DNA from: Sulfurimonas sp. CG01_land_8_20_14_3_00_36_23 | GTDB lineage: Bacteria > Campylobacterota > Campylobacteria > Campylobacterales > Sulfurimonadaceae | Reading direction: 5' to 3' | DNA: 64,000 nucleotides | Assembly (NCBI GenBank): GCA_002781365.1 | Contig: PETN01000017.1 | Span: 1-64,000 of the forward strand | Shown here: positions 1 to 64,000 of the stretch, in pieces | How positions within the stretch are numbered: the first letter of the stretch is position 1 | Layout of the letters: each line of letters starts with the position of its first letter | Notes under the pieces: generated by a model | Told to the model about the DNA's origin: nothing | The model's database searches: none | Seen by the model: the letters and a program-made list of their open reading frames with translations, nothing else | Made by a program: the position numbers and the translations under genes

Positions 1-63
1 TAGCTGAAGATGTGGCATAAGGTTACAGGTGATGAAGGGAATTAAGATTTAAAAAAAGTTGTC

Positions 64-567
64 TTGACTTTTTGGGGTAGCATAGAGGGTGCAATTTTGA
101 GTGTTGCAAAACTCCCTTTTAGAATCAACTACATGAAAGAAGAGAAAAAGCCAAAACTTATGCGTAACATGCTCACAAAAGAGAGCTACAAAATGGCTAC
201 CTACGAAGATGCAACCGCAGAGATTATAGAACATTTTGGTTATGATGCATTTTCTCAGCCAAAACCTGTGGAGCTTATAAAAACATTGCTTCAATCCGTC
301 ACCTATGCTAAAAAAGATGCCCTTGTCTTGGACTTCTTTGCAGGAAGTGGAACAACAGCAGAGGCAGTTATGAAACTCAACCTTGAAGATAGGGGAGAGA
401 GGAGTTATATCCTCATTCAATCAAATGAAGAGATAAAGAGAGGTTCGAGTGCATATTTAAACGGGTATAGAACTATTTATGATATTATGAGGGAGCGGGT
501 GAAACTCTCTCATAAAAAATATCGCAACGGCTCCTTTAAAGAGTTGAAAATAGTTACATCTGAGTAA
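64..567 (+). pseudogene. Fragment of type III restriction-modification DNA methyltransferase (Mod)
   Basis: The 167-residue reading frame (TTG at 64; open back to about 46) carries the FxxPKPVELIK stretch (residues 63-73) and the AdoMet-binding motif I DFFAGSGTT (90-98) that end the catalytic part of N6-adenine/N4-cytosine methyltransferases of the Mod type. A full Mod is roughly 550-650 residues. The DPPY catalytic motif and target-recognition region, which should lie upstream, are absent, and an in-frame stop at 43-45 shows they are not merely outside the window. The C-terminus is also short. I read it as a decayed remnant. A hairpin followed by T-rich sequence (608-636) closes it off from ccsBA. 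Confidence 0.75.
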
Positions 568-607
568 CTTAAGCGATTTATTTCTGAAGAAAATCAATAA
601 TTTTTAA

Positions 608-636
608 ACTAATGAAATATTTAACCTTTCATTAGT
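608..636 (+). terminator. Hairpin with T-rich tail after the Mod remnant
   Basis: Arms ACTAATGAAA (608-617) and TTTCATTAGT (627-636) are perfectly complementary over 10 bp with a 9-nt loop, followed by CTATTTTTACT. AT-rich stem, so strength is uncertain, but the position just before the ccsBA promoter fits a rho-independent terminator. Confidence 0.5.
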
Positions 637-646
637 CTATTTTTAC

Positions 647-652
647 TAGAAT
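647..652 (+). promoter_or_regulatory. Candidate -10 element of ccsBA
   Basis: TAGAAT lies 28 nt before the ccsBA ATG, in a T-rich context typical of epsilonproteobacterial sigma-70 promoters, which often lack a clear -35. Assigned from sequence only. Confidence 0.4.
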
Positions 653-679
653 GCATTTTTTAAATTAAGGATATAACGA

Positions 680-3600
680 ATGAAACACTATTTATCGATT
701 CTAAGCTCAATGAAAACGATGGCAGCTCTCATGTTGTTTTTTGCATTTGTGATTGGATATGCAACAATTATCGAAAATGATTACGGAGCAATGACAGCAA
801 AAGCGGATGTTTATAGCACAAAGTGGTTTGAGCTTCTTCTCGCGACCTTAGGAGTTATCCTTGTGCTTAATATTCAAAAGTATAAGATGTACACAATGAA
901 TAAAGCATCTATTTTTATCTTTCACGTGGCTTTTTTAGTGATTCTTTTTGGTGCTGCTATTACACGTTTTTATGGGTTTGAAGGGAGTATGCACATTCGT
1001 CAAGGTGAGACTGTTTCTACTATGACAAGTTTAGAGACCTATTTTAAAGCTTCTACTTCAAGTGGGGATAAAACAACAACGTATGAAAAGAGTCTCTACC
1101 TCTCTAAAAGAAGTACTAACCATATCTCTACATCTTTAGAAGTAGATGGCAAAACTGTAGATGTTGAGCTTGTAGAGTATATTCCTGATGCAGTTGAGAC
1201 TATTGTAGAAGATAAGGTAAACGGTATTCCTATCGCAAATATGATGATTACCATTAATGGAAAAGGAGAGCCTGTTAAACTCAAAGTGGGTGACTCTTTT
1301 GAGAGTTCAGATTTTGTTTTAGACTTTAACTCTACAAAAACTTTTTCTAAACCAGTTATCTCTTTATATGTCGAGAATGATACGCTTATGATGAAGCATG
1401 ATATTGCTCTTACTTACATGAAAATGGATGATGGTTCTAAGGGTGATTTAACACCAACATCTGAGCCACTTTTAAGAAGAACACTTTACACAGGTGGTCA
1501 AAGTAATTTCGTTCTTCGTGAATTTCTTCCACATGCTGGTACAAAAATTGTAAAAAATCCAAAAGCTACTCCAAAAAGAGCTGGAGAGGATGCTTTACGC
1601 TTTAAAGTCACTGTTGGTGATGAGACGCAAGAGGTACTTGTAGTTGGGCAAAGTGGAGTTTTAGCGAATGAGACTCACAATGTAATCAATGGTGTAGATG
1701 TTCACCTCTCTTATGGTGCTAAAACACTTCAACTCCCTTTCGCACTTAAGTTGGTAGCTTTTGAGTTAGACAGATACCCAGGCTCGATGAGTCCAGCCTC
1801 GTATGCAAGTGAAGTTCTCTTGATAGACAAAGAGAAGAAGCTTGAGACGCCCTATAGGATTTTTATGAACAACATACTAGAACACCGTGGATATAGATTT
1901 TTTCAATCCTCGTATGACCAAGATGAGCAGGGAACAATCCTTTCGGTAAATAATGACCCAGGAACCTTACCAACCTACCTTGGGTATCTTCTTTTAGGGA
2001 TAGGAATGTTCTGGTCGCTTCTATCTAAAAAAAATAGATTTGCTCAGTTAGCAAAAAAAGCACAAAAAGCGAATGAGACGAAAGCCCTTGGATTTTTACT
2101 CTCATTAGGATTACTCTTTACGATTACGCCTTCCTATGCAGAAGAGTTGAATCCTGCTATTAAAACAATGCTCGCTTTTGATAAAGAGCATGCAAAAAAA
2201 TTCGGTGAATTAATCATACAAGATAGTAATGGGAGAATGAAGCCATTAGATACACTTGCAACAGAGATATTAGCGAAGATTCACAGAAGTGCAACCCTTA
2301 GTGTTGGCAGCGCAAATCTCACTGCGGATCAGGTAGTGCTTGGAATGATGATAACTCCAAATGTTTATAGAGACATCAAGATGATTCGCACCAAAGATAA
2401 AGGTGTGAATGAAGTTCTTGGTTTAAAAGGGGATGCGCTAAATGCTTCATTCTCAGAGTTTTTTGAAGACCCAATCAATATGCGAGGATATAAGCTTGCT
2501 ACTCTCGTAGATACAGCTGTTAGAAAGCAGGCAAAACATAGAGATAAATTTGACAAGGCTATTTTACAAATCGATGAGCGTGTAAATATTGCCTATATGG
2601 TTTTCACGGGAGAACTTATAAAAATATGGCCAAAACCAAATGATATGAACAACAAATGGTTTGGAACGATGGAAGCGCTTAAAACAATGTCACCTGAGGA
2701 TGTTCAAAGATTACGAACACTTGCAGTTGTTTACTTTACTGCAATCGATGCTTCTCTTCAAAATGGTGACTGGAGCGAAGCGGATACTGCACTCTCTAAA
2801 ATAGCAGAGTATCAAAAGTTTTATGGGGCAGAAGTTTATCCTAGCCAAAGCAGAATTTCTGCGGAAGTTTTTTATAATGAGGCGAAAATATTTGAGAGAA
2901 TTTACCCTCTTTACCTTCTCTTAGGATTTATACTTCTTATCTTGTCCTTTGTAAAAATCTTAAAGCCGAGCTTCAATATAGATATTTATACAAAGATTAC
3001 GCTTGTTGCTTTAGTGATTCTTTTTATAGCACATACAATTGGACTTGCAAATAGATGGTATATCTCAGGGCATGCACCTTGGTCTAATGGGTATGAGTCA
3101 ATGATTTATATCGGATGGGCATCTATTTTAGCTGGTTTTATATTCTCAAAACGCTCATCAATGACGATGGCATCTACAGGAATCTTAGCTGGTCTTATCC
3201 TTTTTGTGGCACACTTAAACTGGATGGATCCTCAGGTTACAAACCTCGTTCCTGTTTTAAACTCTTACTGGCTAAGTATTCATGTCTCTATGATTACTGC
3301 TAGTTACGGTTTCTTGGGACTTGGCGCACTGCTTGGATTTATAACAATCATTCTTTTCATTCTTAAAAATCCTAAGAATGAGAAGCATATAACGCTCTCT
3401 ATTAAAGAGCTCAATGCTATCAATGAGATGACTCTTATGGTAGGGCTTGCTCTACTAACAGTTGGAAACTTCTTAGGTGGTGTTTGGGCAAATGAGTCTT
3501 GGGGACGCTACTGGGGTTGGGATCCAAAAGAGACATGGGCACTTGTAACTATCTTGGTTTATGCGGCTGTTTTACACTTGAGATTTATTAAGTCTATCTA

Positions 3601-3802
3601 TACTGAGTTTAACTATAGTGTTATCTCTCTTCTCTCATTTACGACAGTTTTGATGACCTATTTTGGAGTAAACTACTACCTTGCAGGATTACACTCTTAT
3701 GCAAAAGGTGACCCAGTTCCTATTCCTGATTTTGTGCCTATTACTTATCTTATTGTATTTGTAGTCATCGCGCTTGCATTTAGAAACAGAAAGTTAGCCT
3801 AA
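680..3802 (+). CDS. ccsBA: Cytochrome c biogenesis protein CcsBA (ResB-ResC fusion)
   Basis: System II cytochrome c synthase: it exports heme and attaches it to CXXCH motifs of apocytochromes in the periplasm. The 1040-residue length matches the fused CcsBA of Campylobacter, Helicobacter and Wolinella. The N-terminal half is ResB-like (membrane segments near 10-30, 45-65, 75-95, then a large periplasmic domain and another segment near 430). The C-terminal part (about 720-1040) is CcsA/ResC with the WWD heme-handling signature WGRYWGWDPKETWA near residues 939-952, flanked by periplasmic histidines in HAPWSNGYES (about 797) and AGLHSYA (about 1002). ATG at 680 follows AAGGAT. It would mature the diheme cytochrome c1 encoded at 43.4 kb. 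Confidence 0.95.
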   Translation: MKHYLSILSSMKTMAALMLFFAFVIGYATIIENDYGAMTAKADVYSTKWFELLLATLGVILVLNIQKYKMYTMNKASIFIFHVAFLVILFGAAITRFYGFEGSMHIRQGETVSTMTSLETYFKASTSSGDKTTTYEKSLYLSKRSTNHISTSLEVDGKTVDVELVEYIPDAVETIVEDKVNGIPIANMMITINGKGEPVKLKVGDSFESSDFVLDFNSTKTFSKPVISLYVENDTLMMKHDIALTYMKMDDGSKGDLTPTSEPLLRRTLYTGGQSNFVLREFLPHAGTKIVKNPKATPKRAGEDALRFKVTVGDETQEVLVVGQSGVLANETHNVINGVDVHLSYGAKTLQLPFALKLVAFELDRYPGSMSPASYASEVLLIDKEKKLETPYRIFMNNILEHRGYRFFQSSYDQDEQGTILSVNNDPGTLPTYLGYLLLGIGMFWSLLSKKNRFAQLAKKAQKANETKALGFLLSLGLLFTITPSYAEELNPAIKTMLAFDKEHAKKFGELIIQDSNGRMKPLDTLATEILAKIHRSATLSVGSANLTADQVVLGMMITPNVYRDIKMIRTKDKGVNEVLGLKGDALNASFSEFFEDPINMRGYKLATLVDTAVRKQAKHRDKFDKAILQIDERVNIAYMVFTGELIKIWPKPNDMNNKWFGTMEALKTMSPEDVQRLRTLAVVYFTAIDASLQNGDWSEADTALSKIAEYQKFYGAEVYPSQSRISAEVFYNEAKIFERIYPLYLLLGFILLILSFVKILKPSFNIDIYTKITLVALVILFIAHTIGLANRWYISGHAPWSNGYESMIYIGWASILAGFIFSKRSSMTMASTGILAGLILFVAHLNWMDPQVTNLVPVLNSYWLSIHVSMITASYGFLGLGALLGFITIILFILKNPKNEKHITLSIKELNAINEMTLMVGLALLTVGNFLGGVWANESWGRYWGWDPKETWALVTILVYAAVLHLRFIKSIYTEFNYSVISLLSFTTVLMTYFGVNYYLAGLHSYAKGDPVPIPDFVPITYLIVFVVIALAFRNRKLA
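1527..1536. repeat. Weak copy of the WTCCACATGCCAA word
   Basis: TTCCACATGC matches the first 10 of 13 bases of the recurring word, inside ccsBA (reads LPHAG). Possibly decayed. Confidence 0.35.
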
Positions 3803-3805
3803 GGA

Positions 3806-3817
3806 TGGCATGTGGAA
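3806..3817. repeat. Uptake-sequence-like word, 12/13
   Basis: TGGCATGTGGAA (reverse orientation) sits in the ccsBA-DUF2461 junction. The GTG start codon of the downstream gene (3812) is part of the word. Confidence 0.75.
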
Positions 3818-4507
3818 TTTAAAGGCTTTAGTAAAAAAACAGTGCCTTTTTTAAGTTCTATTCGTAAAAATAACAATAAAGAGTGGTTCGAAGCGCACAA
3901 AAGTGAGTATGAGAACCTTATCTTAAACCCCTCTCGTCTCTTTGTCCAAGAGATGGGAGAGCATCTTCAGGCATTAGAACCTACAATCAACGCAACTCCA
4001 AAAATCAACAAATCACTTTTTAGAATCTATAGAGATACAAGAAGAATGGGTTCAAAAAAAGAGCCTCTCAAAAGCCGTATCGGAATCATCTTTTGGCAAG
4101 GAAATGCGTCAAGACTTCAAAGCTCCTCTTTTTACCTCCATTTCTCACCTGATGAACTCTTTGTCGCAGTTGGTGTTCGATGGTTCGAGAAGCCACTTCT
4201 TGATGCCTATAGAGAGTACATTCTCGATGACGAGAGAAGAGAGAAGTTAGCTGGTGTTTTAGAAGAGATATTGGCATGTGGATATGAAGTCATTCCAAAA
4301 GGGTATAAGCGATTTCCAAAAGGTTTCAGCGCAGAACTTCCACATGCAAAACTTAGTCTCTATAAAGGGATGGCAACTTATAAAATATTAGACCCAAAAT
4401 TGATAGAAGATGGAGATTTGTTGATAGATACGCTCTATAAAATATATGAAGATATGTTGCCTTTGCAGCAGATAATGTATGAGATTAGTATGCGAGTAGA
4501 GAATTAG
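3812..4507 (+). CDS. DUF2461 (TIGR02453) family protein
   Basis: A 231-residue soluble protein recognised as a DUF2461/TIGR02453 member by its opening FSKKTVPFLSSIRKNNNKEW, the segment FRIYRDTRRMGSKKEPLKSRIG (split here as FRIYRDTRRMG and KEPLKSRIG) and the FYLHFSPDELFVAVGVRWFE strand region. No biochemical role is established for the family. GTG at 3812 follows AAGGAT by a short spacer and lies inside a copy of the recurring 13-mer, and the gene holds two more copies. It starts 9 nt after ccsBA and its stop abuts the ATG of the SNF2 gene, so the three are probably cotranscribed. Confidence 0.8.
   Translation: MEFKGFSKKTVPFLSSIRKNNNKEWFEAHKSEYENLILNPSRLFVQEMGEHLQALEPTINATPKINKSLFRIYRDTRRMGSKKEPLKSRIGIIFWQGNASRLQSSSFYLHFSPDELFVAVGVRWFEKPLLDAYREYILDDERREKLAGVLEEILACGYEVIPKGYKRFPKGFSAELPHAKLSLYKGMATYKILDPKLIEDGDLLIDTLYKIYEDMLPLQQIMYEISMRVEN
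4271..4283. repeat. Uptake-sequence-like word, exact (A variant)
   Basis: Reverse complement of ATCCACATGCCAA. Inside the DUF2461 gene, read as LACG. Confidence 0.8.
4338..4350. repeat. Uptake-sequence-like word, 12/13
   Basis: TTCCACATGCAAA, one mismatch. Inside the DUF2461 gene, read as LPHAK. Confidence 0.6.
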
Positions 4508-7387
4508 ATGAATGTCGTTGATAAATGGTTAGAAAATTTACAAAACTCTACAAAAGAGTCTAAGCAAAAAGTTGAAAATGAGAAGATTCAAAGCGGGGAG
4601 TACTTTTTAAGCTATAGACTTTGCGGAGTGAAATCCTACGAGAGAGGAAAACTTAGTTTTTATAAATCCAAAATTTTAAAAAATGGTTTTATAGGAAAGG
4701 GTACAAAGCTTGATGGATATAAAGTAGTCAACTCTTACTCTTATCCAGAGCTAAAAAATGAAGAGGATGAGAATATCTTGGCGATGGCGAGTGCCTTGTA
4801 CTCTCATTATAGGTTCAATTATTCAGAAGATTCACTGAGCGGAACGCTTGGGTATATGCTTGCAAAAGAGGTTCTTTTAACAAATCGATGCTATTTTGAT
4901 TGCAATAAACTTCCTCTCCAATTTCAAGCAGAACCTTTTCATGTTGTCTATGATTTTAAACTCTACAGAGGTGAATTTACTCTCAAATCAAACATCGATA
5001 AAACGGAGTACAGAGTTATCGAGACAACACCACCGCTTCTTATGGATATAAAAGAGAACAGAGTTTACGAGTTGGATGTAGATATAGAACTTTACCGACA
5101 GCTCTTAAATGCTCCAAAGATTGACAAAGAGGATATAGGAAAAGTCTTTACAGCTGTTAGTAAAACTGCTCCAAACATAGAGATACATACGCCAAAAACA
5201 ATCTCGACAAAAAAAATAGAGACAAAACCGACACCTAAAATAAGCTTTAAAGATAGCTTTTTTAAACTCAACTTTTTATATGAAACGTATAGCTTGAAAT
5301 ATTTTCCAAGAGATGCCCTCAGAACTTTTTATGAAGAGAATCAAAAAATTGAGCTTACAAAAGATTTGGGGTATGAAGATAAAGTCAAAGAGAGACTTGA
5401 ATCTTTTGGCTTTGTATTTCAAAATGTAAATAATGATTTATATGTTTTTTTAAATGAGCACAAGCGACAAGAACAGCTCTTGATTTGGAAAGAGTTTTTA
5501 AATTTCCACATGCCAAAGCTTCAAGAAGAGGGGTGGGTAATCGAGCGTGATGAAGCGTTTGAGATGACTTTTGAATCTGCTTCGAATGTTGTTGTTGAGA
5601 GTGAGAATGTAAACAATTGGTTTACACTCTCTTTTAACCTCGAATTTAACGGAGTCTCTCAACCTATCGCTCCTCTAGTGACATCAATTATCGCTGAGTT
5701 TGATGACTTTTCACAGATGCCAGAGATTATCAATATTGAAGTGAGTAAAAATCACTTTGTCGAGGTTAGCTCCAAGCAAATCCAGCCAATAATAAAGACG
5801 ATAGTAGAGCTTTTTGATAAGAAAGATAAGAGCGAAAAGCTTGAAATCTCAGCGTATGACTCTCACCTTATAGAATTTATGGATGAGGATGTAATCTGGA
5901 GAGGGAGCAAAGAGATTCTTGAACTCTCCAACAAACTCAAAAACTTTAAAGGTATCAAAAAAGTAGAGCCGCCAAAATGTCTTAATGCCAATCTCAGAGA
6001 GTATCAACAAGAGGGACTTAACTGGCTTAACTTCCTCTATGAGTTCAAATTTGGAGGCATCCTCGCTGATGATATGGGGCTTGGAAAAACAGTGCAGACC
6101 CTAGCACATATCTCAAGACTCAAAGAGGAGGGCAAACTGACCAATCCGAGTCTGATTGTGATGCCAACTTCTTTAATAGCAAACTGGAAAAATGAGGCTA
6201 AAAAGTTTACTCCAAACTTGCGTGTTTTATCGCTTCATGGCAATGATAGGGCAGATAGATTTGATGATATAGAGAATTATGACATCTTGCTTACAACCTA
6301 TCCTCTGGTTGTAAAAGATCAAAAAAGATTTAATGAGTACAAATTTTTCTATATCATCTTAGATGAAGCACAAAAGATTAAAAATCCAAAAACGCAGATG
6401 GCGATTGCGCTCAAAACTTTTAAGAGTGATTATAGACTTGCTTTAAGTGGAACGCCGATTGAGAACCATTTAGGAGAGCTTTGGAGTATCTTTAGCTTTT
6501 TAATGCCTGGCTTTTTGGAGAGTTTGAGTTTTTTTAGAATGTACTACCAAACACCTATCGAAAAAGAGCATAATTTTGAGAGACAAAATCTTCTAAACAG
6601 ACGTGTCCAACCCTTTATGGTACGCAGAACAAAAGAGAAGGTCGCCGATGAGTTGCCAGAGAAATCTGAGATTATAAAATATACTCAGTTTGAGAGTGCG
6701 CAATCTAAGCTTTATGAATCTATACGCGTCACAATGGAGAAAAAAGTTCAAGAAGCGGTACGGGAAAAGGGCTTAGGCTCTTCGCATATCACGCTGCTTG
6801 ACGCACTTTTAAAACTAAGACAAGTCTGTTGTGACCCAAGTCTGCTCAAAATAGAAGAGGCGCAAAAGGTGCAGGAGTCAGCAAAACTAGAGCTGCTTTT
6901 AGACCTAGTCGATGAGCTTTTACAAGAGGGGAGAAAGATACTAATATTTTCACAATTTACCTCGATGTTAGCTATTATTGAAGAGAAGATAAAAGAGCAA
7001 GAGATTAGCTACACAAAACTTACAGGTTCCACACGCAACAGAGAGGAGGTATTAGAGACATTTACCTCAGGAAAAGCGGATATTTTTCTCATTTCACTCA
7101 AAGCGGGAGGCGTTGGACTCAACCTTGTAGAAGCCGATACAGTTATCCACTACGACCCATGGTGGAACCCCGCTGTTGAGAACCAAGCAACGGATAGAGT
7201 ACATAGAATAGGGCAAACTAAAGCAGTATTTGTGTATAAATTGATAGTAGAAAATACAATCGAGCAGAAGATTTTGGAATTGCAGACAAGAAAACAAGCG
7301 ATTCAAGATGCTATTTACGACACAGATAATCAGCAAGAGAACATCAACTTTAGTGGGAATGAGTTGTTGGAATTGTTAAAATCATAA
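4508..7387 (+). CDS. SNF2/RapA-type DEAD/DEAH helicase
   Basis: A 959-residue Swi2/Snf2 ATPase that should translocate on double-stranded DNA. Residues 1-480 are poorly conserved and not assigned. Then come helicase motif I ADDMGLGKT (about 519-527), the Walker B box LDEAQ (about 618), the motif III region LSGTPIENHLGELWS, and a C-terminal lobe with ILIFSQFTS (about 812), GGVGLNLVEAD and the arginine-finger motif DRVHRIGQ (about 897). Bacterial members act in transcription recycling, DNA repair or defence, and nothing here decides between these. ATG at 4508 follows directly on the stop of the DUF2461 gene, implying translational coupling. No nuclease or methyltransferase is fused to it, so it is not a classical restriction subunit. 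Confidence 0.9.
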   Translation: MNVVDKWLENLQNSTKESKQKVENEKIQSGEYFLSYRLCGVKSYERGKLSFYKSKILKNGFIGKGTKLDGYKVVNSYSYPELKNEEDENILAMASALYSHYRFNYSEDSLSGTLGYMLAKEVLLTNRCYFDCNKLPLQFQAEPFHVVYDFKLYRGEFTLKSNIDKTEYRVIETTPPLLMDIKENRVYELDVDIELYRQLLNAPKIDKEDIGKVFTAVSKTAPNIEIHTPKTISTKKIETKPTPKISFKDSFFKLNFLYETYSLKYFPRDALRTFYEENQKIELTKDLGYEDKVKERLESFGFVFQNVNNDLYVFLNEHKRQEQLLIWKEFLNFHMPKLQEEGWVIERDEAFEMTFESASNVVVESENVNNWFTLSFNLEFNGVSQPIAPLVTSIIAEFDDFSQMPEIINIEVSKNHFVEVSSKQIQPIIKTIVELFDKKDKSEKLEISAYDSHLIEFMDEDVIWRGSKEILELSNKLKNFKGIKKVEPPKCLNANLREYQQEGLNWLNFLYEFKFGGILADDMGLGKTVQTLAHISRLKEEGKLTNPSLIVMPTSLIANWKNEAKKFTPNLRVLSLHGNDRADRFDDIENYDILLTTYPLVVKDQKRFNEYKFFYIILDEAQKIKNPKTQMAIALKTFKSDYRLALSGTPIENHLGELWSIFSFLMPGFLESLSFFRMYYQTPIEKEHNFERQNLLNRRVQPFMVRRTKEKVADELPEKSEIIKYTQFESAQSKLYESIRVTMEKKVQEAVREKGLGSSHITLLDALLKLRQVCCDPSLLKIEEAQKVQESAKLELLLDLVDELLQEGRKILIFSQFTSMLAIIEEKIKEQEISYTKLTGSTRNREEVLETFTSGKADIFLISLKAGGVGLNLVEADTVIHYDPWWNPAVENQATDRVHRIGQTKAVFVYKLIVENTIEQKILELQTRKQAIQDAIYDTDNQQENINFSGNELLELLKS
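5504..5516. repeat. Uptake-sequence-like word, perfect 13-mer
   Basis: TTCCACATGCCAA, inside the SNF2 gene in the frame that reads FHMPK. Confidence 0.9.
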
Positions 7388-7406
7388 ACAGAGCAGGGAA
7401 AGAGAT

Positions 7407-8357
7407 TTGAAAAAAGAAGCAATCATTTTGTTAAATATGGGTGGACCGAACAATCTTAGTGAAGTTGAGATGTTCTTAAAAAATATGTTTGCAGATAAGA
7501 ACATACTCACGATGAAAAGCAATCTTTTGAGAAAGTTTGTTGGCGGTTTGATAGTTTTTAATAGAACGGAGAGCTCACAAGAAATCTACAGACAACTTGG
7601 TGGGAAATCCCCGCTTGTAGGACATACAAAAAACTTAGTTGCTAAACTTCAAGAGAGAGTAGGCGAGAATGTTCTTGTGGATTTTGCTATGCGCTATACG
7701 CCACCCTTTGCGGATGAAGTTATCGAGAGAATTAACAAAGCTAATGTAGATAAGATTTATCTCATTCCTCTCTATCCTCAATACTCAACAACCACAACAA
7801 AATCCTCCCTCGAAGATTTTGAGGAGCAGTACCATGCAAGTGAAGGCTCTGCACTTATGGTAGAGATTAAACACTTTTTTGAAAATGAGAGTTATAACAA
7901 GGCTATTATAGAAAGAGTCAAAGAGAAGATGGGTGAGGATGCCTATAGAGATTTTGATATTATCTTCTCAGCACATGGTCTTCCTCAAAAAATAGTCGAT
8001 GCAGGGGATGTGTATGAAAAGCATATCAATCGGCATGTGGAAATACTTAAAGAGAAGCTCAAAGAGGAGAGTATGAATTTTCATGAGGTTCATTTGGCAT
8101 ACCAGTCCAAAGTGGGACCAATGGCATGGTTAAAGCCATCTTTGGAAGATAAACTAAAGAGTGTGAGAAACAGAGGTGTCATTATCTTTCCTTTAGCTTT
8201 TACGATTGACAACTCAGAAACAGATTATGAGCTTGAGATTGAGTACCGTGAAGTGGCTGAGGAGTTAGGCTTTAAAGAGTATAGAGTTTGCAGATGTCCA
8301 AATGATAGTGAACTTTTTGTGGATGCTCTTTGTGAAATATATGAGAAGATGAGATAG
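7407..8357 (+). CDS. hemH: Ferrochelatase
   Basis: Inserts Fe2+ into protoporphyrin IX, the last step of protoheme synthesis; membrane-associated on the cytoplasmic side. The 316-residue length is normal for bacterial HemH. The N-terminal LLNMGGPNNLSEVEMFLKNM and the active-site loop IFSAHGLPQKIVDAGDVY (the His of SAHGLP binds the metal or proton) are clear, as is YQSKVGPMAWLKP. Near the C-terminus the acidic stretch NSETDYELEIEY replaces the common SDHIETLYELDIEY, which may be a group-specific variant. The start is TTG at 7407, preceded by GGGAAAGAG. It lies 19 nt after the SNF2 gene. Heme made here would supply CcsBA and the bc1 complex in this window. Confidence 0.93.
   Translation: MKKEAIILLNMGGPNNLSEVEMFLKNMFADKNILTMKSNLLRKFVGGLIVFNRTESSQEIYRQLGGKSPLVGHTKNLVAKLQERVGENVLVDFAMRYTPPFADEVIERINKANVDKIYLIPLYPQYSTTTTKSSLEDFEEQYHASEGSALMVEIKHFFENESYNKAIIERVKEKMGEDAYRDFDIIFSAHGLPQKIVDAGDVYEKHINRHVEILKEKLKEESMNFHEVHLAYQSKVGPMAWLKPSLEDKLKSVRNRGVIIFPLAFTIDNSETDYELEIEYREVAEELGFKEYRVCRCPNDSELFVDALCEIYEKMR
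8032..8042. repeat. Uptake-sequence-like word, 11 of 13
   Basis: GGCATGTGGAA, inside hemH in a frame that reads RHVE. Confidence 0.65.
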
Positions 8358-8371
8358 GTTTAGGCACAAAA

Positions 8372-9001
8372 ATGAAAGTTGTAATATTTGATATGGATGG
8401 CACGCTTTTAGACTCTAAAAAAGATATAACAATATCTGTAAATTATGTTAGAAAAGTAAACTATAACCTTGAACCACTCTCTGAAGACTTTGTGGTTGAA
8501 GCTATCAATATGCCTGTGAGAAATCTTCCAAAACTCTTCTATAATACGGAGACGTATGAGCAGAGTGATAGAGAACTTTTTGAAGTACATTATGAAAAAC
8601 AGTGCATTGTTAGCCCCTATCTTTATGAGGGTGTTTTAGAGACACTGCAAGAGCTTTTGGCATGTGGAATTAAAATCTCTGTGGCTACAAATGCACCCAC
8701 GCAATTTGCTCGTAGAATACTCACACACTTAGCAGTGGCACACATGTTTGATGTAATCATTGGAGCGAGTACGCAAACTATTCCAAAGCCTGACCCTCAA
8801 ATGTTAAATGAGATTTTGGATTATTACAAGTTCGATAGAGCTCTACATAAGGCTTGGATGGTTGGAGATAATTCTAAAGATATGTTGAGTGCACAAAATG
8901 CTGGAATAGAGTCTATGTTCGCAACATGGGGCTTTTCAAAAAATGGCGAACATGAGAAACTTATCCACATGCCAAAAGAGATTTTAGATATTGTTTTATA
9001 A
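8372..9001 (+). CDS. HAD-superfamily hydrolase, phosphoglycolate phosphatase-like
   Basis: A 209-residue cytosolic phosphatase of the Gph/PGP subgroup. It has motif I DMDGTLLDS (residues 7-15, nucleophile Asp7), a four-helix cap (about 20-90), motif II VATNAP, a motif III lysine in IPKPDPQML and motif IV VGDNSKDM. Substrate is not certain: phosphoglycolate is the usual guess for this subgroup, but other sugar phosphates are possible. It begins 14 nt after hemH and is probably in the same operon. The gene holds two copies of the recurring 13-mer. Confidence 0.85.
   Translation: MKVVIFDMDGTLLDSKKDITISVNYVRKVNYNLEPLSEDFVVEAINMPVRNLPKLFYNTETYEQSDRELFEVHYEKQCIVSPYLYEGVLETLQELLACGIKISVATNAPTQFARRILTHLAVAHMFDVIIGASTQTIPKPDPQMLNEILDYYKFDRALHKAWMVGDNSKDMLSAQNAGIESMFATWGFSKNGEHEKLIHMPKEILDIVL
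8657..8669. repeat. Uptake-sequence-like word, perfect 13-mer
   Basis: TTGGCATGTGGAA inside the HAD gene, read as LACG. Confidence 0.9.
8963..8975. repeat. Uptake-sequence-like word, exact (A variant)
   Basis: ATCCACATGCCAA inside the HAD gene, read as IHMPK. The overlapping TTATCCACA also happens to match the DnaA-box consensus. Confidence 0.8.
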
Positions 9002-9049
9002 TATTTTATGATAAAATAGTTTTACCTACAAATCTCTTTGGAGTTTACA

Positions 9050-10297
9050 ATGTATGAGAGTGACTTACTACTTGCCTTTTCCTTTATGGCTCTCCTTTTC
9101 TTAAGACAAATATCTATTTTAAAACAGGCAAATAAAATTAACTACGCTCCACTTATGGTAGGCATAGGTGCCATTAGCAGCATTGTTCATTTTATAATCT
9201 TTCCTGATCAAAAAGAGATTTCTCTGCTACTTCGAGAATCACTTCTCCCTCTTCTTGTCTCACTTTTGCTCTATATTGTTATGAATATACTGCATCAAAC
9301 ACAACAGACACAAAGCTTGAGATCGCAAGATGGTTTTGCACAAGCATTAGCCTCGCAACTTGCAGAGATGAAAGAGTTCATGGGTGGGATAGAGAAGAGA
9401 ATAGCACTCTCACAATATGATGAGTTAAAAGCCAAAGAGGAGATTTTTGAAAAATTCAAGCAAGATATGAAGGCTCTAGAGGGGATAAAAGAGAATCAAA
9501 GTAGATTTTTAGAAAAAATTGATGAGTTTGAAGTGTGGCAGCAGAGTGTTTCTAATGCTTTTTTAGAGTTCTCAACTGTACAACTCCCAGAACTTGATAA
9601 TGTTGTGCATAAACATATTGATATTCTTAGAATAGCAGAACAAGAACACCATAATCAACTCAAAAATATGCTCAATAAAGCGCTTCAAAGTAAGCTAGAG
9701 ACTTTGGATGAGATAGAAGCGTTAAAGGCTCAGTTGAGTGAAATGAGTAGGCTCTCTACAGATATAGCAGACTCTATTACCGAGCATACTCTCGTGAACC
9801 TCTCCGGAGTAACACAATCTTTTTCAAGACAACTACTCTCTTTAAAATCTCAAACAGAGAGTATGGGTACCTCTTTGTCAGAAGATGAAAACAGACTTAT
9901 AGGGATTAGAAATCAAAGCGAAATGATTATGAAGCAGATGATTCTCTCCTCCAAAAAAATGGATGAACTTAAAGAGAAAAATGATAGTTTCTCAACAACA
10001 TATCTAAGTGTTAAAGATTTGCTACATGACATTGAGCTGATTAAGAGTGATTATGTAAAGTCACAAGCTCAGTTGAGTAGTATTGCAAAAGAGATGAAGT
10101 TTTCTGAAGAAGAGCAGATAGAGGCACTTAAAAATCATGTAGAAGTTTTGAGTGAGATGTTAAGTAAGAAGATAGATGACTCTTTAGAAAAACTACATGA
10201 ACATTACCATATTGCCGACTCTGACATCTCTGAGAGTGTGAAAATACTCTCAAAAAAATTGCAAATACAAAAAGGATATACGCAACACGAGAGTTAA
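9050..10297 (+). CDS. Membrane-anchored coiled-coil protein, function unknown
   Basis: I do not recognise a family. I prefer ATG at 9050 over an in-frame TTG at 9038, because TTTGGAG at 9038-9043 is then its ribosome site; this gives 415 residues. Three hydrophobic helices come first (roughly 5-20, 32-52 and 66-85), followed by about 300 residues of charged, heptad-like helix with a short break near 165-185. The layout (short membrane bundle plus long cytoplasmic coiled coil) resembles septum- or flagellum-associated scaffold proteins, but no motif supports a role. It is convergent with the EAL gene, with 18 nt between the stops. Confidence 0.7.
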   Translation: MYESDLLLAFSFMALLFLRQISILKQANKINYAPLMVGIGAISSIVHFIIFPDQKEISLLLRESLLPLLVSLLLYIVMNILHQTQQTQSLRSQDGFAQALASQLAEMKEFMGGIEKRIALSQYDELKAKEEIFEKFKQDMKALEGIKENQSRFLEKIDEFEVWQQSVSNAFLEFSTVQLPELDNVVHKHIDILRIAEQEHHNQLKNMLNKALQSKLETLDEIEALKAQLSEMSRLSTDIADSITEHTLVNLSGVTQSFSRQLLSLKSQTESMGTSLSEDENRLIGIRNQSEMIMKQMILSSKKMDELKEKNDSFSTTYLSVKDLLHDIELIKSDYVKSQAQLSSIAKEMKFSEEEQIEALKNHVEVLSEMLSKKIDDSLEKLHEHYHIADSDISESVKILSKKLQIQKGYTQHES

Positions 10298-10315
10298 AAG
10301 TTACTCTTGATATTC

Positions 10316-11500
10316 CTACTCCGTTACATCCAAACATACAATGTGCGTGATAGAATCAATGCTTACTTTTACAGAGTAGGTTCTACACATATTGCCTGTT
10401 GCTTTAGAGATATATTTACTACTGAGATAATCACCGCTTAGAGAGTCTTTGGCTAGAAGATAGTACCATTTGAGACTATGGTCATGACCCTCTTTCGTAG
10501 GTTTATAAAGAACTTTCTCCTCTGAATGTATAATTGTTTGCCCTACTTGTATCCCATTCTCTTCATTAAGAATATAGACCGCTTCAAGTTTAGCGTGTTC
10601 CAAGACAACGCTGCTTAACATCTGCTCATTCTCAGGATGAGAGCGTTCTAATATAGAGATAACTTTTTGAGATAACTCTTGTAAATTTTTGATGAAGCTC
10701 TCTTTTTTTGTAAGATGCTCTTTCATTGCATATCTATATTTAGCCCCTACATCGAGGATATTTTTTACTATATCCTCTTTAATTGGAGCGGTAATCTCAT
10801 CTTTGGGCTTGCAGAGCCAAAAACCCTGAAAAATATCTATATCTTTTGTCATACAGCTGAGTATTTCATCTCTGCTCTCAACACCTTCTGCTAGGACTAT
10901 GGCTCCTATTTTATGACACATATTAGATATTGCACTCAATATTTCTGAGTGAATAAAGTTGTTGTGAACATCATAAATAAGAGACCTGTCCGCTTTGACA
11001 ATATCGGGTCGAATGAGAGCTAGTCTGTCAAAGCTTGAGTAACCCGTTCCAAAATCATCTACAGCGATAATGAAACCTAAACCTCTATACTTTTGAACAA
11101 ATTTTTGTAAAGAGGAGGTCTCTTTTACGCTATCTTCTTTAATCTCGACAACAATATTAGAGGGGTTGATTTGACTCTTTTGAACAAAATCAATAAAATC
11201 ATTAGAGTTATCATTCTCAATAATAGAAGATTCAAAGTTTAAGAAGAGGAGTAAACTTTTGTCCTCTTTGTAGTAGCTCTTAAACTTTGTAATAGCTAAT
11301 TCTCGGACATAATTATCGAGTCTTGAGGAGAGGTTCTCTTTTTGAGCTTGAGCAAAAAGAAAAAGTGGCATAATGATTCCACCATCTTCATCATAGGCTC
11401 TTGTGAGTGCTTCATACGCTATAATTTTTTGGTCTTTTATAGAGATTATAGGTTGAAAGAAAATTGTAATTTTACTATTTTTGATTAATGTGTTAATCAT
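10316..11500 (-). CDS. EAL-domain cyclic-di-GMP phosphodiesterase
   Basis: A 394-residue protein with an N-terminal EAL domain (about 1-240) and no recognised sensor; the C-terminal 150 residues are unassigned, possibly a GAF-like sensor. Catalytic hallmarks are present: YEALTR (the EAL triplet itself), the acidic VEIKED position, DDFGTGYSSFDRL, KADRSL and LAEGVE, so it is predicted to linearise c-di-GMP to pGpG. It has no transmembrane segment and is probably cytosolic. It lies 108 nt downstream of the GspF-like gene on the same strand, and an apparent -10 in the gap suggests its own promoter. The ATPase of the neighbouring machine has an N-terminal domain of the c-di-GMP-binding MshEN type. 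Confidence 0.9.
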   Translation of the reverse strand: MINTLIKNSKITIFFQPIISIKDQKIIAYEALTRAYDEDGGIIMPLFLFAQAQKENLSSRLDNYVRELAITKFKSYYKEDKSLLLFLNFESSIIENDNSNDFIDFVQKSQINPSNIVVEIKEDSVKETSSLQKFVQKYRGLGFIIAVDDFGTGYSSFDRLALIRPDIVKADRSLIYDVHNNFIHSEILSAISNMCHKIGAIVLAEGVESRDEILSCMTKDIDIFQGFWLCKPKDEITAPIKEDIVKNILDVGAKYRYAMKEHLTKKESFIKNLQELSQKVISILERSHPENEQMLSSVVLEHAKLEAVYILNEENGIQVGQTIIHSEEKVLYKPTKEGHDHSLKWYYLLAKDSLSGDYLSSKYISKATGNMCRTYSVKVSIDSITHIVCLDVTE

Positions 11501-11532
11501 AACTTCTCCATAGAGTGCTTCATTTTTAAGTA

Positions 11533-11538
11533 ATTATA
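11533..11538 (-). promoter_or_regulatory. Candidate -10 element of the EAL gene
   Basis: TATAAT on the minus strand, 32 nt upstream of the EAL start. An inverted repeat AACAA-N3-TTGTT (11554-11566) lies upstream of it, near where a -35 or activator/operator site would be. Confidence 0.4.
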
Positions 11539-11608
11539 ATAAAACAAATAGATAACAATCGTTGTTTTATGTATAAAAACTAAGCACTTTGAAGAAGTAG
11601 TTTAACTT

Positions 11609-12853
11609 TTATCGACCTTGTACAGCATTTCCCATACTCCACATAGGTAAGAAGATACCAAGAGCAAGTAAAATAACCATAGAAGCGATAATAAAGAGCA
11701 TGATAGGCTCAATTGCTTCTGAAAGTCCTGCAATGATTGCATCAAATCGCATTTTGTAGTAATCTGCTACCTTACTAATCATTGTATCAAGCGAACCACT
11801 ATCCTCGCCAGCTGAAATCATCTGTATAATCATGTTTTCAAAGAGTCCAGTGTCTTTTAACCCTTGGTTAAGCGTACCACCTTTTTCAACTGTTGAGCGT
11901 ACTGATAAAAGCTGTGACTTAAGAGGAAGGGAATCAATCATTGCTATGGCAGTATCAAGTGCATCTGCTATTGGGATACCTGCACGAATCAACTCTGCAA
12001 ACACAAGAGTAAAACGGCTAAGAGTGGCAAATTTTATAAGGTTTTTAATCAGATAGGTTTTGAGTAGAAACGCATGCCAAGCATATTTGATATGCCTATA
12101 GTTGTTTATAAGATATTTAAATATCATAAACGAGATAAAGAGGACGGCTAAAACATAAGGACCATAATTGTTAAAGAGATGTTCTAATGTAAGTAAAATT
12201 TGAGTTGGAAGTGGTAAGTCTGCCCCTAACTCTTCAAAAATTGCTTTAAATTGTGGTACAACATAGGAGATAAGGATTGTAAATGCTACTGCCATAGCTA
12301 TCATTACATTTCTTGGGTATGCCATCGCTTTTTTAAACTTAACAACATTCGCTCTAATCTCTTCAAGCATATCTGCTAAGGAGTAGAGAGACTGGTCTAG
12401 ATTACCAGTTTGTTCACCTAATTGAACCATAGCAATGGTTAAGTTACCTAACTCAAATCTAAAGTTCTCCATTGACTTTGATAAAGAGTGACCGGAGTTA
12501 ATATCATCAGCTAATTTTATAAAAACAGTTTTGAGTGCTTGATCATCCGTTGATTTTCCAATTTCTCCAAGCGAGTCATGTATAGAGATACCTGCATTTG
12601 TCATTACTGCGAGTTGTCTTATCGCTGCAATAAGGGAATCTGGTTTAATTTTACTCTTTTTAATATTTTTAAAAAACTCTGTTTTAAATCTTTTGAACTG
12701 AATATCTAGCGGTTCTTCTGCTTCAACAACTTTTATAATGATTCCAGAGTGTTTTAGCCTTGCAAAATTGTTCGCCTCTTTTCTATCATTCGCATAGAGT
12801 GCAATTTCTTCTTTTTTACCTTTTGTTAATAGTGTAACTATAAAATATTTCAT
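11609..12853 (-). CDS. GspF/PilC/MshG-family inner-membrane protein (CtsF-like)
   Basis: The 414-residue platform protein of type II secretion/type IV pilus machines; it couples the ATPase to fibre assembly in the inner membrane. It has the family layout: a short N-terminal cytoplasmic part, two T2SSF repeats (about 70-195 and 275-400), a membrane helix after the first repeat (about 172-200), another near 220-245, and a C-terminal helix (about 380-405). Recognisable stretches are AIRQLAVMTNAGISIHDSL and GEQTGNLDQSLYSLADMLEE, echoed by SAGEDSGSLDTMISKVADYY. Its ATG overlaps the ATPase stop (ATGA). It is last in the machine operon. C. jejuni ctsF follows ctsE in the same way. Confidence 0.9.
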   Translation of the reverse strand: MKYFIVTLLTKGKKEEIALYANDRKEANNFARLKHSGIIIKVVEAEEPLDIQFKRFKTEFFKNIKKSKIKPDSLIAAIRQLAVMTNAGISIHDSLGEIGKSTDDQALKTVFIKLADDINSGHSLSKSMENFRFELGNLTIAMVQLGEQTGNLDQSLYSLADMLEEIRANVVKFKKAMAYPRNVMIAMAVAFTILISYVVPQFKAIFEELGADLPLPTQILLTLEHLFNNYGPYVLAVLFISFMIFKYLINNYRHIKYAWHAFLLKTYLIKNLIKFATLSRFTLVFAELIRAGIPIADALDTAIAMIDSLPLKSQLLSVRSTVEKGGTLNQGLKDTGLFENMIIQMISAGEDSGSLDTMISKVADYYKMRFDAIIAGLSEAIEPIMLFIIASMVILLALGIFLPMWSMGNAVQGR

Positions 12854-14601
12854 CCTTTTGCCACCCTTAATATTTCTTCTATGCTTGTAATACCATCGAG
12901 AGCTTTTTGAATTCCATTTTCATAAATTCCAATGAATCCATCTCTCTTGGCTTGTTCTAACATAGCATCTTTAGAAGCTCCTTTGGCAATAATGGAAGAT
13001 AACTCCTCTGAGATATTTAAGACCTCACATATCATTTCTCTCCCCATGTAGCCGCTTTCATTACACTCTTTACACCCTTTTCCAATGTAAAACTTTGCAT
13101 TTTCAGGGATAAAACTACCTAACTCTTCTATTATAGTAGGTGACAACTTCTCTTCTACCTTACAATGCACGCATATCTTTCGAACCAGTCTTTGCGCCTG
13201 AATAGCTACCAATGCACCACTTATAAGATAGTGTTGTATTCCCATATCTGCCATACGAGGAATAGAACTGATTGCATCATTCGTATGAAGCGTAGAGATC
13301 ACTAAGTGACCAGTAAGAGCAGCTTTTATGGCTATCTCTAAGGTCTCTTGATCTCGAATCTCACCAATCATAATCTTATCTGGATCTTGTCTTAGGATGG
13401 AACGAAGTGCATCTGCAAAACTGAGACCAACTTTAGGATTGACTTGAACTTGTTGAATAAGGTTCATTCTATACTCTACAGGATCTTCTACTGTAATAAC
13501 CTTATCCTCAACATTTCTAAGTTCATTAAGTGCACCATAAAGAGTTGTTGTCTTACCACTACCAGTAGGTCCAGTTACAAGAATAATACCAAAAGGGGCT
13601 TGTAAACCTTTTAGAAGTTTCTGATAATTTGCTGTATCCATACCTGCATCTTCCAATTTTACTAAGGCTTTTTGTTTATCTAAAACACGCATTACAATAG
13701 ATTCACCATATAAAATTGGCAGTGTAGATATCCTAAAATCGTATTCAAGTGCTCCAACTAGTGTTGAAAAACGACCATCTTGAGGCTTTCTTTTTTCTGC
13801 AATATCAAGATTTGCTAAAAGTTTAAGCCTTGATGCTAGTGGAGGGTATATATCTTTTTCAAATATAAACATTTCAGTTAACTTTCCATCAACTCTACCT
13901 CGAACAACGCAGTTCTTTTCTGTTGGTTCGATATGTATATCACTTGCACGACCTTGAATACATGTTTTTAAAACAACATCTATTAAAAGTAAGATAGATG
14001 AAGCCTCTTGTTGCTCCTCTACAGAGTTAATAGAATTGAGTTCATCTCTTATTTTTGCGACTAAATCTTTTACGCTGTTTTTGAGCTCAACTTTAAAGAG
14101 ATAAGACTGAATCTGCTTTTTTGTTGCTACAGCCACTTTAAGTGGTTTTCTTGGAAAGAGCCTCTGCAGAGCTTCTTGAGCATCTATGTTGAGAGGATCA
14201 TTAAAAGCAACAGTTACACTTAATTCATCTTCAGAAATAGGCAGAGCATTAAATTTCTTTAGCTGTGCTAAAGGGGCTCTTTCTGTTAGCTTATAGTCCA
14301 TATCAATAGAGTCCAAGTCAATAAAGAGTAAATTCTCTTCTTGAGATAACTTTTGCAAGACAATGTGCTCTTTGATATAGTCATAATCATCTATGATTGA
14401 GAGTTCATAAACACCAGACCTGATTTGCTGCACTATAAAACGAACAAGCCTATCCATCGTCATAAAACCAGAGAGTGTTATATCTCTCAAAATCAAATCT
14501 GGGCTTATACTTTGTGCTAATAGCCTGTCAACTTGTCTTTGCATAATGGAGCCATTTGCAAGTAAATCCTGTGTAATTCTATCCAAAACAACTCCTACCA
14601 A
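12850..14601 (-). CDS. GspE/PilB/MshE-family assembly ATPase (CtsE-like)
   Basis: The 583-residue hexameric ATPase that powers fibre or secretion assembly at the inner-membrane face. It contains Walker A GPTGSGKTT, the Asp box VEDPVEY, Walker B region IMIGEIRDQETLEIA and the His box GHLVISTLHTNDA. A zinc tetracysteine follows (KICVHC and GCKECN). The N-terminal 60 residues contain two tandem hydrophobic segments centred on Gly17 and Gly45 with the spacing of MshEN repeats, although the consensus RLG is not kept, so c-di-GMP binding is uncertain. It overlaps the preceding gene by 7 nt and the following gene by 4 nt. Confidence 0.93.
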   Translation of the reverse strand: MVGVVLDRITQDLLANGSIMQRQVDRLLAQSISPDLILRDITLSGFMTMDRLVRFIVQQIRSGVYELSIIDDYDYIKEHIVLQKLSQEENLLFIDLDSIDMDYKLTERAPLAQLKKFNALPISEDELSVTVAFNDPLNIDAQEALQRLFPRKPLKVAVATKKQIQSYLFKVELKNSVKDLVAKIRDELNSINSVEEQQEASSILLLIDVVLKTCIQGRASDIHIEPTEKNCVVRGRVDGKLTEMFIFEKDIYPPLASRLKLLANLDIAEKRKPQDGRFSTLVGALEYDFRISTLPILYGESIVMRVLDKQKALVKLEDAGMDTANYQKLLKGLQAPFGIILVTGPTGSGKTTTLYGALNELRNVEDKVITVEDPVEYRMNLIQQVQVNPKVGLSFADALRSILRQDPDKIMIGEIRDQETLEIAIKAALTGHLVISTLHTNDAISSIPRMADMGIQHYLISGALVAIQAQRLVRKICVHCKVEEKLSPTIIEELGSFIPENAKFYIGKGCKECNESGYMGREMICEVLNISEELSSIIAKGASKDAMLEQAKRDGFIGIYENGIQKALDGITSIEEILRVAKG

Positions 14602-15137
14602 TAAACATGTCGCTTAAGAGTTATTGTATCGTAAAACTCTTCTATAACAATTTTGCTAAGCTTATCATCCTTAGTAAGATATAACTTATACGTCAATTTT
14701 TTATCTGTGTCATCTTCAAAAAGATAAAATGCTCTTGATTCATGCTCTCCAAGTTTTGCATAGAGGTCAAATACTTTTGAGAGGACATAGTCTGTGCTTG
14801 GCAAATCTAAAGAAGATAAATTATACCCATCTATCAAGGCGTGATAGAGTAATTTTTTTTGCATTAAAATGACAGCAAAGTAGGCAGAGTTTGCTCTAGC
14901 CTCAGCTGAGAACTTTAGAATTGCGATAGGAATAGATAATCTATCTAAGTAGTCAGAATTTAAGCAGGCAAACGCATATAAAGAGACAAACTCTTCATCA
15001 TTTTTAAATCTGCCAAAATTATTGAAACCAATATCACATACATCTACATATTTCTTATTTTGATAAAGATTAAACATATTTTGTTTTATATCTGCGTATA
15101 AACTAAATGCAATAAATAGGGCAAGTATTATTTTCAT
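14595..15137 (-). CDS. Exported protein of the secretion/transformation locus, function unknown
   Basis: A 180-residue protein with a short signal peptide (MKIILALFIAFSLYAD) and helical, possibly TPR-like content afterwards; no motif is recognised. It sits between the TPR/membrane gene and the ATPase with 4- and 7-nt overlaps, so it is certainly part of the operon. The standard MSHA order (mshN-mshE) has no gene here. In C. jejuni ctsX occupies the position between ctsP and ctsE, so either this gene or the next one upstream (15134-15997) is the positional counterpart. Confidence 0.7.
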   Translation of the reverse strand: MKIILALFIAFSLYADIKQNMFNLYQNKKYVDVCDIGFNNFGRFKNDEEFVSLYAFACLNSDYLDRLSIPIAILKFSAEARANSAYFAVILMQKKLLYHALIDGYNLSSLDLPSTDYVLSKVFDLYAKLGEHESRAFYLFEDDTDKKLTYKLYLTKDDKLSKIVIEEFYDTITLKRHVYW

Positions 15138-15997
15138 TTGAATTTCCCTGATGTAATTTCATCCAATAAAAGCTTTGCCTGATTGGATTGTGAGTGTTCA
15201 ACATATTGCTGGAGTGTCTTTACGGCCATCTCTTTTTTGTTGAGTTTCACAAGTGATTTCGTAAATATAATCCAACTTGCTTCTATATTGTTATTGAGTT
15301 CATTCGTAATTAAAGAGTAGTTATAGGACATATTATATTCTCCTATCTCATAATATTTTTTAGCAACAAAAAGACTCAGAATAGGATTGTTGCTTTTTTT
15401 GAACCTTTTAATAACAGATTGAATATCTTCTCGTGTATTTTGTCTTTTAATCTCAATAGAATCTACTTGAACAGTTTCTTTGATTTTAGTTTTTTCAGGA
15501 GCTTCATTTTTTGAAGTAGCTTGTTTATTAGCTTGATCAGTATTTGTACTTTTTTGCGTTTTTACTTGAGCCTTTTTATCCTCTTCATAGTATGGAAGAG
15601 CATTGTCATGCATACTATTCATAAATTCTAAAGAGGGAGACAAAACAATCTTTTTCTCTTTTAGTTTATTACTCTGAGCAAGATGCTCTTGCTTTAGATA
15701 CATTTGCTCTATAACTTTGTCAATATCCTCAAGAGAGATAGTAGCCAAAGAAAGATTTTTATCTTGCGTTGTATTGAGCTCTTTTGTAGTTGGTTCAACC
15801 TTTTTTTCTAGCACTATGACAGAAGTTTTTTCTTGCTCAGGAACTTGATTATTACTATCTATGTACGAAGAATACTCCAAAATAGTAAGTACTATTATAA
15901 AAATAATCAGTATACTTATAATAATTACAGCATGTGGAATATAGGACTTAATTTTATAATTGAGCCACTTGCTCTCTAGTTCATGTATATTAAGCAT
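15134..15997 (-). CDS. Membrane-anchored TPR-like protein (MshN/CtsX-position)
   Basis: A 287-residue single-pass protein: a short cytoplasmic N-terminus, a membrane helix VIIISILIIFIIVLTIL (about 24-40), a polar linker rich in Lys, Thr and Glu (about 50-190), and a C-terminal helical region (about 195-287) with TPR spacing (LFVAKKYYEIGEYNMSYNYS and WIIFTKSLVKLNKKEMAVKT). MshN of the MSHA pilus has this architecture and the same place after the AAA ATPase gene. Its start overlaps that gene by 8 nt. Role inferred from position and topology only. Confidence 0.7.
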   Translation of the reverse strand: MLNIHELESKWLNYKIKSYIPHAVIIISILIIFIIVLTILEYSSYIDSNNQVPEQEKTSVIVLEKKVEPTTKELNTTQDKNLSLATISLEDIDKVIEQMYLKQEHLAQSNKLKEKKIVLSPSLEFMNSMHDNALPYYEEDKKAQVKTQKSTNTDQANKQATSKNEAPEKTKIKETVQVDSIEIKRQNTREDIQSVIKRFKKSNNPILSLFVAKKYYEIGEYNMSYNYSLITNELNNNIEASWIIFTKSLVKLNKKEMAVKTLQQYVEHSQSNQAKLLLDEITSGKFK

Positions 15998-16799
15998 TGA
16001 TTAAACCTGTGTGTATTGCGGACATTTCAATTATTTTATGAGATACTAGACTTTTATTGATTTTCACTGGGTTGTTCTCTTCATACCATGTGTAAATATC
16101 AAATAGGGAGTATAAAAGTTTATTTGTATCTCTATAATTTCCTTTTGTTATTTTATGAATTAAGTTTACAGACTTATTTTGAAACATATTTGCTGCGTCA
16201 AAACAGTTGGCTTTCATCAATTTTTTTTGTATATATATTTTAAGCTCAGCACTAGACGCATTTTCTAACTCTATACTCTCCCAAATTCTTGTTTGAAAAT
16301 GCTCTTTTGCAATAAGGTCTTCTTTCTCAGTTTTATGTAAAGCGATAACAAACTTTACCTTTCTTGTGTCCGAAAGTAACCTTATCTTCTCCATTAGAGC
16401 AGGGGAATAAAGTTGTGCCTCATCTAATAATACTAATGGAATCTCATCTATGAAGCTTTCATTCATAATTTTCATAAATTGTGTGAAATTTAATTCACCT
16501 TTATATTTTACATTGAGTAAATCTTGAGCAAGCGTTTTAAAAAATTCACTCTCGTCGAGTATTGGAGTATTGTAGAGATGAACCATTTGCAGAGTTGAGA
16601 GATCATGGTATATTTTTGTTAAAAACATACTCTTACCAGTTCCAGGCTTGCCATAAAGAAGTATCATTTTTAGAGGTTTCTTAACAGAGTCTTTAAGTGA
16701 CTGATATATTGTTGAAACTCTATCTAACTGTATGTAATCTTTAGCATTTACAGTATCTAAAAAAACATTTTTCGAGTTTTGAAAGATACTTGACTTCAT
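15990..16799 (-). CDS. ExeA/MshM-type AAA ATPase (CtsP-like)
   Basis: A 269-residue P-loop ATPase with Walker A LYGKPGTGKS (about 45-54) and Walker B LVLLDEAQ (about 117-124), plus a sensor segment VKFVIALHKTE. ExeA/GspA, MshM and C. jejuni CtsP are small ATPases of this type that accompany a secretin and help place or activate it. CtsP is a peripheral inner-membrane NTPase required for transformation. There is no peptidoglycan-binding domain like that of ExeA. It lies 1 nt after the secretin gene, in the order secretin-ATPase-membrane protein shared with both the msh and cts loci. Confidence 0.85.
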   Translation of the reverse strand: MKSSIFQNSKNVFLDTVNAKDYIQLDRVSTIYQSLKDSVKKPLKMILLYGKPGTGKSMFLTKIYHDLSTLQMVHLYNTPILDESEFFKTLAQDLLNVKYKGELNFTQFMKIMNESFIDEIPLVLLDEAQLYSPALMEKIRLLSDTRKVKFVIALHKTEKEDLIAKEHFQTRIWESIELENASSAELKIYIQKKLMKANCFDAANMFQNKSVNLIHKITKGNYRDTNKLLYSLFDIYTWYEENNPVKINKSLVSHKIIEMSAIHTGLINA

Positions 16800-16800
16800 T

Positions 16801-18375
16801 CTACTCTTTCTCTATTTGAAGTTTTTTCATCATATTTGATGCATTATGGTCTAAGATAGCATCCGTTAGCCCTTCATAGCCTAAATCTGATAACGATAAA
16901 CTATCATACTCTTTGTCAATAATATGCGGTTCAATTACGATAACAAGCTCTTGAACTTGCTTTATTTTACTCTCATACTTGAAAAAGTAACTCAATCCAG
17001 GGATGTCTCCTAAAATAGGAACTTTACTAGAGTCAATCATATGTTTAGTGTTAATTAAGCCACCTAGGATAATTCTGTTTCCATCTTTTACAGTTACAAC
17101 AGAAGATAATTGACGACGTGTAAGGTCTGGCGGCATGACTCTTCCTGTTGAACCAGTTGTAATAGTTTGTGCTGTTTCTGAAAGGGATGGATTGATTTTA
17201 AGTGTAATCGTCTTATCATCTGCAATTTCAGGAGTAATATCAAGCAAAACACCTGCAAAAACTGATTTTACTTCATCGTTTTGTGTGGTAGAAGCAACTC
17301 CTCCACCAGAGCCTTGTTGGCTCGTTGATTGTTGAAGCTTATAAAAGTATTCAGTTCCAGCTGTTATGAGTGCTGGTTGATTATTTAGAGTGAGCACTTT
17401 CGGATTAGAGATTGAGCTTACATCGCCTTGCGTTTGTAAAAATTTAATCACTTCATTTAATGAGCCACCACCTTTAATGGTAACAAGATTTGCTACATTT
17501 TTGGCTTGATCACCCACAGTTGTAATCGAAGTATCTGTCCATTCAGTAACATTGTTTTTACTCATATAATCAACAGATAACTGAACATTTTGAAGTGCAT
17601 ATAACTGTTTCCAATCTATACCTGTTGTTTTGCCTTTATCCATAGTGACAGACAACAGTTGAACGTCAATTAGAACTTGCAGTTGAACTTTATTTTGTAA
17701 TTTTTTTAGATAGCCTTCTAATCTTTGCATCTGCTTTATTGTCGCAGTGACTGTTATAAGACCAGCATTCTTATTGATAATTGGAGCTTCAGCCTGATAC
17801 GCATCATTTGGTCGATTGAGAACTCTTCTAAATTCAAGATCCAAATCAGCCCAAAACTGTACTTCATCTGTTGACTCTATTTTCATCCCTGACTGCGCAT
17901 TAGAACCGCTATCACTACTCTGTGTGGATCCACTTGCTGATGAAGTCCCAGCACTCCCTCCACTAGTTGCAGAAGAGGAACTAAGAGTAATATCCGTGCT
18001 CCCAGTTCCTTTTCTTTGTGATAAAATATAGTCAATACCGAAAACTTTTGTACTTAGGTATGAAACTTTCAATAGATTGTTTTCTAACTTATATGATAAG
18101 TTGTTTTCTTTTAAAATAATGTCTAAAACTTCATCTATTGTTAAATTTTTTAAGTGTGTTTTGTTAAGTTTTCTTTCCAAAAACTTTTCGGCATGTGGAT
18201 CTGTGATAATGACACTAAATTCACACTCATCACTTAGTTGTTCTATAAAATCAATAATTTTTGTATCTTTTGTTGAGCTTATACTGAAAAGTTCATAAGA
18301 ACAATCAGCATAACTGCTAGTTGACAATATAACCGCTAAAAGTGTTCCATATATTGAAGGATGTATTAATTTCAT
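16801..18375 (-). CDS. Secretin, MshL/PilQ/GspD family (CtsD-like)
   Basis: The 524-residue outer-membrane multimeric channel. A signal peptide (about 1-23) is followed by a secretin/TonB N-terminal-type domain (about 30-110), a low-complexity Ser/Gly/Thr linker (about 128-165), an N-domain repeat (about 190-260) and the secretin barrel (about 275-505), ending with the signature VPILGDIPGLSYFFKYE. It is short, with few N-domains, like MshL and CtsD and unlike full GspD. No pilotin is evident. In a transformation machine this would be the pore through which double-stranded DNA enters the periplasm. Confidence 0.92.
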   Translation of the reverse strand: MKLIHPSIYGTLLAVILSTSSYADCSYELFSISSTKDTKIIDFIEQLSDECEFSVIITDPHAEKFLERKLNKTHLKNLTIDEVLDIILKENNLSYKLENNLLKVSYLSTKVFGIDYILSQRKGTGSTDITLSSSSATSGGSAGTSSASGSTQSSDSGSNAQSGMKIESTDEVQFWADLDLEFRRVLNRPNDAYQAEAPIINKNAGLITVTATIKQMQRLEGYLKKLQNKVQLQVLIDVQLLSVTMDKGKTTGIDWKQLYALQNVQLSVDYMSKNNVTEWTDTSITTVGDQAKNVANLVTIKGGGSLNEVIKFLQTQGDVSSISNPKVLTLNNQPALITAGTEYFYKLQQSTSQQGSGGGVASTTQNDEVKSVFAGVLLDITPEIADDKTITLKINPSLSETAQTITTGSTGRVMPPDLTRRQLSSVVTVKDGNRIILGGLINTKHMIDSSKVPILGDIPGLSYFFKYESKIKQVQELVIVIEPHIIDKEYDSLSLSDLGYEGLTDAILDHNASNMMKKLQIEKE

Positions 18376-18384
18376 TTGTTATAC

Positions 18385-18855
18385 CTACTTATTTTTAAAT
18401 TTTAGAGTTTGATTCTTACTATTTGTTGATAGTAATATCTTTCTATTGTCTTTTTCTAAGATAACAGAAGTTGAGTGAATGCTTAATATTTTATAACCTT
18501 TTATAAAGTCATTGACCTTATACCATTGACCACCTATTAAAGCAGAACTATTCATAATCGCATCCAAATAGACATTTGGAATAGCACCTTTTGTGATTAT
18601 ATTTGCATCATCTTTTTTTACAGAGCTACCAGAGGATGAAGCAGTTTTGTACGAAGTTGGACGTTTAGTTCTTACTTTTTTAGTTTTTGCATTTAAAAAG
18701 ATAAATGGGCTATCTAATCTGGCAATATTTTTGTCAATAATACCTTTTCTTGGAGTCTTGATGGCTTCTATTTGCTCATCGACCCATGAAAGCTCATTAG
18801 CACCAAGGGAGATAGTGACAAATAAGAAGAAAAGAACATTTGTATAATTTTTCAT
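18385..18855 (-). CDS. Periplasmic PilP/MshK/GspC-like protein (CtsR-position)
   Basis: I start it at ATG 18855, which overlaps the preceding stop by one base (TAATG) and begins a signal peptide (MKNYTNVLFFLFVTISLGA); a longer frame from 18873 would spoil it. The resulting protein has 156 residues. The C-terminal half has the small beta domain of PilP/GspC HR (WYKVNDFIKGYKILSIHSTS, then VILEKDNRKILL) that contacts the secretin N-domains. The gene order PilO-like, this gene, secretin corresponds to mshJ-K-L, and C. jejuni ctsR precedes ctsD. Sequence conservation is low, so family assignment rests on domain pattern plus position. Confidence 0.7.
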   Translation of the reverse strand: MKNYTNVLFFLFVTISLGANELSWVDEQIEAIKTPRKGIIDKNIARLDSPFIFLNAKTKKVRTKRPTSYKTASSSGSSVKKDDANIITKGAIPNVYLDAIMNSSALIGGQWYKVNDFIKGYKILSIHSTSVILEKDNRKILLSTNSKNQTLKFKNK

Positions 18856-19487
18856 TAGTATGTAATCCCCCAAACTGAAATATTTAGATCTGTATTGAGA
18901 CTCTTTTCTGCTTTGATGTTGAGTGCATGTATATCCACAACCAACTCACTCTGTTCAAGTGAATTAATAAACTTAAGCGTATTCTTGAAATCTCCAGTTG
19001 TCTCTAATGTTATGTTAAGTATATGCCCAAAGGACTGATTATTTAAAGCATACTTATTTGTAAAATTTTTAATTTTAATATCATATTTTTTTGCATTTAT
19101 AGATACAGAATGTAGGTACTCACCCCAGCTTCTTTCATCATAAATAAGAGAAGATATTGTTTCGATTTTTGTTTTTATGTATTCATTGTTCTCTTTATGA
19201 GTTTTCATTTCAGCTTCAGCTTTTGATATCTCGTTTTCAAGAGTAATAATTTTACTTTGCGGATTGTATTGTAAATACATCTTATCCGCTTTTATTTTAC
19301 CTGTAAGAGAGACAATTTTTGCATTTTGTTGTTTAAAGTCATTTTCAGAACTATCCCAAAAAAGTAAATAAGAAAATGCGAATATAACACTAAATAGCAT
19401 AACGTATGTCATATATGTATCTTTTTGACTTTTCTCTTTAAAGATTAAGTCAATTTTTTGTAAGTAGTCTTCAATATTTAATTTCAT
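18855..19487 (-). CDS. PilO/GspM/MshJ-like inner-membrane protein
   Basis: A 210-residue bitopic protein: a short cytoplasmic N-terminus, one membrane helix (about 24-44, YVMLFSVIFAFSYLLFW), a coiled coil (about 50-105), then a ferredoxin-like periplasmic domain (FGHILNITLETTGDFKNTLK; final strands LNIKAEKSLNTDLNISVWG). This is the PilO/GspM plan. It follows the GspL-like gene with a 4-nt ATGA overlap. It probably forms the alignment complex linking the inner-membrane platform to the secretin. Confidence 0.75.
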   Translation of the reverse strand: MKLNIEDYLQKIDLIFKEKSQKDTYMTYVMLFSVIFAFSYLLFWDSSENDFKQQNAKIVSLTGKIKADKMYLQYNPQSKIITLENEISKAEAEMKTHKENNEYIKTKIETISSLIYDERSWGEYLHSVSINAKKYDIKIKNFTNKYALNNQSFGHILNITLETTGDFKNTLKFINSLEQSELVVDIHALNIKAEKSLNTDLNISVWGITY

Positions 19488-21019
19488 AATATTCTCACTT
19501 TTAACTCAGCAAAGTATTTTTTATTCGCTTCTTTATAAGAAATCTCTTCTAAAGAAAAATGAAATTTACCCCCATAAATTTTTGTTAGATACTCTATCAT
19601 TTGAGTTATTTTTTTATCATTAGATGATACAAGGTTGAGCTTAAAGTTTTTTGTACTATTGTCTTCAAAATATGACAAATCACTAACATTAACATTATAC
19701 TTATTTAAATCCTTTGTTAAGAGAGCTAAAAGTTTAGATTTCATTGGATAATCAATTTTAACTTCATGAATTTTAATGAGAGTAGCTTTCTTCTCGTTGT
19801 AATTTTGTTGTTCTTTTGCTAGAAGAGCTAAAGTTTTTTCTTTGTCAGCTTCTCTATTCTTTATTGTAGCTTCGCGAGTCGTCTTTACAGTATGCAGTTC
19901 AGTATACTCTCCCTGTAAAAGTTCATATTGCAAAGTCTGTGCATAAGTAAGCGCCCAATACGTCACAGGGTAAATAAATGCGATAAGTAGTGATGCAACA
20001 GCAAGTAGAATAAGCTTGCCACTCTCTCTATGTTGAAACTTTGCTGGTCTAGGGAAAGTTGTGAAGTTACACTCATACCTTTCATTACTAGGTAATGTTG
20101 TATATACATGCATAAGCGCATGAATTTGATCTATGTAAGTACCTTCACCTTCAAAGCCATAATCAAATGCAAAATCACTACTTTTAATACTTAGTTCAAC
20201 TTCAGCCATCTCGTCAAGTTTTGTGACCGTATAGACTTGTGAACCAATATATAAATGTTCTATTCTTTCTATTTCAAACGCTCTCTTAACGAAAGTTAGA
20301 ATGTCATTTATATTTGCGAATATCTCTTTGTAAAGTTTTATTATATGTTCTTTATATTCACTCTTTGTATCTTTTAGATTTTCATTAGTTAAAAAATCTA
20401 AAAAATCTTCATACTCTATTCTCTCACCATAAAGTTCGCAAAATCTTTCGTGCATTTGTAGGAAAGAATATTTAATGGATTTTGTATAAACAAACTCTTT
20501 TTCATTGTAAAATGTAACAAAAGTATCATTTTCTTGAAAGTATACATAGCAGTGCACACCGCTATTTTGTACAATTTCTTTGGAGTAGAGTGACTTGAGT
20601 AATAGCGGTAATGGAACAATTATATCTATGTACTTTATACTATTAACTACATTTTTAAATGTTTCACTTATGATAAATGGATCAACTATAAAAACTTGAA
20701 AATGTCTATTGTCTTCATCAAGGTTATTAAATGTTTCAATATACTGTACTTGATAGCTGACTGCTTGATCTAATCCTAAATCATCATATATTTTATTATT
20801 GATTGCATCAAATAAATCTTCTTCGGGGATATTCTTTGTAATTTCTAGTTGGCTTGTGATAAAATCATTTGTATTTAAATATGAGATTACAAACTGATTT
20901 TTTATGTATTCAGGGGAGGTTGTCTCAGTTAAAAAACTAGACATACCGCTTAAATATGTATTTTTATAAGGGTTTGCCGAAACTACACTTGAGAAAGAGT
21001 GCTGATTTTCTTTATTCAT
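19484..21019 (-). CDS. GspL-like PilM-PilN fusion (MshI-like) inner-membrane protein
   Basis: A 511-residue protein with a cytoplasmic N-terminal region (about 1-330) that looks like a divergent actin-fold PilM/GspL domain (FDYGFEGEGTY near its end), one membrane helix (about 344-365, LLAVASLLIAFIYPVTYWAL), a coiled coil (about 370-420) and a PilN-like ferredoxin fold (about 430-511). In GspL these parts are one chain, in type IV pili two. This would dock the assembly ATPase to the inner-membrane ring. It is the first machine gene, 10 nt after csd4 on the same strand. Confidence 0.75.
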   Translation of the reverse strand: MNKENQHSFSSVVSANPYKNTYLSGMSSFLTETTSPEYIKNQFVISYLNTNDFITSQLEITKNIPEEDLFDAINNKIYDDLGLDQAVSYQVQYIETFNNLDEDNRHFQVFIVDPFIISETFKNVVNSIKYIDIIVPLPLLLKSLYSKEIVQNSGVHCYVYFQENDTFVTFYNEKEFVYTKSIKYSFLQMHERFCELYGERIEYEDFLDFLTNENLKDTKSEYKEHIIKLYKEIFANINDILTFVKRAFEIERIEHLYIGSQVYTVTKLDEMAEVELSIKSSDFAFDYGFEGEGTYIDQIHALMHVYTTLPSNERYECNFTTFPRPAKFQHRESGKLILLAVASLLIAFIYPVTYWALTYAQTLQYELLQGEYTELHTVKTTREATIKNREADKEKTLALLAKEQQNYNEKKATLIKIHEVKIDYPMKSKLLALLTKDLNKYNVNVSDLSYFEDNSTKNFKLNLVSSNDKKITQMIEYLTKIYGGKFHFSLEEISYKEANKKYFAELKVRIL

Positions 21020-21029
21020 CTTTTACAAC

Positions 21030-22337
21030 CTATTTAAAATGAACCATTGACATGGAGCAAAATTCATCATTTTTATAAAATTCTATTCTATAGATACGAT
21101 TACTTTTATCTACAGAAAATTTTTTGTTTAGTGAATCAAGGGATACTTTCAATCCACTCTCATCTTTGGTCTTCATAGAAGTAAATCCTATCACATTCAC
21201 TCGAAAGTCTTGGCCTTCCAATATGATAAAATCGTCAGTTACAAAAAAATCTGAAACAGCACTGATAGTAGACAGAGTTCCGTCAATATTAACATCAATG
21301 TTTTTTGGACATCCCTCAGCAATTTTAAAGTACTGTGGACGCAATGTTGTTACATGCTGATTGCCTATATAAGCAAGATATATACCATTATCCTTATTTA
21401 TACTTCCAAGTGGATGAGAAAACTTAAACTCATTCCTATTTGATTCTATCGGAATATAGCTTAAAGATTTTTTTATATCAGTGAAATCCAATACAATGTT
21501 ATTATTGATAGTAAGGCTTCCATACTCTTGTATAAGGTGCCCCAGCTCTTTTATATCTAATGCGAAGTCTCTGGTATATGATATTTGCATTACATTCATA
21601 AACTCTTCTATAGCAAGAAGTTGATAAAAAACTTTTTCACTGAGTGAAGATAAATTTTTACTGCTCTCTATAGCAAAGGCCGGTTTGTTATTGGTAACTG
21701 CATAATATGTTAAAGAGAGACGCATATCTTCATCTTCAAATTTTGTATTTGTATTTTTAACATCAAAGCTATGGTGCTTTTGTAAAAGTTTTTTATTCAT
21801 ATTCGTTTTTACAGTTGAAGCTATTGTGTTTAAATCACCAAATGGCTGAAGTTGCTTTAGCTTTACTTGGTCGATGACACATGTTTGTCCCCATGAATTT
21901 GGATTAAAAATGTTTCCTTGATTTTCTTTTCGGTAAAAGCCATGTCCATCATGTAGGTTGAGCACTAAAGATACATTTTTAGAAAGAATTATCTCTTTAA
22001 TCTCTTTTATTATCAGGGCATCTTTATCTGCTTCTTTTATGAAAGAAAACTTTCTATTCATATCCCCGTTCAAGCCCCTTGTGTCTGCTTGTATACTTTT
22101 TGTATTAAGATTTGGAACAATCCATAAGTTCTTGTTAGTAATTTTGTAGTGAGAAGCTAATATAGATGCTGCAAAATAACCTCCTGACTCATCTCCGTGT
22201 ATTCCAGCTATAACCAGAAGTGTTGTGTTTGAATCAGGGTTTTCTTTTTTTATTAACTGAACAGTAGCCGTTGCTTGGGTGCATATTAGTATAAGAAAAA
22301 AAATATATTTAAAATAAATTAAATTCATAGGCGACAT
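21030..22337 (-). CDS. csd4: Peptidoglycan DL-carboxypeptidase, Csd4/Pgp1 family
   Basis: Zinc metallopeptidase (M14-like, M99) that trims muropeptide tripeptides to dipeptides in the periplasm and is needed for helical or curved cell shape in Helicobacter (Csd4) and Campylobacter (Pgp1). A signal peptide precedes ATATVQ; the zinc-site motif GIHGDES lies near residues 44-50, the second His region is LNLHDGHGF (about 125-133), and FAIESSKNLS carries a likely catalytic Glu. The length of 435 matches the family. H. pylori Csd4 has Gln at the first zinc position whereas His is present here, which is the more usual carboxypeptidase ligand. It starts 1 nt after csd6. Confidence 0.85.
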   Translation of the reverse strand: MSPMNLIYFKYIFFLILICTQATATVQLIKKENPDSNTTLLVIAGIHGDESGGYFAASILASHYKITNKNLWIVPNLNTKSIQADTRGLNGDMNRKFSFIKEADKDALIIKEIKEIILSKNVSLVLNLHDGHGFYRKENQGNIFNPNSWGQTCVIDQVKLKQLQPFGDLNTIASTVKTNMNKKLLQKHHSFDVKNTNTKFEDEDMRLSLTYYAVTNNKPAFAIESSKNLSSLSEKVFYQLLAIEEFMNVMQISYTRDFALDIKELGHLIQEYGSLTINNNIVLDFTDIKKSLSYIPIESNRNEFKFSHPLGSINKDNGIYLAYIGNQHVTTLRPQYFKIAEGCPKNIDVNIDGTLSTISAVSDFFVTDDFIILEGQDFRVNVIGFTSMKTKDESGLKVSLDSLNKKFSVDKSNRIYRIEFYKNDEFCSMSMVHFK

Positions 22338-22338
22338 T

Positions 22339-23298
22339 TTATTTTTCTGTAAATATTTTTATTTGATTTTTTTCACCAAGTTTAAGCATTAAAGTCTTTT
22401 CCCCAGTAAATTGAAAACTCTCCGATGAATATATCTCTTTAAAAGTTAATTGGTAGATATTTTCTGTATTTGGATATGGAACTAGATTGATGTCATTAAA
22501 AATAATTGTTTTTTTCTCAAGTTTATTAAAGACTCTTTTTTTATATGTTTTAAAATCATTGAATTTCATTCCATCTGTTCTAACAAAGTCATCAGAATAA
22601 AAACCTAAATATTTATCTATATCATTATAAATCCAAGAGTATCTCCAGAGGTATAATTGAGACAAAATAGAAGTTACTACATCTTTAGGAACATCTTTGT
22701 GTACTGGTGCACTGTTGATAATTAATAATGTTTTTTTAATATCTATTTTTTTATCTAAGTACTCTATATTTTGATTGTTAATTGCTATACAACCTTTTGT
22801 AAATTCATCTCTTTCTTGTTCAGTTGGAAGCCCACGAATCCATATTCCTGAACCATTTTTCCCTCTATATCTGTCATATATATTTGGATAGGATGTAACA
22901 AAGGCTAAAGGGCCATAGAAGGAGTCTGGATTAGAAATTTTTTCAGTTAGGGTATAGATTCCTATGGGTGTTTTTAAATCTCCCTCTTTTGTCTTATCCC
23001 CTTTCTCTTTTCCTGTAAAGGCACTATAGTTTTGTTCAAACTTATAGGTAGAATTTTTGTCTTTAGTGTATAGGTTTAAAGTGGAGCGTTCTTTATCACA
23101 AGTGAGAACTTCTGAGTAGGATTCAAGGTATCCAAAAGTTGTTTTTTTGTCTTTTAGAAATTCACTCCAATACTCTTTCTTTGTAAGTTCCAAGTCCATT
23201 TTTTTTTCTATAGAATCAAAGCCGTTATTTCTATACTCAGTCAGTAAAGAGTTCGCATAAATAGAAACAGTTAAAAACAGTAATAGAAGAAGCTTCAT
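22339..23298 (-). CDS. csd6: LD-carboxypeptidase-like YkuD protein, Csd6/Pgp2 family
   Basis: A 319-residue exported protein (signal peptide about 1-16) with a YkuD domain (about 55-200) and a C-terminal NTF2-like domain (about 210-319), the architecture of Csd6 and Pgp2, which trim tetrapeptides to tripeptides for cell-shape control. The nucleophile motif KGCIAIN (Cys170) is intact. However, the conserved catalytic His before it appears as Arg155 in GIWIRGLP, where the family pattern is IHG. The codon is CGT where a His codon would be CAT. Activity may therefore be lost or altered. It overlaps era by 4 nt and precedes csd4. Confidence 0.85.
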   Translation of the reverse strand: MKLLLLLFLTVSIYANSLLTEYRNNGFDSIEKKMDLELTKKEYWSEFLKDKKTTFGYLESYSEVLTCDKERSTLNLYTKDKNSTYKFEQNYSAFTGKEKGDKTKEGDLKTPIGIYTLTEKISNPDSFYGPLAFVTSYPNIYDRYRGKNGSGIWIRGLPTEQERDEFTKGCIAINNQNIEYLDKKIDIKKTLLIINSAPVHKDVPKDVVTSILSQLYLWRYSWIYNDIDKYLGFYSDDFVRTDGMKFNDFKTYKKRVFNKLEKKTIIFNDINLVPYPNTENIYQLTFKEIYSSESFQFTGEKTLMLKLGEKNQIKIFTEK

Positions 23299-24173
23299 GA
23301 TTTATATCCTATCTCTTCTAGGAATGACTTGTCCTTTGACCACCCTTTTTTAACACTGACTTGCAAGTTTAAATATGTTTTTTTCCCGCTAAGTGTTTCT
23401 ATCTTAAGTCTCGCGTATTGTCCAATACGTTTGATGGCTTCTCCACCTTTGCCAATGATAATCCCTTTTTGAGACTCTTTTTCAATAATTATTGTTGCAT
23501 GAATTTTGTCTAAATTGTCCTCTTCTTTTATAGAATCAATAAGAACGTCGGATTCATAAGGGATTTCATCACTAATATTTTCAAAAATCGCTTCTCTTAT
23601 AAATCCTGCATAGATATCACGCACAAGTTCACTGGTTAAATCTTCTGGATCATAAAGAAAAGGAGAATCAGGAAGGTTCTGAGAAATTACTTTTAATAAA
23701 TCAGCGTGTCCAACTTTTTTTGGTATTGCTACAGGAATAAGCGCTTCAAAATGCTCCGCATAAGGAGAATAAGCATCAATCTTTTTGAAGAGTTTATCTT
23801 GTGAGACTTGGTCTATTTTGCTAAGAACTATGATATGTTTCACTTTATTGTCATTCAATTTTAGAAATTTTTCATAGTGCTCAAGGTTGTCAGTGACAGG
23901 TGCTAAATAAACAATCAAATCGCAATCACCCATAGCTTTAAGAGCTTCATCAAGCATAAATTGGTTTAATATTTTTTCTCTTTCATGGAGACCTGGAGTA
24001 TCTACAAAAATAATTTGAGTATCTTCATGCATTACAATAGCATTAGACCTTTTTCTTGTAGCATTAGCTTTCTGGCTAACCATAGCTATCTTTTCACCTA
24101 AGAGTGAGTTCATTAATGTGCTTTTTCCTGCATTTGGACGTCCAATAAGAGATACGAAACCAGCTTTAGTCAT
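23295..24173 (-). CDS. era: GTPase Era
   Basis: A 292-residue ribosome-assembly GTPase that binds the 3' end of 16S rRNA and helps mature the small subunit. It has G1 GRPNAGKST (residues 11-19), the switch II segment DTPGLHE, G4 LSKID and a C-terminal KH domain with GIIIGKGGEAIKRIG. The length is normal. The gene begins about 107 nt downstream of hslU, the only sizeable gap in this part of the minus-strand block, and two small hairpins lie in that gap. Confidence 0.95.
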   Translation of the reverse strand: MTKAGFVSLIGRPNAGKSTLMNSLLGEKIAMVSQKANATRKRSNAIVMHEDTQIIFVDTPGLHEREKILNQFMLDEALKAMGDCDLIVYLAPVTDNLEHYEKFLKLNDNKVKHIIVLSKIDQVSQDKLFKKIDAYSPYAEHFEALIPVAIPKKVGHADLLKVISQNLPDSPFLYDPEDLTSELVRDIYAGFIREAIFENISDEIPYESDVLIDSIKEEDNLDKIHATIIIEKESQKGIIIGKGGEAIKRIGQYARLKIETLSGKKTYLNLQVSVKKGWSKDKSFLEEIGYKS

Positions 24174-24198
24174 ATTTATTTACCCTTTAAAATTTATA

Positions 24199-24233
24199 AT
24201 GCCACAAAGGGCATCTACTCTCCACTGGGGAGA
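24199..24233 (-). terminator. Two small hairpins between hslU and era
   Basis: TCTCC/GGAGA (24219-24233) and ATGCC/GGCAT (24199-24214) are adjacent stems followed on the minus strand by an AT-rich run. They could attenuate hslU transcription. The stems are only 5 bp each, so this is weak. Confidence 0.35.
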
Positions 24234-24280
24234 ATCTAAGAATAGCGTTGTTGCAATAGTAATCTTTTTTTGCATTATAA

Positions 24281-25609
24281 CTATAAAATGTATCTTGATA
24301 AATCGTCATTTTCAACAATCGTATCTAATTTTTCATGCACAAGTTCAGAGCTAATTATAAACTCTTCTCCATTATGCTCATCAGCTTCAAAGCTAATATG
24401 TTCAAGAACTTTTTCAAGAACTGTATGGAGCCGTCTTGCACCAATATCCTCTGTTATCTCATTTGCACGATGCGCAAGTTTGGCAATTGCTTTAATAGCT
24501 TCATCTTCAAAAGTTACTTTTAAACCTTCAACACTTAAGAGTGCTTCATATTGCTTCAGTAGTGAGTTTTCTGTTTGTGTTAAGATTTTATAGAGGGTCT
24601 CTTCTGTTAAAGACTCTAATTCAACTCTTAAAGGAAATCTTCCCTGAAGTTCAGGGATTAAATCACTCGGTTTTGTTAAATGAAATGCACCTGCAGCTAT
24701 AAAAAGAATATGGTCCGTGTTTACAACACCATATTTTGTTGTGACACTGCTCCCCTCTACAATAGGGAGGAGGTCTCTTTGTACTCCTTCTTTGCTTGGG
24801 TCATTTCTTCCTTGTGATTTTGCACTGATAGCGATTTTGTCAATCTCATCAATAAAAATAATTCCGCCATCTTCTGTACGTTTTAGCGCTTCATTATGAA
24901 TCGTTGTCATATCAAGAAGTTTTGATAAAGCCTCTAGTTTTAAGAGCTCTTTGGCATCCTTGACACTCACCTCTTTTTTATTATCTTCGTTATTCATTGT
25001 TGTGAATATTTTAGAAAATGATTCTTGAACTTTTGCCATTTCAGGTGGAAGATTCGTGTCATTAAACTCAATATGAATTTTATCAATAGAGAGTTCAATT
25101 ATTTTATTATCCATTTCCCCACTGTTGACTTTATCTTCCATGCTACTAAGAAGTTTATGATAATCCTCTTTTTTAGACTCACTTGCACTCTCTGGAAGAG
25201 GAGGGAGTAACTTTTCAACTATTTTATTAAGAACATAGTTTTCAATTTTACTTTTGTTCGCTTCTTCTTGTTCAGCTTTAACAATAGATATAGCATTTAC
25301 AACTAAATCACGAATCATTGACTCAACATCACGACCAACAAAACCAACCTCTGTATATTTACTCGCTTCAACTTTAATAAAAGGAACTTTCATCATTTTA
25401 GCAAGTCGTCTGGATATCTCTGTTTTACCAATACCCGTAGAGCCTATCATCAAAATATTTTTTGGCATAATCTCATTTTGAAGTTCTTGGCTGAGTTGCA
25501 TTCTTCTATATCTTGTTCTAAGTGCAAGCGCAATTGTTCTTTTAGCATCTTTTTGAGAGATAACATATCTGTCTAAATACGTAACAATCTCTTTTGGAGT
25601 TAAGTTCAT
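24281..25609 (-). CDS. hslU: ATP-dependent protease ATPase subunit HslU
   Basis: A 442-residue AAA+ unfoldase that feeds proteins into HslV. It shows the N-terminal [20 protein letters not shown], Walker [10 protein letters not shown] (about 56-64), the pore loop in [13 protein letters not shown], an I-domain (about 110-240), Walker [13 protein letters not shown] and the C-terminal tail DDLSRYIL, whose last residues insert between HslV subunits. Its ATG overlaps the hslV stop by 4 nt, as expected for a coupled stoichiometric pair. Confidence 0.96.
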
Positions 25610-26151
25610 ACTCTGTTTTCCTCTAATGCAAGGGTTTTAATATTGTGGTTTGTGTATATACATAAATCGGCTGCAATATGTAAACTCTCTTTTACAAGCT
25701 CTTCTTCGTCCAGTGTGCTATGTTTTTTGAGTGCTCTTGCTGCTGAAATAGCATAGTTTCCACCACTTCCTATTGCCGCAAGCTCCCCATCTTCAGGTTC
25801 GACTACATCCCCATTGCCTGTTAGTATAAAAATATGCTCATTATTTAAAACAATCATCATAGCCTCTAAGCGGCGAAGAACTTTATCTTTTCTCCAAGCT
25901 TTTGAAAACTCGATAACTGATTTTAAAAGGTCACCTTTTTTATCTTCTAAAAAATCTTCAAACATATCAAAAAGGTTAAAAGCATCTGCTGTACTTCCAG
26001 CAAATCCAGCTAAGATTTTACCTTGACCCAAGGTGCGGATTTTAGTTGCATTCCCTTTAAGAACAGAGTCCCCAAAAGTAACTTGACCATCTCCACCAAT
26101 AACAGCTTGATTTTTCCCTTTATAAGCGAGTATTGTAGTAGCATCAAACAA
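25606..26151 (-). CDS. hslV: ATP-dependent protease peptidase subunit HslV
   Basis: A 181-residue proteasome-like N-terminal threonine peptidase. The frame starts with TTG at 26151 and reads [12 protein letters not shown]; the catalytic Thr should be the first Thr of TTIL, so a four-residue leader (Met-Phe-Asp-Ala) must be removed, not just Met as in E. coli. The substrate/ion site segment [11 protein letters not shown] and the [13 protein letters not shown] segment are conserved. It begins 3 nt after rplI and is followed by hslU. Confidence 0.94.
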
Positions 26152-26154
26152 AAC

Positions 26155-26601
26155 TTACTCTCCTTGAACATCCACATGCAGTTTTGCATGAAGTCCATGA
26201 CCTAGTTTAAAATCCAAATCATGTTCGCCTACTGTTTTAATGGCGTTTTTTTCATTAATATGCTTTTTGTCTATTTCTATATCGTGTTGTTCTTTGAGGG
26301 CTGCTGCTATTTCATCTTTTGTAACTGAGCCGAATATATGACCATTTTGACCTAGTTTTTTCGTGATGATTATTTCACATTTATCAAGTTTTTTCGCTAT
26401 CTCTTTAAGAAGGTTTACCTCTTTTTCAAGATTTTGAGCAACAATTAACTCATTTTGGGCATGTTGCGCTAAGATTTCTGCAGTTGCAGCTCTAGCAAAG
26501 CCTTTTCCAATAAGAAAATTTTTGCCATAACCATCTTTAACCTCTTTAACTTCGCCAGCTTTACCAAGAGTTTTGACATCTTTTATAAGTAGTACTTTCA
26601 T
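26155..26601 (-). CDS. rplI: 50S ribosomal protein L9
   Basis: 148 residues: N-terminal rRNA-binding domain (KVLLIKDVKTLGKAGEVKEV and YGKNFLIGKGFAR), the long connecting helix, and a C-terminal domain (GSVTKDEIAAAL). Full-length and clear. It lies 15 nt after the FTR/rhodanese gene and 3 nt before hslV. Confidence 0.97.
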   Translation of the reverse strand: MKVLLIKDVKTLGKAGEVKEVKDGYGKNFLIGKGFARAATAEILAQHAQNELIVAQNLEKEVNLLKEIAKKLDKCEIIITKKLGQNGHIFGSVTKDEIAAALKEQHDIEIDKKHINEKNAIKTVGEHDLDFKLGHGLHAKLHVDVQGE

Positions 26602-26616
26602 GAATATCCTTTTAAA

Positions 26617-27354
26617 TTATCTCTCTTTTTCACCACTAAATGAGACTATGCCGTGCGTTAAGTTTCCTATTTTAGTGTAGTTCATATCTTTTAAAATTCT
26701 AGCACAGTGAGCACTACGGCTTCCTATGTGACAGTAAAGAATGATGTTTTCATTTTTATCTAATTGAGCTTCATCAAGAGTTTGAAAAAAGCTACTTGTT
26801 GGAACGAGGGCATCCGCACCTTTGATGTGACCCATTTGCCACTCCATATGTTCACGAACATCTACAAGTTTGAAGTGAATCATACCAAGTTCTCTCGCTT
26901 CAAGTAGAGCAACCATCTCATCGCCATCAAGTTCACTTTGGTTAAGTAAAGATTCACACTCTGACTGCGTTAATCCACGAGAATGTGTGTGAACTACCTC
27001 TTCCATTCCAAGCTCCACACGCTTTGCAGCTGCAAATTCTGGAGTACAAAATATTTGACAATGGCAGACACCCTCTTCAGGAATCTCTTTTTCTAAAGCT
27101 GGTTTACATGGGCAGAGTCTATTTTCAACACTTTGTGGTTTTCCATCTACTTCTTCAACCATAAAGCAGGGACAAAATCTTTTGTTGTACATCATCTTGT
27201 GACGGGCAAGACCCATCTGTACACCTTCATTTATTTCTGTCTGTGGATTATATTCCCAGTTGAATTGTTTGATGACTTTATCTGTAAACTTAATAGTTTT
27301 TTCCATTTCAGCTTTAAATTCATCCGAATTCATGTCAATTCTTATTATACTCAT
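26617..27354 (-). CDS. Ferredoxin:thioredoxin reductase catalytic-type domain fused to rhodanese
   Basis: A 245-residue fusion. Residues about 10-110 match the catalytic beta subunit of ferredoxin:thioredoxin reductase, with the Cys-Pro-Cys pairs at 61-63 and 81-83 and Cys-His-Cys at 97-99, the set that ligates a [4Fe-4S] cluster and forms the redox disulfide. The spacings (17 and 13 residues between motifs) are longer than the classical 16 and 8. An additional Cys103 is present. Residues about 145-245 are a rhodanese domain with VDVREHMEWQMGHIKGA and the active-site loop YCHIGSRS (Cys208). No variable FTR subunit or ferredoxin gene is nearby. A role in thiol or sulfane-sulfur redox chemistry is inference. 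Confidence 0.85.
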   Translation of the reverse strand: MSIIRIDMNSDEFKAEMEKTIKFTDKVIKQFNWEYNPQTEINEGVQMGLARHKMMYNKRFCPCFMVEEVDGKPQSVENRLCPCKPALEKEIPEEGVCHCQIFCTPEFAAAKRVELGMEEVVHTHSRGLTQSECESLLNQSELDGDEMVALLEARELGMIHFKLVDVREHMEWQMGHIKGADALVPTSSFFQTLDEAQLDKNENIILYCHIGSRSAHCARILKDMNYTKIGNLTHGIVSFSGEKER

Positions 27355-27372
27355 CTTATTTTATTCCTAAGT

Positions 27373-28593
27373 TTATTTTTTACTTCTACGGGCTTTACCT
27401 TCGATTATAAAGCGTAAAGCATTGAGTTTTATAAAACCTTCTGCATCTTTTTGGTTATAAACTTCATCTTCTTCAAATGTTGAATACTCCGCATTGAAAA
27501 GTGATACATCTGAAGAACGACCAACGACCATGATGCTTCCTTTATAGAGTTTCAGACGTACCGTTCCTTGAACATACTTCTGTGTGTTGTCAATAGCAGC
27601 TTGAAGCATTTCACGCTCTGGAGAAAACCAAAAACCATTATAAATAAGTTTTGCATAACGAGGCATCATTTCATCTTTGAGGTGAGAAGCTTCACGATCC
27701 ATTGTGATTGATTCAATAGCACGGTGTGCTTTTAACATAATAGTACCACCTGGAGTTTCATAGCATCCACGTGCTTTCATTCCTACAAAACGGTTTTCAA
27801 CGATGTCAACACGACCGATACCATGTTTACCACCAATCTCATTTAAAGTTTTAAGGATTGTTGCAGGGCTTAACTCTTTACCATTGAGTGAAATAGGGTC
27901 ACCATTTTTATAGCCTAGTTCAATATACTCAGCTTTGTCAGGCGCAGACTCTGGAGAGTTTGACCATAACCACATACTCTCTTCAGGCTCAGCACTTGGA
28001 TCTTCTAAAATTCCACCTTCATAAGATATGTGAAGGAGATTGGCATCCATAGAATAAGGTGATTTTTTGCCTTTTTTCTCAATAGAAATACCATGTTTTT
28101 CTGCATAAGCTAAAAGTTTTTCTCTAGAGTTTAAATCCCACTCTCTCCATGGTGCAATAATTGTAAGAGTTGAATCTTGAGCTAAGTAACCCATCTCAAA
28201 ACGAACTTGATCATTTCCTTTACCAGTTGCACCATGGCTTACACCATCAGCACCTGTGATTTTAGCAATCTCGGCTTGGCGTTTTGCAATCAATGGGCGA
28301 GCAATAGAAGTCCCTAAAAGGTACTCACCTTCATAAATGGCATTTGCTCTAAACATTGGGAAGACAAAATCTTTTACAAACTCTTCTCTTAAATCATCTA
28401 TAAAAATATTTTCTGGCTTTATACCAAATTGTAATGCTTTTTTACGCGCAGGTTCTAACTCTTCACCTTGCCCTAAATCAGCTGTAAAAGTTACAACTTC
28501 ACACTTGTATTCATCTTGTAGCCATTTTAATATAACACTTGTATCCAATCCACCAGAGTAAGCCAATACTACTTTTTTAACTTCTTTTTTCAT
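27373..28593 (-). CDS. argG: Argininosuccinate synthase
   Basis: A 406-residue enzyme that condenses citrulline and aspartate with ATP in arginine synthesis. The N-terminal PP-loop [24 protein letters not shown] and the citrulline/aspartate site segments [12 protein letters not shown] and [12 protein letters not shown] are all present. It is first in the minus-strand block; a TAGAAT -10-like element lies in the upstream gap (about 28632-28637). No other arg genes are in the window. Confidence 0.97.
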
Positions 28594-28738
28594 GCAAAAA
28601 ACCCTTTATGAGTAAAATAATAAGCGCGATTCTACAATAAAGTAGATTAATAATTGGTTAGTAAATAAGGATATGTGAAACTGAGGGGTAAAGATGAAGT
28701 GGAATTTTAAATGGATATTTTTTGATTTACTAGATAAA

Positions 28739-28766
28739 ACAAAAGGGTTTTTGATTACCCTTTTGT
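28739..28766 (-). terminator. Rho-independent terminator of flaG overlapping its stop codon
   Basis: ACAAAAGGGT (28739-28748) and ACCCTTTTGT (28757-28766) form a perfect 10-bp stem with an 8-nt loop. On the minus strand the stem is followed by TTTTATCT. The proximal arm encodes the last residues of FlaG, and the stop codon lies in the loop edge. Confidence 0.75.
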
Positions 28767-29132
28767 ATCAAATAATATACCAGTAACTTCCTGCATTTTT
28801 GGAAGAAAATCTGCCGCTTGTTCTGCTGGAAATCTTCGAATCATTTTGCTAGTTTCAGACTCTATGACAGAGACGAAAAATACATCTTGAGAATCGACAC
28901 CAAATTTGATGTTAGTATTCATAGGAGCCATAGCATCATTGAGTTGTTTTACTAAATCCTGCACTTTCTCTTTTGAATCTATTTTTTGTGAACTTTGAGT
29001 TACCTCTTTTTGTAACTGTTCAACCACATTAGATTTCGAACTTTCTTGAACTTGTTGAGCCGCACTATTGCGCATCTCACCTATATTAACCTGTGATTGC
29101 TGTTGTTTTGCAACATTTGCTATACCATCCAT
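28755..29132 (-). CDS. flaG: FlaG family flagellar protein
   Basis: A 125-residue protein: an N-terminal Gln/Ser-rich low-complexity part and a C-terminal FlaG domain (NIKFGVDSQDVFFVSVIES, then MIRRFPAEQAADFLPKMQEV). In Campylobacter and Helicobacter FlaG limits flagellar filament length. It is isolated here from other flagellar genes but is preceded by an excellent sigma-28 promoter, which supports the call. An AGGAG ribosome site sits before the ATG. Confidence 0.9.
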   Translation of the reverse strand: MDGIANVAKQQQSQVNIGEMRNSAAQQVQESSKSNVVEQLQKEVTQSSQKIDSKEKVQDLVKQLNDAMAPMNTNIKFGVDSQDVFFVSVIESETSKMIRRFPAEQAADFLPKMQEVTGILFDTKG

Positions 29133-29175
29133 TGTCTGCTCCTTTTAGATTTAAGAATACAATTTATTAGAAGGT

Positions 29176-29202
29176 ATATCGACGGAAAAAAATATAACTT
29201 TA
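29176..29202 (-). promoter_or_regulatory. Sigma-28 (FliA) promoter of flaG
   Basis: On the minus strand, TAAAGTTA (29195-29202) and GTCGATAT (29176-29183) are separated by exactly 11 nt, matching the flagellar late-gene consensus (TAAAGTTT-N11-GCCGATAA; CGATAT is the form seen in Campylobacter). It lies 44 nt upstream of the flaG ATG. Confidence 0.85.
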
Positions 29203-29257
29203 ATGAAAAAATAAAAAAATTTATTTTGTAGCCATCTTTTATGATAATCTTCCATTT

Positions 29258-30466
29258 ATGAATGAATATTATAAACTGCTCATGAGTGAGCCAATTTTAA
29301 AAAGGTTGTCTGCGATTCAGCTTATTGCATATTTTGGTGCATGGTTTAGTAATATCGCAATCTATACTTTGTTATTAGAGTTGAATGTCTCAGTAGAAGT
29401 CATCGCTTTTACAGCAATGCTTCACTTTTTAGCGGGGGTTATTCAAGCACCATTTTCAGGTTCAATTATTGATACTCTTCGACCAAAAAATCTTATGTTG
29501 TCGCTTATCGCGGTTGAAGTATTTTCTACACTCTTTTTGGTGTTTGTAAATGACATCAACGATTTGTGGCTCTTATACACGCTTATATTTTTTAAAATGG
29601 CAGCTGCTAGTTTCTATTTTACTACTGAAATGTCACTTTTACCAAAGATACTTAATGGGAAAAAACTTCAAACTGCAAATGAGATACACTCTATAATCTG
29701 GTCACTTTCCTATACATTTGGTATGGCACTGAGTGGCTTTGTAGTCTATTGGCTAGGTGTTAAAACCGCTTTTATTTTAGATGCTTTTTTGTTTATGGTA
29801 GGTTTTGTTTTACTCTATCAGTTAGAGATAAAAGTGGAGTTTATAAAAAGTAGTGAAAACTTATATGAAATGATGAGAGATACATTTAGGTATCTTAAAA
29901 GATTTCCACATGCCGTACATTTGATGTTGGTACACTCTTTTGTGGGCTTAACCGCCTTTGACGCACTTGTTGCTTTAATGGTAGATAAATATTATGCTTC
30001 AGTGATAGCAACCTCTTTAGCCCTTGGACTTGTGCATGCTTCAAGAGCGATAGGTTTAGTGGTTGGACCAATACTCTTTGCTAAATACATCAATAAGAAT
30101 AAAAAAATCATTTACATCTTTATCTTTCAAGGTCTTGCTGTTTGGTTATGGGCGATGCTTATGAAAGATTTTTATCTTTCTCTCTTAGCAAGTGTGGTTG
30201 TCGGGCTTTTTACTACAACGCTTTGGTCTTATACCTACACCTTGCTTCAAAAAAATATAGAGCAAAAGTACTATGGAAGAATCGTGGCATACAATGATAT
30301 GCTCTTTTTAAGCTCCGCTGCTTTTACTTCGTATGTGATAGGTTTGTTAGCCTCAAATGGTTTCTCTTTGGAATTTATCACCTTTTTAATTGGTGTAGGC
30401 TTTATGGTGGGCGCTCTCTATTTTGCTTGGATTTTAAAGAGTCAAAAGATTAAGGAGATAGAGTGA
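29258..30466 (+). CDS. MFS transporter
   Basis: A 402-residue inner-membrane protein with about 12 hydrophobic helices and the loop 2-3 motif shape (GSIIDTLRPKN) of the major facilitator superfamily, in the MFS_3/enterobactin-exporter-like branch. Substrate unknown. Its ATG at 29258 is divergent from flaG. The next gene starts at an overlapping GTGA, so the two are cotranscribed. A copy of the recurring word lies within it (29904-29914). Confidence 0.8.
   Translation: MNEYYKLLMSEPILKRLSAIQLIAYFGAWFSNIAIYTLLLELNVSVEVIAFTAMLHFLAGVIQAPFSGSIIDTLRPKNLMLSLIAVEVFSTLFLVFVNDINDLWLLYTLIFFKMAAASFYFTTEMSLLPKILNGKKLQTANEIHSIIWSLSYTFGMALSGFVVYWLGVKTAFILDAFLFMVGFVLLYQLEIKVEFIKSSENLYEMMRDTFRYLKRFPHAVHLMLVHSFVGLTAFDALVALMVDKYYASVIATSLALGLVHASRAIGLVVGPILFAKYINKNKKIIYIFIFQGLAVWLWAMLMKDFYLSLLASVVVGLFTTTLWSYTYTLLQKNIEQKYYGRIVAYNDMLFLSSAAFTSYVIGLLASNGFSLEFITFLIGVGFMVGALYFAWILKSQKIKEIE
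29904..29914. repeat. Uptake-sequence-like word, 11 of 13
   Basis: TTCCACATGCC, inside the MFS gene, read as FPHA. Confidence 0.65.
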
Positions 30467-30720
30467 GTTTTGCGATTTTAGGTGGAATCCTCTTAAATAT
30501 TGGTGCTTTCTTAACCTACAAAGGCAAAGTGTATGAAGCCGTTATCGTCTATCTCTTAGGCGATTTGTGTTGGATGTTTATGGCATATACGAGAAATGAT
30601 TATCTCGGTGCTCTATTTATTATCATTGGAACAACATTTGGATTCTTGGCTTTTCTGAAGATGCGAAGAGGAGAGATGAATAAAAGTCTCAACAAAAGTG
30701 ACAATGAATTATCTTCTTAG
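30463..30720 (+). CDS. Small inner-membrane protein, function unknown
   Basis: An 85-residue protein starting at GTG 30463 (overlapping the MFS stop by 4 nt) with two or three hydrophobic helices (about 2-20, 26-42 and 47-66) and a charged tail. I do not recognise a family. Coupling to the MFS gene suggests an accessory role. Its 3' end overlaps the convergent HAD gene by 12 nt. Confidence 0.65.
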   Translation: MSFAILGGILLNIGAFLTYKGKVYEAVIVYLLGDLCWMFMAYTRNDYLGALFIIIGTTFGFLAFLKMRRGEMNKSLNKSDNELSS

Positions 30721-31173
30721 CGTTGCAATCAGTCGTTTTGTGTGAAGAAAAAGGGAGAGAGCATCTTCAATATTTTTACAAAGAACATCTGCATTGAAAA
30801 GTGCATCTTTAGCACACCCTTCATCGCCTAAAAGCGCTATAGAGACAGAGGCAAGCGCGAGCATCTCCTTGTCGTTGTTTCCATTTCCAATCGCCGCACA
30901 CTTCTCTGCTTGGAGTGCTCTTATATACTCTGCTTTCTCTTTCGTATGGTCGTTACTTTTTAAGACTTTGATGGTTACTTGGGAAGATTCGAGTTGTTGA
31001 TGGACAGTTCCAAAGGTATCTGCTGTGATGAGATGCAGAGTGTACTCTTTAGACAACTCCTTTAACAAACGCTTTACTTGAGGCAGAAGAAGCCCATCTT
31101 TGGCAATCGTACCATTGTAATCACACACAATATGTTGAATATTTAAAGTTTTAAAATTGGGTATCTCTATCAT
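30709..31173 (-). CDS. HAD-family phosphatase (soluble P-type-ATPase-like)
   Basis: A 154-residue capless HAD protein: motif I CDYNGTIAKDG (nucleophile Asp18), a motif II Thr in LITADTFG, a motif III Lys region and motif IV IGNGNNDKEML. This pattern is annotated as a soluble P-type ATPase phosphatase domain; it has no membrane helices and cannot transport ions. Physiological substrate unknown. It is transcribed divergently from selD with 63 nt between starts. Confidence 0.8.
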   Translation of the reverse strand: MIEIPNFKTLNIQHIVCDYNGTIAKDGLLLPQVKRLLKELSKEYTLHLITADTFGTVHQQLESSQVTIKVLKSNDHTKEKAEYIRALQAEKCAAIGNGNNDKEMLALASVSIALLGDEGCAKDALFNADVLCKNIEDALSLFLHTKRLIATLRR

Positions 31174-31188
31174 TTAATATCTCAATGC

Positions 31189-31194
31189 TATAAT
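31189..31194 (+). promoter_or_regulatory. Candidate -10 element of selD
   Basis: TATAAT 43 nt before the selD ATG, in the divergent region with the HAD gene. Confidence 0.45.
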
Positions 31195-31236
31195 TTCGTC
31201 TCTACAGGGGAAGTATATCAAAACAAAAGGCAAAAA

Positions 31237-32268
31237 ATGGAATCTATAAAACTTACTGAGTATAGTCATGGGGCAGGGTGCGGGTGCAAAATCTCACCGA
31301 TGTTACTTGATGAAATATTAGTAACTTCAAGAAAAAGTATTGAGTATCCACAGCTTTTAGTTGGCAATGCAAACAAAGATGATGCGGCGGCATTTGACTT
31401 GGGCAATGGCACTTCGGTTCTCTCCACTACAGACTTTTTTATGCCAATTGTCGATGATGCTTTTACTTTCGGTCAAATTGCGGCAACGAATGCTTTGAGC
31501 GATATTTATGCAATGGGCGGCAAACCTTTGATGGCTATCTCTATTTTTGGATGGCCTATTGAGAAGCTCTCGGCGGAGGTTGCAAGAGAGGTAATAGATG
31601 GCGGACGCTCTATCTGTGATGAAGCTGGTATTCCCCTTGCTGGCGGTCACTCTATTGATTCTCCTGAGCCTATCTTTGGACTTGCCGTTACAGGTCTTGT
31701 TGAAAACAGAAATCTTATGCAAAACTCAAATGGCGAGGAAGATTGTTTGATTTTTATCACTAAACCTCTTGGTATTGGTATCTTAACGACTGCACAAAAA
31801 CAAAAAAAGATAGAAGAGGGGCATATAGAACCTGCCATAAAAGCGATGACGACACTTAACAAAGTAGGTGCAGAATTTGCACCGCTTGAGGGTGTCATCG
31901 CTATGACAGATGTGACTGGTTTTGGTCTTCTTGGGCATTTGGTTGAGATTTGTGAAGCGAGTAATATCAGTGCAAATATCTGGTTTGATAAAGTTCCCCT
32001 TTTACCAAATGTTGAGAAGTATAGAGCGCTTGGTTGTATCCCTGGTGGTGCGCGTAAAAACTTTATGAGTTATGGTTCTAAGATAAGCGAGATGACGCAG
32101 CAACAAAGAGAAATCCTTTGTGATGCACAAACTTCAGGCGGTCTTTTAGTGATTGTGAAAAAAGATGGAGTCGATGCCTTTTTAGAGTTGGCACAGAAGT
32201 CAGCTCTGCATCTTGAAGCCATCGGTGAGACGATTGCGAGAGTAGAACATTTGGTGGTTGTTGCATAA
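31237..32268 (+). CDS. selD: Selenide, water dikinase
   Basis: A 343-residue enzyme that makes selenophosphate from selenide and ATP. The N-terminal YSHGAGCGCKISP carries the catalytic Cys15 (equivalent to E. coli Cys17) and Lys18; it is cysteine here, not selenocysteine. The ATP-binding core segments GGHSIDSPEPIFGLAVTG and TDVTGFGLLGHL are intact. The selU ATG follows its stop directly, so selenophosphate supply and tRNA selenation are coupled. No selA, selB or tRNA-Sec is in this window. Confidence 0.95.
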   Translation: MESIKLTEYSHGAGCGCKISPMLLDEILVTSRKSIEYPQLLVGNANKDDAAAFDLGNGTSVLSTTDFFMPIVDDAFTFGQIAATNALSDIYAMGGKPLMAISIFGWPIEKLSAEVAREVIDGGRSICDEAGIPLAGGHSIDSPEPIFGLAVTGLVENRNLMQNSNGEEDCLIFITKPLGIGILTTAQKQKKIEEGHIEPAIKAMTTLNKVGAEFAPLEGVIAMTDVTGFGLLGHLVEICEASNISANIWFDKVPLLPNVEKYRALGCIPGGARKNFMSYGSKISEMTQQQREILCDAQTSGGLLVIVKKDGVDAFLELAQKSALHLEAIGETIARVEHLVVVA

Positions 32269-33381
32269 ATGTCAAATCTTATACTAAGTAGTGATTTTAC
32301 CTCCATCGTTTTAAACAATACACCCCTTATCGATGTGCGTGCTCCTATCGAATTTGTAAAAGGTGCATTTCCACATGCCGTAAATTTCCCACTCATTAAT
32401 GATGAGGAGAGACATTTAATCGGTATCAAATACAAACAAGAGGGAAATGCAGAGGCCGTCAAACTTGGTCATAAACTTGTTAGTGGCGAGGTGAAGCGAG
32501 AAAGAGTTCAAGCATGGAATGATTTTCTTGAAGCAAATCCACATGCCAAACTTTACTGCTTTCGAGGTGGACAACGCTCAAAAATAGCACAAGAGTGGAT
32601 GGATGAGAGTGGAGCAGAGATAGTAAGACTTAAAGGTGGATATAAAGCCTTTAGAAACTATTTGATGCAAGCGATTGAAGAGTCGCCGACTCGTTTTGAG
32701 CCTCTTATCTTGGGTGGACGCACGGGTTCTGGAAAGACCCTCTTTTTGAAAAATATTAAAAACTCTATAGATTTAGAAGCCTTGGCAAATCATAGAGGCT
32801 CCTCTTTTGGTAGAAAAACCACACCGCAACCTACACAGATAAATTTTGAAAATGCTTTGGCGTATGATTTGATACAGAAGCTAGAAAAGGGTTTTAAAAA
32901 CCTGCTCTTTGAAGATGAGGGCAAATTTGTCGGTAGTCTCTATATACCCAAAACTTTTGCCGCTTATTTATCTGAGGCACCTCTTATTATTCTTGAAACA
33001 GCCGATGAAGAGCGAGTACAAATCACTTTTGATGAGTATATTTTAAGTGCACAAGAGAGTTATAAAACCCTCTTTAAAGAGGCATATCTCAGAGAGTGGA
33101 AAAGTGATATCGAAAGTGCAATGCAAAGAATAAGCAGAAGGATTGGAACTCAAAGATATAAAATCGTTTGCGACCTCTTTGAAAATGCTTTCCAAGAGCA
33201 GATAGCAAGTGGTGGGCTTGAGGCTTATAAGGAGTGGATAGCCTATCTTTTAAAAGAGTATTATGACCCTATGTATGATTATCAGATATTAAAACATTCC
33301 CAAAGGATTGTTTTTAGAGGAACAGATGAAGAGGTTCGAAGCTATTTAAAAACAAGATTGAATCAGGAACCATTAGCATGA
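32269..33381 (+). CDS. selU: tRNA 2-selenouridine synthase
   Basis: Also called MnmH or YbbB: it replaces the 2-thio group of the wobble mnm5s2U in tRNA for Lys, Glu and Gln with selenium from selenophosphate. The 370 residues comprise an N-terminal rhodanese domain (about 10-130, active loop CFRGGQRS) and a P-loop domain (LGGRTGSGKT, about 147-156). It is directly coupled to selD. Two copies of the recurring word lie in it. The next gene's ATG overlaps its stop. Confidence 0.93.
   Translation: MSNLILSSDFTSIVLNNTPLIDVRAPIEFVKGAFPHAVNFPLINDEERHLIGIKYKQEGNAEAVKLGHKLVSGEVKRERVQAWNDFLEANPHAKLYCFRGGQRSKIAQEWMDESGAEIVRLKGGYKAFRNYLMQAIEESPTRFEPLILGGRTGSGKTLFLKNIKNSIDLEALANHRGSSFGRKTTPQPTQINFENALAYDLIQKLEKGFKNLLFEDEGKFVGSLYIPKTFAAYLSEAPLIILETADEERVQITFDEYILSAQESYKTLFKEAYLREWKSDIESAMQRISRRIGTQRYKIVCDLFENAFQEQIASGGLEAYKEWIAYLLKEYYDPMYDYQILKHSQRIVFRGTDEEVRSYLKTRLNQEPLA
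32369..32379. repeat. Uptake-sequence-like word, 11 of 13
   Basis: TTCCACATGCC in selU, read as FPHA. Confidence 0.65.
32537..32549. repeat. Uptake-sequence-like word, exact (A variant)
   Basis: ATCCACATGCCAA in selU, read as NPHAK. Confidence 0.8.
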
Positions 33382-33650
33382 TATACAAATCAAAAGAGGG
33401 AGATTTAGATCTCTCCAAACTGACACGATTATACCCTGCTGTAGTTGTCGATATGCAGGGTGAAGTGGCTGAGATGAGTCTGGAGTGGGTTGAACTTTAT
33501 GGGGAGAAGGTAAAGCTTCTCTCTTACATATTAGTTTTTGACTTCACCCCTTTAAATGCAGATGTAAGGGAGAAGGTAACGCTCTCTTATGAGACAAAAG
33601 AGGAGCTTATCGCAACGATGAGCGAGGTAGCACAACTATTTCCAAATTAA
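33378..33650 (+). CDS. Small conserved-looking protein, function unknown
   Basis: A 90-residue soluble acidic protein (MIYKSKEGDLDLSKLTRLYP start) with predicted strand-rich content and no motif I recognise. Its ATG overlaps the selU stop (ATGA) and its end overlaps the probable start of the MATE gene, so it is a middle gene of the selD-selU-MATE operon. Confidence 0.65.
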   Translation: MIYKSKEGDLDLSKLTRLYPAVVVDMQGEVAEMSLEWVELYGEKVKLLSYILVFDFTPLNADVREKVTLSYETKEELIATMSEVAQLFPN

Positions 33651-34984
33651 TTTCAAACGACACTCAAAAAGTCTTCTCTCTGGCAATTCCAGCTGCCTTA
33701 AAACATCTCGTAGATATACTTCAAATTCTTATAGATATGCTCATGGTCGGAATGGTAAGTGTCTATGCACTCGCGGCTGTTGGGATGAGTATGCAGTTTA
33801 TGATGATTATCAATGTCCTCATGACGCTCTATGTTGTTGGTGGAAATGCACTTATCTCTCGTTTTATAGGTCAAAGAAGAGAGAAAAGAGCCTCCGCACT
33901 TCTTTTTTCACTTGGAATCTTCGCAATTGTTCTCTCCGTGTTTGTATCTATTGGCGGCTATTTTGGAAGTGAACTTATCTATAGCATGATGGGTGCTGAG
34001 GCAGAAGTTGTGCATCAAGGCGCACTCTATTTTAAAATATTGGCATGTGGAATTGTAGTCATCTTTATAGATACACTTCTCTACAATGCCCTCTCAGCCG
34101 CAGGAGATACGAAAAGTTCGCTCTACATCAAACTCTTCTCAGCCGCACTCAACGCTTTTTTAAATTATGTTTTTATCTTCGGTCACTATGGTTTTGAAGC
34201 GATGGGTATAGAGGGCGCGGCGTATGCCACTGTTATAGCTTATACTTTTAATGTTATTGCGTATCTTCTACTTTTAAAGATTCCACCCTCAACCAAGGAG
34301 GGCAGGCGTGCTAAACTTACTTTCATCCCAATTATCCGAATAAAAGATCTCATCAGAGCTTGGCATATAGGCTGGAGTGCTGCTTTGGATAGGGGAATCT
34401 CTAGCATATCTTTTCTCTTTTTTGTCTCTATCATTGCCGCGTATGGAACTGCGGAGTTGGCGGGGTATCAGGTTGGACTTCGTATCGAGGGAATCGCCTT
34501 TATGCCAGGTTTTGGTTTTGCTATTGCCGCGATGGCTTTAGTGGGGCAAAATCTGGGTGCAAACGATAAGAAAAAAGCGTATGATATGGGGATTATAAGT
34601 GGAAGAGTTGCTTATATGTTTATGGGAAGTGTCGGTATTTTCCTTATCTTTTTTCCAGAGTTTTTGGCAGGATTTTTCACACAAGATGCCGCTACGATTG
34701 CGGTCGTATCTCAGTACCTCATTCTTGTCGGATTAGCACAAATTCCACTTGCAATCGTCTTTGTCTATTCGTCCGCACTTCGAGGAGCGGGAGCTACTAA
34801 AATAACGCTTTATATCAACGTGCTCTCACTCTGGTTTTTAAGAGTTATTCCCTCCTATATCGCCTATAAACTTGGGTTTGGAATCATCGCTATTTTTGTT
34901 ATTATGAATGTAGAAACACTCATAAAAGGAGTGCTCTTTTGGTACATTTATCAAAAGAGAAGTTGGCTAGATATCAAAGTTTAA
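33638..34984 (+). CDS. MATE-family multidrug/Na+ efflux transporter
   Basis: A cation- or proton-coupled efflux protein with about 12 membrane helices. The first in-frame ATG (33737) would delete helix 1, yet coding continues upstream as SLAIPAALKHLVDILQIL, a typical MATE start. No ATG, GTG or TTG occurs between the in-frame stop (33590) and 33737. The best candidate is ATT at 33638, 10 nt after GAGG, or ATT at 33650 overlapping the previous stop. About 448 residues result from 33638, the usual MATE length. The exact start is therefore uncertain. The sequence carries a perfect 13-mer word at 34040. Confidence 0.8.
   Translation: MSKLISNDTQKVFSLAIPAALKHLVDILQILIDMLMVGMVSVYALAAVGMSMQFMMIINVLMTLYVVGGNALISRFIGQRREKRASALLFSLGIFAIVLSVFVSIGGYFGSELIYSMMGAEAEVVHQGALYFKILACGIVVIFIDTLLYNALSAAGDTKSSLYIKLFSAALNAFLNYVFIFGHYGFEAMGIEGAAYATVIAYTFNVIAYLLLLKIPPSTKEGRRAKLTFIPIIRIKDLIRAWHIGWSAALDRGISSISFLFFVSIIAAYGTAELAGYQVGLRIEGIAFMPGFGFAIAAMALVGQNLGANDKKKAYDMGIISGRVAYMFMGSVGIFLIFFPEFLAGFFTQDAATIAVVSQYLILVGLAQIPLAIVFVYSSALRGAGATKITLYINVLSLWFLRVIPSYIAYKLGFGIIAIFVIMNVETLIKGVLFWYIYQKRSWLDIKV
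34040..34052. repeat. Uptake-sequence-like word, perfect 13-mer
   Basis: TTGGCATGTGGAA in the MATE gene, read as LACG. Confidence 0.9.
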
Positions 34985-34989
34985 ACCTC

Positions 34990-35008
34990 TTTGCGGTAAA
35001 ATCGCAAA
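34990..35008 (+). terminator. Short hairpin after the MATE gene
   Basis: TTTGCG (34990-34995) and CGCAAA (35003-35008) with a 7-nt loop, followed by TTATTAATTT. It sits directly after the MATE stop. Weak but well placed. Confidence 0.4.
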
Positions 35009-35016
35009 TTATTAAT

Positions 35017-35029
35017 TTGGCATGTGGAA
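35017..35029. repeat. Uptake-sequence-like word, perfect 13-mer, intergenic
   Basis: TTGGCATGTGGAA between the MATE gene and ligA, ending 7 nt before the ligA ATG. Confidence 0.9.
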
Positions 35030-35033
35030 ATAG

Positions 35034-37533
<2,500 letters not shown>

Positions 37534-37537
<4 letters not shown>

Positions 37538-38244
37538 TAAGAGTTGATAATTATTTAGTAGAGAACACTCTAGCAGGGAGCAGAACAAAAGCGCAGGCTA
37601 TGATAAAAGAGGGTTTAGTAGTTGTCAATGGCGAAGTGATGTTAAAGCCTTCACTCAAAGTCAGCAGCAGTGATGAAGTGAGAGTCAAAGAGCATAAAGA
37701 GTATGTCTCCCGTTCAGCACACAAACTAGCCTCATTTCTAGATGAGTTAAAAATCGACATTAACTCGAAAGTGGCACTTGACATCGGTTCCTCAACAGGC
37801 GGTTTTACCCAAGTTCTTTTAGAGTACGGTGCAAGCGAAGTAACCGCAGTAGATGTGGGAAAAGAGCAGTTACATGAGACTCTGAAAAAGGATGCTCGTG
37901 TGCACTCCTTTGAGAGTTGTGATATTCGAGATTTTAAGAGTGAGAAGCAGTTTGATTTAGTAACGAGTGATGTCGCTTTTATCTCACTTCTCAATATTTT
38001 AGATGATGTAGAACGATTGGCATGTGGAAATATTATCCTTCTCTTTAAACCACAGTTTGAAGTGGGGCGTGAAGCAAAAAGAGATAAAAATGGTGTAGTC
38101 ACAGATGAGAAAGCCATACTCAAAGCGATGGTAAAGTTTGAGGATGCTTGTAGTATTAAAGGGTGGAAACTGATTTTAAAATCACCTTCCAAACTGACAG
38201 GCAAAGAGGGAAATCTTGAGTACTGTTACTGCTATGAAAAATAG
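37534..38244 (+). CDS. tlyA: TlyA family rRNA 2'-O-methyltransferase
   Basis: A 236-residue protein with an N-terminal S4 RNA-binding domain (VDNYLVENTLAGSRTKAQAM) and an FtsJ-like methyltransferase domain (AdoMet site LDIGSSTGGFTQVLL, about 86-100). TlyA methylates 2'-OH of C1409 (16S) and, in long forms, C1920 (23S); loss alters capreomycin sensitivity and motility in Campylobacter. The start is TTG at 37534, overlapping the previous stop. A perfect copy of the word lies at 38017. Confidence 0.9.
38017..38029. repeat. Uptake-sequence-like word, perfect 13-mer
   Basis: TTGGCATGTGGAA in tlyA, read as LACG. Confidence 0.9.
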
Positions 38245-39055
38245 TACATCCATCGCTATCGGCGGTTTCGATGGAATGCACATCGGACATCAGCATCTTT
38301 TCTCTGCTTTAGGGGAGAGGGGAACTATTGTGGCGATTGAGACGGGGTATGCAAACCTGACACCTAAAAGAGAGCGAGAAAATTTTACCCATTATCCTAT
38401 TATGTATATTGAACTTGAAGCTATTCGTCATTTGAGTGGGGAGGAGTTTATAGCGTTTTTAAAAGAGAAATTTCCAAAGCTTCAAAAAATCGTTGTCGGG
38501 TATGATTTTCAATTTGGAAAAAACAGAAAACACGCTGTTGAAGATTTGAAAACTCTTTTTGATGGAGAGGTGAAGGTTATAGATAAAGTGACTTTTGAGG
38601 GGGAGTCTGTACACTCCAACAAGATACGAACAAAACTTCAACTCGGTGACATTAAAGGTGCAAACGCATACTTAGGACATAACTACACGATAAAAGGTGA
38701 ACATATCTCTGGACAAGGGATTGGCACTACAGAGTTGGTTGCAACAATCAATCTTCAAACAGATGGATTTTTAGTTCCAAAAGAGGGTGTTTATGTGACA
38801 CTTACCCGTATTGATGATGAAGAACATTACCATCCATCCGTCTCTTTTATAGGACATAGAGTTACAACGGACGGCTCATTTGCTGTAGAGACGCATGTTC
38901 TCGATGGAGAAGTTATCTGCAAAGAGAGAGCCAGCATCAGTTTTGTGCGTTTTATACGTGACAATAAGAAGTTTGAAACACTTTCAGAGTTAAAAGAGGC
39001 TATCAAAAAAGATATAGCGGTTGCCTCCAAAGAGTTACAATTTTTACAATTATAA
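38216..39055 (+). CDS. ribF: Bifunctional riboflavin kinase/FAD synthetase
   Basis: Makes FMN and then FAD from riboflavin. 279 residues from TTG 38216, which has GAGGG five bases upstream; an alternative ATG at 38234 has no good ribosome site. The N-terminal adenylyltransferase has IGGFDGMHIGHQHLF (nucleotide-binding HxGH) and the C-terminal kinase has ISGQGIGTTELVATINL and GVYVTL. It is somewhat shorter than the E. coli enzyme, as is usual in epsilonproteobacteria. It overlaps tlyA by 29 nt (11 nt with the alternative start). Confidence 0.9.
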   Translation: MSTVTAMKNSTSIAIGGFDGMHIGHQHLFSALGERGTIVAIETGYANLTPKRERENFTHYPIMYIELEAIRHLSGEEFIAFLKEKFPKLQKIVVGYDFQFGKNRKHAVEDLKTLFDGEVKVIDKVTFEGESVHSNKIRTKLQLGDIKGANAYLGHNYTIKGEHISGQGIGTTELVATINLQTDGFLVPKEGVYVTLTRIDDEEHYHPSVSFIGHRVTTDGSFAVETHVLDGEVICKERASISFVRFIRDNKKFETLSELKEAIKKDIAVASKELQFLQL

Positions 39056-39070
39056 ATAAAGAGAGAAGTC

Positions 39071-40081
39071 ATGGATAGAGTGTATTTACAAAATGGTGAG
39101 CAAATAGACTTTGACTTTTACCAAAACGAGAAAGATTTTGTCGTAGATGAAATCCCACTGGGCGAGTTTAAAGGCAGAGGTAATTTCATAATCCTGCATG
39201 TGAAAAAAGTGGAACTTACAACATGGGATATGATAGCAGTCTTTGCAGAGTTTTTAAAAGTTCCAGCACAAAAGATAGGCTACGCAGGGCTTAAAGATAA
39301 ACATGCAACGACAACGCAGTACATCTCAGTGGAACTCAAATATGAAAAAGAGTTGAAAAAGTTCCGTCATCCTCAGATAAAGATACTCTCAACGCAACAC
39401 CACACAGAGTCTATTCAGATGGGTGGACTTGCGGGGAATCGTTTTAGTATCAATCTCTATGACATCAATGATATTAAAGCAGGGCGTATAGAAAAACTTG
39501 CAAGAAAAGCTGAAAAAAATGGGGTTCTTAACTATTTTGGTTATCAACGCTTTGGTCGTGATGGCGATTCAATCAATCAAGCAAAAGAGATGATAGCGGG
39601 CGAACTGCATGTAACAGATACAAAACTAAAAAAGTTTTTGATTTCAATCTATCAAAGTACTTTTTTTAATGAATGGCTTAAAGAGAGAGTTGCGTTAAGC
39701 GGTGAAAGTGAGCAGTTCAAACTTTTGGAAGGGGATATATATCTCTCAAAAGATGGAAAGTTGATTACACCTACAGCGCCTCCTCTTAAAGATTTTCAGG
39801 CAAGAAAATTAGTTCCTACTGGGCTTTTATGCGGACGAGGTGTTTATAGATCTCGTGGGGAAGCAAGAGAGATAGAGAAAAAGTATGATGATGAATTTTT
39901 AGTGGAGAAAGGTCTTCGACGAGAAGCTGTAGTATTTCCACATGCCATTGTATGTAAGTACAACAAAGGCTTTGGCGTGCTAAATATCTCTTTTACTCTC
40001 CCAAGAGGCTCCTATGCAACAGTCTTTTTAGAGAGTATTGCAAATAAGAACTTCACTGCAAAAGATGTCAAAAAAAGTTAA
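39071..40081 (+). CDS. truD: tRNA pseudouridine synthase D
   Basis: A 336-residue enzyme that makes pseudouridine 13 in tRNA-Glu. The active-site Asp lies in YAGLKDKHATTTQ (about 74-86), and the family motif NYFGYQRFGRDGDS follows (about 156-169). The TRUD insertion domain is compact. It lies 15 nt after ribF. Its 3' flank carries the back-to-back pair of 13-mers that may terminate this operon. Confidence 0.94.
   Translation: MDRVYLQNGEQIDFDFYQNEKDFVVDEIPLGEFKGRGNFIILHVKKVELTTWDMIAVFAEFLKVPAQKIGYAGLKDKHATTTQYISVELKYEKELKKFRHPQIKILSTQHHTESIQMGGLAGNRFSINLYDINDIKAGRIEKLARKAEKNGVLNYFGYQRFGRDGDSINQAKEMIAGELHVTDTKLKKFLISIYQSTFFNEWLKERVALSGESEQFKLLEGDIYLSKDGKLITPTAPPLKDFQARKLVPTGLLCGRGVYRSRGEAREIEKKYDDEFLVEKGLRREAVVFPHAIVCKYNKGFGVLNISFTLPRGSYATVFLESIANKNFTAKDVKKS
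39936..39947. repeat. Uptake-sequence-like word, 12 of 13
   Basis: TTCCACATGCCA near the end of truD, read as FPHA. Confidence 0.75.
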
Positions 40082-40098
40082 TCCTCTTTTTCTTCTCT

Positions 40099-40125
40099 TT
40101 GGCATGTGGAAATTCCACATGCCAA
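40099..40125 (+). terminator. Back-to-back pair of the 13-mer word forming a perfect hairpin
   Basis: A perfect copy (40099-40111, TTGGCATGTGGAA) and its reverse complement (40113-40125) are separated by a single A, just downstream of the truD stop. The 13-bp arms can fold into a stem with a small AT loop. It is followed by TATAAATTTT. Inverted pairs of uptake sequences serve as terminators in Neisseria and Haemophilus. Confidence 0.75.
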
Positions 40126-40178
40126 TATAAATTTTAAAATGTATATAGAATATTATAATTATTTAATACAAGTTAGAT

Positions 40179-40184
40179 TATAAT
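40179..40184 (+). promoter_or_regulatory. Candidate -10 element of atpB
   Basis: TATAAT 30 nt before the atpB ATG, in an AT-rich stretch after the truD hairpin. Confidence 0.5.
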
Positions 40185-40213
40185 CACGTAATTTTTCAAA
40201 AGGGAGCTTTTCT

Positions 40214-40888
40214 ATGCCAGAATTGTTTACATTTTTTGGTCTTGTTGGACACGATAAGATTTGGATATATATGACGCATATGCTACTGTCAGTCGGTATT
40301 GCTATTTTACTTGTTAAGGTAGCTATGGCGAACCTTCAAATGGTTCCAAAGGGAACTCAAAACGTTATGGAAGCATACATCGCTGGTGTTCTAAAAATGG
40401 GAACGGATGTAATGGGTCATGAAAATGCACGTCGTTATCTTCCTCTTGTAGCGACTATTGGTCTATTTGTTGGAATCGCTAACTTAATCGGTGTTGTTCC
40501 TGGCTTTGAAGCTCCAACAGCATTTTTAGAAATGCCTCTTACTTTAGCTCTTGTTGTATTTGTTTACTATAACTTTGAAGGTATCCGTCGTCAAGGTGTT
40601 ATAAAATACTTTAAGCACTTTTTAGGTCCAGTTTGGTGGTTATATTGGTTAATGTTTCCAATCGAAATAGTATCTCACTTTTCTCGTTTGGTTTCTCTTA
40701 GCTTCCGTCTTTTCGGAAATGTTAAGGGTGACGATATGTTCTTGATGGTTATTCTTATGTTGGCTCCTTGGTTATTACCAATGATTCCTTTTGCTCTTCT
40801 TACTTTTATGGCATTTTTGCAAGCGTTTATCTTTATGATGCTTACGTATGTTTATCTTGGCGGCGCAGTAGCTGTTGACGAGCACTAA
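40214..40888 (+). CDS. atpB: ATP synthase F0 subunit a
   Basis: A 224-residue integral membrane subunit that forms the proton half-channels against the c-ring. The essential Arg lies in [14 protein letters not shown] (about 160), within the usual helix-5 region. It is shorter than E. coli AtpB but normal for epsilonproteobacteria, where atpB is commonly separate from the main atp cluster, as here. Its own promoter-like sequence precedes it. Confidence 0.95.
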
Positions 40889-40899
40889 AACCACTCTTT

Positions 40900-41163
40900 A
40901 TGCAAAAAGATAAATTCGATAGAATTATAAGCTTTTTGCTCGGAGCATCATGGGCAATTGTCATCTTTGGTGCTTTTATAACTTTTAACAGCTTCCTTGT
41001 CTTAGGTTTTGCTCTCTCCCTCTTTATAACAATCGCTTTTGTTGTTCTTTCGCTTTTTATGATATTAGCACTTGATGCTTTTTCTATTAACAGACAAAGA
41101 TTACTAGAAGCTCAAAAACAGACAAAACTTTTGGCAAAAATCTACTCTAAACATACAAAGTGA
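40900..41163 (+). CDS. Small membrane protein downstream of atpB, function unknown
   Basis: An 87-residue protein with two long hydrophobic helices (about 10-30 and 32-62) and a basic, probably cytoplasmic tail (RQRLLEAQKQTKLLAKIYSK). It lies 11 nt after atpB, so cotranscription is likely. An ATP-synthase assembly role in the manner of AtpI is possible by topology and position, but no motif shows it. Confidence 0.7.
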   Translation: MQKDKFDRIISFLLGASWAIVIFGAFITFNSFLVLGFALSLFITIAFVVLSLFMILALDAFSINRQRLLEAQKQTKLLAKIYSKHTK

Positions 41164-41662
41164 AAATTACTTACATCTAAATGAGCTCTGCTGTAAGCTA
41201 TAACTTCAGAAATAAGAGTTACAAAAAGTATCATATCTCACTGAAGTGAGAGTGTTGAGTGAAGTAGTTTTGACTAAAGAGGGTAGTTTACTCGTTTTAT
41301 ACCTATGTTTATGTATGATTTTCTCACAACTTAAATCTATTATTAAAGTTTTTACAGCCATTTATACATAAATCTTTTTTTGTTCCTAATATATCGAGTT
41401 TTTATGGATATTTTAGGAAGCAATATTTTTATTGAGCAAAGAAGTATTGTTGGATATGGGAATATTTGTAACATATTAGTGCTACTAATAAATAATATTT
41501 TAAATTATAGATAGTGGTTTTATTCTAGGAAAGCAATATAAAATATTATTATAAAAGGGAAGAATTGTAACACAATGCCGTCATCTAGAATATATAACTT
41601 TAAGTTATAAGTACTTGTTACTTTTTTTAAATAGAATAACAAAATAAAAAAAAGGAGAAAAT
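41164..41662. other. Intergenic region (499 bp) between the atpB unit and petA
   Basis: No open frame of note. It contains a short hairpin (TCTCAC/GTGAGA, 41236-41251) that could end the atpB transcript, long AT-rich stretches, and an 8-bp inverted repeat shortly before petA. No tRNA or known riboswitch is recognisable. Its length, unusual for this dense genome, suggests a regulated pet promoter or a small RNA. Confidence 0.5.
41593..41609 (+). promoter_or_regulatory. Inverted repeat upstream of petA
   Basis: TATAACTT (41593-41600) and AAGTTATA (41602-41609) are perfect 8-bp arms with one base between, about 54 nt before the petA ATG. Candidate operator for a dimeric regulator; identity unknown. 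Confidence 0.4.
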
Positions 41663-42187
41663 ATGGAAAATTACAGCCGTAGGGGTTTTATTGGTAAAGC
41701 GGTTGGTGCTGTAGCAGCAGTAGGCGCGATTGCCTCATTGACCGCTATGAAAAAAACCTGGGATCCACTGGCAAGTACTAAAGCCGCAGGTTTTACAACT
41801 CTTGATATGTCAATTTATAAAGAGGGTGAGATGGCAGTTGAAAAATGGAGAGGAAAGCCTATCTTTGTTTTGAAACAGACTTCTGAAATGTTAAAGACCC
41901 TCACAGCTAAACAAAAAGAGCGTATTGTTATGGTTGGAGATGAAGGGTTTCTTATCAATATAGGTATCTGTACGCACCTTGGTTGTATCCCTGCCTATCG
42001 TTCTCAATCAGAAGATTTTTTGTGCCCGTGTCATGGTGGCATGTATGATCATTCTGGCGATGTAATTAAAGACCCACCTCCAAGAGGATTTGATATCCCT
42101 CCTTTTAAGATAGATGGAAAGAAACTTGTCCTTGGGGAAGAGGGACCTGAATATAGAAAAATGAAAAATAATGGCATTACGCTATAA
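41663..42187 (+). CDS. petA: Ubiquinol-cytochrome c reductase Rieske iron-sulfur subunit
   Basis: 174 residues. A Tat-type signal anchor (SRRGFIGKAVGAVAAVGAIA) is followed by the periplasmic Rieske domain with both cluster boxes, CTHLGC (about 105-110) and CPCHGG (about 126-131), supplying two Cys and two His to the [2Fe-2S] cluster. It takes electrons from quinol (menaquinol in this group, by knowledge of the family) in the bc1 complex. A strong AGGAGA ribosome site precedes ATG 41663. It is first of petABC. Confidence 0.96.
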   Translation: MENYSRRGFIGKAVGAVAAVGAIASLTAMKKTWDPLASTKAAGFTTLDMSIYKEGEMAVEKWRGKPIFVLKQTSEMLKTLTAKQKERIVMVGDEGFLINIGICTHLGCIPAYRSQSEDFLCPCHGGMYDHSGDVIKDPPPRGFDIPPFKIDGKKLVLGEEGPEYRKMKNNGITL

Positions 42188-42202
42188 ACTAGAGGAGGAT
42201 AA

Positions 42203-43396
42203 ATGACACATTCTACAAAAGAAATAAGCCAAGATGATGGATTGAATCAGGCTACAATAGAAACAAATGAAGATAATGAATCAAATCATAATTCAACTGA
42301 ACATGCCCATAGTCCTGTACTAACTTTGGATTATTGGTTCTCTAGTAAATTCAATTTTATTAGAGCTACGGGGATGGTACTTGCAGTAACAATGGTTTTA
42401 CTGTTAATATCTGGAGTTTTTTTACTTATGTATTATCAACCAAATATTAATACTGCCTTTGATAGCGTGAACTACACAATTATGACAGAGGTTGAGTTTG
42501 GATGGTTGTGGAGACATATTCACTCTGTAGCTGGATCGGTAGGGTTCATGATTTTGTATATTCACATGTTTGTAACTATCTATGAAGGTCATTATAAAAA
42601 AGGGGGTCGTGAGACACTCTGGATGTCTGGAACGTTTCTGTTAATTGCATATTCACTTGAATCATTTTCTGGTTACATGCTACCATGGGGACAGATGTCG
42701 TATTGGGCTGGTTCAGTTATTACTAATCTTTTTGCAGGTGGTTCTTTACACCTTGATGGTTTAGTTCAGTGGGTTCGTGGAGATTATGTCATGGCACAAG
42801 CATATTTGAATAGATTCTTTATGCTTCACGTAGTGGTAGTACCTGGAGTGATTATTGGTCTCCTTGTTTGGCACTTTCCACCAAAATATACATCTGTTAA
42901 AAAAGGTGGTTCAAAGCTTTCTGCATTTGCGAAAAACTTTTACTCTAAAGATATAATGCTTATAAGTATGTACTTAGTATTTTTCTTTTACTTAGTATTT
43001 TTTAATTATGGGTTTTCTATGGAAACAACTAACTTTGAAATAGTAGATGGACTAAAAACACCTGCACATATTTATCCAGAGTGGTATTTTTTATGGTCGT
43101 ATGAACTTCTTCGTCCATTTCCTATCGATCTAGGTCTTATTGTATTTGGTATTTCACAAATTATTTTCTTCTTTGTGCCGGCTTTAGATAGAAGTCCAAA
43201 TGCTGTTGATGCATCTCGTCGTGGCTTATTTAAATATTGGTTCTGGTTACTACTTATTGATATGATTGTACTTACATTCCTTGGAAAGCTTCCACCTACA
43301 GGTATGTACCAAGTTACTGGACTTATAGCTTCTCTTGTATTCTGTGCACTATGGATGGCACTGCCAGTTATCACAAAATTTGAAAAAAAGGTATAG
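42203..43396 (+). CDS. petB: Ubiquinol-cytochrome c reductase cytochrome b
   Basis: A 397-residue membrane subunit with eight helices. Heme ligands appear as two His pairs: RHIHSVAGS...YIH (helix B) and LHVVVVPGV...VWH (helix D). The Qo-site PEWY motif lies in PEWYFLWSYELLRPFP. An unusual hydrophilic extension of about 45 residues, rich in Asn, Glu and His, precedes the first core helices. It starts 15 nt after petA and has an AGAGGAGG-type ribosome site. Confidence 0.96.
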   Translation: MTHSTKEISQDDGLNQATIETNEDNESNHNSTEHAHSPVLTLDYWFSSKFNFIRATGMVLAVTMVLLLISGVFLLMYYQPNINTAFDSVNYTIMTEVEFGWLWRHIHSVAGSVGFMILYIHMFVTIYEGHYKKGGRETLWMSGTFLLIAYSLESFSGYMLPWGQMSYWAGSVITNLFAGGSLHLDGLVQWVRGDYVMAQAYLNRFFMLHVVVVPGVIIGLLVWHFPPKYTSVKKGGSKLSAFAKNFYSKDIMLISMYLVFFFYLVFFNYGFSMETTNFEIVDGLKTPAHIYPEWYFLWSYELLRPFPIDLGLIVFGISQIIFFFVPALDRSPNAVDASRRGLFKYWFWLLLIDMIVLTFLGKLPPTGMYQVTGLIASLVFCALWMALPVITKFEKKV

Positions 43397-43404
43397 GAAA
43401 GAGA

Positions 43405-44361
43405 ATGAAAACACTTATAAAAACGATTGTAATAATATTATTTACTCTTTTGACTTACTACTTACTTGAGGTAAGTGCACACTCTATATTACATAAACAT
43501 GTAGAGGGTGATAATTTTGCTTATGCTGATCTTGAAGATATGAATAAAACAGGTAATGTAGCACGTGGAGAGGAACTTGTGATGGGAGCTGGTGCTTGTA
43601 CAGGGTGTCACTCTATAGAGGTTGCTGGTATGTCAGCTCCAATGGATGCTAATATGGCTGCTGCGACTTATGGTGTTAGACCACCTGATTTAAGTAATGC
43701 TGGTATTATTTTTGATCCTAAATTTTTAGCTAATCTTATTAAGAATCCTGCACATGCTCTGAAAGTTGAACATAAGTTTAATGCAGAAAATGGTAAAGAA
43801 TTTCCGATGGTATCTTTCGGTGGAGCCGGTGGAGATATAAACCAAGAGGTAGCTGATATGGTTGCTTATCTTCAATCAATAGCAACAAATAAAGAAGCTG
43901 TTAGTCCTAAAATTGCGTTTGAACAAGCATGTGGAAGATGTCATGCTAATCGTTATGCTTCATGGACTCAACTTGGAGAACGTCCAACTTTCAAAAAAGA
44001 GCAAGATGCACTTCAGTTCCAAATGAATCTGCTCGATTATGAAGATAGCTTAAAAGGATATTTGGGTAAATTACCACCTGACTTAAGTACAATGATTCGT
44101 GCACGTAGTGCTCACTATGTAGAAACATTTGTAGAAAATCCAGAGAGTTACATAAAAGGCACTCCGATGCCTCGTGTTGGTCTTACTAAAGATTCAATGG
44201 AAAAAGTAATCGAGTATCTTTTAGATACTGGTGATGCAAAACGTAAAGAGATTAAAACAGTTGGTATCTATACGATGTTATTTCTCATTAACTTTACAGC
44301 CTTAGTGATTGTATGGAGAAAGCAACTTTGGAAAAAGTATCTTTGGAAAGATGAGGAGTAA
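43405..44361 (+). CDS. petC: Diheme cytochrome c1-type subunit of the bc1 complex
   Basis: A 318-residue periplasmic cytochrome held by an N-terminal helix (about 7-23) and a C-terminal helix (about 292-310). Two CXXCH motifs, CTGCH (65-69) and CGRCH (176-180), make it a tandem diheme cytochrome, the form found in epsilonproteobacterial bc1 complexes in place of monoheme c1. It would pass electrons to cbb3 oxidase-linked cytochromes. It starts 8 nt after petB. Confidence 0.93.
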   Translation: MKTLIKTIVIILFTLLTYYLLEVSAHSILHKHVEGDNFAYADLEDMNKTGNVARGEELVMGAGACTGCHSIEVAGMSAPMDANMAAATYGVRPPDLSNAGIIFDPKFLANLIKNPAHALKVEHKFNAENGKEFPMVSFGGAGGDINQEVADMVAYLQSIATNKEAVSPKIAFEQACGRCHANRYASWTQLGERPTFKKEQDALQFQMNLLDYEDSLKGYLGKLPPDLSTMIRARSAHYVETFVENPESYIKGTPMPRVGLTKDSMEKVIEYLLDTGDAKRKEIKTVGIYTMLFLINFTALVIVWRKQLWKKYLWKDEE

Positions 44362-44378
44362 GTAAAAAACTTCTCTCT

Positions 44379-44397
44379 TGTTCCCCTTGCGGGAACA
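44379..44397 (+). terminator. Hairpin after petC
   Basis: TGTTCCC (44379-44385) and GGGAACA (44391-44397) with a 5-nt loop, 17 nt past the petC stop. No T-run follows, but the stem is GC-richer than its surroundings. Confidence 0.55.
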
Positions 44398-44541
44398 TAT
44401 ATAGTAAAAAATAGTTCAAACTCTTCACTTTATAAACCTCTATTTTCTTCATATAACTTTCCTTTAGAACCTAATAATAATTAAAATCATTTTATGAGAG
44501 TTAAAAGCTTTAATTAGTTAGAATAAGTAACTCATTATTAT

Positions 44542-44558
44542 TGTCATAGAATATGACA
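44542..44558 (+). promoter_or_regulatory. Inverted repeat over the gatB -10
   Basis: TGTCATA (44542-44548) and TATGACA (44552-44558) are perfect 7-bp arms with GAA between. The sequence TAGAAT (44547-44552) within could be the -10, so a repressor binding here would block gatB transcription. Candidate only. Confidence 0.4.
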
Positions 44559-44574
44559 CAATTTAAGGAAATAC

Positions 44575-45999
44575 ATGTTTGAAGTAGTTATAGGTCTTGA
44601 AGTACATACGCAGTTAAATACAAATACAAAACTTTTTTGTTCTTGTCCAACGAGTTTTAATCATAAACAAAATACAAATACATGCCCAACATGTTTAGCT
44701 CTTCCTGGAGCTTTACCAGTTTTAAATAAAGAAGTTTTACATAAGTCGATTATGCTTGGAACTGCACTCAATGCAACGATAAATCAGACTTCTTACTTTG
44801 ATAGAAAGTCCTACTTTTACCCAGACTCTCCTAGTGCATATCAAATCACGCAGCTTTATACTCCTGTTATCGATCATGGAACACTTAAGATTGATTTTGA
44901 AGATGGTACGCATAAAATTATTCGTGTAAATCGTGCACATATTGAAGCAGATGCAGGAAAAAATATCCATGATGGCGATATATCAAAAGTGGATTTAAAT
45001 CGTGCTGGAACTCCACTTTTAGAGATAGTTTCAGAACCAGATTTAAGCAATGGCGAAGAGGTAGTTCTTTATCTTAAAAAACTTCACTCTATCATTCGTT
45101 ACTTAGATATTGGTGATGCAAATATGCAAGAGGGCTCCTTTCGTGTGGATGTAAATGTTTCTATCCGTCCAAAAGGGGATACAAAACTTTATACGCGTGT
45201 AGAAATAAAAAATATAAACTCATTCAAATTTATTCAAAAAGCGATTGAACTTGAAGTGGCTCGTCAAGTAGAGGCTTGGGAAGATGGTGTGTACGATCAA
45301 GAGATTTGCCAAGAGACTAGACTTTTTGACCAAGTAAAACAAGAGACACGTTCAATGCGTGGTAAAGAGGAAGCTGCTGATTATCGTTATTTCCCAGAAC
45401 CTGACCTCTTAAAAGTAAGTATCAGTAATGAAACACTCGCGAAGTACTCTAAAATACCTGAGCTTCCAGATGAAAAAATGGCTCGTTTTGTAAAAGAGTA
45501 TGGCATGAACGATTACAGTGCAAGTGTTGTGACCTCTTCTGTAGAGATGGCACACTTCTTTGAAACTATGATGGCATGTGGAATTAGTTCTAAAAATGCT
45601 CTTACTTGGCTCACAACAGAGCTTTTAGGTCGTCTAAAAGGGGATGTAAATATTACAAATTCTCCTGTAGATGCTCAAAAACTTGGCTTTTTAGTCAAAC
45701 GTATCGAAGATAAAACTATCAGTGGAAAAGCTGCAAAAGATGTGCTTGATCATTTGATGGAGCATGACGAAGATGTGGATAGTGCTATTGATACACTTGG
45801 TTTAAAGCAGGTAAGTGACACAGGGGCTATAGAAGCTATATGCGATGCTGTCATTGCTGCAAATCAAGATAAAGCAGAGGAGTATAGAAGTGGAAAAGAT
45901 AAACTTTTTGGCTTCTTTGTTGGACAAGTAATGAAAGAGTCTAAAGGGAGTGCAAACCCCCAAACCGTAAATGAACTTTTAAAAGTAAAGTTGGGGTAA
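44575..45999 (+). CDS. gatB: Aspartyl/glutamyl-tRNA amidotransferase subunit B
   Basis: 474 residues. It is the kinase/tRNA-binding subunit of GatCAB, which converts Glu-tRNA(Gln) and Asp-tRNA(Asn) to the amide forms in bacteria lacking GlnRS or AsnRS. Signature [21 protein letters not shown] opens it; Zn-binding cysteines CSCP and CPTC, the HIEADAGKN stretch, and the C-terminal YqeY-like tail ([13 protein letters not shown]) are present. AAGGA precedes the ATG at 44575. gatA and gatC are not in the window. Confidence 0.96.
45572..45583. repeat. Uptake-sequence-like word, 12 of 13
   Basis: TGGCATGTGGAA in gatB, read as MACG. Confidence 0.75.
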
Positions 46000-47565
46000 A
46001 TGAATGCTCTAAAACGCTTAATCCTCGATGCATCGTATCACTTAAATACATCGGATTCTTACCAAAAGAAAAAGCGTTTTTTTTATAATCTTCTTGAAAA
46101 TGATAAATACAGATATAAAAAGTATTTTGATTTAGTGATGATTACACTTATTTTTATAAGTGTAGCTATCCTTATACGTGGAGTTAAATATGAGATGAGT
46201 GACTCTCTTATTTTCTTTAACTCCTATGTTATATCCATCTTTTTCTTAATAGAATATCTCCTTAGATTGTGGCTTACAAGTAGTATTACAGATACGGTGA
46301 TAAAACGAGATGAATATGACTCTCTTTTAGGCAGAGATATTCAATTAAGCAAAGTTTTTTCTCAAGTTCTCAGAGATAAATTTAGGTATATTTTTTCACT
46401 AAGAGCGATAATTGATTTATTGGCAATTATGCCTTTTTTCCATGAGCTAAGACTTCTTCGAATTTTCATACTTTTTAGAATTTTTAAGCTCTTTCGATAT
46501 GCAAAAAGTTTTCAAATGCTCACTTCTGTATTGGCAACGAAAAAAATTGAATTTTTAACACTTCTGATGTTTGCTTCAGTTGTTATATTTGTCTCCTCTA
46601 TCTTAATCTATGTTATGGAAGCTAACAATCCAGTCTCTCCAATCAATACACTCTTTGATAGTGTTTATTGGTCTGTTGTGACAATCTCAACAGTTGGTTA
46701 TGGCGATGTAGTTCCTGCAACAAGTGAAGGTCGATTTGTTGCAATGGCAGTGATCATTGCAGGTATTGCTGTTTTGGCATTTACTACTTCTATAGTTGTT
46801 TCAGCTTTTACGGAAAAACTCGATGAAATTAAAGAAAATAAAGCGATAGAAGATGCTTCAAAACTAAAAGAGTTCTACCTTATATGTGGTTATGAAGATG
46901 TTGCAAGACTCGTTGCCTTGAAGTTGATTAAAGATAAGAATAGGGTCATCGTTATTGATGAAGATTATGAAAGAGTTGAAAAAGCCAAACAAGATGGCTT
47001 GATTGCTCTTTGTTACAACCCTGGGAGTATATCGAGTTATGAAAAACTGCATATCAATCTAGCTTCACAGGTTAAAGTAGTTCTTTGTCTAAGAGAAGAT
47101 GATGTTGAAAATGTCTATACAGCTTTAACGGTTAGGTCTCTATGCAAAGAGGTACATATTCTATCTCTTCTTATGAATGACATCAATAGAAAAAAAATGA
47201 TTTTTACAGGTATAAATGAGATTGTTTATCCTCAAGAACTCATAGGCATGATAACAAGAGAGTTTGTTGGTCAGACTGTGGCTTTTGAAGCGATTCATGC
47301 ACTTAGGAGCGATCAAACCAATTTTAATATTGAAGAAATTGCTATCACTGACTGGATTCTCAACAATTTTACACTTGTTGAGCAGTTAGATACGAAACGC
47401 TATAGAGTTGTATTGTTGGGTATCTATAAAAAAGAGAAGAGTAGATTTTTCTTCAATCCATTAGACAGTACGGTTTTAGAGAGAGGAGATTATTTTCTTG
47501 TAATAGGTCTCGGTGTTTTTATAAAAGAGTTTGAAAGATATTTACAAAAAAAGAGTTCAGAATGA
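46000..47565 (+). CDS. Six-helix potassium channel with RCK domain
   Basis: A 521-residue K+ channel. S1 to S3 (about 43-150), an Arg-rich S4 (RLLRIFILFRIFKLFRYAK, about 155-173), S5, the selectivity filter TVGYGD (about 231-236) and S6 (about 245-270), then an RCK/TrkA-N domain (FYLICGYEDVARLVALKL and onward) and a TrkA-C-like end. Voltage or ligand gating is plausible from S4 and RCK. Its ATG follows the gatB stop directly, and the next gene, another RCK protein, overlaps it by 4 nt, so the two probably form a heteromeric complex. Confidence 0.88.
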   Translation: MNALKRLILDASYHLNTSDSYQKKKRFFYNLLENDKYRYKKYFDLVMITLIFISVAILIRGVKYEMSDSLIFFNSYVISIFFLIEYLLRLWLTSSITDTVIKRDEYDSLLGRDIQLSKVFSQVLRDKFRYIFSLRAIIDLLAIMPFFHELRLLRIFILFRIFKLFRYAKSFQMLTSVLATKKIEFLTLLMFASVVIFVSSILIYVMEANNPVSPINTLFDSVYWSVVTISTVGYGDVVPATSEGRFVAMAVIIAGIAVLAFTTSIVVSAFTEKLDEIKENKAIEDASKLKEFYLICGYEDVARLVALKLIKDKNRVIVIDEDYERVEKAKQDGLIALCYNPGSISSYEKLHINLASQVKVVLCLREDDVENVYTALTVRSLCKEVHILSLLMNDINRKKMIFTGINEIVYPQELIGMITREFVGQTVAFEAIHALRSDQTNFNIEEIAITDWILNNFTLVEQLDTKRYRVVLLGIYKKEKSRFFFNPLDSTVLERGDYFLVIGLGVFIKEFERYLQKKSSE

Positions 47566-48281
47566 AAGAGACAACTGCTTTAATATTTGGATTTAATAAA
47601 TATGCTATCGAAATAGCAAATAATGTAGTCTCAAAATATAATGATGTAAAGATTTTTAGTCTAAACCAAGAGGATGTGCATAACAAAGATTATGACATTA
47701 CCTATTTCGATTTAAGTGAAGATTGGAATGAATTAGAAGCGGAGTTTGATTTAGTAGAATCATTAGCGTTTTGTGTTCTTGAAGATGATGCTCAAAACAT
47801 ATTTTTAACGATATCTCTACGTTCAAACTTTAAAGACTTAACACTTATAACAATAGCTAAAGATATGGAGAGTGTAAACAAACTCAATATGGCAGGTGCA
47901 AATAAAGTAATTCCTTTAGTTGAAACAACTGCTGAGATTATCACAAATATGATTGAAAAGCCTATTGCCACAAAAGTTTTACATAGTATTTTATATGAAG
48001 AGAGTGACCTTAAAATTGCTCAAATTAAGGTGGAAAATGCAACTTTTTTTCACGGTCAATTTCCTGTAGATATAGAATGGAGCAGATATAAAGGTATAAT
48101 CGTTTTATCGATAATGCATGAAAATATGAGTAGTGATTTTATTTACTCTTCTAAAGCAAAACACCACGAAATAAAAGATGGGGATATCTTTGTTGTTGTA
48201 GGTTATGAAGCTGATATAGTTGAATTTGAAAAGTTAATAGGGAGCAGATGTAATGTCAGTTGGAATAATTGGGGCAGGTAA
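47562..48281 (+). CDS. TrkA/RCK-type potassium channel regulatory protein
   Basis: A 239-residue soluble protein with an RCK-N Rossmann domain (ALIFGFNKYAIEIA start, about 5-125) and a TrkA-C domain (about 150-235, GDIFVVVGYEADIVEFEKL). It lacks membrane segments. The tandem layout with the channel gene suggests it joins the channel's gating ring or substitutes for half of it; it could instead serve a separate Trk/Ktr transporter not in this window. The 3' end overlaps gpsA by 29 nt. Confidence 0.8.
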   Translation: MKETTALIFGFNKYAIEIANNVVSKYNDVKIFSLNQEDVHNKDYDITYFDLSEDWNELEAEFDLVESLAFCVLEDDAQNIFLTISLRSNFKDLTLITIAKDMESVNKLNMAGANKVIPLVETTAEIITNMIEKPIATKVLHSILYEESDLKIAQIKVENATFFHGQFPVDIEWSRYKGIIVLSIMHENMSSDFIYSSKAKHHEIKDGDIFVVVGYEADIVEFEKLIGSRCNVSWNNWGR

Positions 48282-49140
48282 GTGGGGCACAGCTTTAGCT
48301 TACGCACTTTCTCAAAAAAATGAGGTCTATATAAGTTCAAGAACGCCTCAAAATGTTGAAAATTTCATCTCACTAGAAGAGATTCTTAAGTGTGAATACT
48401 TGGTCATAACAGTGCCTGCACAACATGTATCTGCGTGGCTTGAAGAGAAGTTTGTGTTTTCAAATCAGAAAATATTGGTTGCTTCAAAAGGGATAGAAGC
48501 TTCAAGTGGAAAGTTTTTAAATGAGATTTATGAAAAACATATTCCACATGCCAATATAGCTTTTCTCTCTGGTCCATCTTTCGCTGCTGAAGTGATGCAG
48601 TCTCTACCAACTGCTTTAGTGATTAACTCCGAAAATGAAGCGTTGAGCGAGGAGTTTGCTTCTTTTTTTCCTTCGTTTATAAAAGCTTATACCTCTACAG
48701 ATGTTGTGGGGGCAGAGGTAGCAGGGGCGTATAAAAATGTTATCGCCATCGCCGCTGGAATTTGTGAAGGTTTGGGGCTAGGAAAAAATGCAGCGGCTGC
48801 CTTAATCTCTCGCGGTCTGGTTGAGATGCAGAGATTTGGTTTGAGTTTTGGTGCAAAAGAGGAGAGTTTTATCGGCCTTAGTGGAGCAGGTGACCTTTTC
48901 TTAACTGCTTCTTCAAACATGAGCAGAAATTTTCGTGTTGGACTTGGTTTGGCATGTGGAAAGTCCAAAGAGGAAATCATAAAAGAGATTGGAGAAGTGA
49001 CAGAGGGGATTGGAACGGCGTACGCATTGAGAGAGATTTCGCAGCAAAAAGATTTATATCTTCCAATTGCAAAAGAAGTATATGAGATGTTAGAAGGAAA
49101 AGACCCCTATGCAAGTTTAAAAGATTTGCTCTCTAAATAA
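48253..49140 (+). CDS. gpsA: Glycerol-3-phosphate dehydrogenase [NAD(P)+]
   Basis: A 295-residue enzyme that makes sn-glycerol 3-phosphate from dihydroxyacetone phosphate for phospholipid synthesis. The Rossmann GIIGAGKWGTALAYALS opens it, FLSGPSFAAEV follows, and the catalytic Lys lies in GAYKNVIAIAAGI. The start ATG at 48253 is 29 nt inside the RCK gene. It contains two perfect copies of the recurring word. Confidence 0.95.
   Translation: MSVGIIGAGKWGTALAYALSQKNEVYISSRTPQNVENFISLEEILKCEYLVITVPAQHVSAWLEEKFVFSNQKILVASKGIEASSGKFLNEIYEKHIPHANIAFLSGPSFAAEVMQSLPTALVINSENEALSEEFASFFPSFIKAYTSTDVVGAEVAGAYKNVIAIAAGICEGLGLGKNAAAALISRGLVEMQRFGLSFGAKEESFIGLSGAGDLFLTASSNMSRNFRVGLGLACGKSKEEIIKEIGEVTEGIGTAYALREISQQKDLYLPIAKEVYEMLEGKDPYASLKDLLSK
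48542..48554. repeat. Uptake-sequence-like word, perfect 13-mer
   Basis: TTCCACATGCCAA in gpsA, read as IPHAN. Confidence 0.9.
48949..48961. repeat. Uptake-sequence-like word, perfect 13-mer
   Basis: TTGGCATGTGGAA in gpsA, read as LACG. Confidence 0.9.
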
Positions 49141-49148
49141 GGAAAGAT

Positions 49149-50507
49149 ATGTTTGAACATAAAGAACAGTTTATAAAGATATTTATTGGTGTAGTTATAG
49201 GCTTTGTGATTTTTGGTGTCTCCCTTACTATTTTTAATACTCAGCAAGCTTCACTTTTAGGTTTGATAGCTTTTTTAGTTACTTTATGGACGAACGAAGG
49301 CTTGCCTCTAGCAGTTGTCTCTTTGCTCCCTATTATTCTCTTTCCAGCTTTTTTTATTTTAGATACGAAAGCAACAGCAATCAACTATTCGCATCCTATC
49401 ATTTACCTTTTCTTAGGTGGTTTTTTACTCGCTATTGCAGTTGAAAAAAGTCAATTACATATTTGGCTTGCCGAGAAAATGTTGACTATTTTTCCAGACA
49501 CACCAGCAGGAATGATTTTCTCTTTGACACTCACCGCAGGACTCCTTAGCTCGCTTCTCTCCAACACAACTACTACGCTCCTTTTAATGTCGATTGCGCT
49601 TTTTATTACTGATAATGTACAACTAAAGATGCGATTTGCACTCGCTATAGCGTATGGGGCAAGTGTCGGTGGAATCCTTACCCCAATAGGCACTCCACCA
49701 AACCTTATCCTTTTTGGAATTATGCAAGAGAAGGGGATGGATACAATCGCATTTTTTCAGTGGGTGTGGATGGTTTCTCCTCTTGTTTTTTTAATGTTTG
49801 TCGCTGTCAGTATGCTTTTGAGTATTGGGGTGAGAGACGTTGAAATTCCAAAGATTGAAGCAAAAGCATCTCTGGGAAAAGAGCAGAAAAAAGTACTGTT
49901 TCTTCTGGGTGCCTTAGTGATGTTGCTTCTTGCAAATGCTCCAATGAAGCCTTTTTGGAATGGCTTAGGAATGAGTGAAACAGGGATACTCTTAAGTGCA
50001 GGCCTACTACTTTTTATGCCTCCGTTTAATATACTTGATTGGATGGAAGACAAAGCAAAAATTCCTTATAGAATTATGTTCTTGTTTGGCGCAGGTTTCT
50101 CCATCGCAAAAGCATTTAGTGCTACAGGGCTTGCAGATGCGGTTGCATCTTATCTCATTGTAATGACAGATTTTCCTCCAATCCTTCTCCTCTTTTGTAT
50201 TGCAATGCTTATAACTTTTACAACAGAGATAACATCTAATACAGCACTTATATCTATAATGCTTCCTGTTCTTTATGCAGTCTCGGAGCAGACAGGTATC
50301 AACACGACACTCTTTATGATGGTGGCAACGATTTGTGCAAGTTATGCCTTTATGCTCCCTATTGCAACCCCTCCGAATGCAATAGCCATGAGTAGTGGGG
50401 TAGTGGATGTTAAGAGTATGATACGCTATGGAGTTGTTTTGAATTTTGTAGGTATTTTTCTCATAGTGATGATAGCGCACTTCTTCTGGAGCGCGATTAT
50501 TTGGTAA
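49149..50507 (+). CDS. SLC13/DASS family anion:sodium symporter
   Basis: A 452-residue inner-membrane carrier with the two SNT signatures of the divalent-anion:Na+ symporters, SNTTTTLLLM (about 137-146) and SNTALISIM (about 360-368), each followed by a helix-turn containing GTPPNLILFG or ATPPNAIAMS. Substrates in the family are dicarboxylates, citrate, sulfate or phosphate; the sequence does not say which. It starts 8 nt after gpsA. Confidence 0.88.
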   Translation: MFEHKEQFIKIFIGVVIGFVIFGVSLTIFNTQQASLLGLIAFLVTLWTNEGLPLAVVSLLPIILFPAFFILDTKATAINYSHPIIYLFLGGFLLAIAVEKSQLHIWLAEKMLTIFPDTPAGMIFSLTLTAGLLSSLLSNTTTTLLLMSIALFITDNVQLKMRFALAIAYGASVGGILTPIGTPPNLILFGIMQEKGMDTIAFFQWVWMVSPLVFLMFVAVSMLLSIGVRDVEIPKIEAKASLGKEQKKVLFLLGALVMLLLANAPMKPFWNGLGMSETGILLSAGLLLFMPPFNILDWMEDKAKIPYRIMFLFGAGFSIAKAFSATGLADAVASYLIVMTDFPPILLLFCIAMLITFTTEITSNTALISIMLPVLYAVSEQTGINTTLFMMVATICASYAFMLPIATPPNAIAMSSGVVDVKSMIRYGVVLNFVGIFLIVMIAHFFWSAIIW

Positions 50508-50573
50508 GTTTTTTTTATCGCATAGTTATATTTTTCTGATAAAATTAGAGAGATTTTAAATAAAGGTGTATTC

Positions 50574-50867
50574 ATGGTAGTTCATATAGTGATGTTCAAA
50601 TTTAAAGATGAAAATAAGGCTTTGAATATAGCAAAAGTACAGCGTAAATTAGAGAAACTAGAAGTAACAATACCTTACTTAAGATCTATAGAAGTTGGTA
50701 TAAATTTCAACGAAAGTGAGAGAGCTTTCGACCTCTCTTTATATAGTACTTTTGAGAGTGAAGAGGATTTGAAGGCGTATGCGATTGATGAAAACCACTT
50801 GGAAGTTGTTGAACTGATTAAAAGCGTTACGCTTGAATCGAAGGTCGTTGATTATATACTCGAATAA
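50574..50867 (+). CDS. Dabb (stress-responsive alpha/beta barrel) domain protein
   Basis: A 97-residue protein with the Dabb opening VVHIVMFKFKDENK and the central LRSIEVGINF and FDLSLYSTFESEEDLKAY strands and helix. Dabb proteins form dimeric ferredoxin-like barrels; bacterial roles are mostly unknown. It is a stand-alone gene after the symporter. Confidence 0.82.
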   Translation: MVVHIVMFKFKDENKALNIAKVQRKLEKLEVTIPYLRSIEVGINFNESERAFDLSLYSTFESEEDLKAYAIDENHLEVVELIKSVTLESKVVDYILE

Positions 50868-50936
50868 GTTGAGTTTAAAAGACTTAAGCAGAGACATTAA
50901 TTTTTATACTGCACCGTGTAGCTATGAAGTTTCTGT

Positions 50937-50942
50937 TAGAAT
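50937..50942 (+). promoter_or_regulatory. Candidate -10 before the 68-residue membrane protein gene
   Basis: TAGAAT 28 nt before ATG 50971, with AAGGAG as ribosome site further on. No clear -35. Confidence 0.4.
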
Positions 50943-50970
50943 ATAAAATATTAATTTCAAGGAGACTATT

Positions 50971-51177
50971 ATGAGTGAGCCAAGATTAGAAGATATAGAT
51001 GACTATGATACATTAAAAGGTAAGAAGAAAAAAGTAGTATGGATTGTTATTATTGTGGGACTTGTTTTAGGTGCTATCTATTCCATAGCCTATAATATGT
51101 ATGATTATGAAGATAAAGTTGAAACTAACGATATTGTTAAAGAACTTCCAGTCAATCAAAATATCATAACAAGATAG
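50971..51177 (+). CDS. Small single-pass membrane protein, function unknown
   Basis: 68 residues: an acidic N-terminus, a KGKKKK cluster, one helix (about 23-43, VVWIVIIVGLVLGAIYSIAY) and a short polar tail. Strong AAGGAG ribosome site. No family recognised. It lies 11 nt before the Ste24-like protease gene. Confidence 0.65.
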   Translation: MSEPRLEDIDDYDTLKGKKKKVVWIVIIVGLVLGAIYSIAYNMYDYEDKVETNDIVKELPVNQNIITR

Positions 51178-51188
51178 GTGTGTAATAT

Positions 51189-52442
51189 ATGCTAATGACC
51201 ATTGTCACTCTCTACACCCTTTATGTGCTTCTCTCAATCTATGTAAGTGTAATGCAGATAGGCTATGTCAATAGTGCCAAAAGGCAGGCACCGATTTTAC
51301 TCTCATGTGAAGAGTTCTTAAAGGCAGGTGACTACTCTGTAGAAAAAGAGAAGATGTCTATTCTTAGTACTTTTGTAGATTATCTGCTCTTTATTGCATG
51401 GATTGGTTTTGGAATATCTTTTTTATCCTCGACTCTATCTTTTGAAAATGAGGCGCTTTCAACAATAGCTATTGTCATGGGATTTGTGATGATGAACTCC
51501 ATCATCTCTCTACCGTTCTCATATTATGAAAAATTTGTTTTAGATGCGAAGTATGGGTTTAATAAATCTACAATTTCGCAGTATATTAAAGATACGCTTA
51601 TCTCTTTTGTAATGTCGATTATTATTGGCTCTTTAGTCATTTTTGGCATTTATGAAATTATCTCAAATTTTGACTATTGGTGGTTATGGAGTTTTGTTTT
51701 TATCTTCTGTGTTGTAATTGCAATCAATGTTTTTTTCCCAACATTTAGAGCACTTTTCTTTGATAAGCTTTCCCCTCTGGACGATGAAGAGTTAAATGCT
51801 GAAATAAAGAGACTGATGGATCAAACAGGTTTTGTAAGTTCGGGCGTTTTTATAAGCGATGCGAGTAAAAGAGATGCTAGACTCAATGCCTACTTCGGTG
51901 GCTTAGGAAAAACGAAACGCGTTGTACTTTTCGATACACTCCTAGAAAAACTCAGCACAAAAGAGCTCTTAGCTGTATTAGGACATGAACTTGGACACTT
52001 TGCACATGGAGATATTTATAAAAATATCGCTTTAGTTGGGGGTATGCTTTTTGTGATGTTTGCTCTTTTTGGAAATATACCAGAATCACTTTATCTTGAG
52101 ATGGGTTTATCTGAGTCTCCCTATTTAGTGATGATACTTCTACTTCTGTTTATGCCAGTACTTGGTTTTGTTATGATGCCAATAATGGGACTTGTAAGTC
52201 GTAGTAATGAGTACGAAGCAGATAAAACTGGAAGTGAACTGGGTGGTCCCGCAGGAGGAATTGAGTTAGCGAATGCACTTCAAAAATTAGTGGCACAGAA
52301 CAAGAGCTTTCCTCTTTCTCATCCTCTGTATATCTTTTTTCACTATACCCACCCTCCAGTTTTAGAGAGACTCAAAGCTTTGGGCGTAGATATTGGAGAG
52401 AGAGATAAAAGTGCTTTAGAGGGAAAATGCGAAGCATTCTAG
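51189..52442 (+). CDS. M48 family metalloprotease, Ste24/CAAX-protease type
   Basis: A 417-residue multi-pass inner-membrane zinc protease: N-terminal peptidase_M48_N region with several helices, catalytic HELGH in VLGHELGHFAHGD (about 263-267), and the third zinc ligand Glu in NEYEADKTGSEL. Bacteria have no prenylated CAAX substrates, so membrane-protein quality control is the likely role (compare HtpX). It overlaps prmC by 16 nt. Confidence 0.92.
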   Translation: MLMTIVTLYTLYVLLSIYVSVMQIGYVNSAKRQAPILLSCEEFLKAGDYSVEKEKMSILSTFVDYLLFIAWIGFGISFLSSTLSFENEALSTIAIVMGFVMMNSIISLPFSYYEKFVLDAKYGFNKSTISQYIKDTLISFVMSIIIGSLVIFGIYEIISNFDYWWLWSFVFIFCVVIAINVFFPTFRALFFDKLSPLDDEELNAEIKRLMDQTGFVSSGVFISDASKRDARLNAYFGGLGKTKRVVLFDTLLEKLSTKELLAVLGHELGHFAHGDIYKNIALVGGMLFVMFALFGNIPESLYLEMGLSESPYLVMILLLLFMPVLGFVMMPIMGLVSRSNEYEADKTGSELGGPAGGIELANALQKLVAQNKSFPLSHPLYIFFHYTHPPVLERLKALGVDIGERDKSALEGKCEAF

Positions 52443-53254
52443 TAGAAGATGTTTTAAAAGAGATCACATCGACGTTGAATCCTCTCATTGAGAGAGCATC
52501 GAGAGAGGCACAACTTCTTTTGATGGCACATCTACAGTGCGATGAACTCTGGCTTATGAGCCATAAAAAAAGTGAAGTGAAAGATGTGGATGCACTTTTT
52601 AAATGGGTCGCAAGAAGAGCTGAAAATGAGCCTTTAGAGTACATCACAAAGAGGGTAAGTTTCTATAGTGAAGAGTTCTATATTGCAGAAGGTGCCTTGA
52701 TCCCTCGTCCTGAGACAGAACTTTTTATAGATAAAGTGGTTGAAACTATTTCAAATCCACATGCTAAAATGCGCTTTGTAGAAGTAGGTGTGGGAAGTGG
52801 AATTATCTCTATTATGCTTGCTTTGAAGTTTCCACATGCCAAGTTTATAGCAGTAGATATTTCACAAACTGCACTTGAAGTAGCGAAAATAAATATCAAA
52901 AAATTCTCACTTGAAGAGAGAATAGAGTTGCGTTTAGGTTCACTTTTAGAGCCAGTAGAAGAGGAGTTTGACTATCTGATTTCAAATCCTCCCTATATAC
53001 CTAACAGTGCAGAACTCGAATCCAACCTCTCCTATGAACCTCAAAATGCACTCTTTGGTGGTGAAGTTGGCGATGAAATTATTAAGGAGCTTCTTAACGA
53101 TGTATTAAAGCGAAATATTAAATTTTTTACATGTGAAATGGGTTATGACCAAAAGGATAAGATTACAAACTTTTTAAAAGATAAAAAATTTAAAAATCTA
53201 AACTTCTATGAAGACCTCAGTGGTTTTGATAGAGGTTTTACACTAGAAATATAA
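52427..53254 (+). CDS. prmC: Release factor glutamine methyltransferase
   Basis: A 275-residue AdoMet enzyme that methylates the Gln of the GGQ loop in RF1 and RF2. An N-terminal helical domain is followed by IPRPETELF (about 92-100), motif I EVGVGSGIISIML and the catalytic NPPYIP (about 187-192). Two copies of the recurring word lie 75 bp apart in it, one perfect. Confidence 0.94.
   Translation: MRSILVEDVLKEITSTLNPLIERASREAQLLLMAHLQCDELWLMSHKKSEVKDVDALFKWVARRAENEPLEYITKRVSFYSEEFYIAEGALIPRPETELFIDKVVETISNPHAKMRFVEVGVGSGIISIMLALKFPHAKFIAVDISQTALEVAKINIKKFSLEERIELRLGSLLEPVEEEFDYLISNPPYIPNSAELESNLSYEPQNALFGGEVGDEIIKELLNDVLKRNIKFFTCEMGYDQKDKITNFLKDKKFKNLNFYEDLSGFDRGFTLEI
52755..52767. repeat. 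Uptake-sequence-like word, 12/13 (A variant)
   Basis: ATCCACATGCTAA in prmC, one mismatch, read as NPHAK. Confidence 0.55.
52830..52842. repeat. Uptake-sequence-like word, perfect 13-mer
   Basis: TTCCACATGCCAA in prmC, read as FPHAK. Confidence 0.9.
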
Positions 53255-53263
53255 GGGTAAAAA

Positions 53264-53743
53264 TTGAGTAAAAAAATATATTTTGATTTCGGCTATCTAA
53301 TTTTAATTGCAGCAACTTTGGGAGCTGTAATAGTTTTGGGTGCATTAGTTGCTCCTACAATTTTTAGGTCAGAAAGAATTTTAGTAGATATGGTTTTAGA
53401 TAATTATAATGCTGGAATTATTATGGGGCAAATTTTTCATAAATTTTCTCATTGGACTTATTTTGTGGCATTCAGTGTTGTTCTTTATGAACTAATAGCG
53501 TACAAAAGAGGTGAAAGAGATAGCATTGTTTTTGCAAGTGCTGCTACGGTTCTTTTTAGCTCTTTGATGTTTGGTGCAGTTTATGCTCCGAAGATTCTTG
53601 ATATGCAGGCATTAGGTGTTGAAGCAACACAGAGTGATACTTTTAGAAATATACATATAGCGAGTGAAATCGATTTTAAAATTTTAGCAGTGGCACTTCT
53701 TGCTCTCTTTGTAAGAAGATTGATGCTTCTAAGACGAGCTTAA
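53264..53743 (+). CDS. DUF4149-like membrane protein
   Basis: A 159-residue protein starting at TTG 53264 with four hydrophobic helices (about 9-30, 57-77, 85-107 and 136-152) in the pattern of DUF4149/TMEM205-like proteins (GALVAPTIF, FHKFSHWTYF). No function is known. It lies 9 nt after prmC. Confidence 0.7.
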   Translation: MSKKIYFDFGYLILIAATLGAVIVLGALVAPTIFRSERILVDMVLDNYNAGIIMGQIFHKFSHWTYFVAFSVVLYELIAYKRGERDSIVFASAATVLFSSLMFGAVYAPKILDMQALGVEATQSDTFRNIHIASEIDFKILAVALLALFVRRLMLLRRA

Positions 53744-53808
53744 CTCTAATTTAACACTATTTAGGTAACATTTATTCTATTTTACGACTTCTTTTTTAAG
53801 GTATTTTG

Positions 53809-54495
53809 ATGTTGCTTTCTAAACTCATTTTTTTAACAACTGCGCTTCTTATTTTTACCCTAAATTTGAGTGCGCAAGAGCCACTTAGTGAAGCTATCAA
53901 GCAGAAAAAAATCTATCCAATCGGCAAAAAAATCTATCATAAGATGTGTAATCACAACATAGATTTCACTCACTACACCTCTAGGGATGCACTGAAAAGA
54001 TCTATCAATGATGAGAAGTTATGTAAACAACTTGGAGAGAGAGAACTTGAAATTGTAACACTCTATTTATGGGATATTCAAAGAAATGCTGGAGTGAATG
54101 CTTTAGATGAAAAAATAGTGCTCACTAAAGATGAAAAATGCCAGATTTGTGGAATGTTTGTTTATAAATATCCAAAGTGGGCGGCTCAGATTTTTTATGA
54201 AAATGATAAACACTACTCGTTTGACGGTGTAAAAGATTTAATGAAGTACTATTTTCAAAATAGAGAAGCTATCTCAAAAATATTAGTAAGAGACTACTAC
54301 TCTCAAAAGGCTATAGAAGCACGTAAAGCTTTTTTTGTTCTAGGGAGTGATGTTTTGGGTCCCATGGGAGCAGAACTTATCCCTTTTGAAATAGAGAGTG
54401 ATGCCAAAACATTTTATATGGATCATAAAGGTGTGAAAATTGTAGAGTTTCATGCGCTAAGTGCAGAAGATGTGTATGCGATTGATGGCAAATAG
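53809..54495 (+). CDS. NosL family protein
   Basis: A 228-residue exported protein (signal peptide about 1-23). The C-terminal two thirds match NosL, a periplasmic Cu(I)-binding accessory protein for nitrous-oxide reductase and other copper enzymes: KCQICGMFVYKYPKWAAQI carries the CxxCGM copper motif, then SFDGVKDLMKYYF. The N-terminal 90 residues look like a degenerate cytochrome-like segment (KMCNHNIDF) without a CXXCH. I use ATG 53809 rather than TTG 53806. No nosZ is near. It heads a five-gene module with a permease, an ATPase and two membrane proteins. Confidence 0.85.
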   Translation: MLLSKLIFLTTALLIFTLNLSAQEPLSEAIKQKKIYPIGKKIYHKMCNHNIDFTHYTSRDALKRSINDEKLCKQLGERELEIVTLYLWDIQRNAGVNALDEKIVLTKDEKCQICGMFVYKYPKWAAQIFYENDKHYSFDGVKDLMKYYFQNREAISKILVRDYYSQKAIEARKAFFVLGSDVLGPMGAELIPFEIESDAKTFYMDHKGVKIVEFHALSAEDVYAIDGK

Positions 54496-54817
54496 CTATA
54501 CAAAAAAGAGTCGCTTGCTCTTCTATATATTTCTATCTCTCTTCTCATTTTTAGTGATGGAATCACTCTATCTGTGTAATACCTACTCTATGAGTTCTGC
54601 CGCTTTTGAGAAAAAGAGTGCATTTGTAAAAGTAAGTGGACTTCCAGACTTGGCACTCTCAACAGAGGCTACGTATGTACGCCATCGTAGCTTGAGTGAT
54701 TTGTTTAGTATCTATAAAGATGATGCAACGCTAAGAGAATATTTCCCTTCAACCTTTGTTATTTCACACTCTCATATTATAAATCCACATGCCAAAAAGA
54801 TTTCAAATGAAAAGTAA
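54485..54817 (+). CDS. Small membrane-anchored protein in the NosL/ABC module
   Basis: About 110 residues from ATG 54485 (overlapping the NosL stop by 11 nt): basic N-terminus, one helix (about 9-29, LLFYIFLSLFSFLVMESLYL), then a periplasmic segment ending HIINPHAKKI. No family recognised. Its 3' end overlaps the permease gene. The last codons contain an exact copy of the recurring word. Confidence 0.65.
   Translation: MANSYTKKSRLLFYIFLSLFSFLVMESLYLCNTYSMSSAAFEKKSAFVKVSGLPDLALSTEATYVRHRSLSDLFSIYKDDATLREYFPSTFVISHSHIINPHAKKISNEK
54783..54795. repeat. Uptake-sequence-like word, exact (A variant)
   Basis: ATCCACATGCCAA at the 3' end of the small membrane protein gene, read as NPHAK. The ATG within it is an alternative start of the permease gene. 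Confidence 0.8.
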
Positions 54818-55991
54818 AATCAATCTCTATTTAATAGAGTTCGCAATCAATGCAATCCTAAGAGCGAAGTATAAAAACTTTTTTATCGTGACTATCTTTA
54901 CCCTTTTAACTTTCCTTTTAACCTCAATCTTTTTCATCACGAACTCTGTGCGTTATGAACTCGATTCAACTCTTGAGGCTCTTCCTCAAATCACTGTACA
55001 AAAAATGAAGGCAGGCAGGCAGTATGAGATAGATGTAAGCGTGGTAGATGGAATCCTTGGCATTGCAGGTGTAACGCAGGCAGAAGCCAGAGTCTGGGGC
55101 TATTACTACTTTGAAAAGGCGGGTGTAAATTTTAGTGTTATGGGAATCAACGAGTATGAAAACCAATATAAAGCTAGTTTTACAGAGCTTGTAGAGAGTG
55201 GCAAGCATACGCTTTACGGCACTTCTCAGATGATGATTGGACAGGGTGTAGCGAAGATAATGAAGATGAACTACTACAAAGAGTACTTCAACTTTATCAA
55301 ACCTGATGGAAGATTGAAAAAAGTAGAGATTGCAGGAGTATTTGATAGTGACACAAATTTAGAGTCTAATGATATGATTCTTATGTCACAAGATTTGGTA
55401 CGAGAGATTTTTGAGATTGAGGAGTCCAAGGCAACAGACATCGTGGTTCATGTTGCAAATCCTGAAGAAACTACTACAGTTGCATCAAAAATAAAATTGA
55501 TGTACCCAGATACAAGAGTGATAACAACAAAAGATTTGAAAGTGAGTTATCAAAATATTTTTGATTATAAGAGTGGACTCTTTTTGGCACTTTTTATTGT
55601 GACTCTCTTTACATTTTTTATTATTATTTATGACAAATCAAGTGGTTTGAGTAGTGAAGAGAAAAAGGAGATTGGTGTTTTAAAAGCGATTGGTTGGAGA
55701 GTGGATGATGTTCTTAAAGAGAAGTTCTATGAATCGTTTATCATCTCTCTCTTCTCATACACTCTTGGTGTAGCTCTCTCATTGGCGTATGTGTATCTCT
55801 TGAAGGCTCCACTCCTTCGAGATATTTTTGTAGGTTACTCACAACTTAAAACAGATTTTGAATTGCCGTTTGTGTTTGATATTCAAACACTTTTTTTAGT
55901 CTTTTTTCTGAGTGTTCCCATTTATGTGGCGGCAACGATAATCCCTTCGTGGAGAGTCGCAACCCTAGAAGCAGATGAAGTGATACGATAA
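54807..55991 (+). CDS. ABC transporter permease, FtsX/MacB/LolC-like
   Basis: A 394-residue permease from ATG 54807 (an upstream ATG at 54789 lies inside the 13-mer and would add six basic residues). Layout: one N-terminal helix (about 25-47), a periplasmic domain (about 55-250), then three C-terminal helices around the FtsX signature (LSSEEKKEIGVLKAIGWRVD). This mechanotransmission class moves lipoproteins, peptides or acts on periplasmic partners rather than importing solutes. The ATPase gene ATG overlaps its stop. Confidence 0.85.
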   Translation: MKSKINLYLIEFAINAILRAKYKNFFIVTIFTLLTFLLTSIFFITNSVRYELDSTLEALPQITVQKMKAGRQYEIDVSVVDGILGIAGVTQAEARVWGYYYFEKAGVNFSVMGINEYENQYKASFTELVESGKHTLYGTSQMMIGQGVAKIMKMNYYKEYFNFIKPDGRLKKVEIAGVFDSDTNLESNDMILMSQDLVREIFEIEESKATDIVVHVANPEETTTVASKIKLMYPDTRVITTKDLKVSYQNIFDYKSGLFLALFIVTLFTFFIIIYDKSSGLSSEEKKEIGVLKAIGWRVDDVLKEKFYESFIISLFSYTLGVALSLAYVYLLKAPLLRDIFVGYSQLKTDFELPFVFDIQTLFLVFFLSVPIYVAATIIPSWRVATLEADEVIR

Positions 55992-56662
55992 TGATAGAGC
56001 TAAAAAATATAACAAAAGTTTATGAACTAAACAGACACGATAAAGTGATTGCTTTAGAGAACGTCAACCTAGCGATAGAGGAGGGTGAGCTCATTGTCTT
56101 AAAAGGTGCAAGTGGAAGTGGAAAAAGTACAATCCTTTCACTTATAGCAGCGCTTAGTAAACCTACAAGCGGTGAAGTGATGGTGGATAAGAAGCATATC
56201 TCAAAACTCCCTGATAATTTCGCCTCCATCTATAGAAGAGATAACATAGGTTTTATTTTTCAAAAATACAATCTAATCCCCACACTCAGTGTAAAAGAGA
56301 ATATTTTACTCCCTCTAATTCCTTTAAATCCACATGCCAAAGAGGCAGAAGATAAAATCCAAGCTGTAATGCAAAGGTTTCATATTGAACACAAAAAAGA
56401 TGCAATGGTTCGTCAACTCTCAGGTGGAGAGCAACAGCGTGTTGCCATAGCCAGAGCCAATGTAAATAACCCAAAAATCATCATAGCAGACGAACCCACA
56501 GCCAATTTGGATGAAAAGTTGTCTGAACACTTTATAGAGATATTAAGAGAGCTAAAAGCATTAAATAAGACCATTATTATAGCAACCCATGACCCACTCT
56601 TTTTTGGACTTGATTTTGTGGATAGAGAGATAGAGATTCATAATGGAAAAATACTTTTATGA
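55991..56662 (+). CDS. ABC transporter ATP-binding protein, LolD/MacB-like
   Basis: A 223-residue ATPase: Walker A LKGASGSGKST (about 35-45), signature LSGGEQQRVAIARA, Walker B IIIADEPTANLDE and the switch His in IIATHDPLF. It pairs with the FtsX-like permease. The segment LIPLNPHAKEAEDK holds an exact copy of the recurring word in a tolerant loop. It overlaps the next gene by 4 nt. Confidence 0.92.
   Translation: MIELKNITKVYELNRHDKVIALENVNLAIEEGELIVLKGASGSGKSTILSLIAALSKPTSGEVMVDKKHISKLPDNFASIYRRDNIGFIFQKYNLIPTLSVKENILLPLIPLNPHAKEAEDKIQAVMQRFHIEHKKDAMVRQLSGGEQQRVAIARANVNNPKIIIADEPTANLDEKLSEHFIEILRELKALNKTIIIATHDPLFFGLDFVDREIEIHNGKILL
56328..56340. repeat. Uptake-sequence-like word, exact (A variant)
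   Basis: ATCCACATGCCAA in the ATPase gene, read as NPHAK. Confidence 0.8.
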
Positions 56663-57618
56663 TCTTTATGCCAGAGGTTTTAACGATACTGATATTAAAT
56701 GTAATCTTTACATTTTTTGCTCTTATCGCTTTTGTGTTGAGTGTAAAGATATATAGAAACTGGGATTTAACTTCCACATGCCAAAATCAATACAAACTTG
56801 AAAAGCAGAGTTTTTTAACTGCAACTATCATCAAGTATATTTTTGCAATCAAACTACCACTCTTTATCTTTTTTATCTTTACTCTCGATAAGATTTCTCA
56901 TGTGCTCTCAGGTGCTATGTGTGCAGCGGGCGTAGTAGATGCGACAGAGTATGGGAGCTACCTTCTTATATTAAAGTTAATCAACCTCTATCTCTTTGCC
57001 TATTGGCTGGCACTTCATAATGTAGATATAAAAGAGGAAAATCAGCCCTATACAAAATTAAAGTTTGCTGTTTTTATTGTAGCCTTTTTCTTTTTGATGA
57101 CAGAGATTGTTTTAGAGGGATTGATGTTTGGTGCGATTGATATTGATAAGATGCTTAGTTGCTGTGGAACGCTCTATTCAACTACATCCACTTCCTATCT
57201 TTCAAATATTTTTCTTCTTAAAACATCACTTCTATTGAGCATATTTTATGGTAATTTTTTATTTATCATTATCTCTTACTTCGTAAAAAAGAGATACCTT
57301 TTTGCAATAAGTAACTTTCTCTTTATTGTAGTTTCTATCCTCGCAATTATTGCTTTTTTTGGAACCTATATTTATGAACTGCCGACACACCATTGCCCGT
57401 TCTGCTTTTTACAAAAAGAGTACCATTATGTTGGTTATCTCTTATATATATTTTTGTTTATAGGCACTTTTTATGGCTTAAAAGTAGGGTTTATAGAAGT
57501 AACAAAAAAAGAGAAGGAGCAGAACTTTACTATCTCTATGTTTTTCACTACGTTGTTTGTGTTTGTTTTAACGCTCTACCCAATTGTCTATTTTATAAAA
57601 AACGGAGTTTGGCTTTAA
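56659..57618 (+). CDS. Polytopic membrane protein with conserved-looking cysteines, NosL/ABC module
   Basis: 319 residues from ATG 56659 (ATG 56668 also possible) with about eight hydrophobic helices. Cys-containing extracytoplasmic-looking loops: MCAAGVVDATEYG (about 95-107), LSCCGTLYSTTS (about 167-178) and HHCPFCFLQKEYH (about 244-256), the last a CxxC with flanking His. These could bind a metal or form a thiol redox centre. I do not know the family. It is the last gene of the module, before the ftsZ-convergent terminator. Confidence 0.75.
   Translation: MIFMPEVLTILILNVIFTFFALIAFVLSVKIYRNWDLTSTCQNQYKLEKQSFLTATIIKYIFAIKLPLFIFFIFTLDKISHVLSGAMCAAGVVDATEYGSYLLILKLINLYLFAYWLALHNVDIKEENQPYTKLKFAVFIVAFFFLMTEIVLEGLMFGAIDIDKMLSCCGTLYSTTSTSYLSNIFLLKTSLLLSIFYGNFLFIIISYFVKKRYLFAISNFLFIVVSILAIIAFFGTYIYELPTHHCPFCFLQKEYHYVGYLLYIFLFIGTFYGLKVGFIEVTKKEKEQNFTISMFFTTLFVFVLTLYPIVYFIKNGVWL
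56772..56784. repeat. Uptake-sequence-like word, perfect 13-mer
   Basis: TTCCACATGCCAA in the polytopic membrane gene, read as STCQ. Confidence 0.9.
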
Positions 57619-57658
57619 AGAGATTGCACTTTTGAAGTTTTAGGAGTGAAGAGGGTTT

Positions 57659-57689
57659 TCTAAAGGCAAGGAGCGACTTTGCCTTTAGA
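57659..57689. terminator. Hairpin between convergent membrane-protein gene and ftsZ
   Basis: Arms TCTAAAGGCAA (57659-57669) and TTGCCTTTAGA (57679-57689) are complementary over 11 bp with a 9-nt loop. No strong T-run on either side, but its position suits a shared terminator for both strands. Confidence 0.6.
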
Positions 57690-57715
57690 TGTTTAAAGAG
57701 TGATGGAGTGCTTGA

Positions 57716-58837
57716 TTAGTCTTGTTGCTTTCTCATATAAGCTGGAATATCTAAATAGTCACTATCAAAATCTCCACCTACGATAAGTCTTGGGCGAAGC
57801 ATAGCTTTTGGAGCTTTTGGTGTTTCACTTACATAATCATCATTGTTTTGACCAGCACTTAAGTTTTTCTCAAAGCCAGTAGCAACAATAGTTATTTTGA
57901 CATAATCCTGAGGAATAGAGTCATCCGTAGAAGTTCCAAAAATAACCTCTGCATCTTCATGCGCACTCTCATGCACAACATTCATAGCATCAGAGATTTC
58001 CATAAGTGGAAATTCAGGGTGCATTTTAAAGTGTACTAAAACACCCATCGCACCATTGATAGACATGTTATCTAAGAGAGGTGATTCTATGGCTGCTTTA
58101 ATAGCTTCATAAGCAGCATTTTCGCCCTCAAATTCACCAACACCCATAAGAGCCATACCTTTATGACTCATAACAGTTTGTAAGTCGGCAAAGTCAAGGT
58201 TGATGTCATTCTCTCCACTTGAAAGAATAACACCTGATGTTCCACTCACTGCTTGTGCTAAAACGCTATCAACTATCTTGAAACTCTCTTTGAGACCAAG
58301 TTTTTTATCTATGATAGATAAAAGCTTGTCATTTGGAATTACGACGATTGAATCACTCTCTTTTTTAAGCTCTTCAAGCCCAGCTTCCGCAAGTTTAAGA
58401 CGTTTACGACCTTCAAATAGAAAAGGCTTTGTAACGATAGAAATCGTAAGAGCTCCAACTTCTTTAGCAATTTGAGCAACGATTGGAGCAGCACCAGTTC
58501 CTGTTCCGCCACCAAGTCCTGCAGAGATAAAAACTATATCTGCACCTTCAAGTGCACTTCTGATTTCATCATAATTTTCAAGTGCAGAATCTTTTCCAAC
58601 CGATGGCTTCATACCTGCACCTAAACCTTTTGTCAGTTTAGTACCGATTTGAATTTTACTTGCAACATTCGTTTCTGATAAAACTTGTGCATCTGTATTG
58701 ATAATAATCATCTCAATACCGCTGACACCCTCTTTTATCATATGCCCAATCATGTTTCCGCCACCGCCGCCAACACCAACAGCTATAATTCTCGCTCCGC
58801 TAACATTACTAGTTTCATTCACTAAAAATGGTTCCAT
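57716..58837 (-). CDS. ftsZ: Cell division protein FtsZ
   Basis: A 373-residue tubulin-like GTPase that polymerises into the division ring. The GTP loop GGGTGTGAAP (about 107-116), the N-terminal VGVGGGGGNMIGHM and the T7 loop region NLDFADLQTVM are intact, and the C-terminal conserved tail LDIPAYMRKQ, which binds FtsA, is present. It starts 12 nt after ftsA with a GGAGTGAG ribosome site. Confidence 0.97.
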   Translation of the reverse strand: MEPFLVNETSNVSGARIIAVGVGGGGGNMIGHMIKEGVSGIEMIIINTDAQVLSETNVASKIQIGTKLTKGLGAGMKPSVGKDSALENYDEIRSALEGADIVFISAGLGGGTGTGAAPIVAQIAKEVGALTISIVTKPFLFEGRKRLKLAEAGLEELKKESDSIVVIPNDKLLSIIDKKLGLKESFKIVDSVLAQAVSGTSGVILSSGENDINLDFADLQTVMSHKGMALMGVGEFEGENAAYEAIKAAIESPLLDNMSINGAMGVLVHFKMHPEFPLMEISDAMNVVHESAHEDAEVIFGTSTDDSIPQDYVKITIVATGFEKNLSAGQNNDDYVSETPKAPKAMLRPRLIVGGDFDSDYLDIPAYMRKQQD

Positions 58838-58849
58838 CTTCTCACTCCT

Positions 58850-60208
58850 TTAAAATAACTGGGTTGCCCAGTTCCAAAATTTGTTTATAGCTCCAGCCTC
58901 ATCACTTTTCTTCTCTTTGCTAGAGTCTATACTAACCATTTTCTCGCTTGATACCTTGTTTTTTAACTCAGCAATTGGGATTTCTAAATCATCTGAAAAA
59001 TTGATATTTATCTTTTCAGTTGCCGCTTCATTTGAATGTCGAACTCTTTTATTTACATCTATCTCATAAGGTGTATAAGAAAATGTTGCGTACATAACAA
59101 GACCTATCGCTGTAGAATACTCTGCTGTGCGTAAATTGTCAAATAGACCATCCATCTCTATTGGTCGAGCCAATCGAACAGGGATAGAGCCAAAAGTAGC
59201 AATAGCTAACTCTCTGATACCATCCATTTTTGAAAAGCCACCAGTAAGAATCACTCCTGCCCCGATTTGATTTTTTAGCCCACTGTTTTCAATGAACTGC
59301 GCTAAAATCATTAAAGTCTCTTCAACTCTAGCGAATATTACATTATGCACTACTTCAAGAGAAACTTCATGTGTTGTATGCTCATCCCCGATAATAGGAA
59401 GTTCTATAAGCTCATTTGTAGGTGTTAAAAGTGACCCATAATTGAGTTTTACAGAATCAGCAACATTGAGTGGAGTGTGAAGAGCCATTGATAAGTCACT
59501 TGTTACATGGTTCGAACCAACACCTAAAAAGTCATTGTATCTGATTGAGTTTCCAGAGTGAATGATGATGTTACTTGTGTTTCCACCCATATCTATTACC
59601 GCAACACCTAACTCTTTTTCATCACTGTTAATCGTTGCAATCGAAGAGGCATAGCCACTTAAAACTACATTTTCAACTTCAACACCAGCACCACGAACTG
59701 CTTTTTTTAGGTTGTTGAGATTTGATTTTTGTGTTGTTATGATATGCGTTTCAACTTCAAGTCTTGAAGCATTCATCCCAAGTGGGTCTTCTATAAAGTC
59801 TTGGTCATCAACTTTGAAGTTAAATGGTAAAGCATGGAGAACTTCATACTCATTAGGGATATTTGCATTGTATAAAGAGGTGTGCATCACTCTCTCTATC
59901 TCTTTAAAACTAATCTCTTTATTTGGAATATTGACAATTCCATTGGAGTTTAAACTTTTCGTGTAAGCCCCAGATATAGAAACGATAGCGCTTTTAATAT
60001 CACTTCCAGAAACTCTTTTTGCATCTGCAACAGCAGAAGCGATGGATTTGGAAGCTAACTCTATGTTTGTTATGCTACCTTTTTTTAGACCTTGAGCCTT
60101 GGTTGTTCCTGCACCGACAATTTGAACAGAATTGTCATCATTGACTTGCGCAATAATTGCACATATCTTTGTAGAGCCAATATCAATGGCTAAAACAGTT
60201 TTACCCAA
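58850..60208 (-). CDS. ftsA: Cell division protein FtsA
   Basis: A 452-residue actin-fold protein that tethers FtsZ to the membrane. Phosphate-1 loop AIDIGSTKICAIIA opens it; VIDMGGNTSNIIIH is the phosphate-2 loop and ILTGGFSKMDGI the adenosine loop. A C-terminal amphipathic tail (NKFWNWATQLF) fits the membrane-targeting helix. It starts 1 nt after the SurA-like gene. Confidence 0.96.
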   Translation of the reverse strand: MGKTVLAIDIGSTKICAIIAQVNDDNSVQIVGAGTTKAQGLKKGSITNIELASKSIASAVADAKRVSGSDIKSAIVSISGAYTKSLNSNGIVNIPNKEISFKEIERVMHTSLYNANIPNEYEVLHALPFNFKVDDQDFIEDPLGMNASRLEVETHIITTQKSNLNNLKKAVRGAGVEVENVVLSGYASSIATINSDEKELGVAVIDMGGNTSNIIIHSGNSIRYNDFLGVGSNHVTSDLSMALHTPLNVADSVKLNYGSLLTPTNELIELPIIGDEHTTHEVSLEVVHNVIFARVEETLMILAQFIENSGLKNQIGAGVILTGGFSKMDGIRELAIATFGSIPVRLARPIEMDGLFDNLRTAEYSTAIGLVMYATFSYTPYEIDVNKRVRHSNEAATEKININFSDDLEIPIAELKNKVSSEKMVSIDSSKEKKSDEAGAINKFWNWATQLF

Positions 60209-60209
60209 C

Positions 60210-61676
60210 TTAGAGTCCTTCGATAAAAATCTCTGTTTTATACTTGTTTCTCAGGTTTTTTAAAAGCCCTTCGTTAAACATAGCAGTCTTCATTTTTAAA
60301 ACAGTATCATCTTGATTTGTGTTAGTGTTATCAAGCAGTTTTTGTTCCAAAATATTGAATAGAACCACTTTTCCATCTTCAAGTGAGATGAAACCTCTTT
60401 TTTGTTGTTGCATAAAGAGTTGCTTTAAAAATGCATCAGCATTTGTTTGTGTAAGATTTGTTAGTTTTGCTGCATCATTTATTGTTATAAAAGCAGCAGT
60501 TTTACCATTGAATGTATTTACTGACTTTTTCGCAAGTTCTAATAGACTTGATTTTTTTTGCTCTTTCACGTAAAGAGGTAAAACTTCTGCTTTTGCTTCT
60601 TCATAGGTTTTTGATGTTGCTGGATTTACTTTAGTGAGTTTAAAAATAAAGTATTCATTTCCGATTAGGATAGGTTTGAGAAATGGAGCAACCAAAGATG
60701 CTTCTGATAGTTTTGCTAACGTTTCGTCGTTATAAGGGTTATGTGACGCCGATACCTTGTCTGTAAAAATTTTCTCTTCACCAGTTAATTTTTCTTTCTT
60801 GTATGCTATATAGGTTCTTAGAGCTAACTCTTTTGCATCTTTAGCACTCAGTTCTACTATGACAGCTTCTTTTGCTTTTTCAAGAGGAAGAATTTTTGCA
60901 TCACTTCCTTTGAAATGTGTTTTGTTTTCCTCATAATATGCATTGATTGTCGCATCATCATAACTGTTAGTGTCTGTTTTTTGTTTGATATATTCAAGCT
61001 CATAACTCACTTCACTCATAAAGTTTTGTTGCATACTTTCCCAAAAAGGTTTTAAAAGTTTATCTGAACTATCCACAACGATTTGTTCATCATTTAATAC
61101 CTGATAGTTTATCTTATCTGCAATATTTAAGAGTATGTCTAAAACTGCTGCTTCATTTTCATTTGTTTGTATAGGAAGTAGTTTAAGTGTTTTTTGTATT
61201 AAAAGTTGCCTCTTAACATCTGATTCATAATCTTTCATGCTTAAGTTGTTTTTTGATAGAACTTGTTTATAGATTTCCTTGTCAAAGACACCTTTATCAA
61301 AAAAGTATTCTTGAGTTTTTATTTCTGCTAAAAGTTCTTGGTCGCTTATTTGTAAATCATAAGAGGATGCTAGATTGAGTATAAGAGATTGATCTAAAAG
61401 TTGTTGCAGTGCTTGCTTTTGCAAGCCAAAAGTTTTTGCTTTTTCTTCATCAAAATTTCCTTGAAAAATTTGATTGTATTGATTATAAAGATTAGAATAA
61501 GATTTTTGCAATTCACCTCTGCTAATCTCAATCTGTCCAACTTTTGCAATCGAACCTGCTTTGTCTCCATAACTATACTGTCCCCATCCAACAAACCCAG
61601 CTCCAACGAAAGCGATAGTTGAAATCCAAATGGTGATAATGAGATATTTTTTATGTCTTTGCATCCATGTAATCAT
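60210..61676 (-). CDS. PpiD/SurA-like periplasmic chaperone, peptidyl-prolyl isomerase family
   Basis: A 488-residue protein anchored by one N-terminal helix (about 11-30, YLIITIWISTIAFVGAGFVG) followed by the SurA_N-type helical chaperone region (ISRGELQKSYSNLYNQYNQ and onwards to about 170) and a divergent rotamase-like region (about 250-370). It resembles PpiD, which helps folding of newly exported envelope proteins. PPIase activity is doubtful because a clear parvulin active site was not seen. It is first gene of the ftsA-ftsZ unit. Confidence 0.82.
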   Translation of the reverse strand: MITWMQRHKKYLIITIWISTIAFVGAGFVGWGQYSYGDKAGSIAKVGQIEISRGELQKSYSNLYNQYNQIFQGNFDEEKAKTFGLQKQALQQLLDQSLILNLASSYDLQISDQELLAEIKTQEYFFDKGVFDKEIYKQVLSKNNLSMKDYESDVKRQLLIQKTLKLLPIQTNENEAAVLDILLNIADKINYQVLNDEQIVVDSSDKLLKPFWESMQQNFMSEVSYELEYIKQKTDTNSYDDATINAYYEENKTHFKGSDAKILPLEKAKEAVIVELSAKDAKELALRTYIAYKKEKLTGEEKIFTDKVSASHNPYNDETLAKLSEASLVAPFLKPILIGNEYFIFKLTKVNPATSKTYEEAKAEVLPLYVKEQKKSSLLELAKKSVNTFNGKTAAFITINDAAKLTNLTQTNADAFLKQLFMQQQKRGFISLEDGKVVLFNILEQKLLDNTNTNQDDTVLKMKTAMFNEGLLKNLRNKYKTEIFIEGL

Positions 61677-61769
61677 TGATAAATAGCCTTGAGTTTGATA
61701 TTTTTGTAATTCTATGTAAATTCGTATTAAACCTTGATAAATATTTACTACGATTTTTATACTTTACTG

Positions 61770-61788
61770 ATATAGTACCAAACTATAT
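61770..61788 (+). promoter_or_regulatory. Inverted repeat in the bioA promoter region
   Basis: ATATAGT (61770-61776) and ACTATAT (61782-61788) with a 5-nt spacer, ending 18 nt before the bioA ATG, in the divergent region shared with the chaperone gene. Candidate operator; could also just be AT-rich promoter sequence. Confidence 0.35.
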
Positions 61789-61806
61789 ATCTATTAGGTA
61801 AATTGT

Positions 61807-63108
61807 ATGAATAATTTAGAGTTAAAACAAAGAGATTTGGATGTCCTTTGGCATCCGTGTACACAGATGAAAGACCATGAAACCTTGCCCCTTATTCCAA
61901 TTAAAAAAGCGGAGGGTGTCTATTTAGAAGATTTTGATGGGAATCGCTACATAGATGCAATTAGCAGTTGGTGGGTTAATTTATTTGGACATACAAATAA
62001 ATATATAAATGAAAAACTCAAAGAGCAGTTAGAGACTTTAGAACATGTGATTCTTGCAGGATTTACACATGAACAAGTTGTAAGACTCTCCGAGCGACTT
62101 GTGAAGCTGACTCCAGAGGGTTTAGCTAAATGTTTTTACTCTGATAATGGCTCAAGTGCCATAGAAGTAGCATTGAAAATGAGCTATCACGCACATCTCA
62201 ATGATGGAAAAAAAGATAAGAACTATTTTGTTTCACTGACGAACTCTTATCATGGGGAGACTTTAGGTGCTTTAAGTGTTGGGGATGTACAACTCTATAA
62301 AGATACCTATAAGCCGTTGCTTCTAGAAACTATTCAGACTCCAGTTCCTGTAGATATGAGCATAGAAGCGGCAAAAAAAGCGGCCTCTGAATTTGAACTA
62401 CTTTGCAAAAGCCGTTCGAGTGAAATAAGTGCCTTGATTTTAGAACCATTAGTCCAAGGTGCAGGTTCTATGCATATGTACCATGAAGAGTTTTTAGTTC
62501 TCGTTCGTGAAATATGCAATAGATATGATATTCATCTTATTGCAGATGAAGTGATGGTTGGTTTTGGAAGAACTGGAGAGTTGTTTGCATGTCAAAAAGC
62601 TAACATAACACCAGACTTTCTTATTCTTTCAAAAGGGTTGACTGGTGGCTATTTACCGCTTTCAGTTGTACTAACAACTAACGAGATTTATGCAAAGTTT
62701 TACTGTGGATACAATGAGCATAAAGCATTTCTGCACTCTCACTCTTATACAGGCAATGCGCTTGCATGCGCCTGTGCAAATGCTACTTTGGATATCTTTG
62801 AAAATGAGAATATTATTGAAAAAAATAGAGTCATAGCGAAGGTGATGGGAGATAAATTAGAGAGGTTTTTAGAGCTTGAAAATGTAAAATCCATAAGACA
62901 AACAGGAATGATTTGTGCAATTGAGTTGAAAGATTATCCTGCGGAACTTAGAATAGGGTTGGTAGTTTATAACTATGGACTTCAAAATGGTGTTTTACTT
63001 AGACCACTTGGAAATGTCATCTATTTCATGCCTCCCTATATCATTACAAATGAAGAGATAGATAAGGTAATGCAAACTGCCTATGATGCTATAAAATCAA
63101 TAAGCTAG
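61807..63108 (+). CDS. bioA: Adenosylmethionine-8-amino-7-oxononanoate aminotransferase
   Basis: A 433-residue PLP enzyme of biotin synthesis that transfers the amino group of AdoMet to KAPA, giving DAPA. The N-terminal LWHPCTQMKDHE is typical of BioA; SSWWVNLFGHTN, the PLP-binding segment IADEVMVGFGRTGELFAC and the Schiff-base lysine in LSKGLTGGYLPLS complete it. No other bio genes are adjacent. The 3' end overlaps the convergent aldolase-like gene by 4 nt. Confidence 0.96.
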   Translation: MNNLELKQRDLDVLWHPCTQMKDHETLPLIPIKKAEGVYLEDFDGNRYIDAISSWWVNLFGHTNKYINEKLKEQLETLEHVILAGFTHEQVVRLSERLVKLTPEGLAKCFYSDNGSSAIEVALKMSYHAHLNDGKKDKNYFVSLTNSYHGETLGALSVGDVQLYKDTYKPLLLETIQTPVPVDMSIEAAKKAASEFELLCKSRSSEISALILEPLVQGAGSMHMYHEEFLVLVREICNRYDIHLIADEVMVGFGRTGELFACQKANITPDFLILSKGLTGGYLPLSVVLTTNEIYAKFYCGYNEHKAFLHSHSYTGNALACACANATLDIFENENIIEKNRVIAKVMGDKLERFLELENVKSIRQTGMICAIELKDYPAELRIGLVVYNYGLQNGVLLRPLGNVIYFMPPYIITNEEIDKVMQTAYDAIKSIS

Positions 63109-63695
63109 TCGAAGTTAAAATCACCTTGAGAGCCATCAAGCATTAAAAGCCTGCAACTTTTCTCTAGAATTGCAAGCTGTTTTGCCATCTCATGCAAATC
63201 TCTATTAAAAGCATAAACTCCATACCCTTTGATGACAATGATATTCGTTTTATTTGTTTGAAAATAGTAGGCTATTTCACTATTGGCTCTATCATACCAA
63301 TCATCAAATTGTTTGGGGTCAAAGATTCTGAGTGAACCAATCTCTTTGTAACCGAAATAATCTTTTGGAATAATGATATTATGTTCTAAAGAGTAAGCCG
63401 TAGTAAAGGGTGGCATTGTAAAAGAGATATATTTCGCCTCAGATATTTGAGAGTAGATGCTAAAGTGAATATTTGAGTCTATGCTTGCTTGATTCCAACG
63501 ATAATCTTTTTTATAATAGAGTTCAATTAAGCTGTTCTCATTAATATCATCAAAAATTGCTTCTTTTGTATTTATTAAAAAACGGTTTGATTCTGTTTTT
63601 GCTGATATAGAACCATGAAAAATACCAAAAAAATCTTTTCTAAACATAGACAAAGAGAGTGTAGAGAGCTGGTGTAAAAGATTTGATTTATTCAT
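63105..63695 (-). CDS. Class II aldolase/adducin N-terminal family protein, probably non-catalytic
   Basis: A 196-residue protein with the class II aldolase fold signature: FGIFHGSISAKTESNRFLI (equivalent to the GNxSxR phosphate loop), a middle His in NIHFSIY, and NIIVIKGYGVYAFNRDLHEM, matching the C-terminal NHG motif region. The usual zinc-binding HxH pair and third His are not apparent, so metal-dependent lyase activity is doubtful. It is convergent with bioA. Confidence 0.72.
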   Translation of the reverse strand: MNKSNLLHQLSTLSLSMFRKDFFGIFHGSISAKTESNRFLINTKEAIFDDINENSLIELYYKKDYRWNQASIDSNIHFSIYSQISEAKYISFTMPPFTTAYSLEHNIIIPKDYFGYKEIGSLRIFDPKQFDDWYDRANSEIAYYFQTNKTNIIVIKGYGVYAFNRDLHEMAKQLAILEKSCRLLMLDGSQGDFNFD

Positions 63696-63768
63696 TTAAA
63701 CTCTTGGTTGTTAAAGTGATGTAGTGTAACATAACTTATCTTGTGAAATATTTTAAAGATATGTTTTT

Positions 63769-64000
63769 TTATTTTAGCTTTGAAAGAAGCATAAAGAGTA
63801 TCAGTGAAACAGCAGAGACTAAAATAATGGTTGCACCAGAAGTGAGATTGAAACTATAAGACAACCAAAGGCCAATAACAGTAAAGAGTGAAGCGATAAC
63901 TCCAGAAATCATCATCATGGAGTAAAGTGAGGAGGAGAGCTTTTGTGCAATGTAAATCGGGATGGTTAGCAGGGCGATAACTAAAATAAGTCCTACAACT
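63769..64000 (-). CDS. Metal ABC transporter permease (ZnuB-like), C-terminal part
   Basis: The partial frame enters from the window's right edge and ends with TAA at 63769-63771. It reads VVGLILVIALLTIPIYIAQK near its start and FNLTSGATIILVSAVSLILF near its end, the last helices of the ZnuB/MntB permease family (the sequence after the Ser-Gly-Ala-Thr turn is typical). About 76 residues are visible. The rest, with the expected ATPase and binding protein, lies outside. Confidence 0.75.
   Translation of the reverse strand, partial: VVGLILVIALLTIPIYIAQKLSSSLYSMMMISGVIASLFTVIGLWLSYSFNLTSGATIILVSAVSLILFMLLSKLK

Follow-up and report, generated by a model that had tools for sequence, protein, structure and literature searches.

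A nine-gene MSHA-type pilus machine homologous to the Campylobacter jejuni Cts system, and a dispersed candidate uptake word, in Sulfurimonas

Nine ORFs on the minus strand at positions 11609-21019 of the window, by which we mean the whole 64,000-nucleotide stretch of Sulfurimonas DNA analysed here, make up a type IVa pilus assembly machine of the MSHA type. A sequence-only reading of this DNA had listed the nine genes with their order and coordinates, all of which were recovered, the domain matches being in agreement (Table 1); transcription runs in the order I-J-R-D-P-X-S-E-F, which would fit the Vibrio order mshI-J-K-L-M-N-E-G given in the literature, a comparison made at the level of gene order. 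The same reading held that nearly all junctions overlap by 1-8 nt, a statement that needs amending: six of the eight do overlap (4, 19, 8, 4, 7 and 4 nt), one of them by 19 nt, and the other two are gaps of 9 and 1 nt, while a start at an internal ATG of the PilP-like gene would shorten the longest overlap to 1 nt. Since the Csd4-like gene ends 10 nt from gene I and the YafK-like and Era genes overlap by 4 nt, the transcript may begin further upstream and take in Csd4-YafK-Era. The Csd4-like and YafK-like genes (21030-23298) encode peptidoglycan enzymes that are kept directly upstream of the machine across Sulfurimonas and that possibly open the wall for it or else set cell shape; the YafK-type profile NF040599 matches at 5e-11, under its cut-off. 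Directly downstream (10316-11500) lies an EAL-domain-like gene with no counterpart in the other Sulfurimonas machine loci compared.

Table 1. Features of the window, with position, strand and the evidence for each
Feature	Position	Strand	Evidence
I: MshI/GspL-like PilM-PilN fusion, 511 aa	19484..21019	-	AlphaFold model and Foldseek
J: MshJ/PilO-like inner-membrane protein, 210 aa	18855..19487	-	Pfam PilO 1.1e-5, above cut-off
R: MshK/PilP-like, CtsR homologue, 162 aa (TTG) or 156 aa (ATG)	18385..18873	-	profile match to CtsR-position gene of the C. jejuni group, E 5e-8
D: MshL-type secretin, CtsD homologue, 524 aa	16801..18375	-	TIGR02519 263.7 bits (cut-off 250.2)
P: MshM/ExeA-like AAA ATPase, CtsP homologue, 269 aa	15990..16799	-	AAA_22 1.6e-10
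X: MshN/CtsX-like membrane protein, TPR-like C-terminus, 287 aa	15134..15997	-	profile match to CtsX homologue, E 2e-17
S: small exported protein, 180 aa	14595..15137	-	alignment with invariant C34 and C58
E: MshE/CtsE extension ATPase with MshEN domain, 583 aa	12850..14601	-	T2SSE 4.2e-128, MshEN 1.8e-15
F: MshG/CtsF platform protein, 414 aa	11609..12853	-	T2SSF 2.6e-51; E 1e-55 to CtsF homologue
Csd4-like carboxypeptidase, YafK-like protein and Era	21030..24173	-	upstream neighbours; Peptidase_M99 4e-61
GGCATGTGGA, putative uptake word, 24 dispersed copies	3807..56782	both	about 0.06 copies expected in the window
Inverted pair of TTGGCATGTGGAA, terminator-like	40099..40125		directly after an ORF stop; folds at -19.4 kcal/mol, z -7.4

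The identity of gene I was settled by structure rather than by sequence search, for it has no Pfam match and a PDB sequence search with its alignment came back empty; in the model (pLDDT 82.9) an actin-like PilM domain is joined to a long helix, of which the membrane segment (TM-like, residues 331-358) forms part, and the C-terminal portion is PilN-like; the model's top Foldseek match is PilM (5eou, E 7.5e-14), with the GspL cytoplasmic domain also matched. A PDB sequence search with the PilO-like alignment of J returned mostly coiled coils and one non-significant PilO, and in R the CdsD_C (6e-4) and T2SSB (0.016) domains both lie under cut-off. The secretin D matches Pfam Secretin (5.1e-45) and carries a secretin N-terminal domain as well; in the ATPase P the Walker A residues G50, G53, G55 and K56 and the Walker B residues D126 and E127 are invariant among 11 sequences including the CtsP homologue; X has one TM-like helix. 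Gene S, which is kept in several Campylobacterota families and is missing from the C. jejuni-group locus, yields a confident model (pLDDT 90.7) whose nearest folds are TPR-like, none of them a PDB match at E<=0.001. By eye, the c-di-GMP motif in the MshEN domain of E looks degenerate.

GspE, GspF, GspD and GspL-like parts are common to pilus machines and to type II secretion, so that the nine genes might be taken for another type II system secreting proteins, an interpretation that we reject as very improbable. The genome already holds a complete system of that kind, with its own pseudopilins and the same GspD, E, F and L architecture, at a separate locus on contig 44; the window proteins fall short of the type II equivalog cut-offs (GspD 153.9 against 351 bits, GspE 509 against 630, GspF 267 against 424), whereas the MshL equivalog is passed; and the window secretin, which like the platform protein is nearer to Cts, aligns over 187 aa only with the type II secretin and over 493 aa with its Cts counterpart.

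The same gene order with the same upstream genes, Era-YafK-Csd4-I-J-R-D-P-X-S-E-F, recurs in nearly all complete Sulfurimonas loci (51 loci), and the arrangement is therefore not a product of chance. Further afield, the MshL profile is matched in 224 of 249 Campylobacterota genomes; most of those listed as lacking a match come from a single genus (f14/g28, which is probably Helicobacter), and in an Arcobacteraceae-like family (f9) the match is weak. Many families of the phylum retain Era-I-J-R-D-P-X-(S)-E-F, and the locus of the C. jejuni group is down to R-D-P-X-E-F. To these remaining genes our profile HMMs match with E-values of 9e-109 for D, 1e-141 for E and 7e-20 for P, besides those for F, X and R in Table 1, and pairwise identity is 31% for D (493 aa aligned), 43-44% for E (501 aa aligned), 30% for P and 29% for F. 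In the genome compared most closely (G260), whose assignment to C. jejuni is itself deduced from these sizes, the P, X and E proteins measure 202, 195 and 519 aa, the sizes published for CtsP, CtsX and CtsE, and D and R come within two residues of theirs (PMC8308473). Because R-D-P-X-E-F survives there in order and with the published Cts sizes, the Sulfurimonas machine is homologous to Cts, and the fuller of the two. The sequence-only reading had matched its genes, from the PilP-like one onward, to ctsR-D-P-X-E-F; profile searches and synteny bear this out for R, D, P, X, E and F, with the correction that the C. jejuni cts genes do not include the small exported protein. The Cts locus also differs in having neither the PilM-N fusion nor the PilO-like gene, and PilT, present in two copies in every sampled Sulfurimonas, is listed for none of the C. 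jejuni-group genomes; the simplest reading of these comparisons suggests that Cts came about by reduction of an MSHA-type machine, with loss of the PilM-N fusion, the PilO-like gene and PilT. Mutation of ctsD or comEC impairs both DNA uptake and transformation in C. jejuni, where DNA is selected by the methylated RAATTY motif (PMC10046745), whereas the Sulfurimonas candidate is a sequence word.

Elsewhere in the genome lie the further parts that a pilus, or competence, would call for. Ten prepilin-like N-termini were found, including two tandem pilins beside priA and near comEC, and three MSHA-like minor-pilin genes adjoin a gene for a 1372-aa Calx-beta/DUF6701 (MshQ-like) protein; two PilT proteins and a ComEA-like frame of 88 aa (C8:27632) all score above cut-off, ComEC is encoded at C1:67258 and occurs in 78 of 79 good Sulfurimonas genomes, and no type IV pilus extension ATPase other than E was seen in the genome except that of the type II system. 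The MSHA-pilus feature set of pilins, MshQ-like protein and PilT is thus present, at other loci, and would by assignment serve the machine. Vibrio MSHA shares with the Sulfurimonas system the MshL equivalog, the MshEN domain and an MshQ-like protein; Sulfurimonas differs in that a small exported gene is added between those in the N and E positions and in having its pilin genes elsewhere.

These shared traits bring in a reading by which the pilus, like that of Vibrio, has attachment to surfaces and sensing as its only tasks, with DNA uptake absent or achieved by other means. The MSHA of V. cholerae is indeed a retractable attachment pilus (PMC7096442), and the MshL equivalog, the MshEN domain, the MshQ-like DUF6701 protein, the minor pilins, the two PilT proteins and the adjoining EAL-domain gene all agree with such a role; against its being the only one, C. 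jejuni takes up DNA with a reduced form of the same machine, nearly every Sulfurimonas genome has ComEC, and no other pilus extension ATPase was seen beyond the type II one, and we consider an exclusively adhesive pilus unlikely. As one function among others, attachment is a different matter, since the two PilT proteins, the MSHA-like minor pilins and the MshQ-like protein support it equally well, and it is compatible with DNA import. Hence the label of natural-transformation apparatus, which the locus had been given, draws support from Cts homology and synteny, ComEC, ComEA, PilT, the pilins and the enriched word, but its exclusivity does not stand.

The idea of self-recognition through a sequence word also came from the sequence-only reading, and the word behind it is real: beyond its excess in the window (Table 1), GGCATGTGGA has 887 copies genome-wide, 424 and 463 on the two strands (strand bias p 0.20). 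A sample of 324 kb contains 117 copies, with the consensus tTTGGCATGTGGAAaTt; 96 of them lie inside ORFs, 44 in sense and 52 in antisense orientation, another 21 are intergenic against 8.6 expected (p 1e-4), and close inverted pairs number four, all intergenic, against 0.32 expected (p 2.5e-4). The word has a non-palindromic core of 10-13 bases with AT-rich flanks and sits mostly within genes; a 33/37 split on a contig of mostly positive GC skew argues that it has no replichore polarity. Around the machine (8976-29904) it is scarce, with 1 copy in 21 kb where about 7.7 would be expected, a scarcity that is not general, since the machine locus L100 (17.6 kb) holds 6 copies.

Neisseria reads its DUS through the receptor ComP, and the predicted receptor for the Pasteurellaceae USS is ComN. 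With the Neisseria DUS and the Haemophilus USS the Sulfurimonas word shares hundreds of short non-palindromic copies on both strands, intergenic inverted pairs and a lineage-specific spread, inverted pairs at terminators being among the traits described for DUS and USS (PMC3630211, PMC12616744); it differs from them in sequence and in phylum. Uptake words are on record from the Pasteurellaceae and the Neisseriaceae (PMC7811141, PMC12616744); no paper tying one to Sulfurimonas was found in the open-licence literature.

Among 135 Sulfurimonas species, eleven have 260-1302 copies of the word, eight have 31-183, and the remainder are at or near background, while the consensus is the same in distant word-bearing species; a 12-mer search of 24 congeners had pointed to a word confined to this species, an impression that the full search of the genus overturned. 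On the nine-protein tree the typed word-bearing loci form two clades with the identical word, requiring two changes, which two gains or one gain followed by loss would fit alike. As the machine is present in all Sulfurimonas examined and the word is abundant in two clades, the machine is the older and wider of the two; and as most species have the machine without the word, the former does not by itself predict the latter, so that the notion of the word as a property of the machine fails. Nor was a pilin or any other gene found to track with the word among those compared: pilin charge and cluster make-up do not divide word-bearing from word-free species, and none of the pilins of this genome is strikingly basic. 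A suggestive case is G096 (141 copies of an eroded word), where residues 1-165 are missing from ComEC and the truncated gene (L234 7356-8120), which adjoins unrelated genes, lies within a contig of 158 kb, while its cousin G095 has a full ComEC and 1302 copies; the truncation may be linked to the erosion, as a single event in one MAG, and G061 and G137 have low word counts yet intact ComEC. G149, the sister of G096 and likewise with an eroded word, was set aside as a second natural experiment: its whole locus is missing, priA and pilins included, and the absence of ComEC is therefore probably an assembly gap.

The patchy distribution bears on a reading of the word as a recombination (Chi-like), segregation, regulatory or structural motif unconnected with the machine. 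That no receptor was found, that most congeners have the same machine without the word, and that other Sulfurimonas have other enriched words, palindromes included, would all suit it; the 10-13-base non-palindromic core with AT-rich flanks, the location of most copies in genes and the intergenic inverted pairs in the manner of DUS and USS speak against it, and the form that likens the word to Chi or KOPS was dropped for want of strand or replichore polarity. We regard such a motif as rather doubtful, and lean, with confidence a little better than even, towards TTGGCATGTGGAA being a genuine DNA uptake signal read by the MSHA/Cts-type pilus.

Taken together, the evidence is best explained (at a probability of roughly 0.6) by a retractable MSHA-type pilus that also imports DNA and, in this lineage, probably favours DNA bearing the word. 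In such a machine GspE (MshE) would power extension via the GspF platform, with the PilM-N, PilO-like and PilP-like proteins forming the alignment ring; the pilus would exit through the MshL secretin, aided by the AAA and TPR proteins, and would be retracted by the PilT ATPases encoded elsewhere. From the role of Cts in C. jejuni we infer that bound DNA would be drawn in through the secretin on retraction and then imported by ComEA and ComEC; DNA with TTGGCATGTGGAA may be favoured in this clade by some part of the pilus, a minor pilin being the likeliest, and the word is proposed to have accumulated because of that preference. If TTGGCATGTGGAA does act in this way, sequence-specific DNA uptake would have arisen independently in Campylobacterota, a phylum whose known case uses methylation, and an uptake word on a Cts-homologous machine in this phylum would let two strategies of self-recognition be compared on one apparatus.

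Other words are enriched elsewhere in the genus. In G007 (L018, L052-L055) the non-palindromic CTCACGCA, possibly a different uptake-like word, occurs 36 times in 70 kb against 1.9 expected, and in G011 (L021, L043-L047) and G006 (L017, L048-L051) the palindrome TACATGTA (TTACATGTAA or CTACATGTAG) is strongly enriched, in a manner that recalls HIP1-like palindromes.
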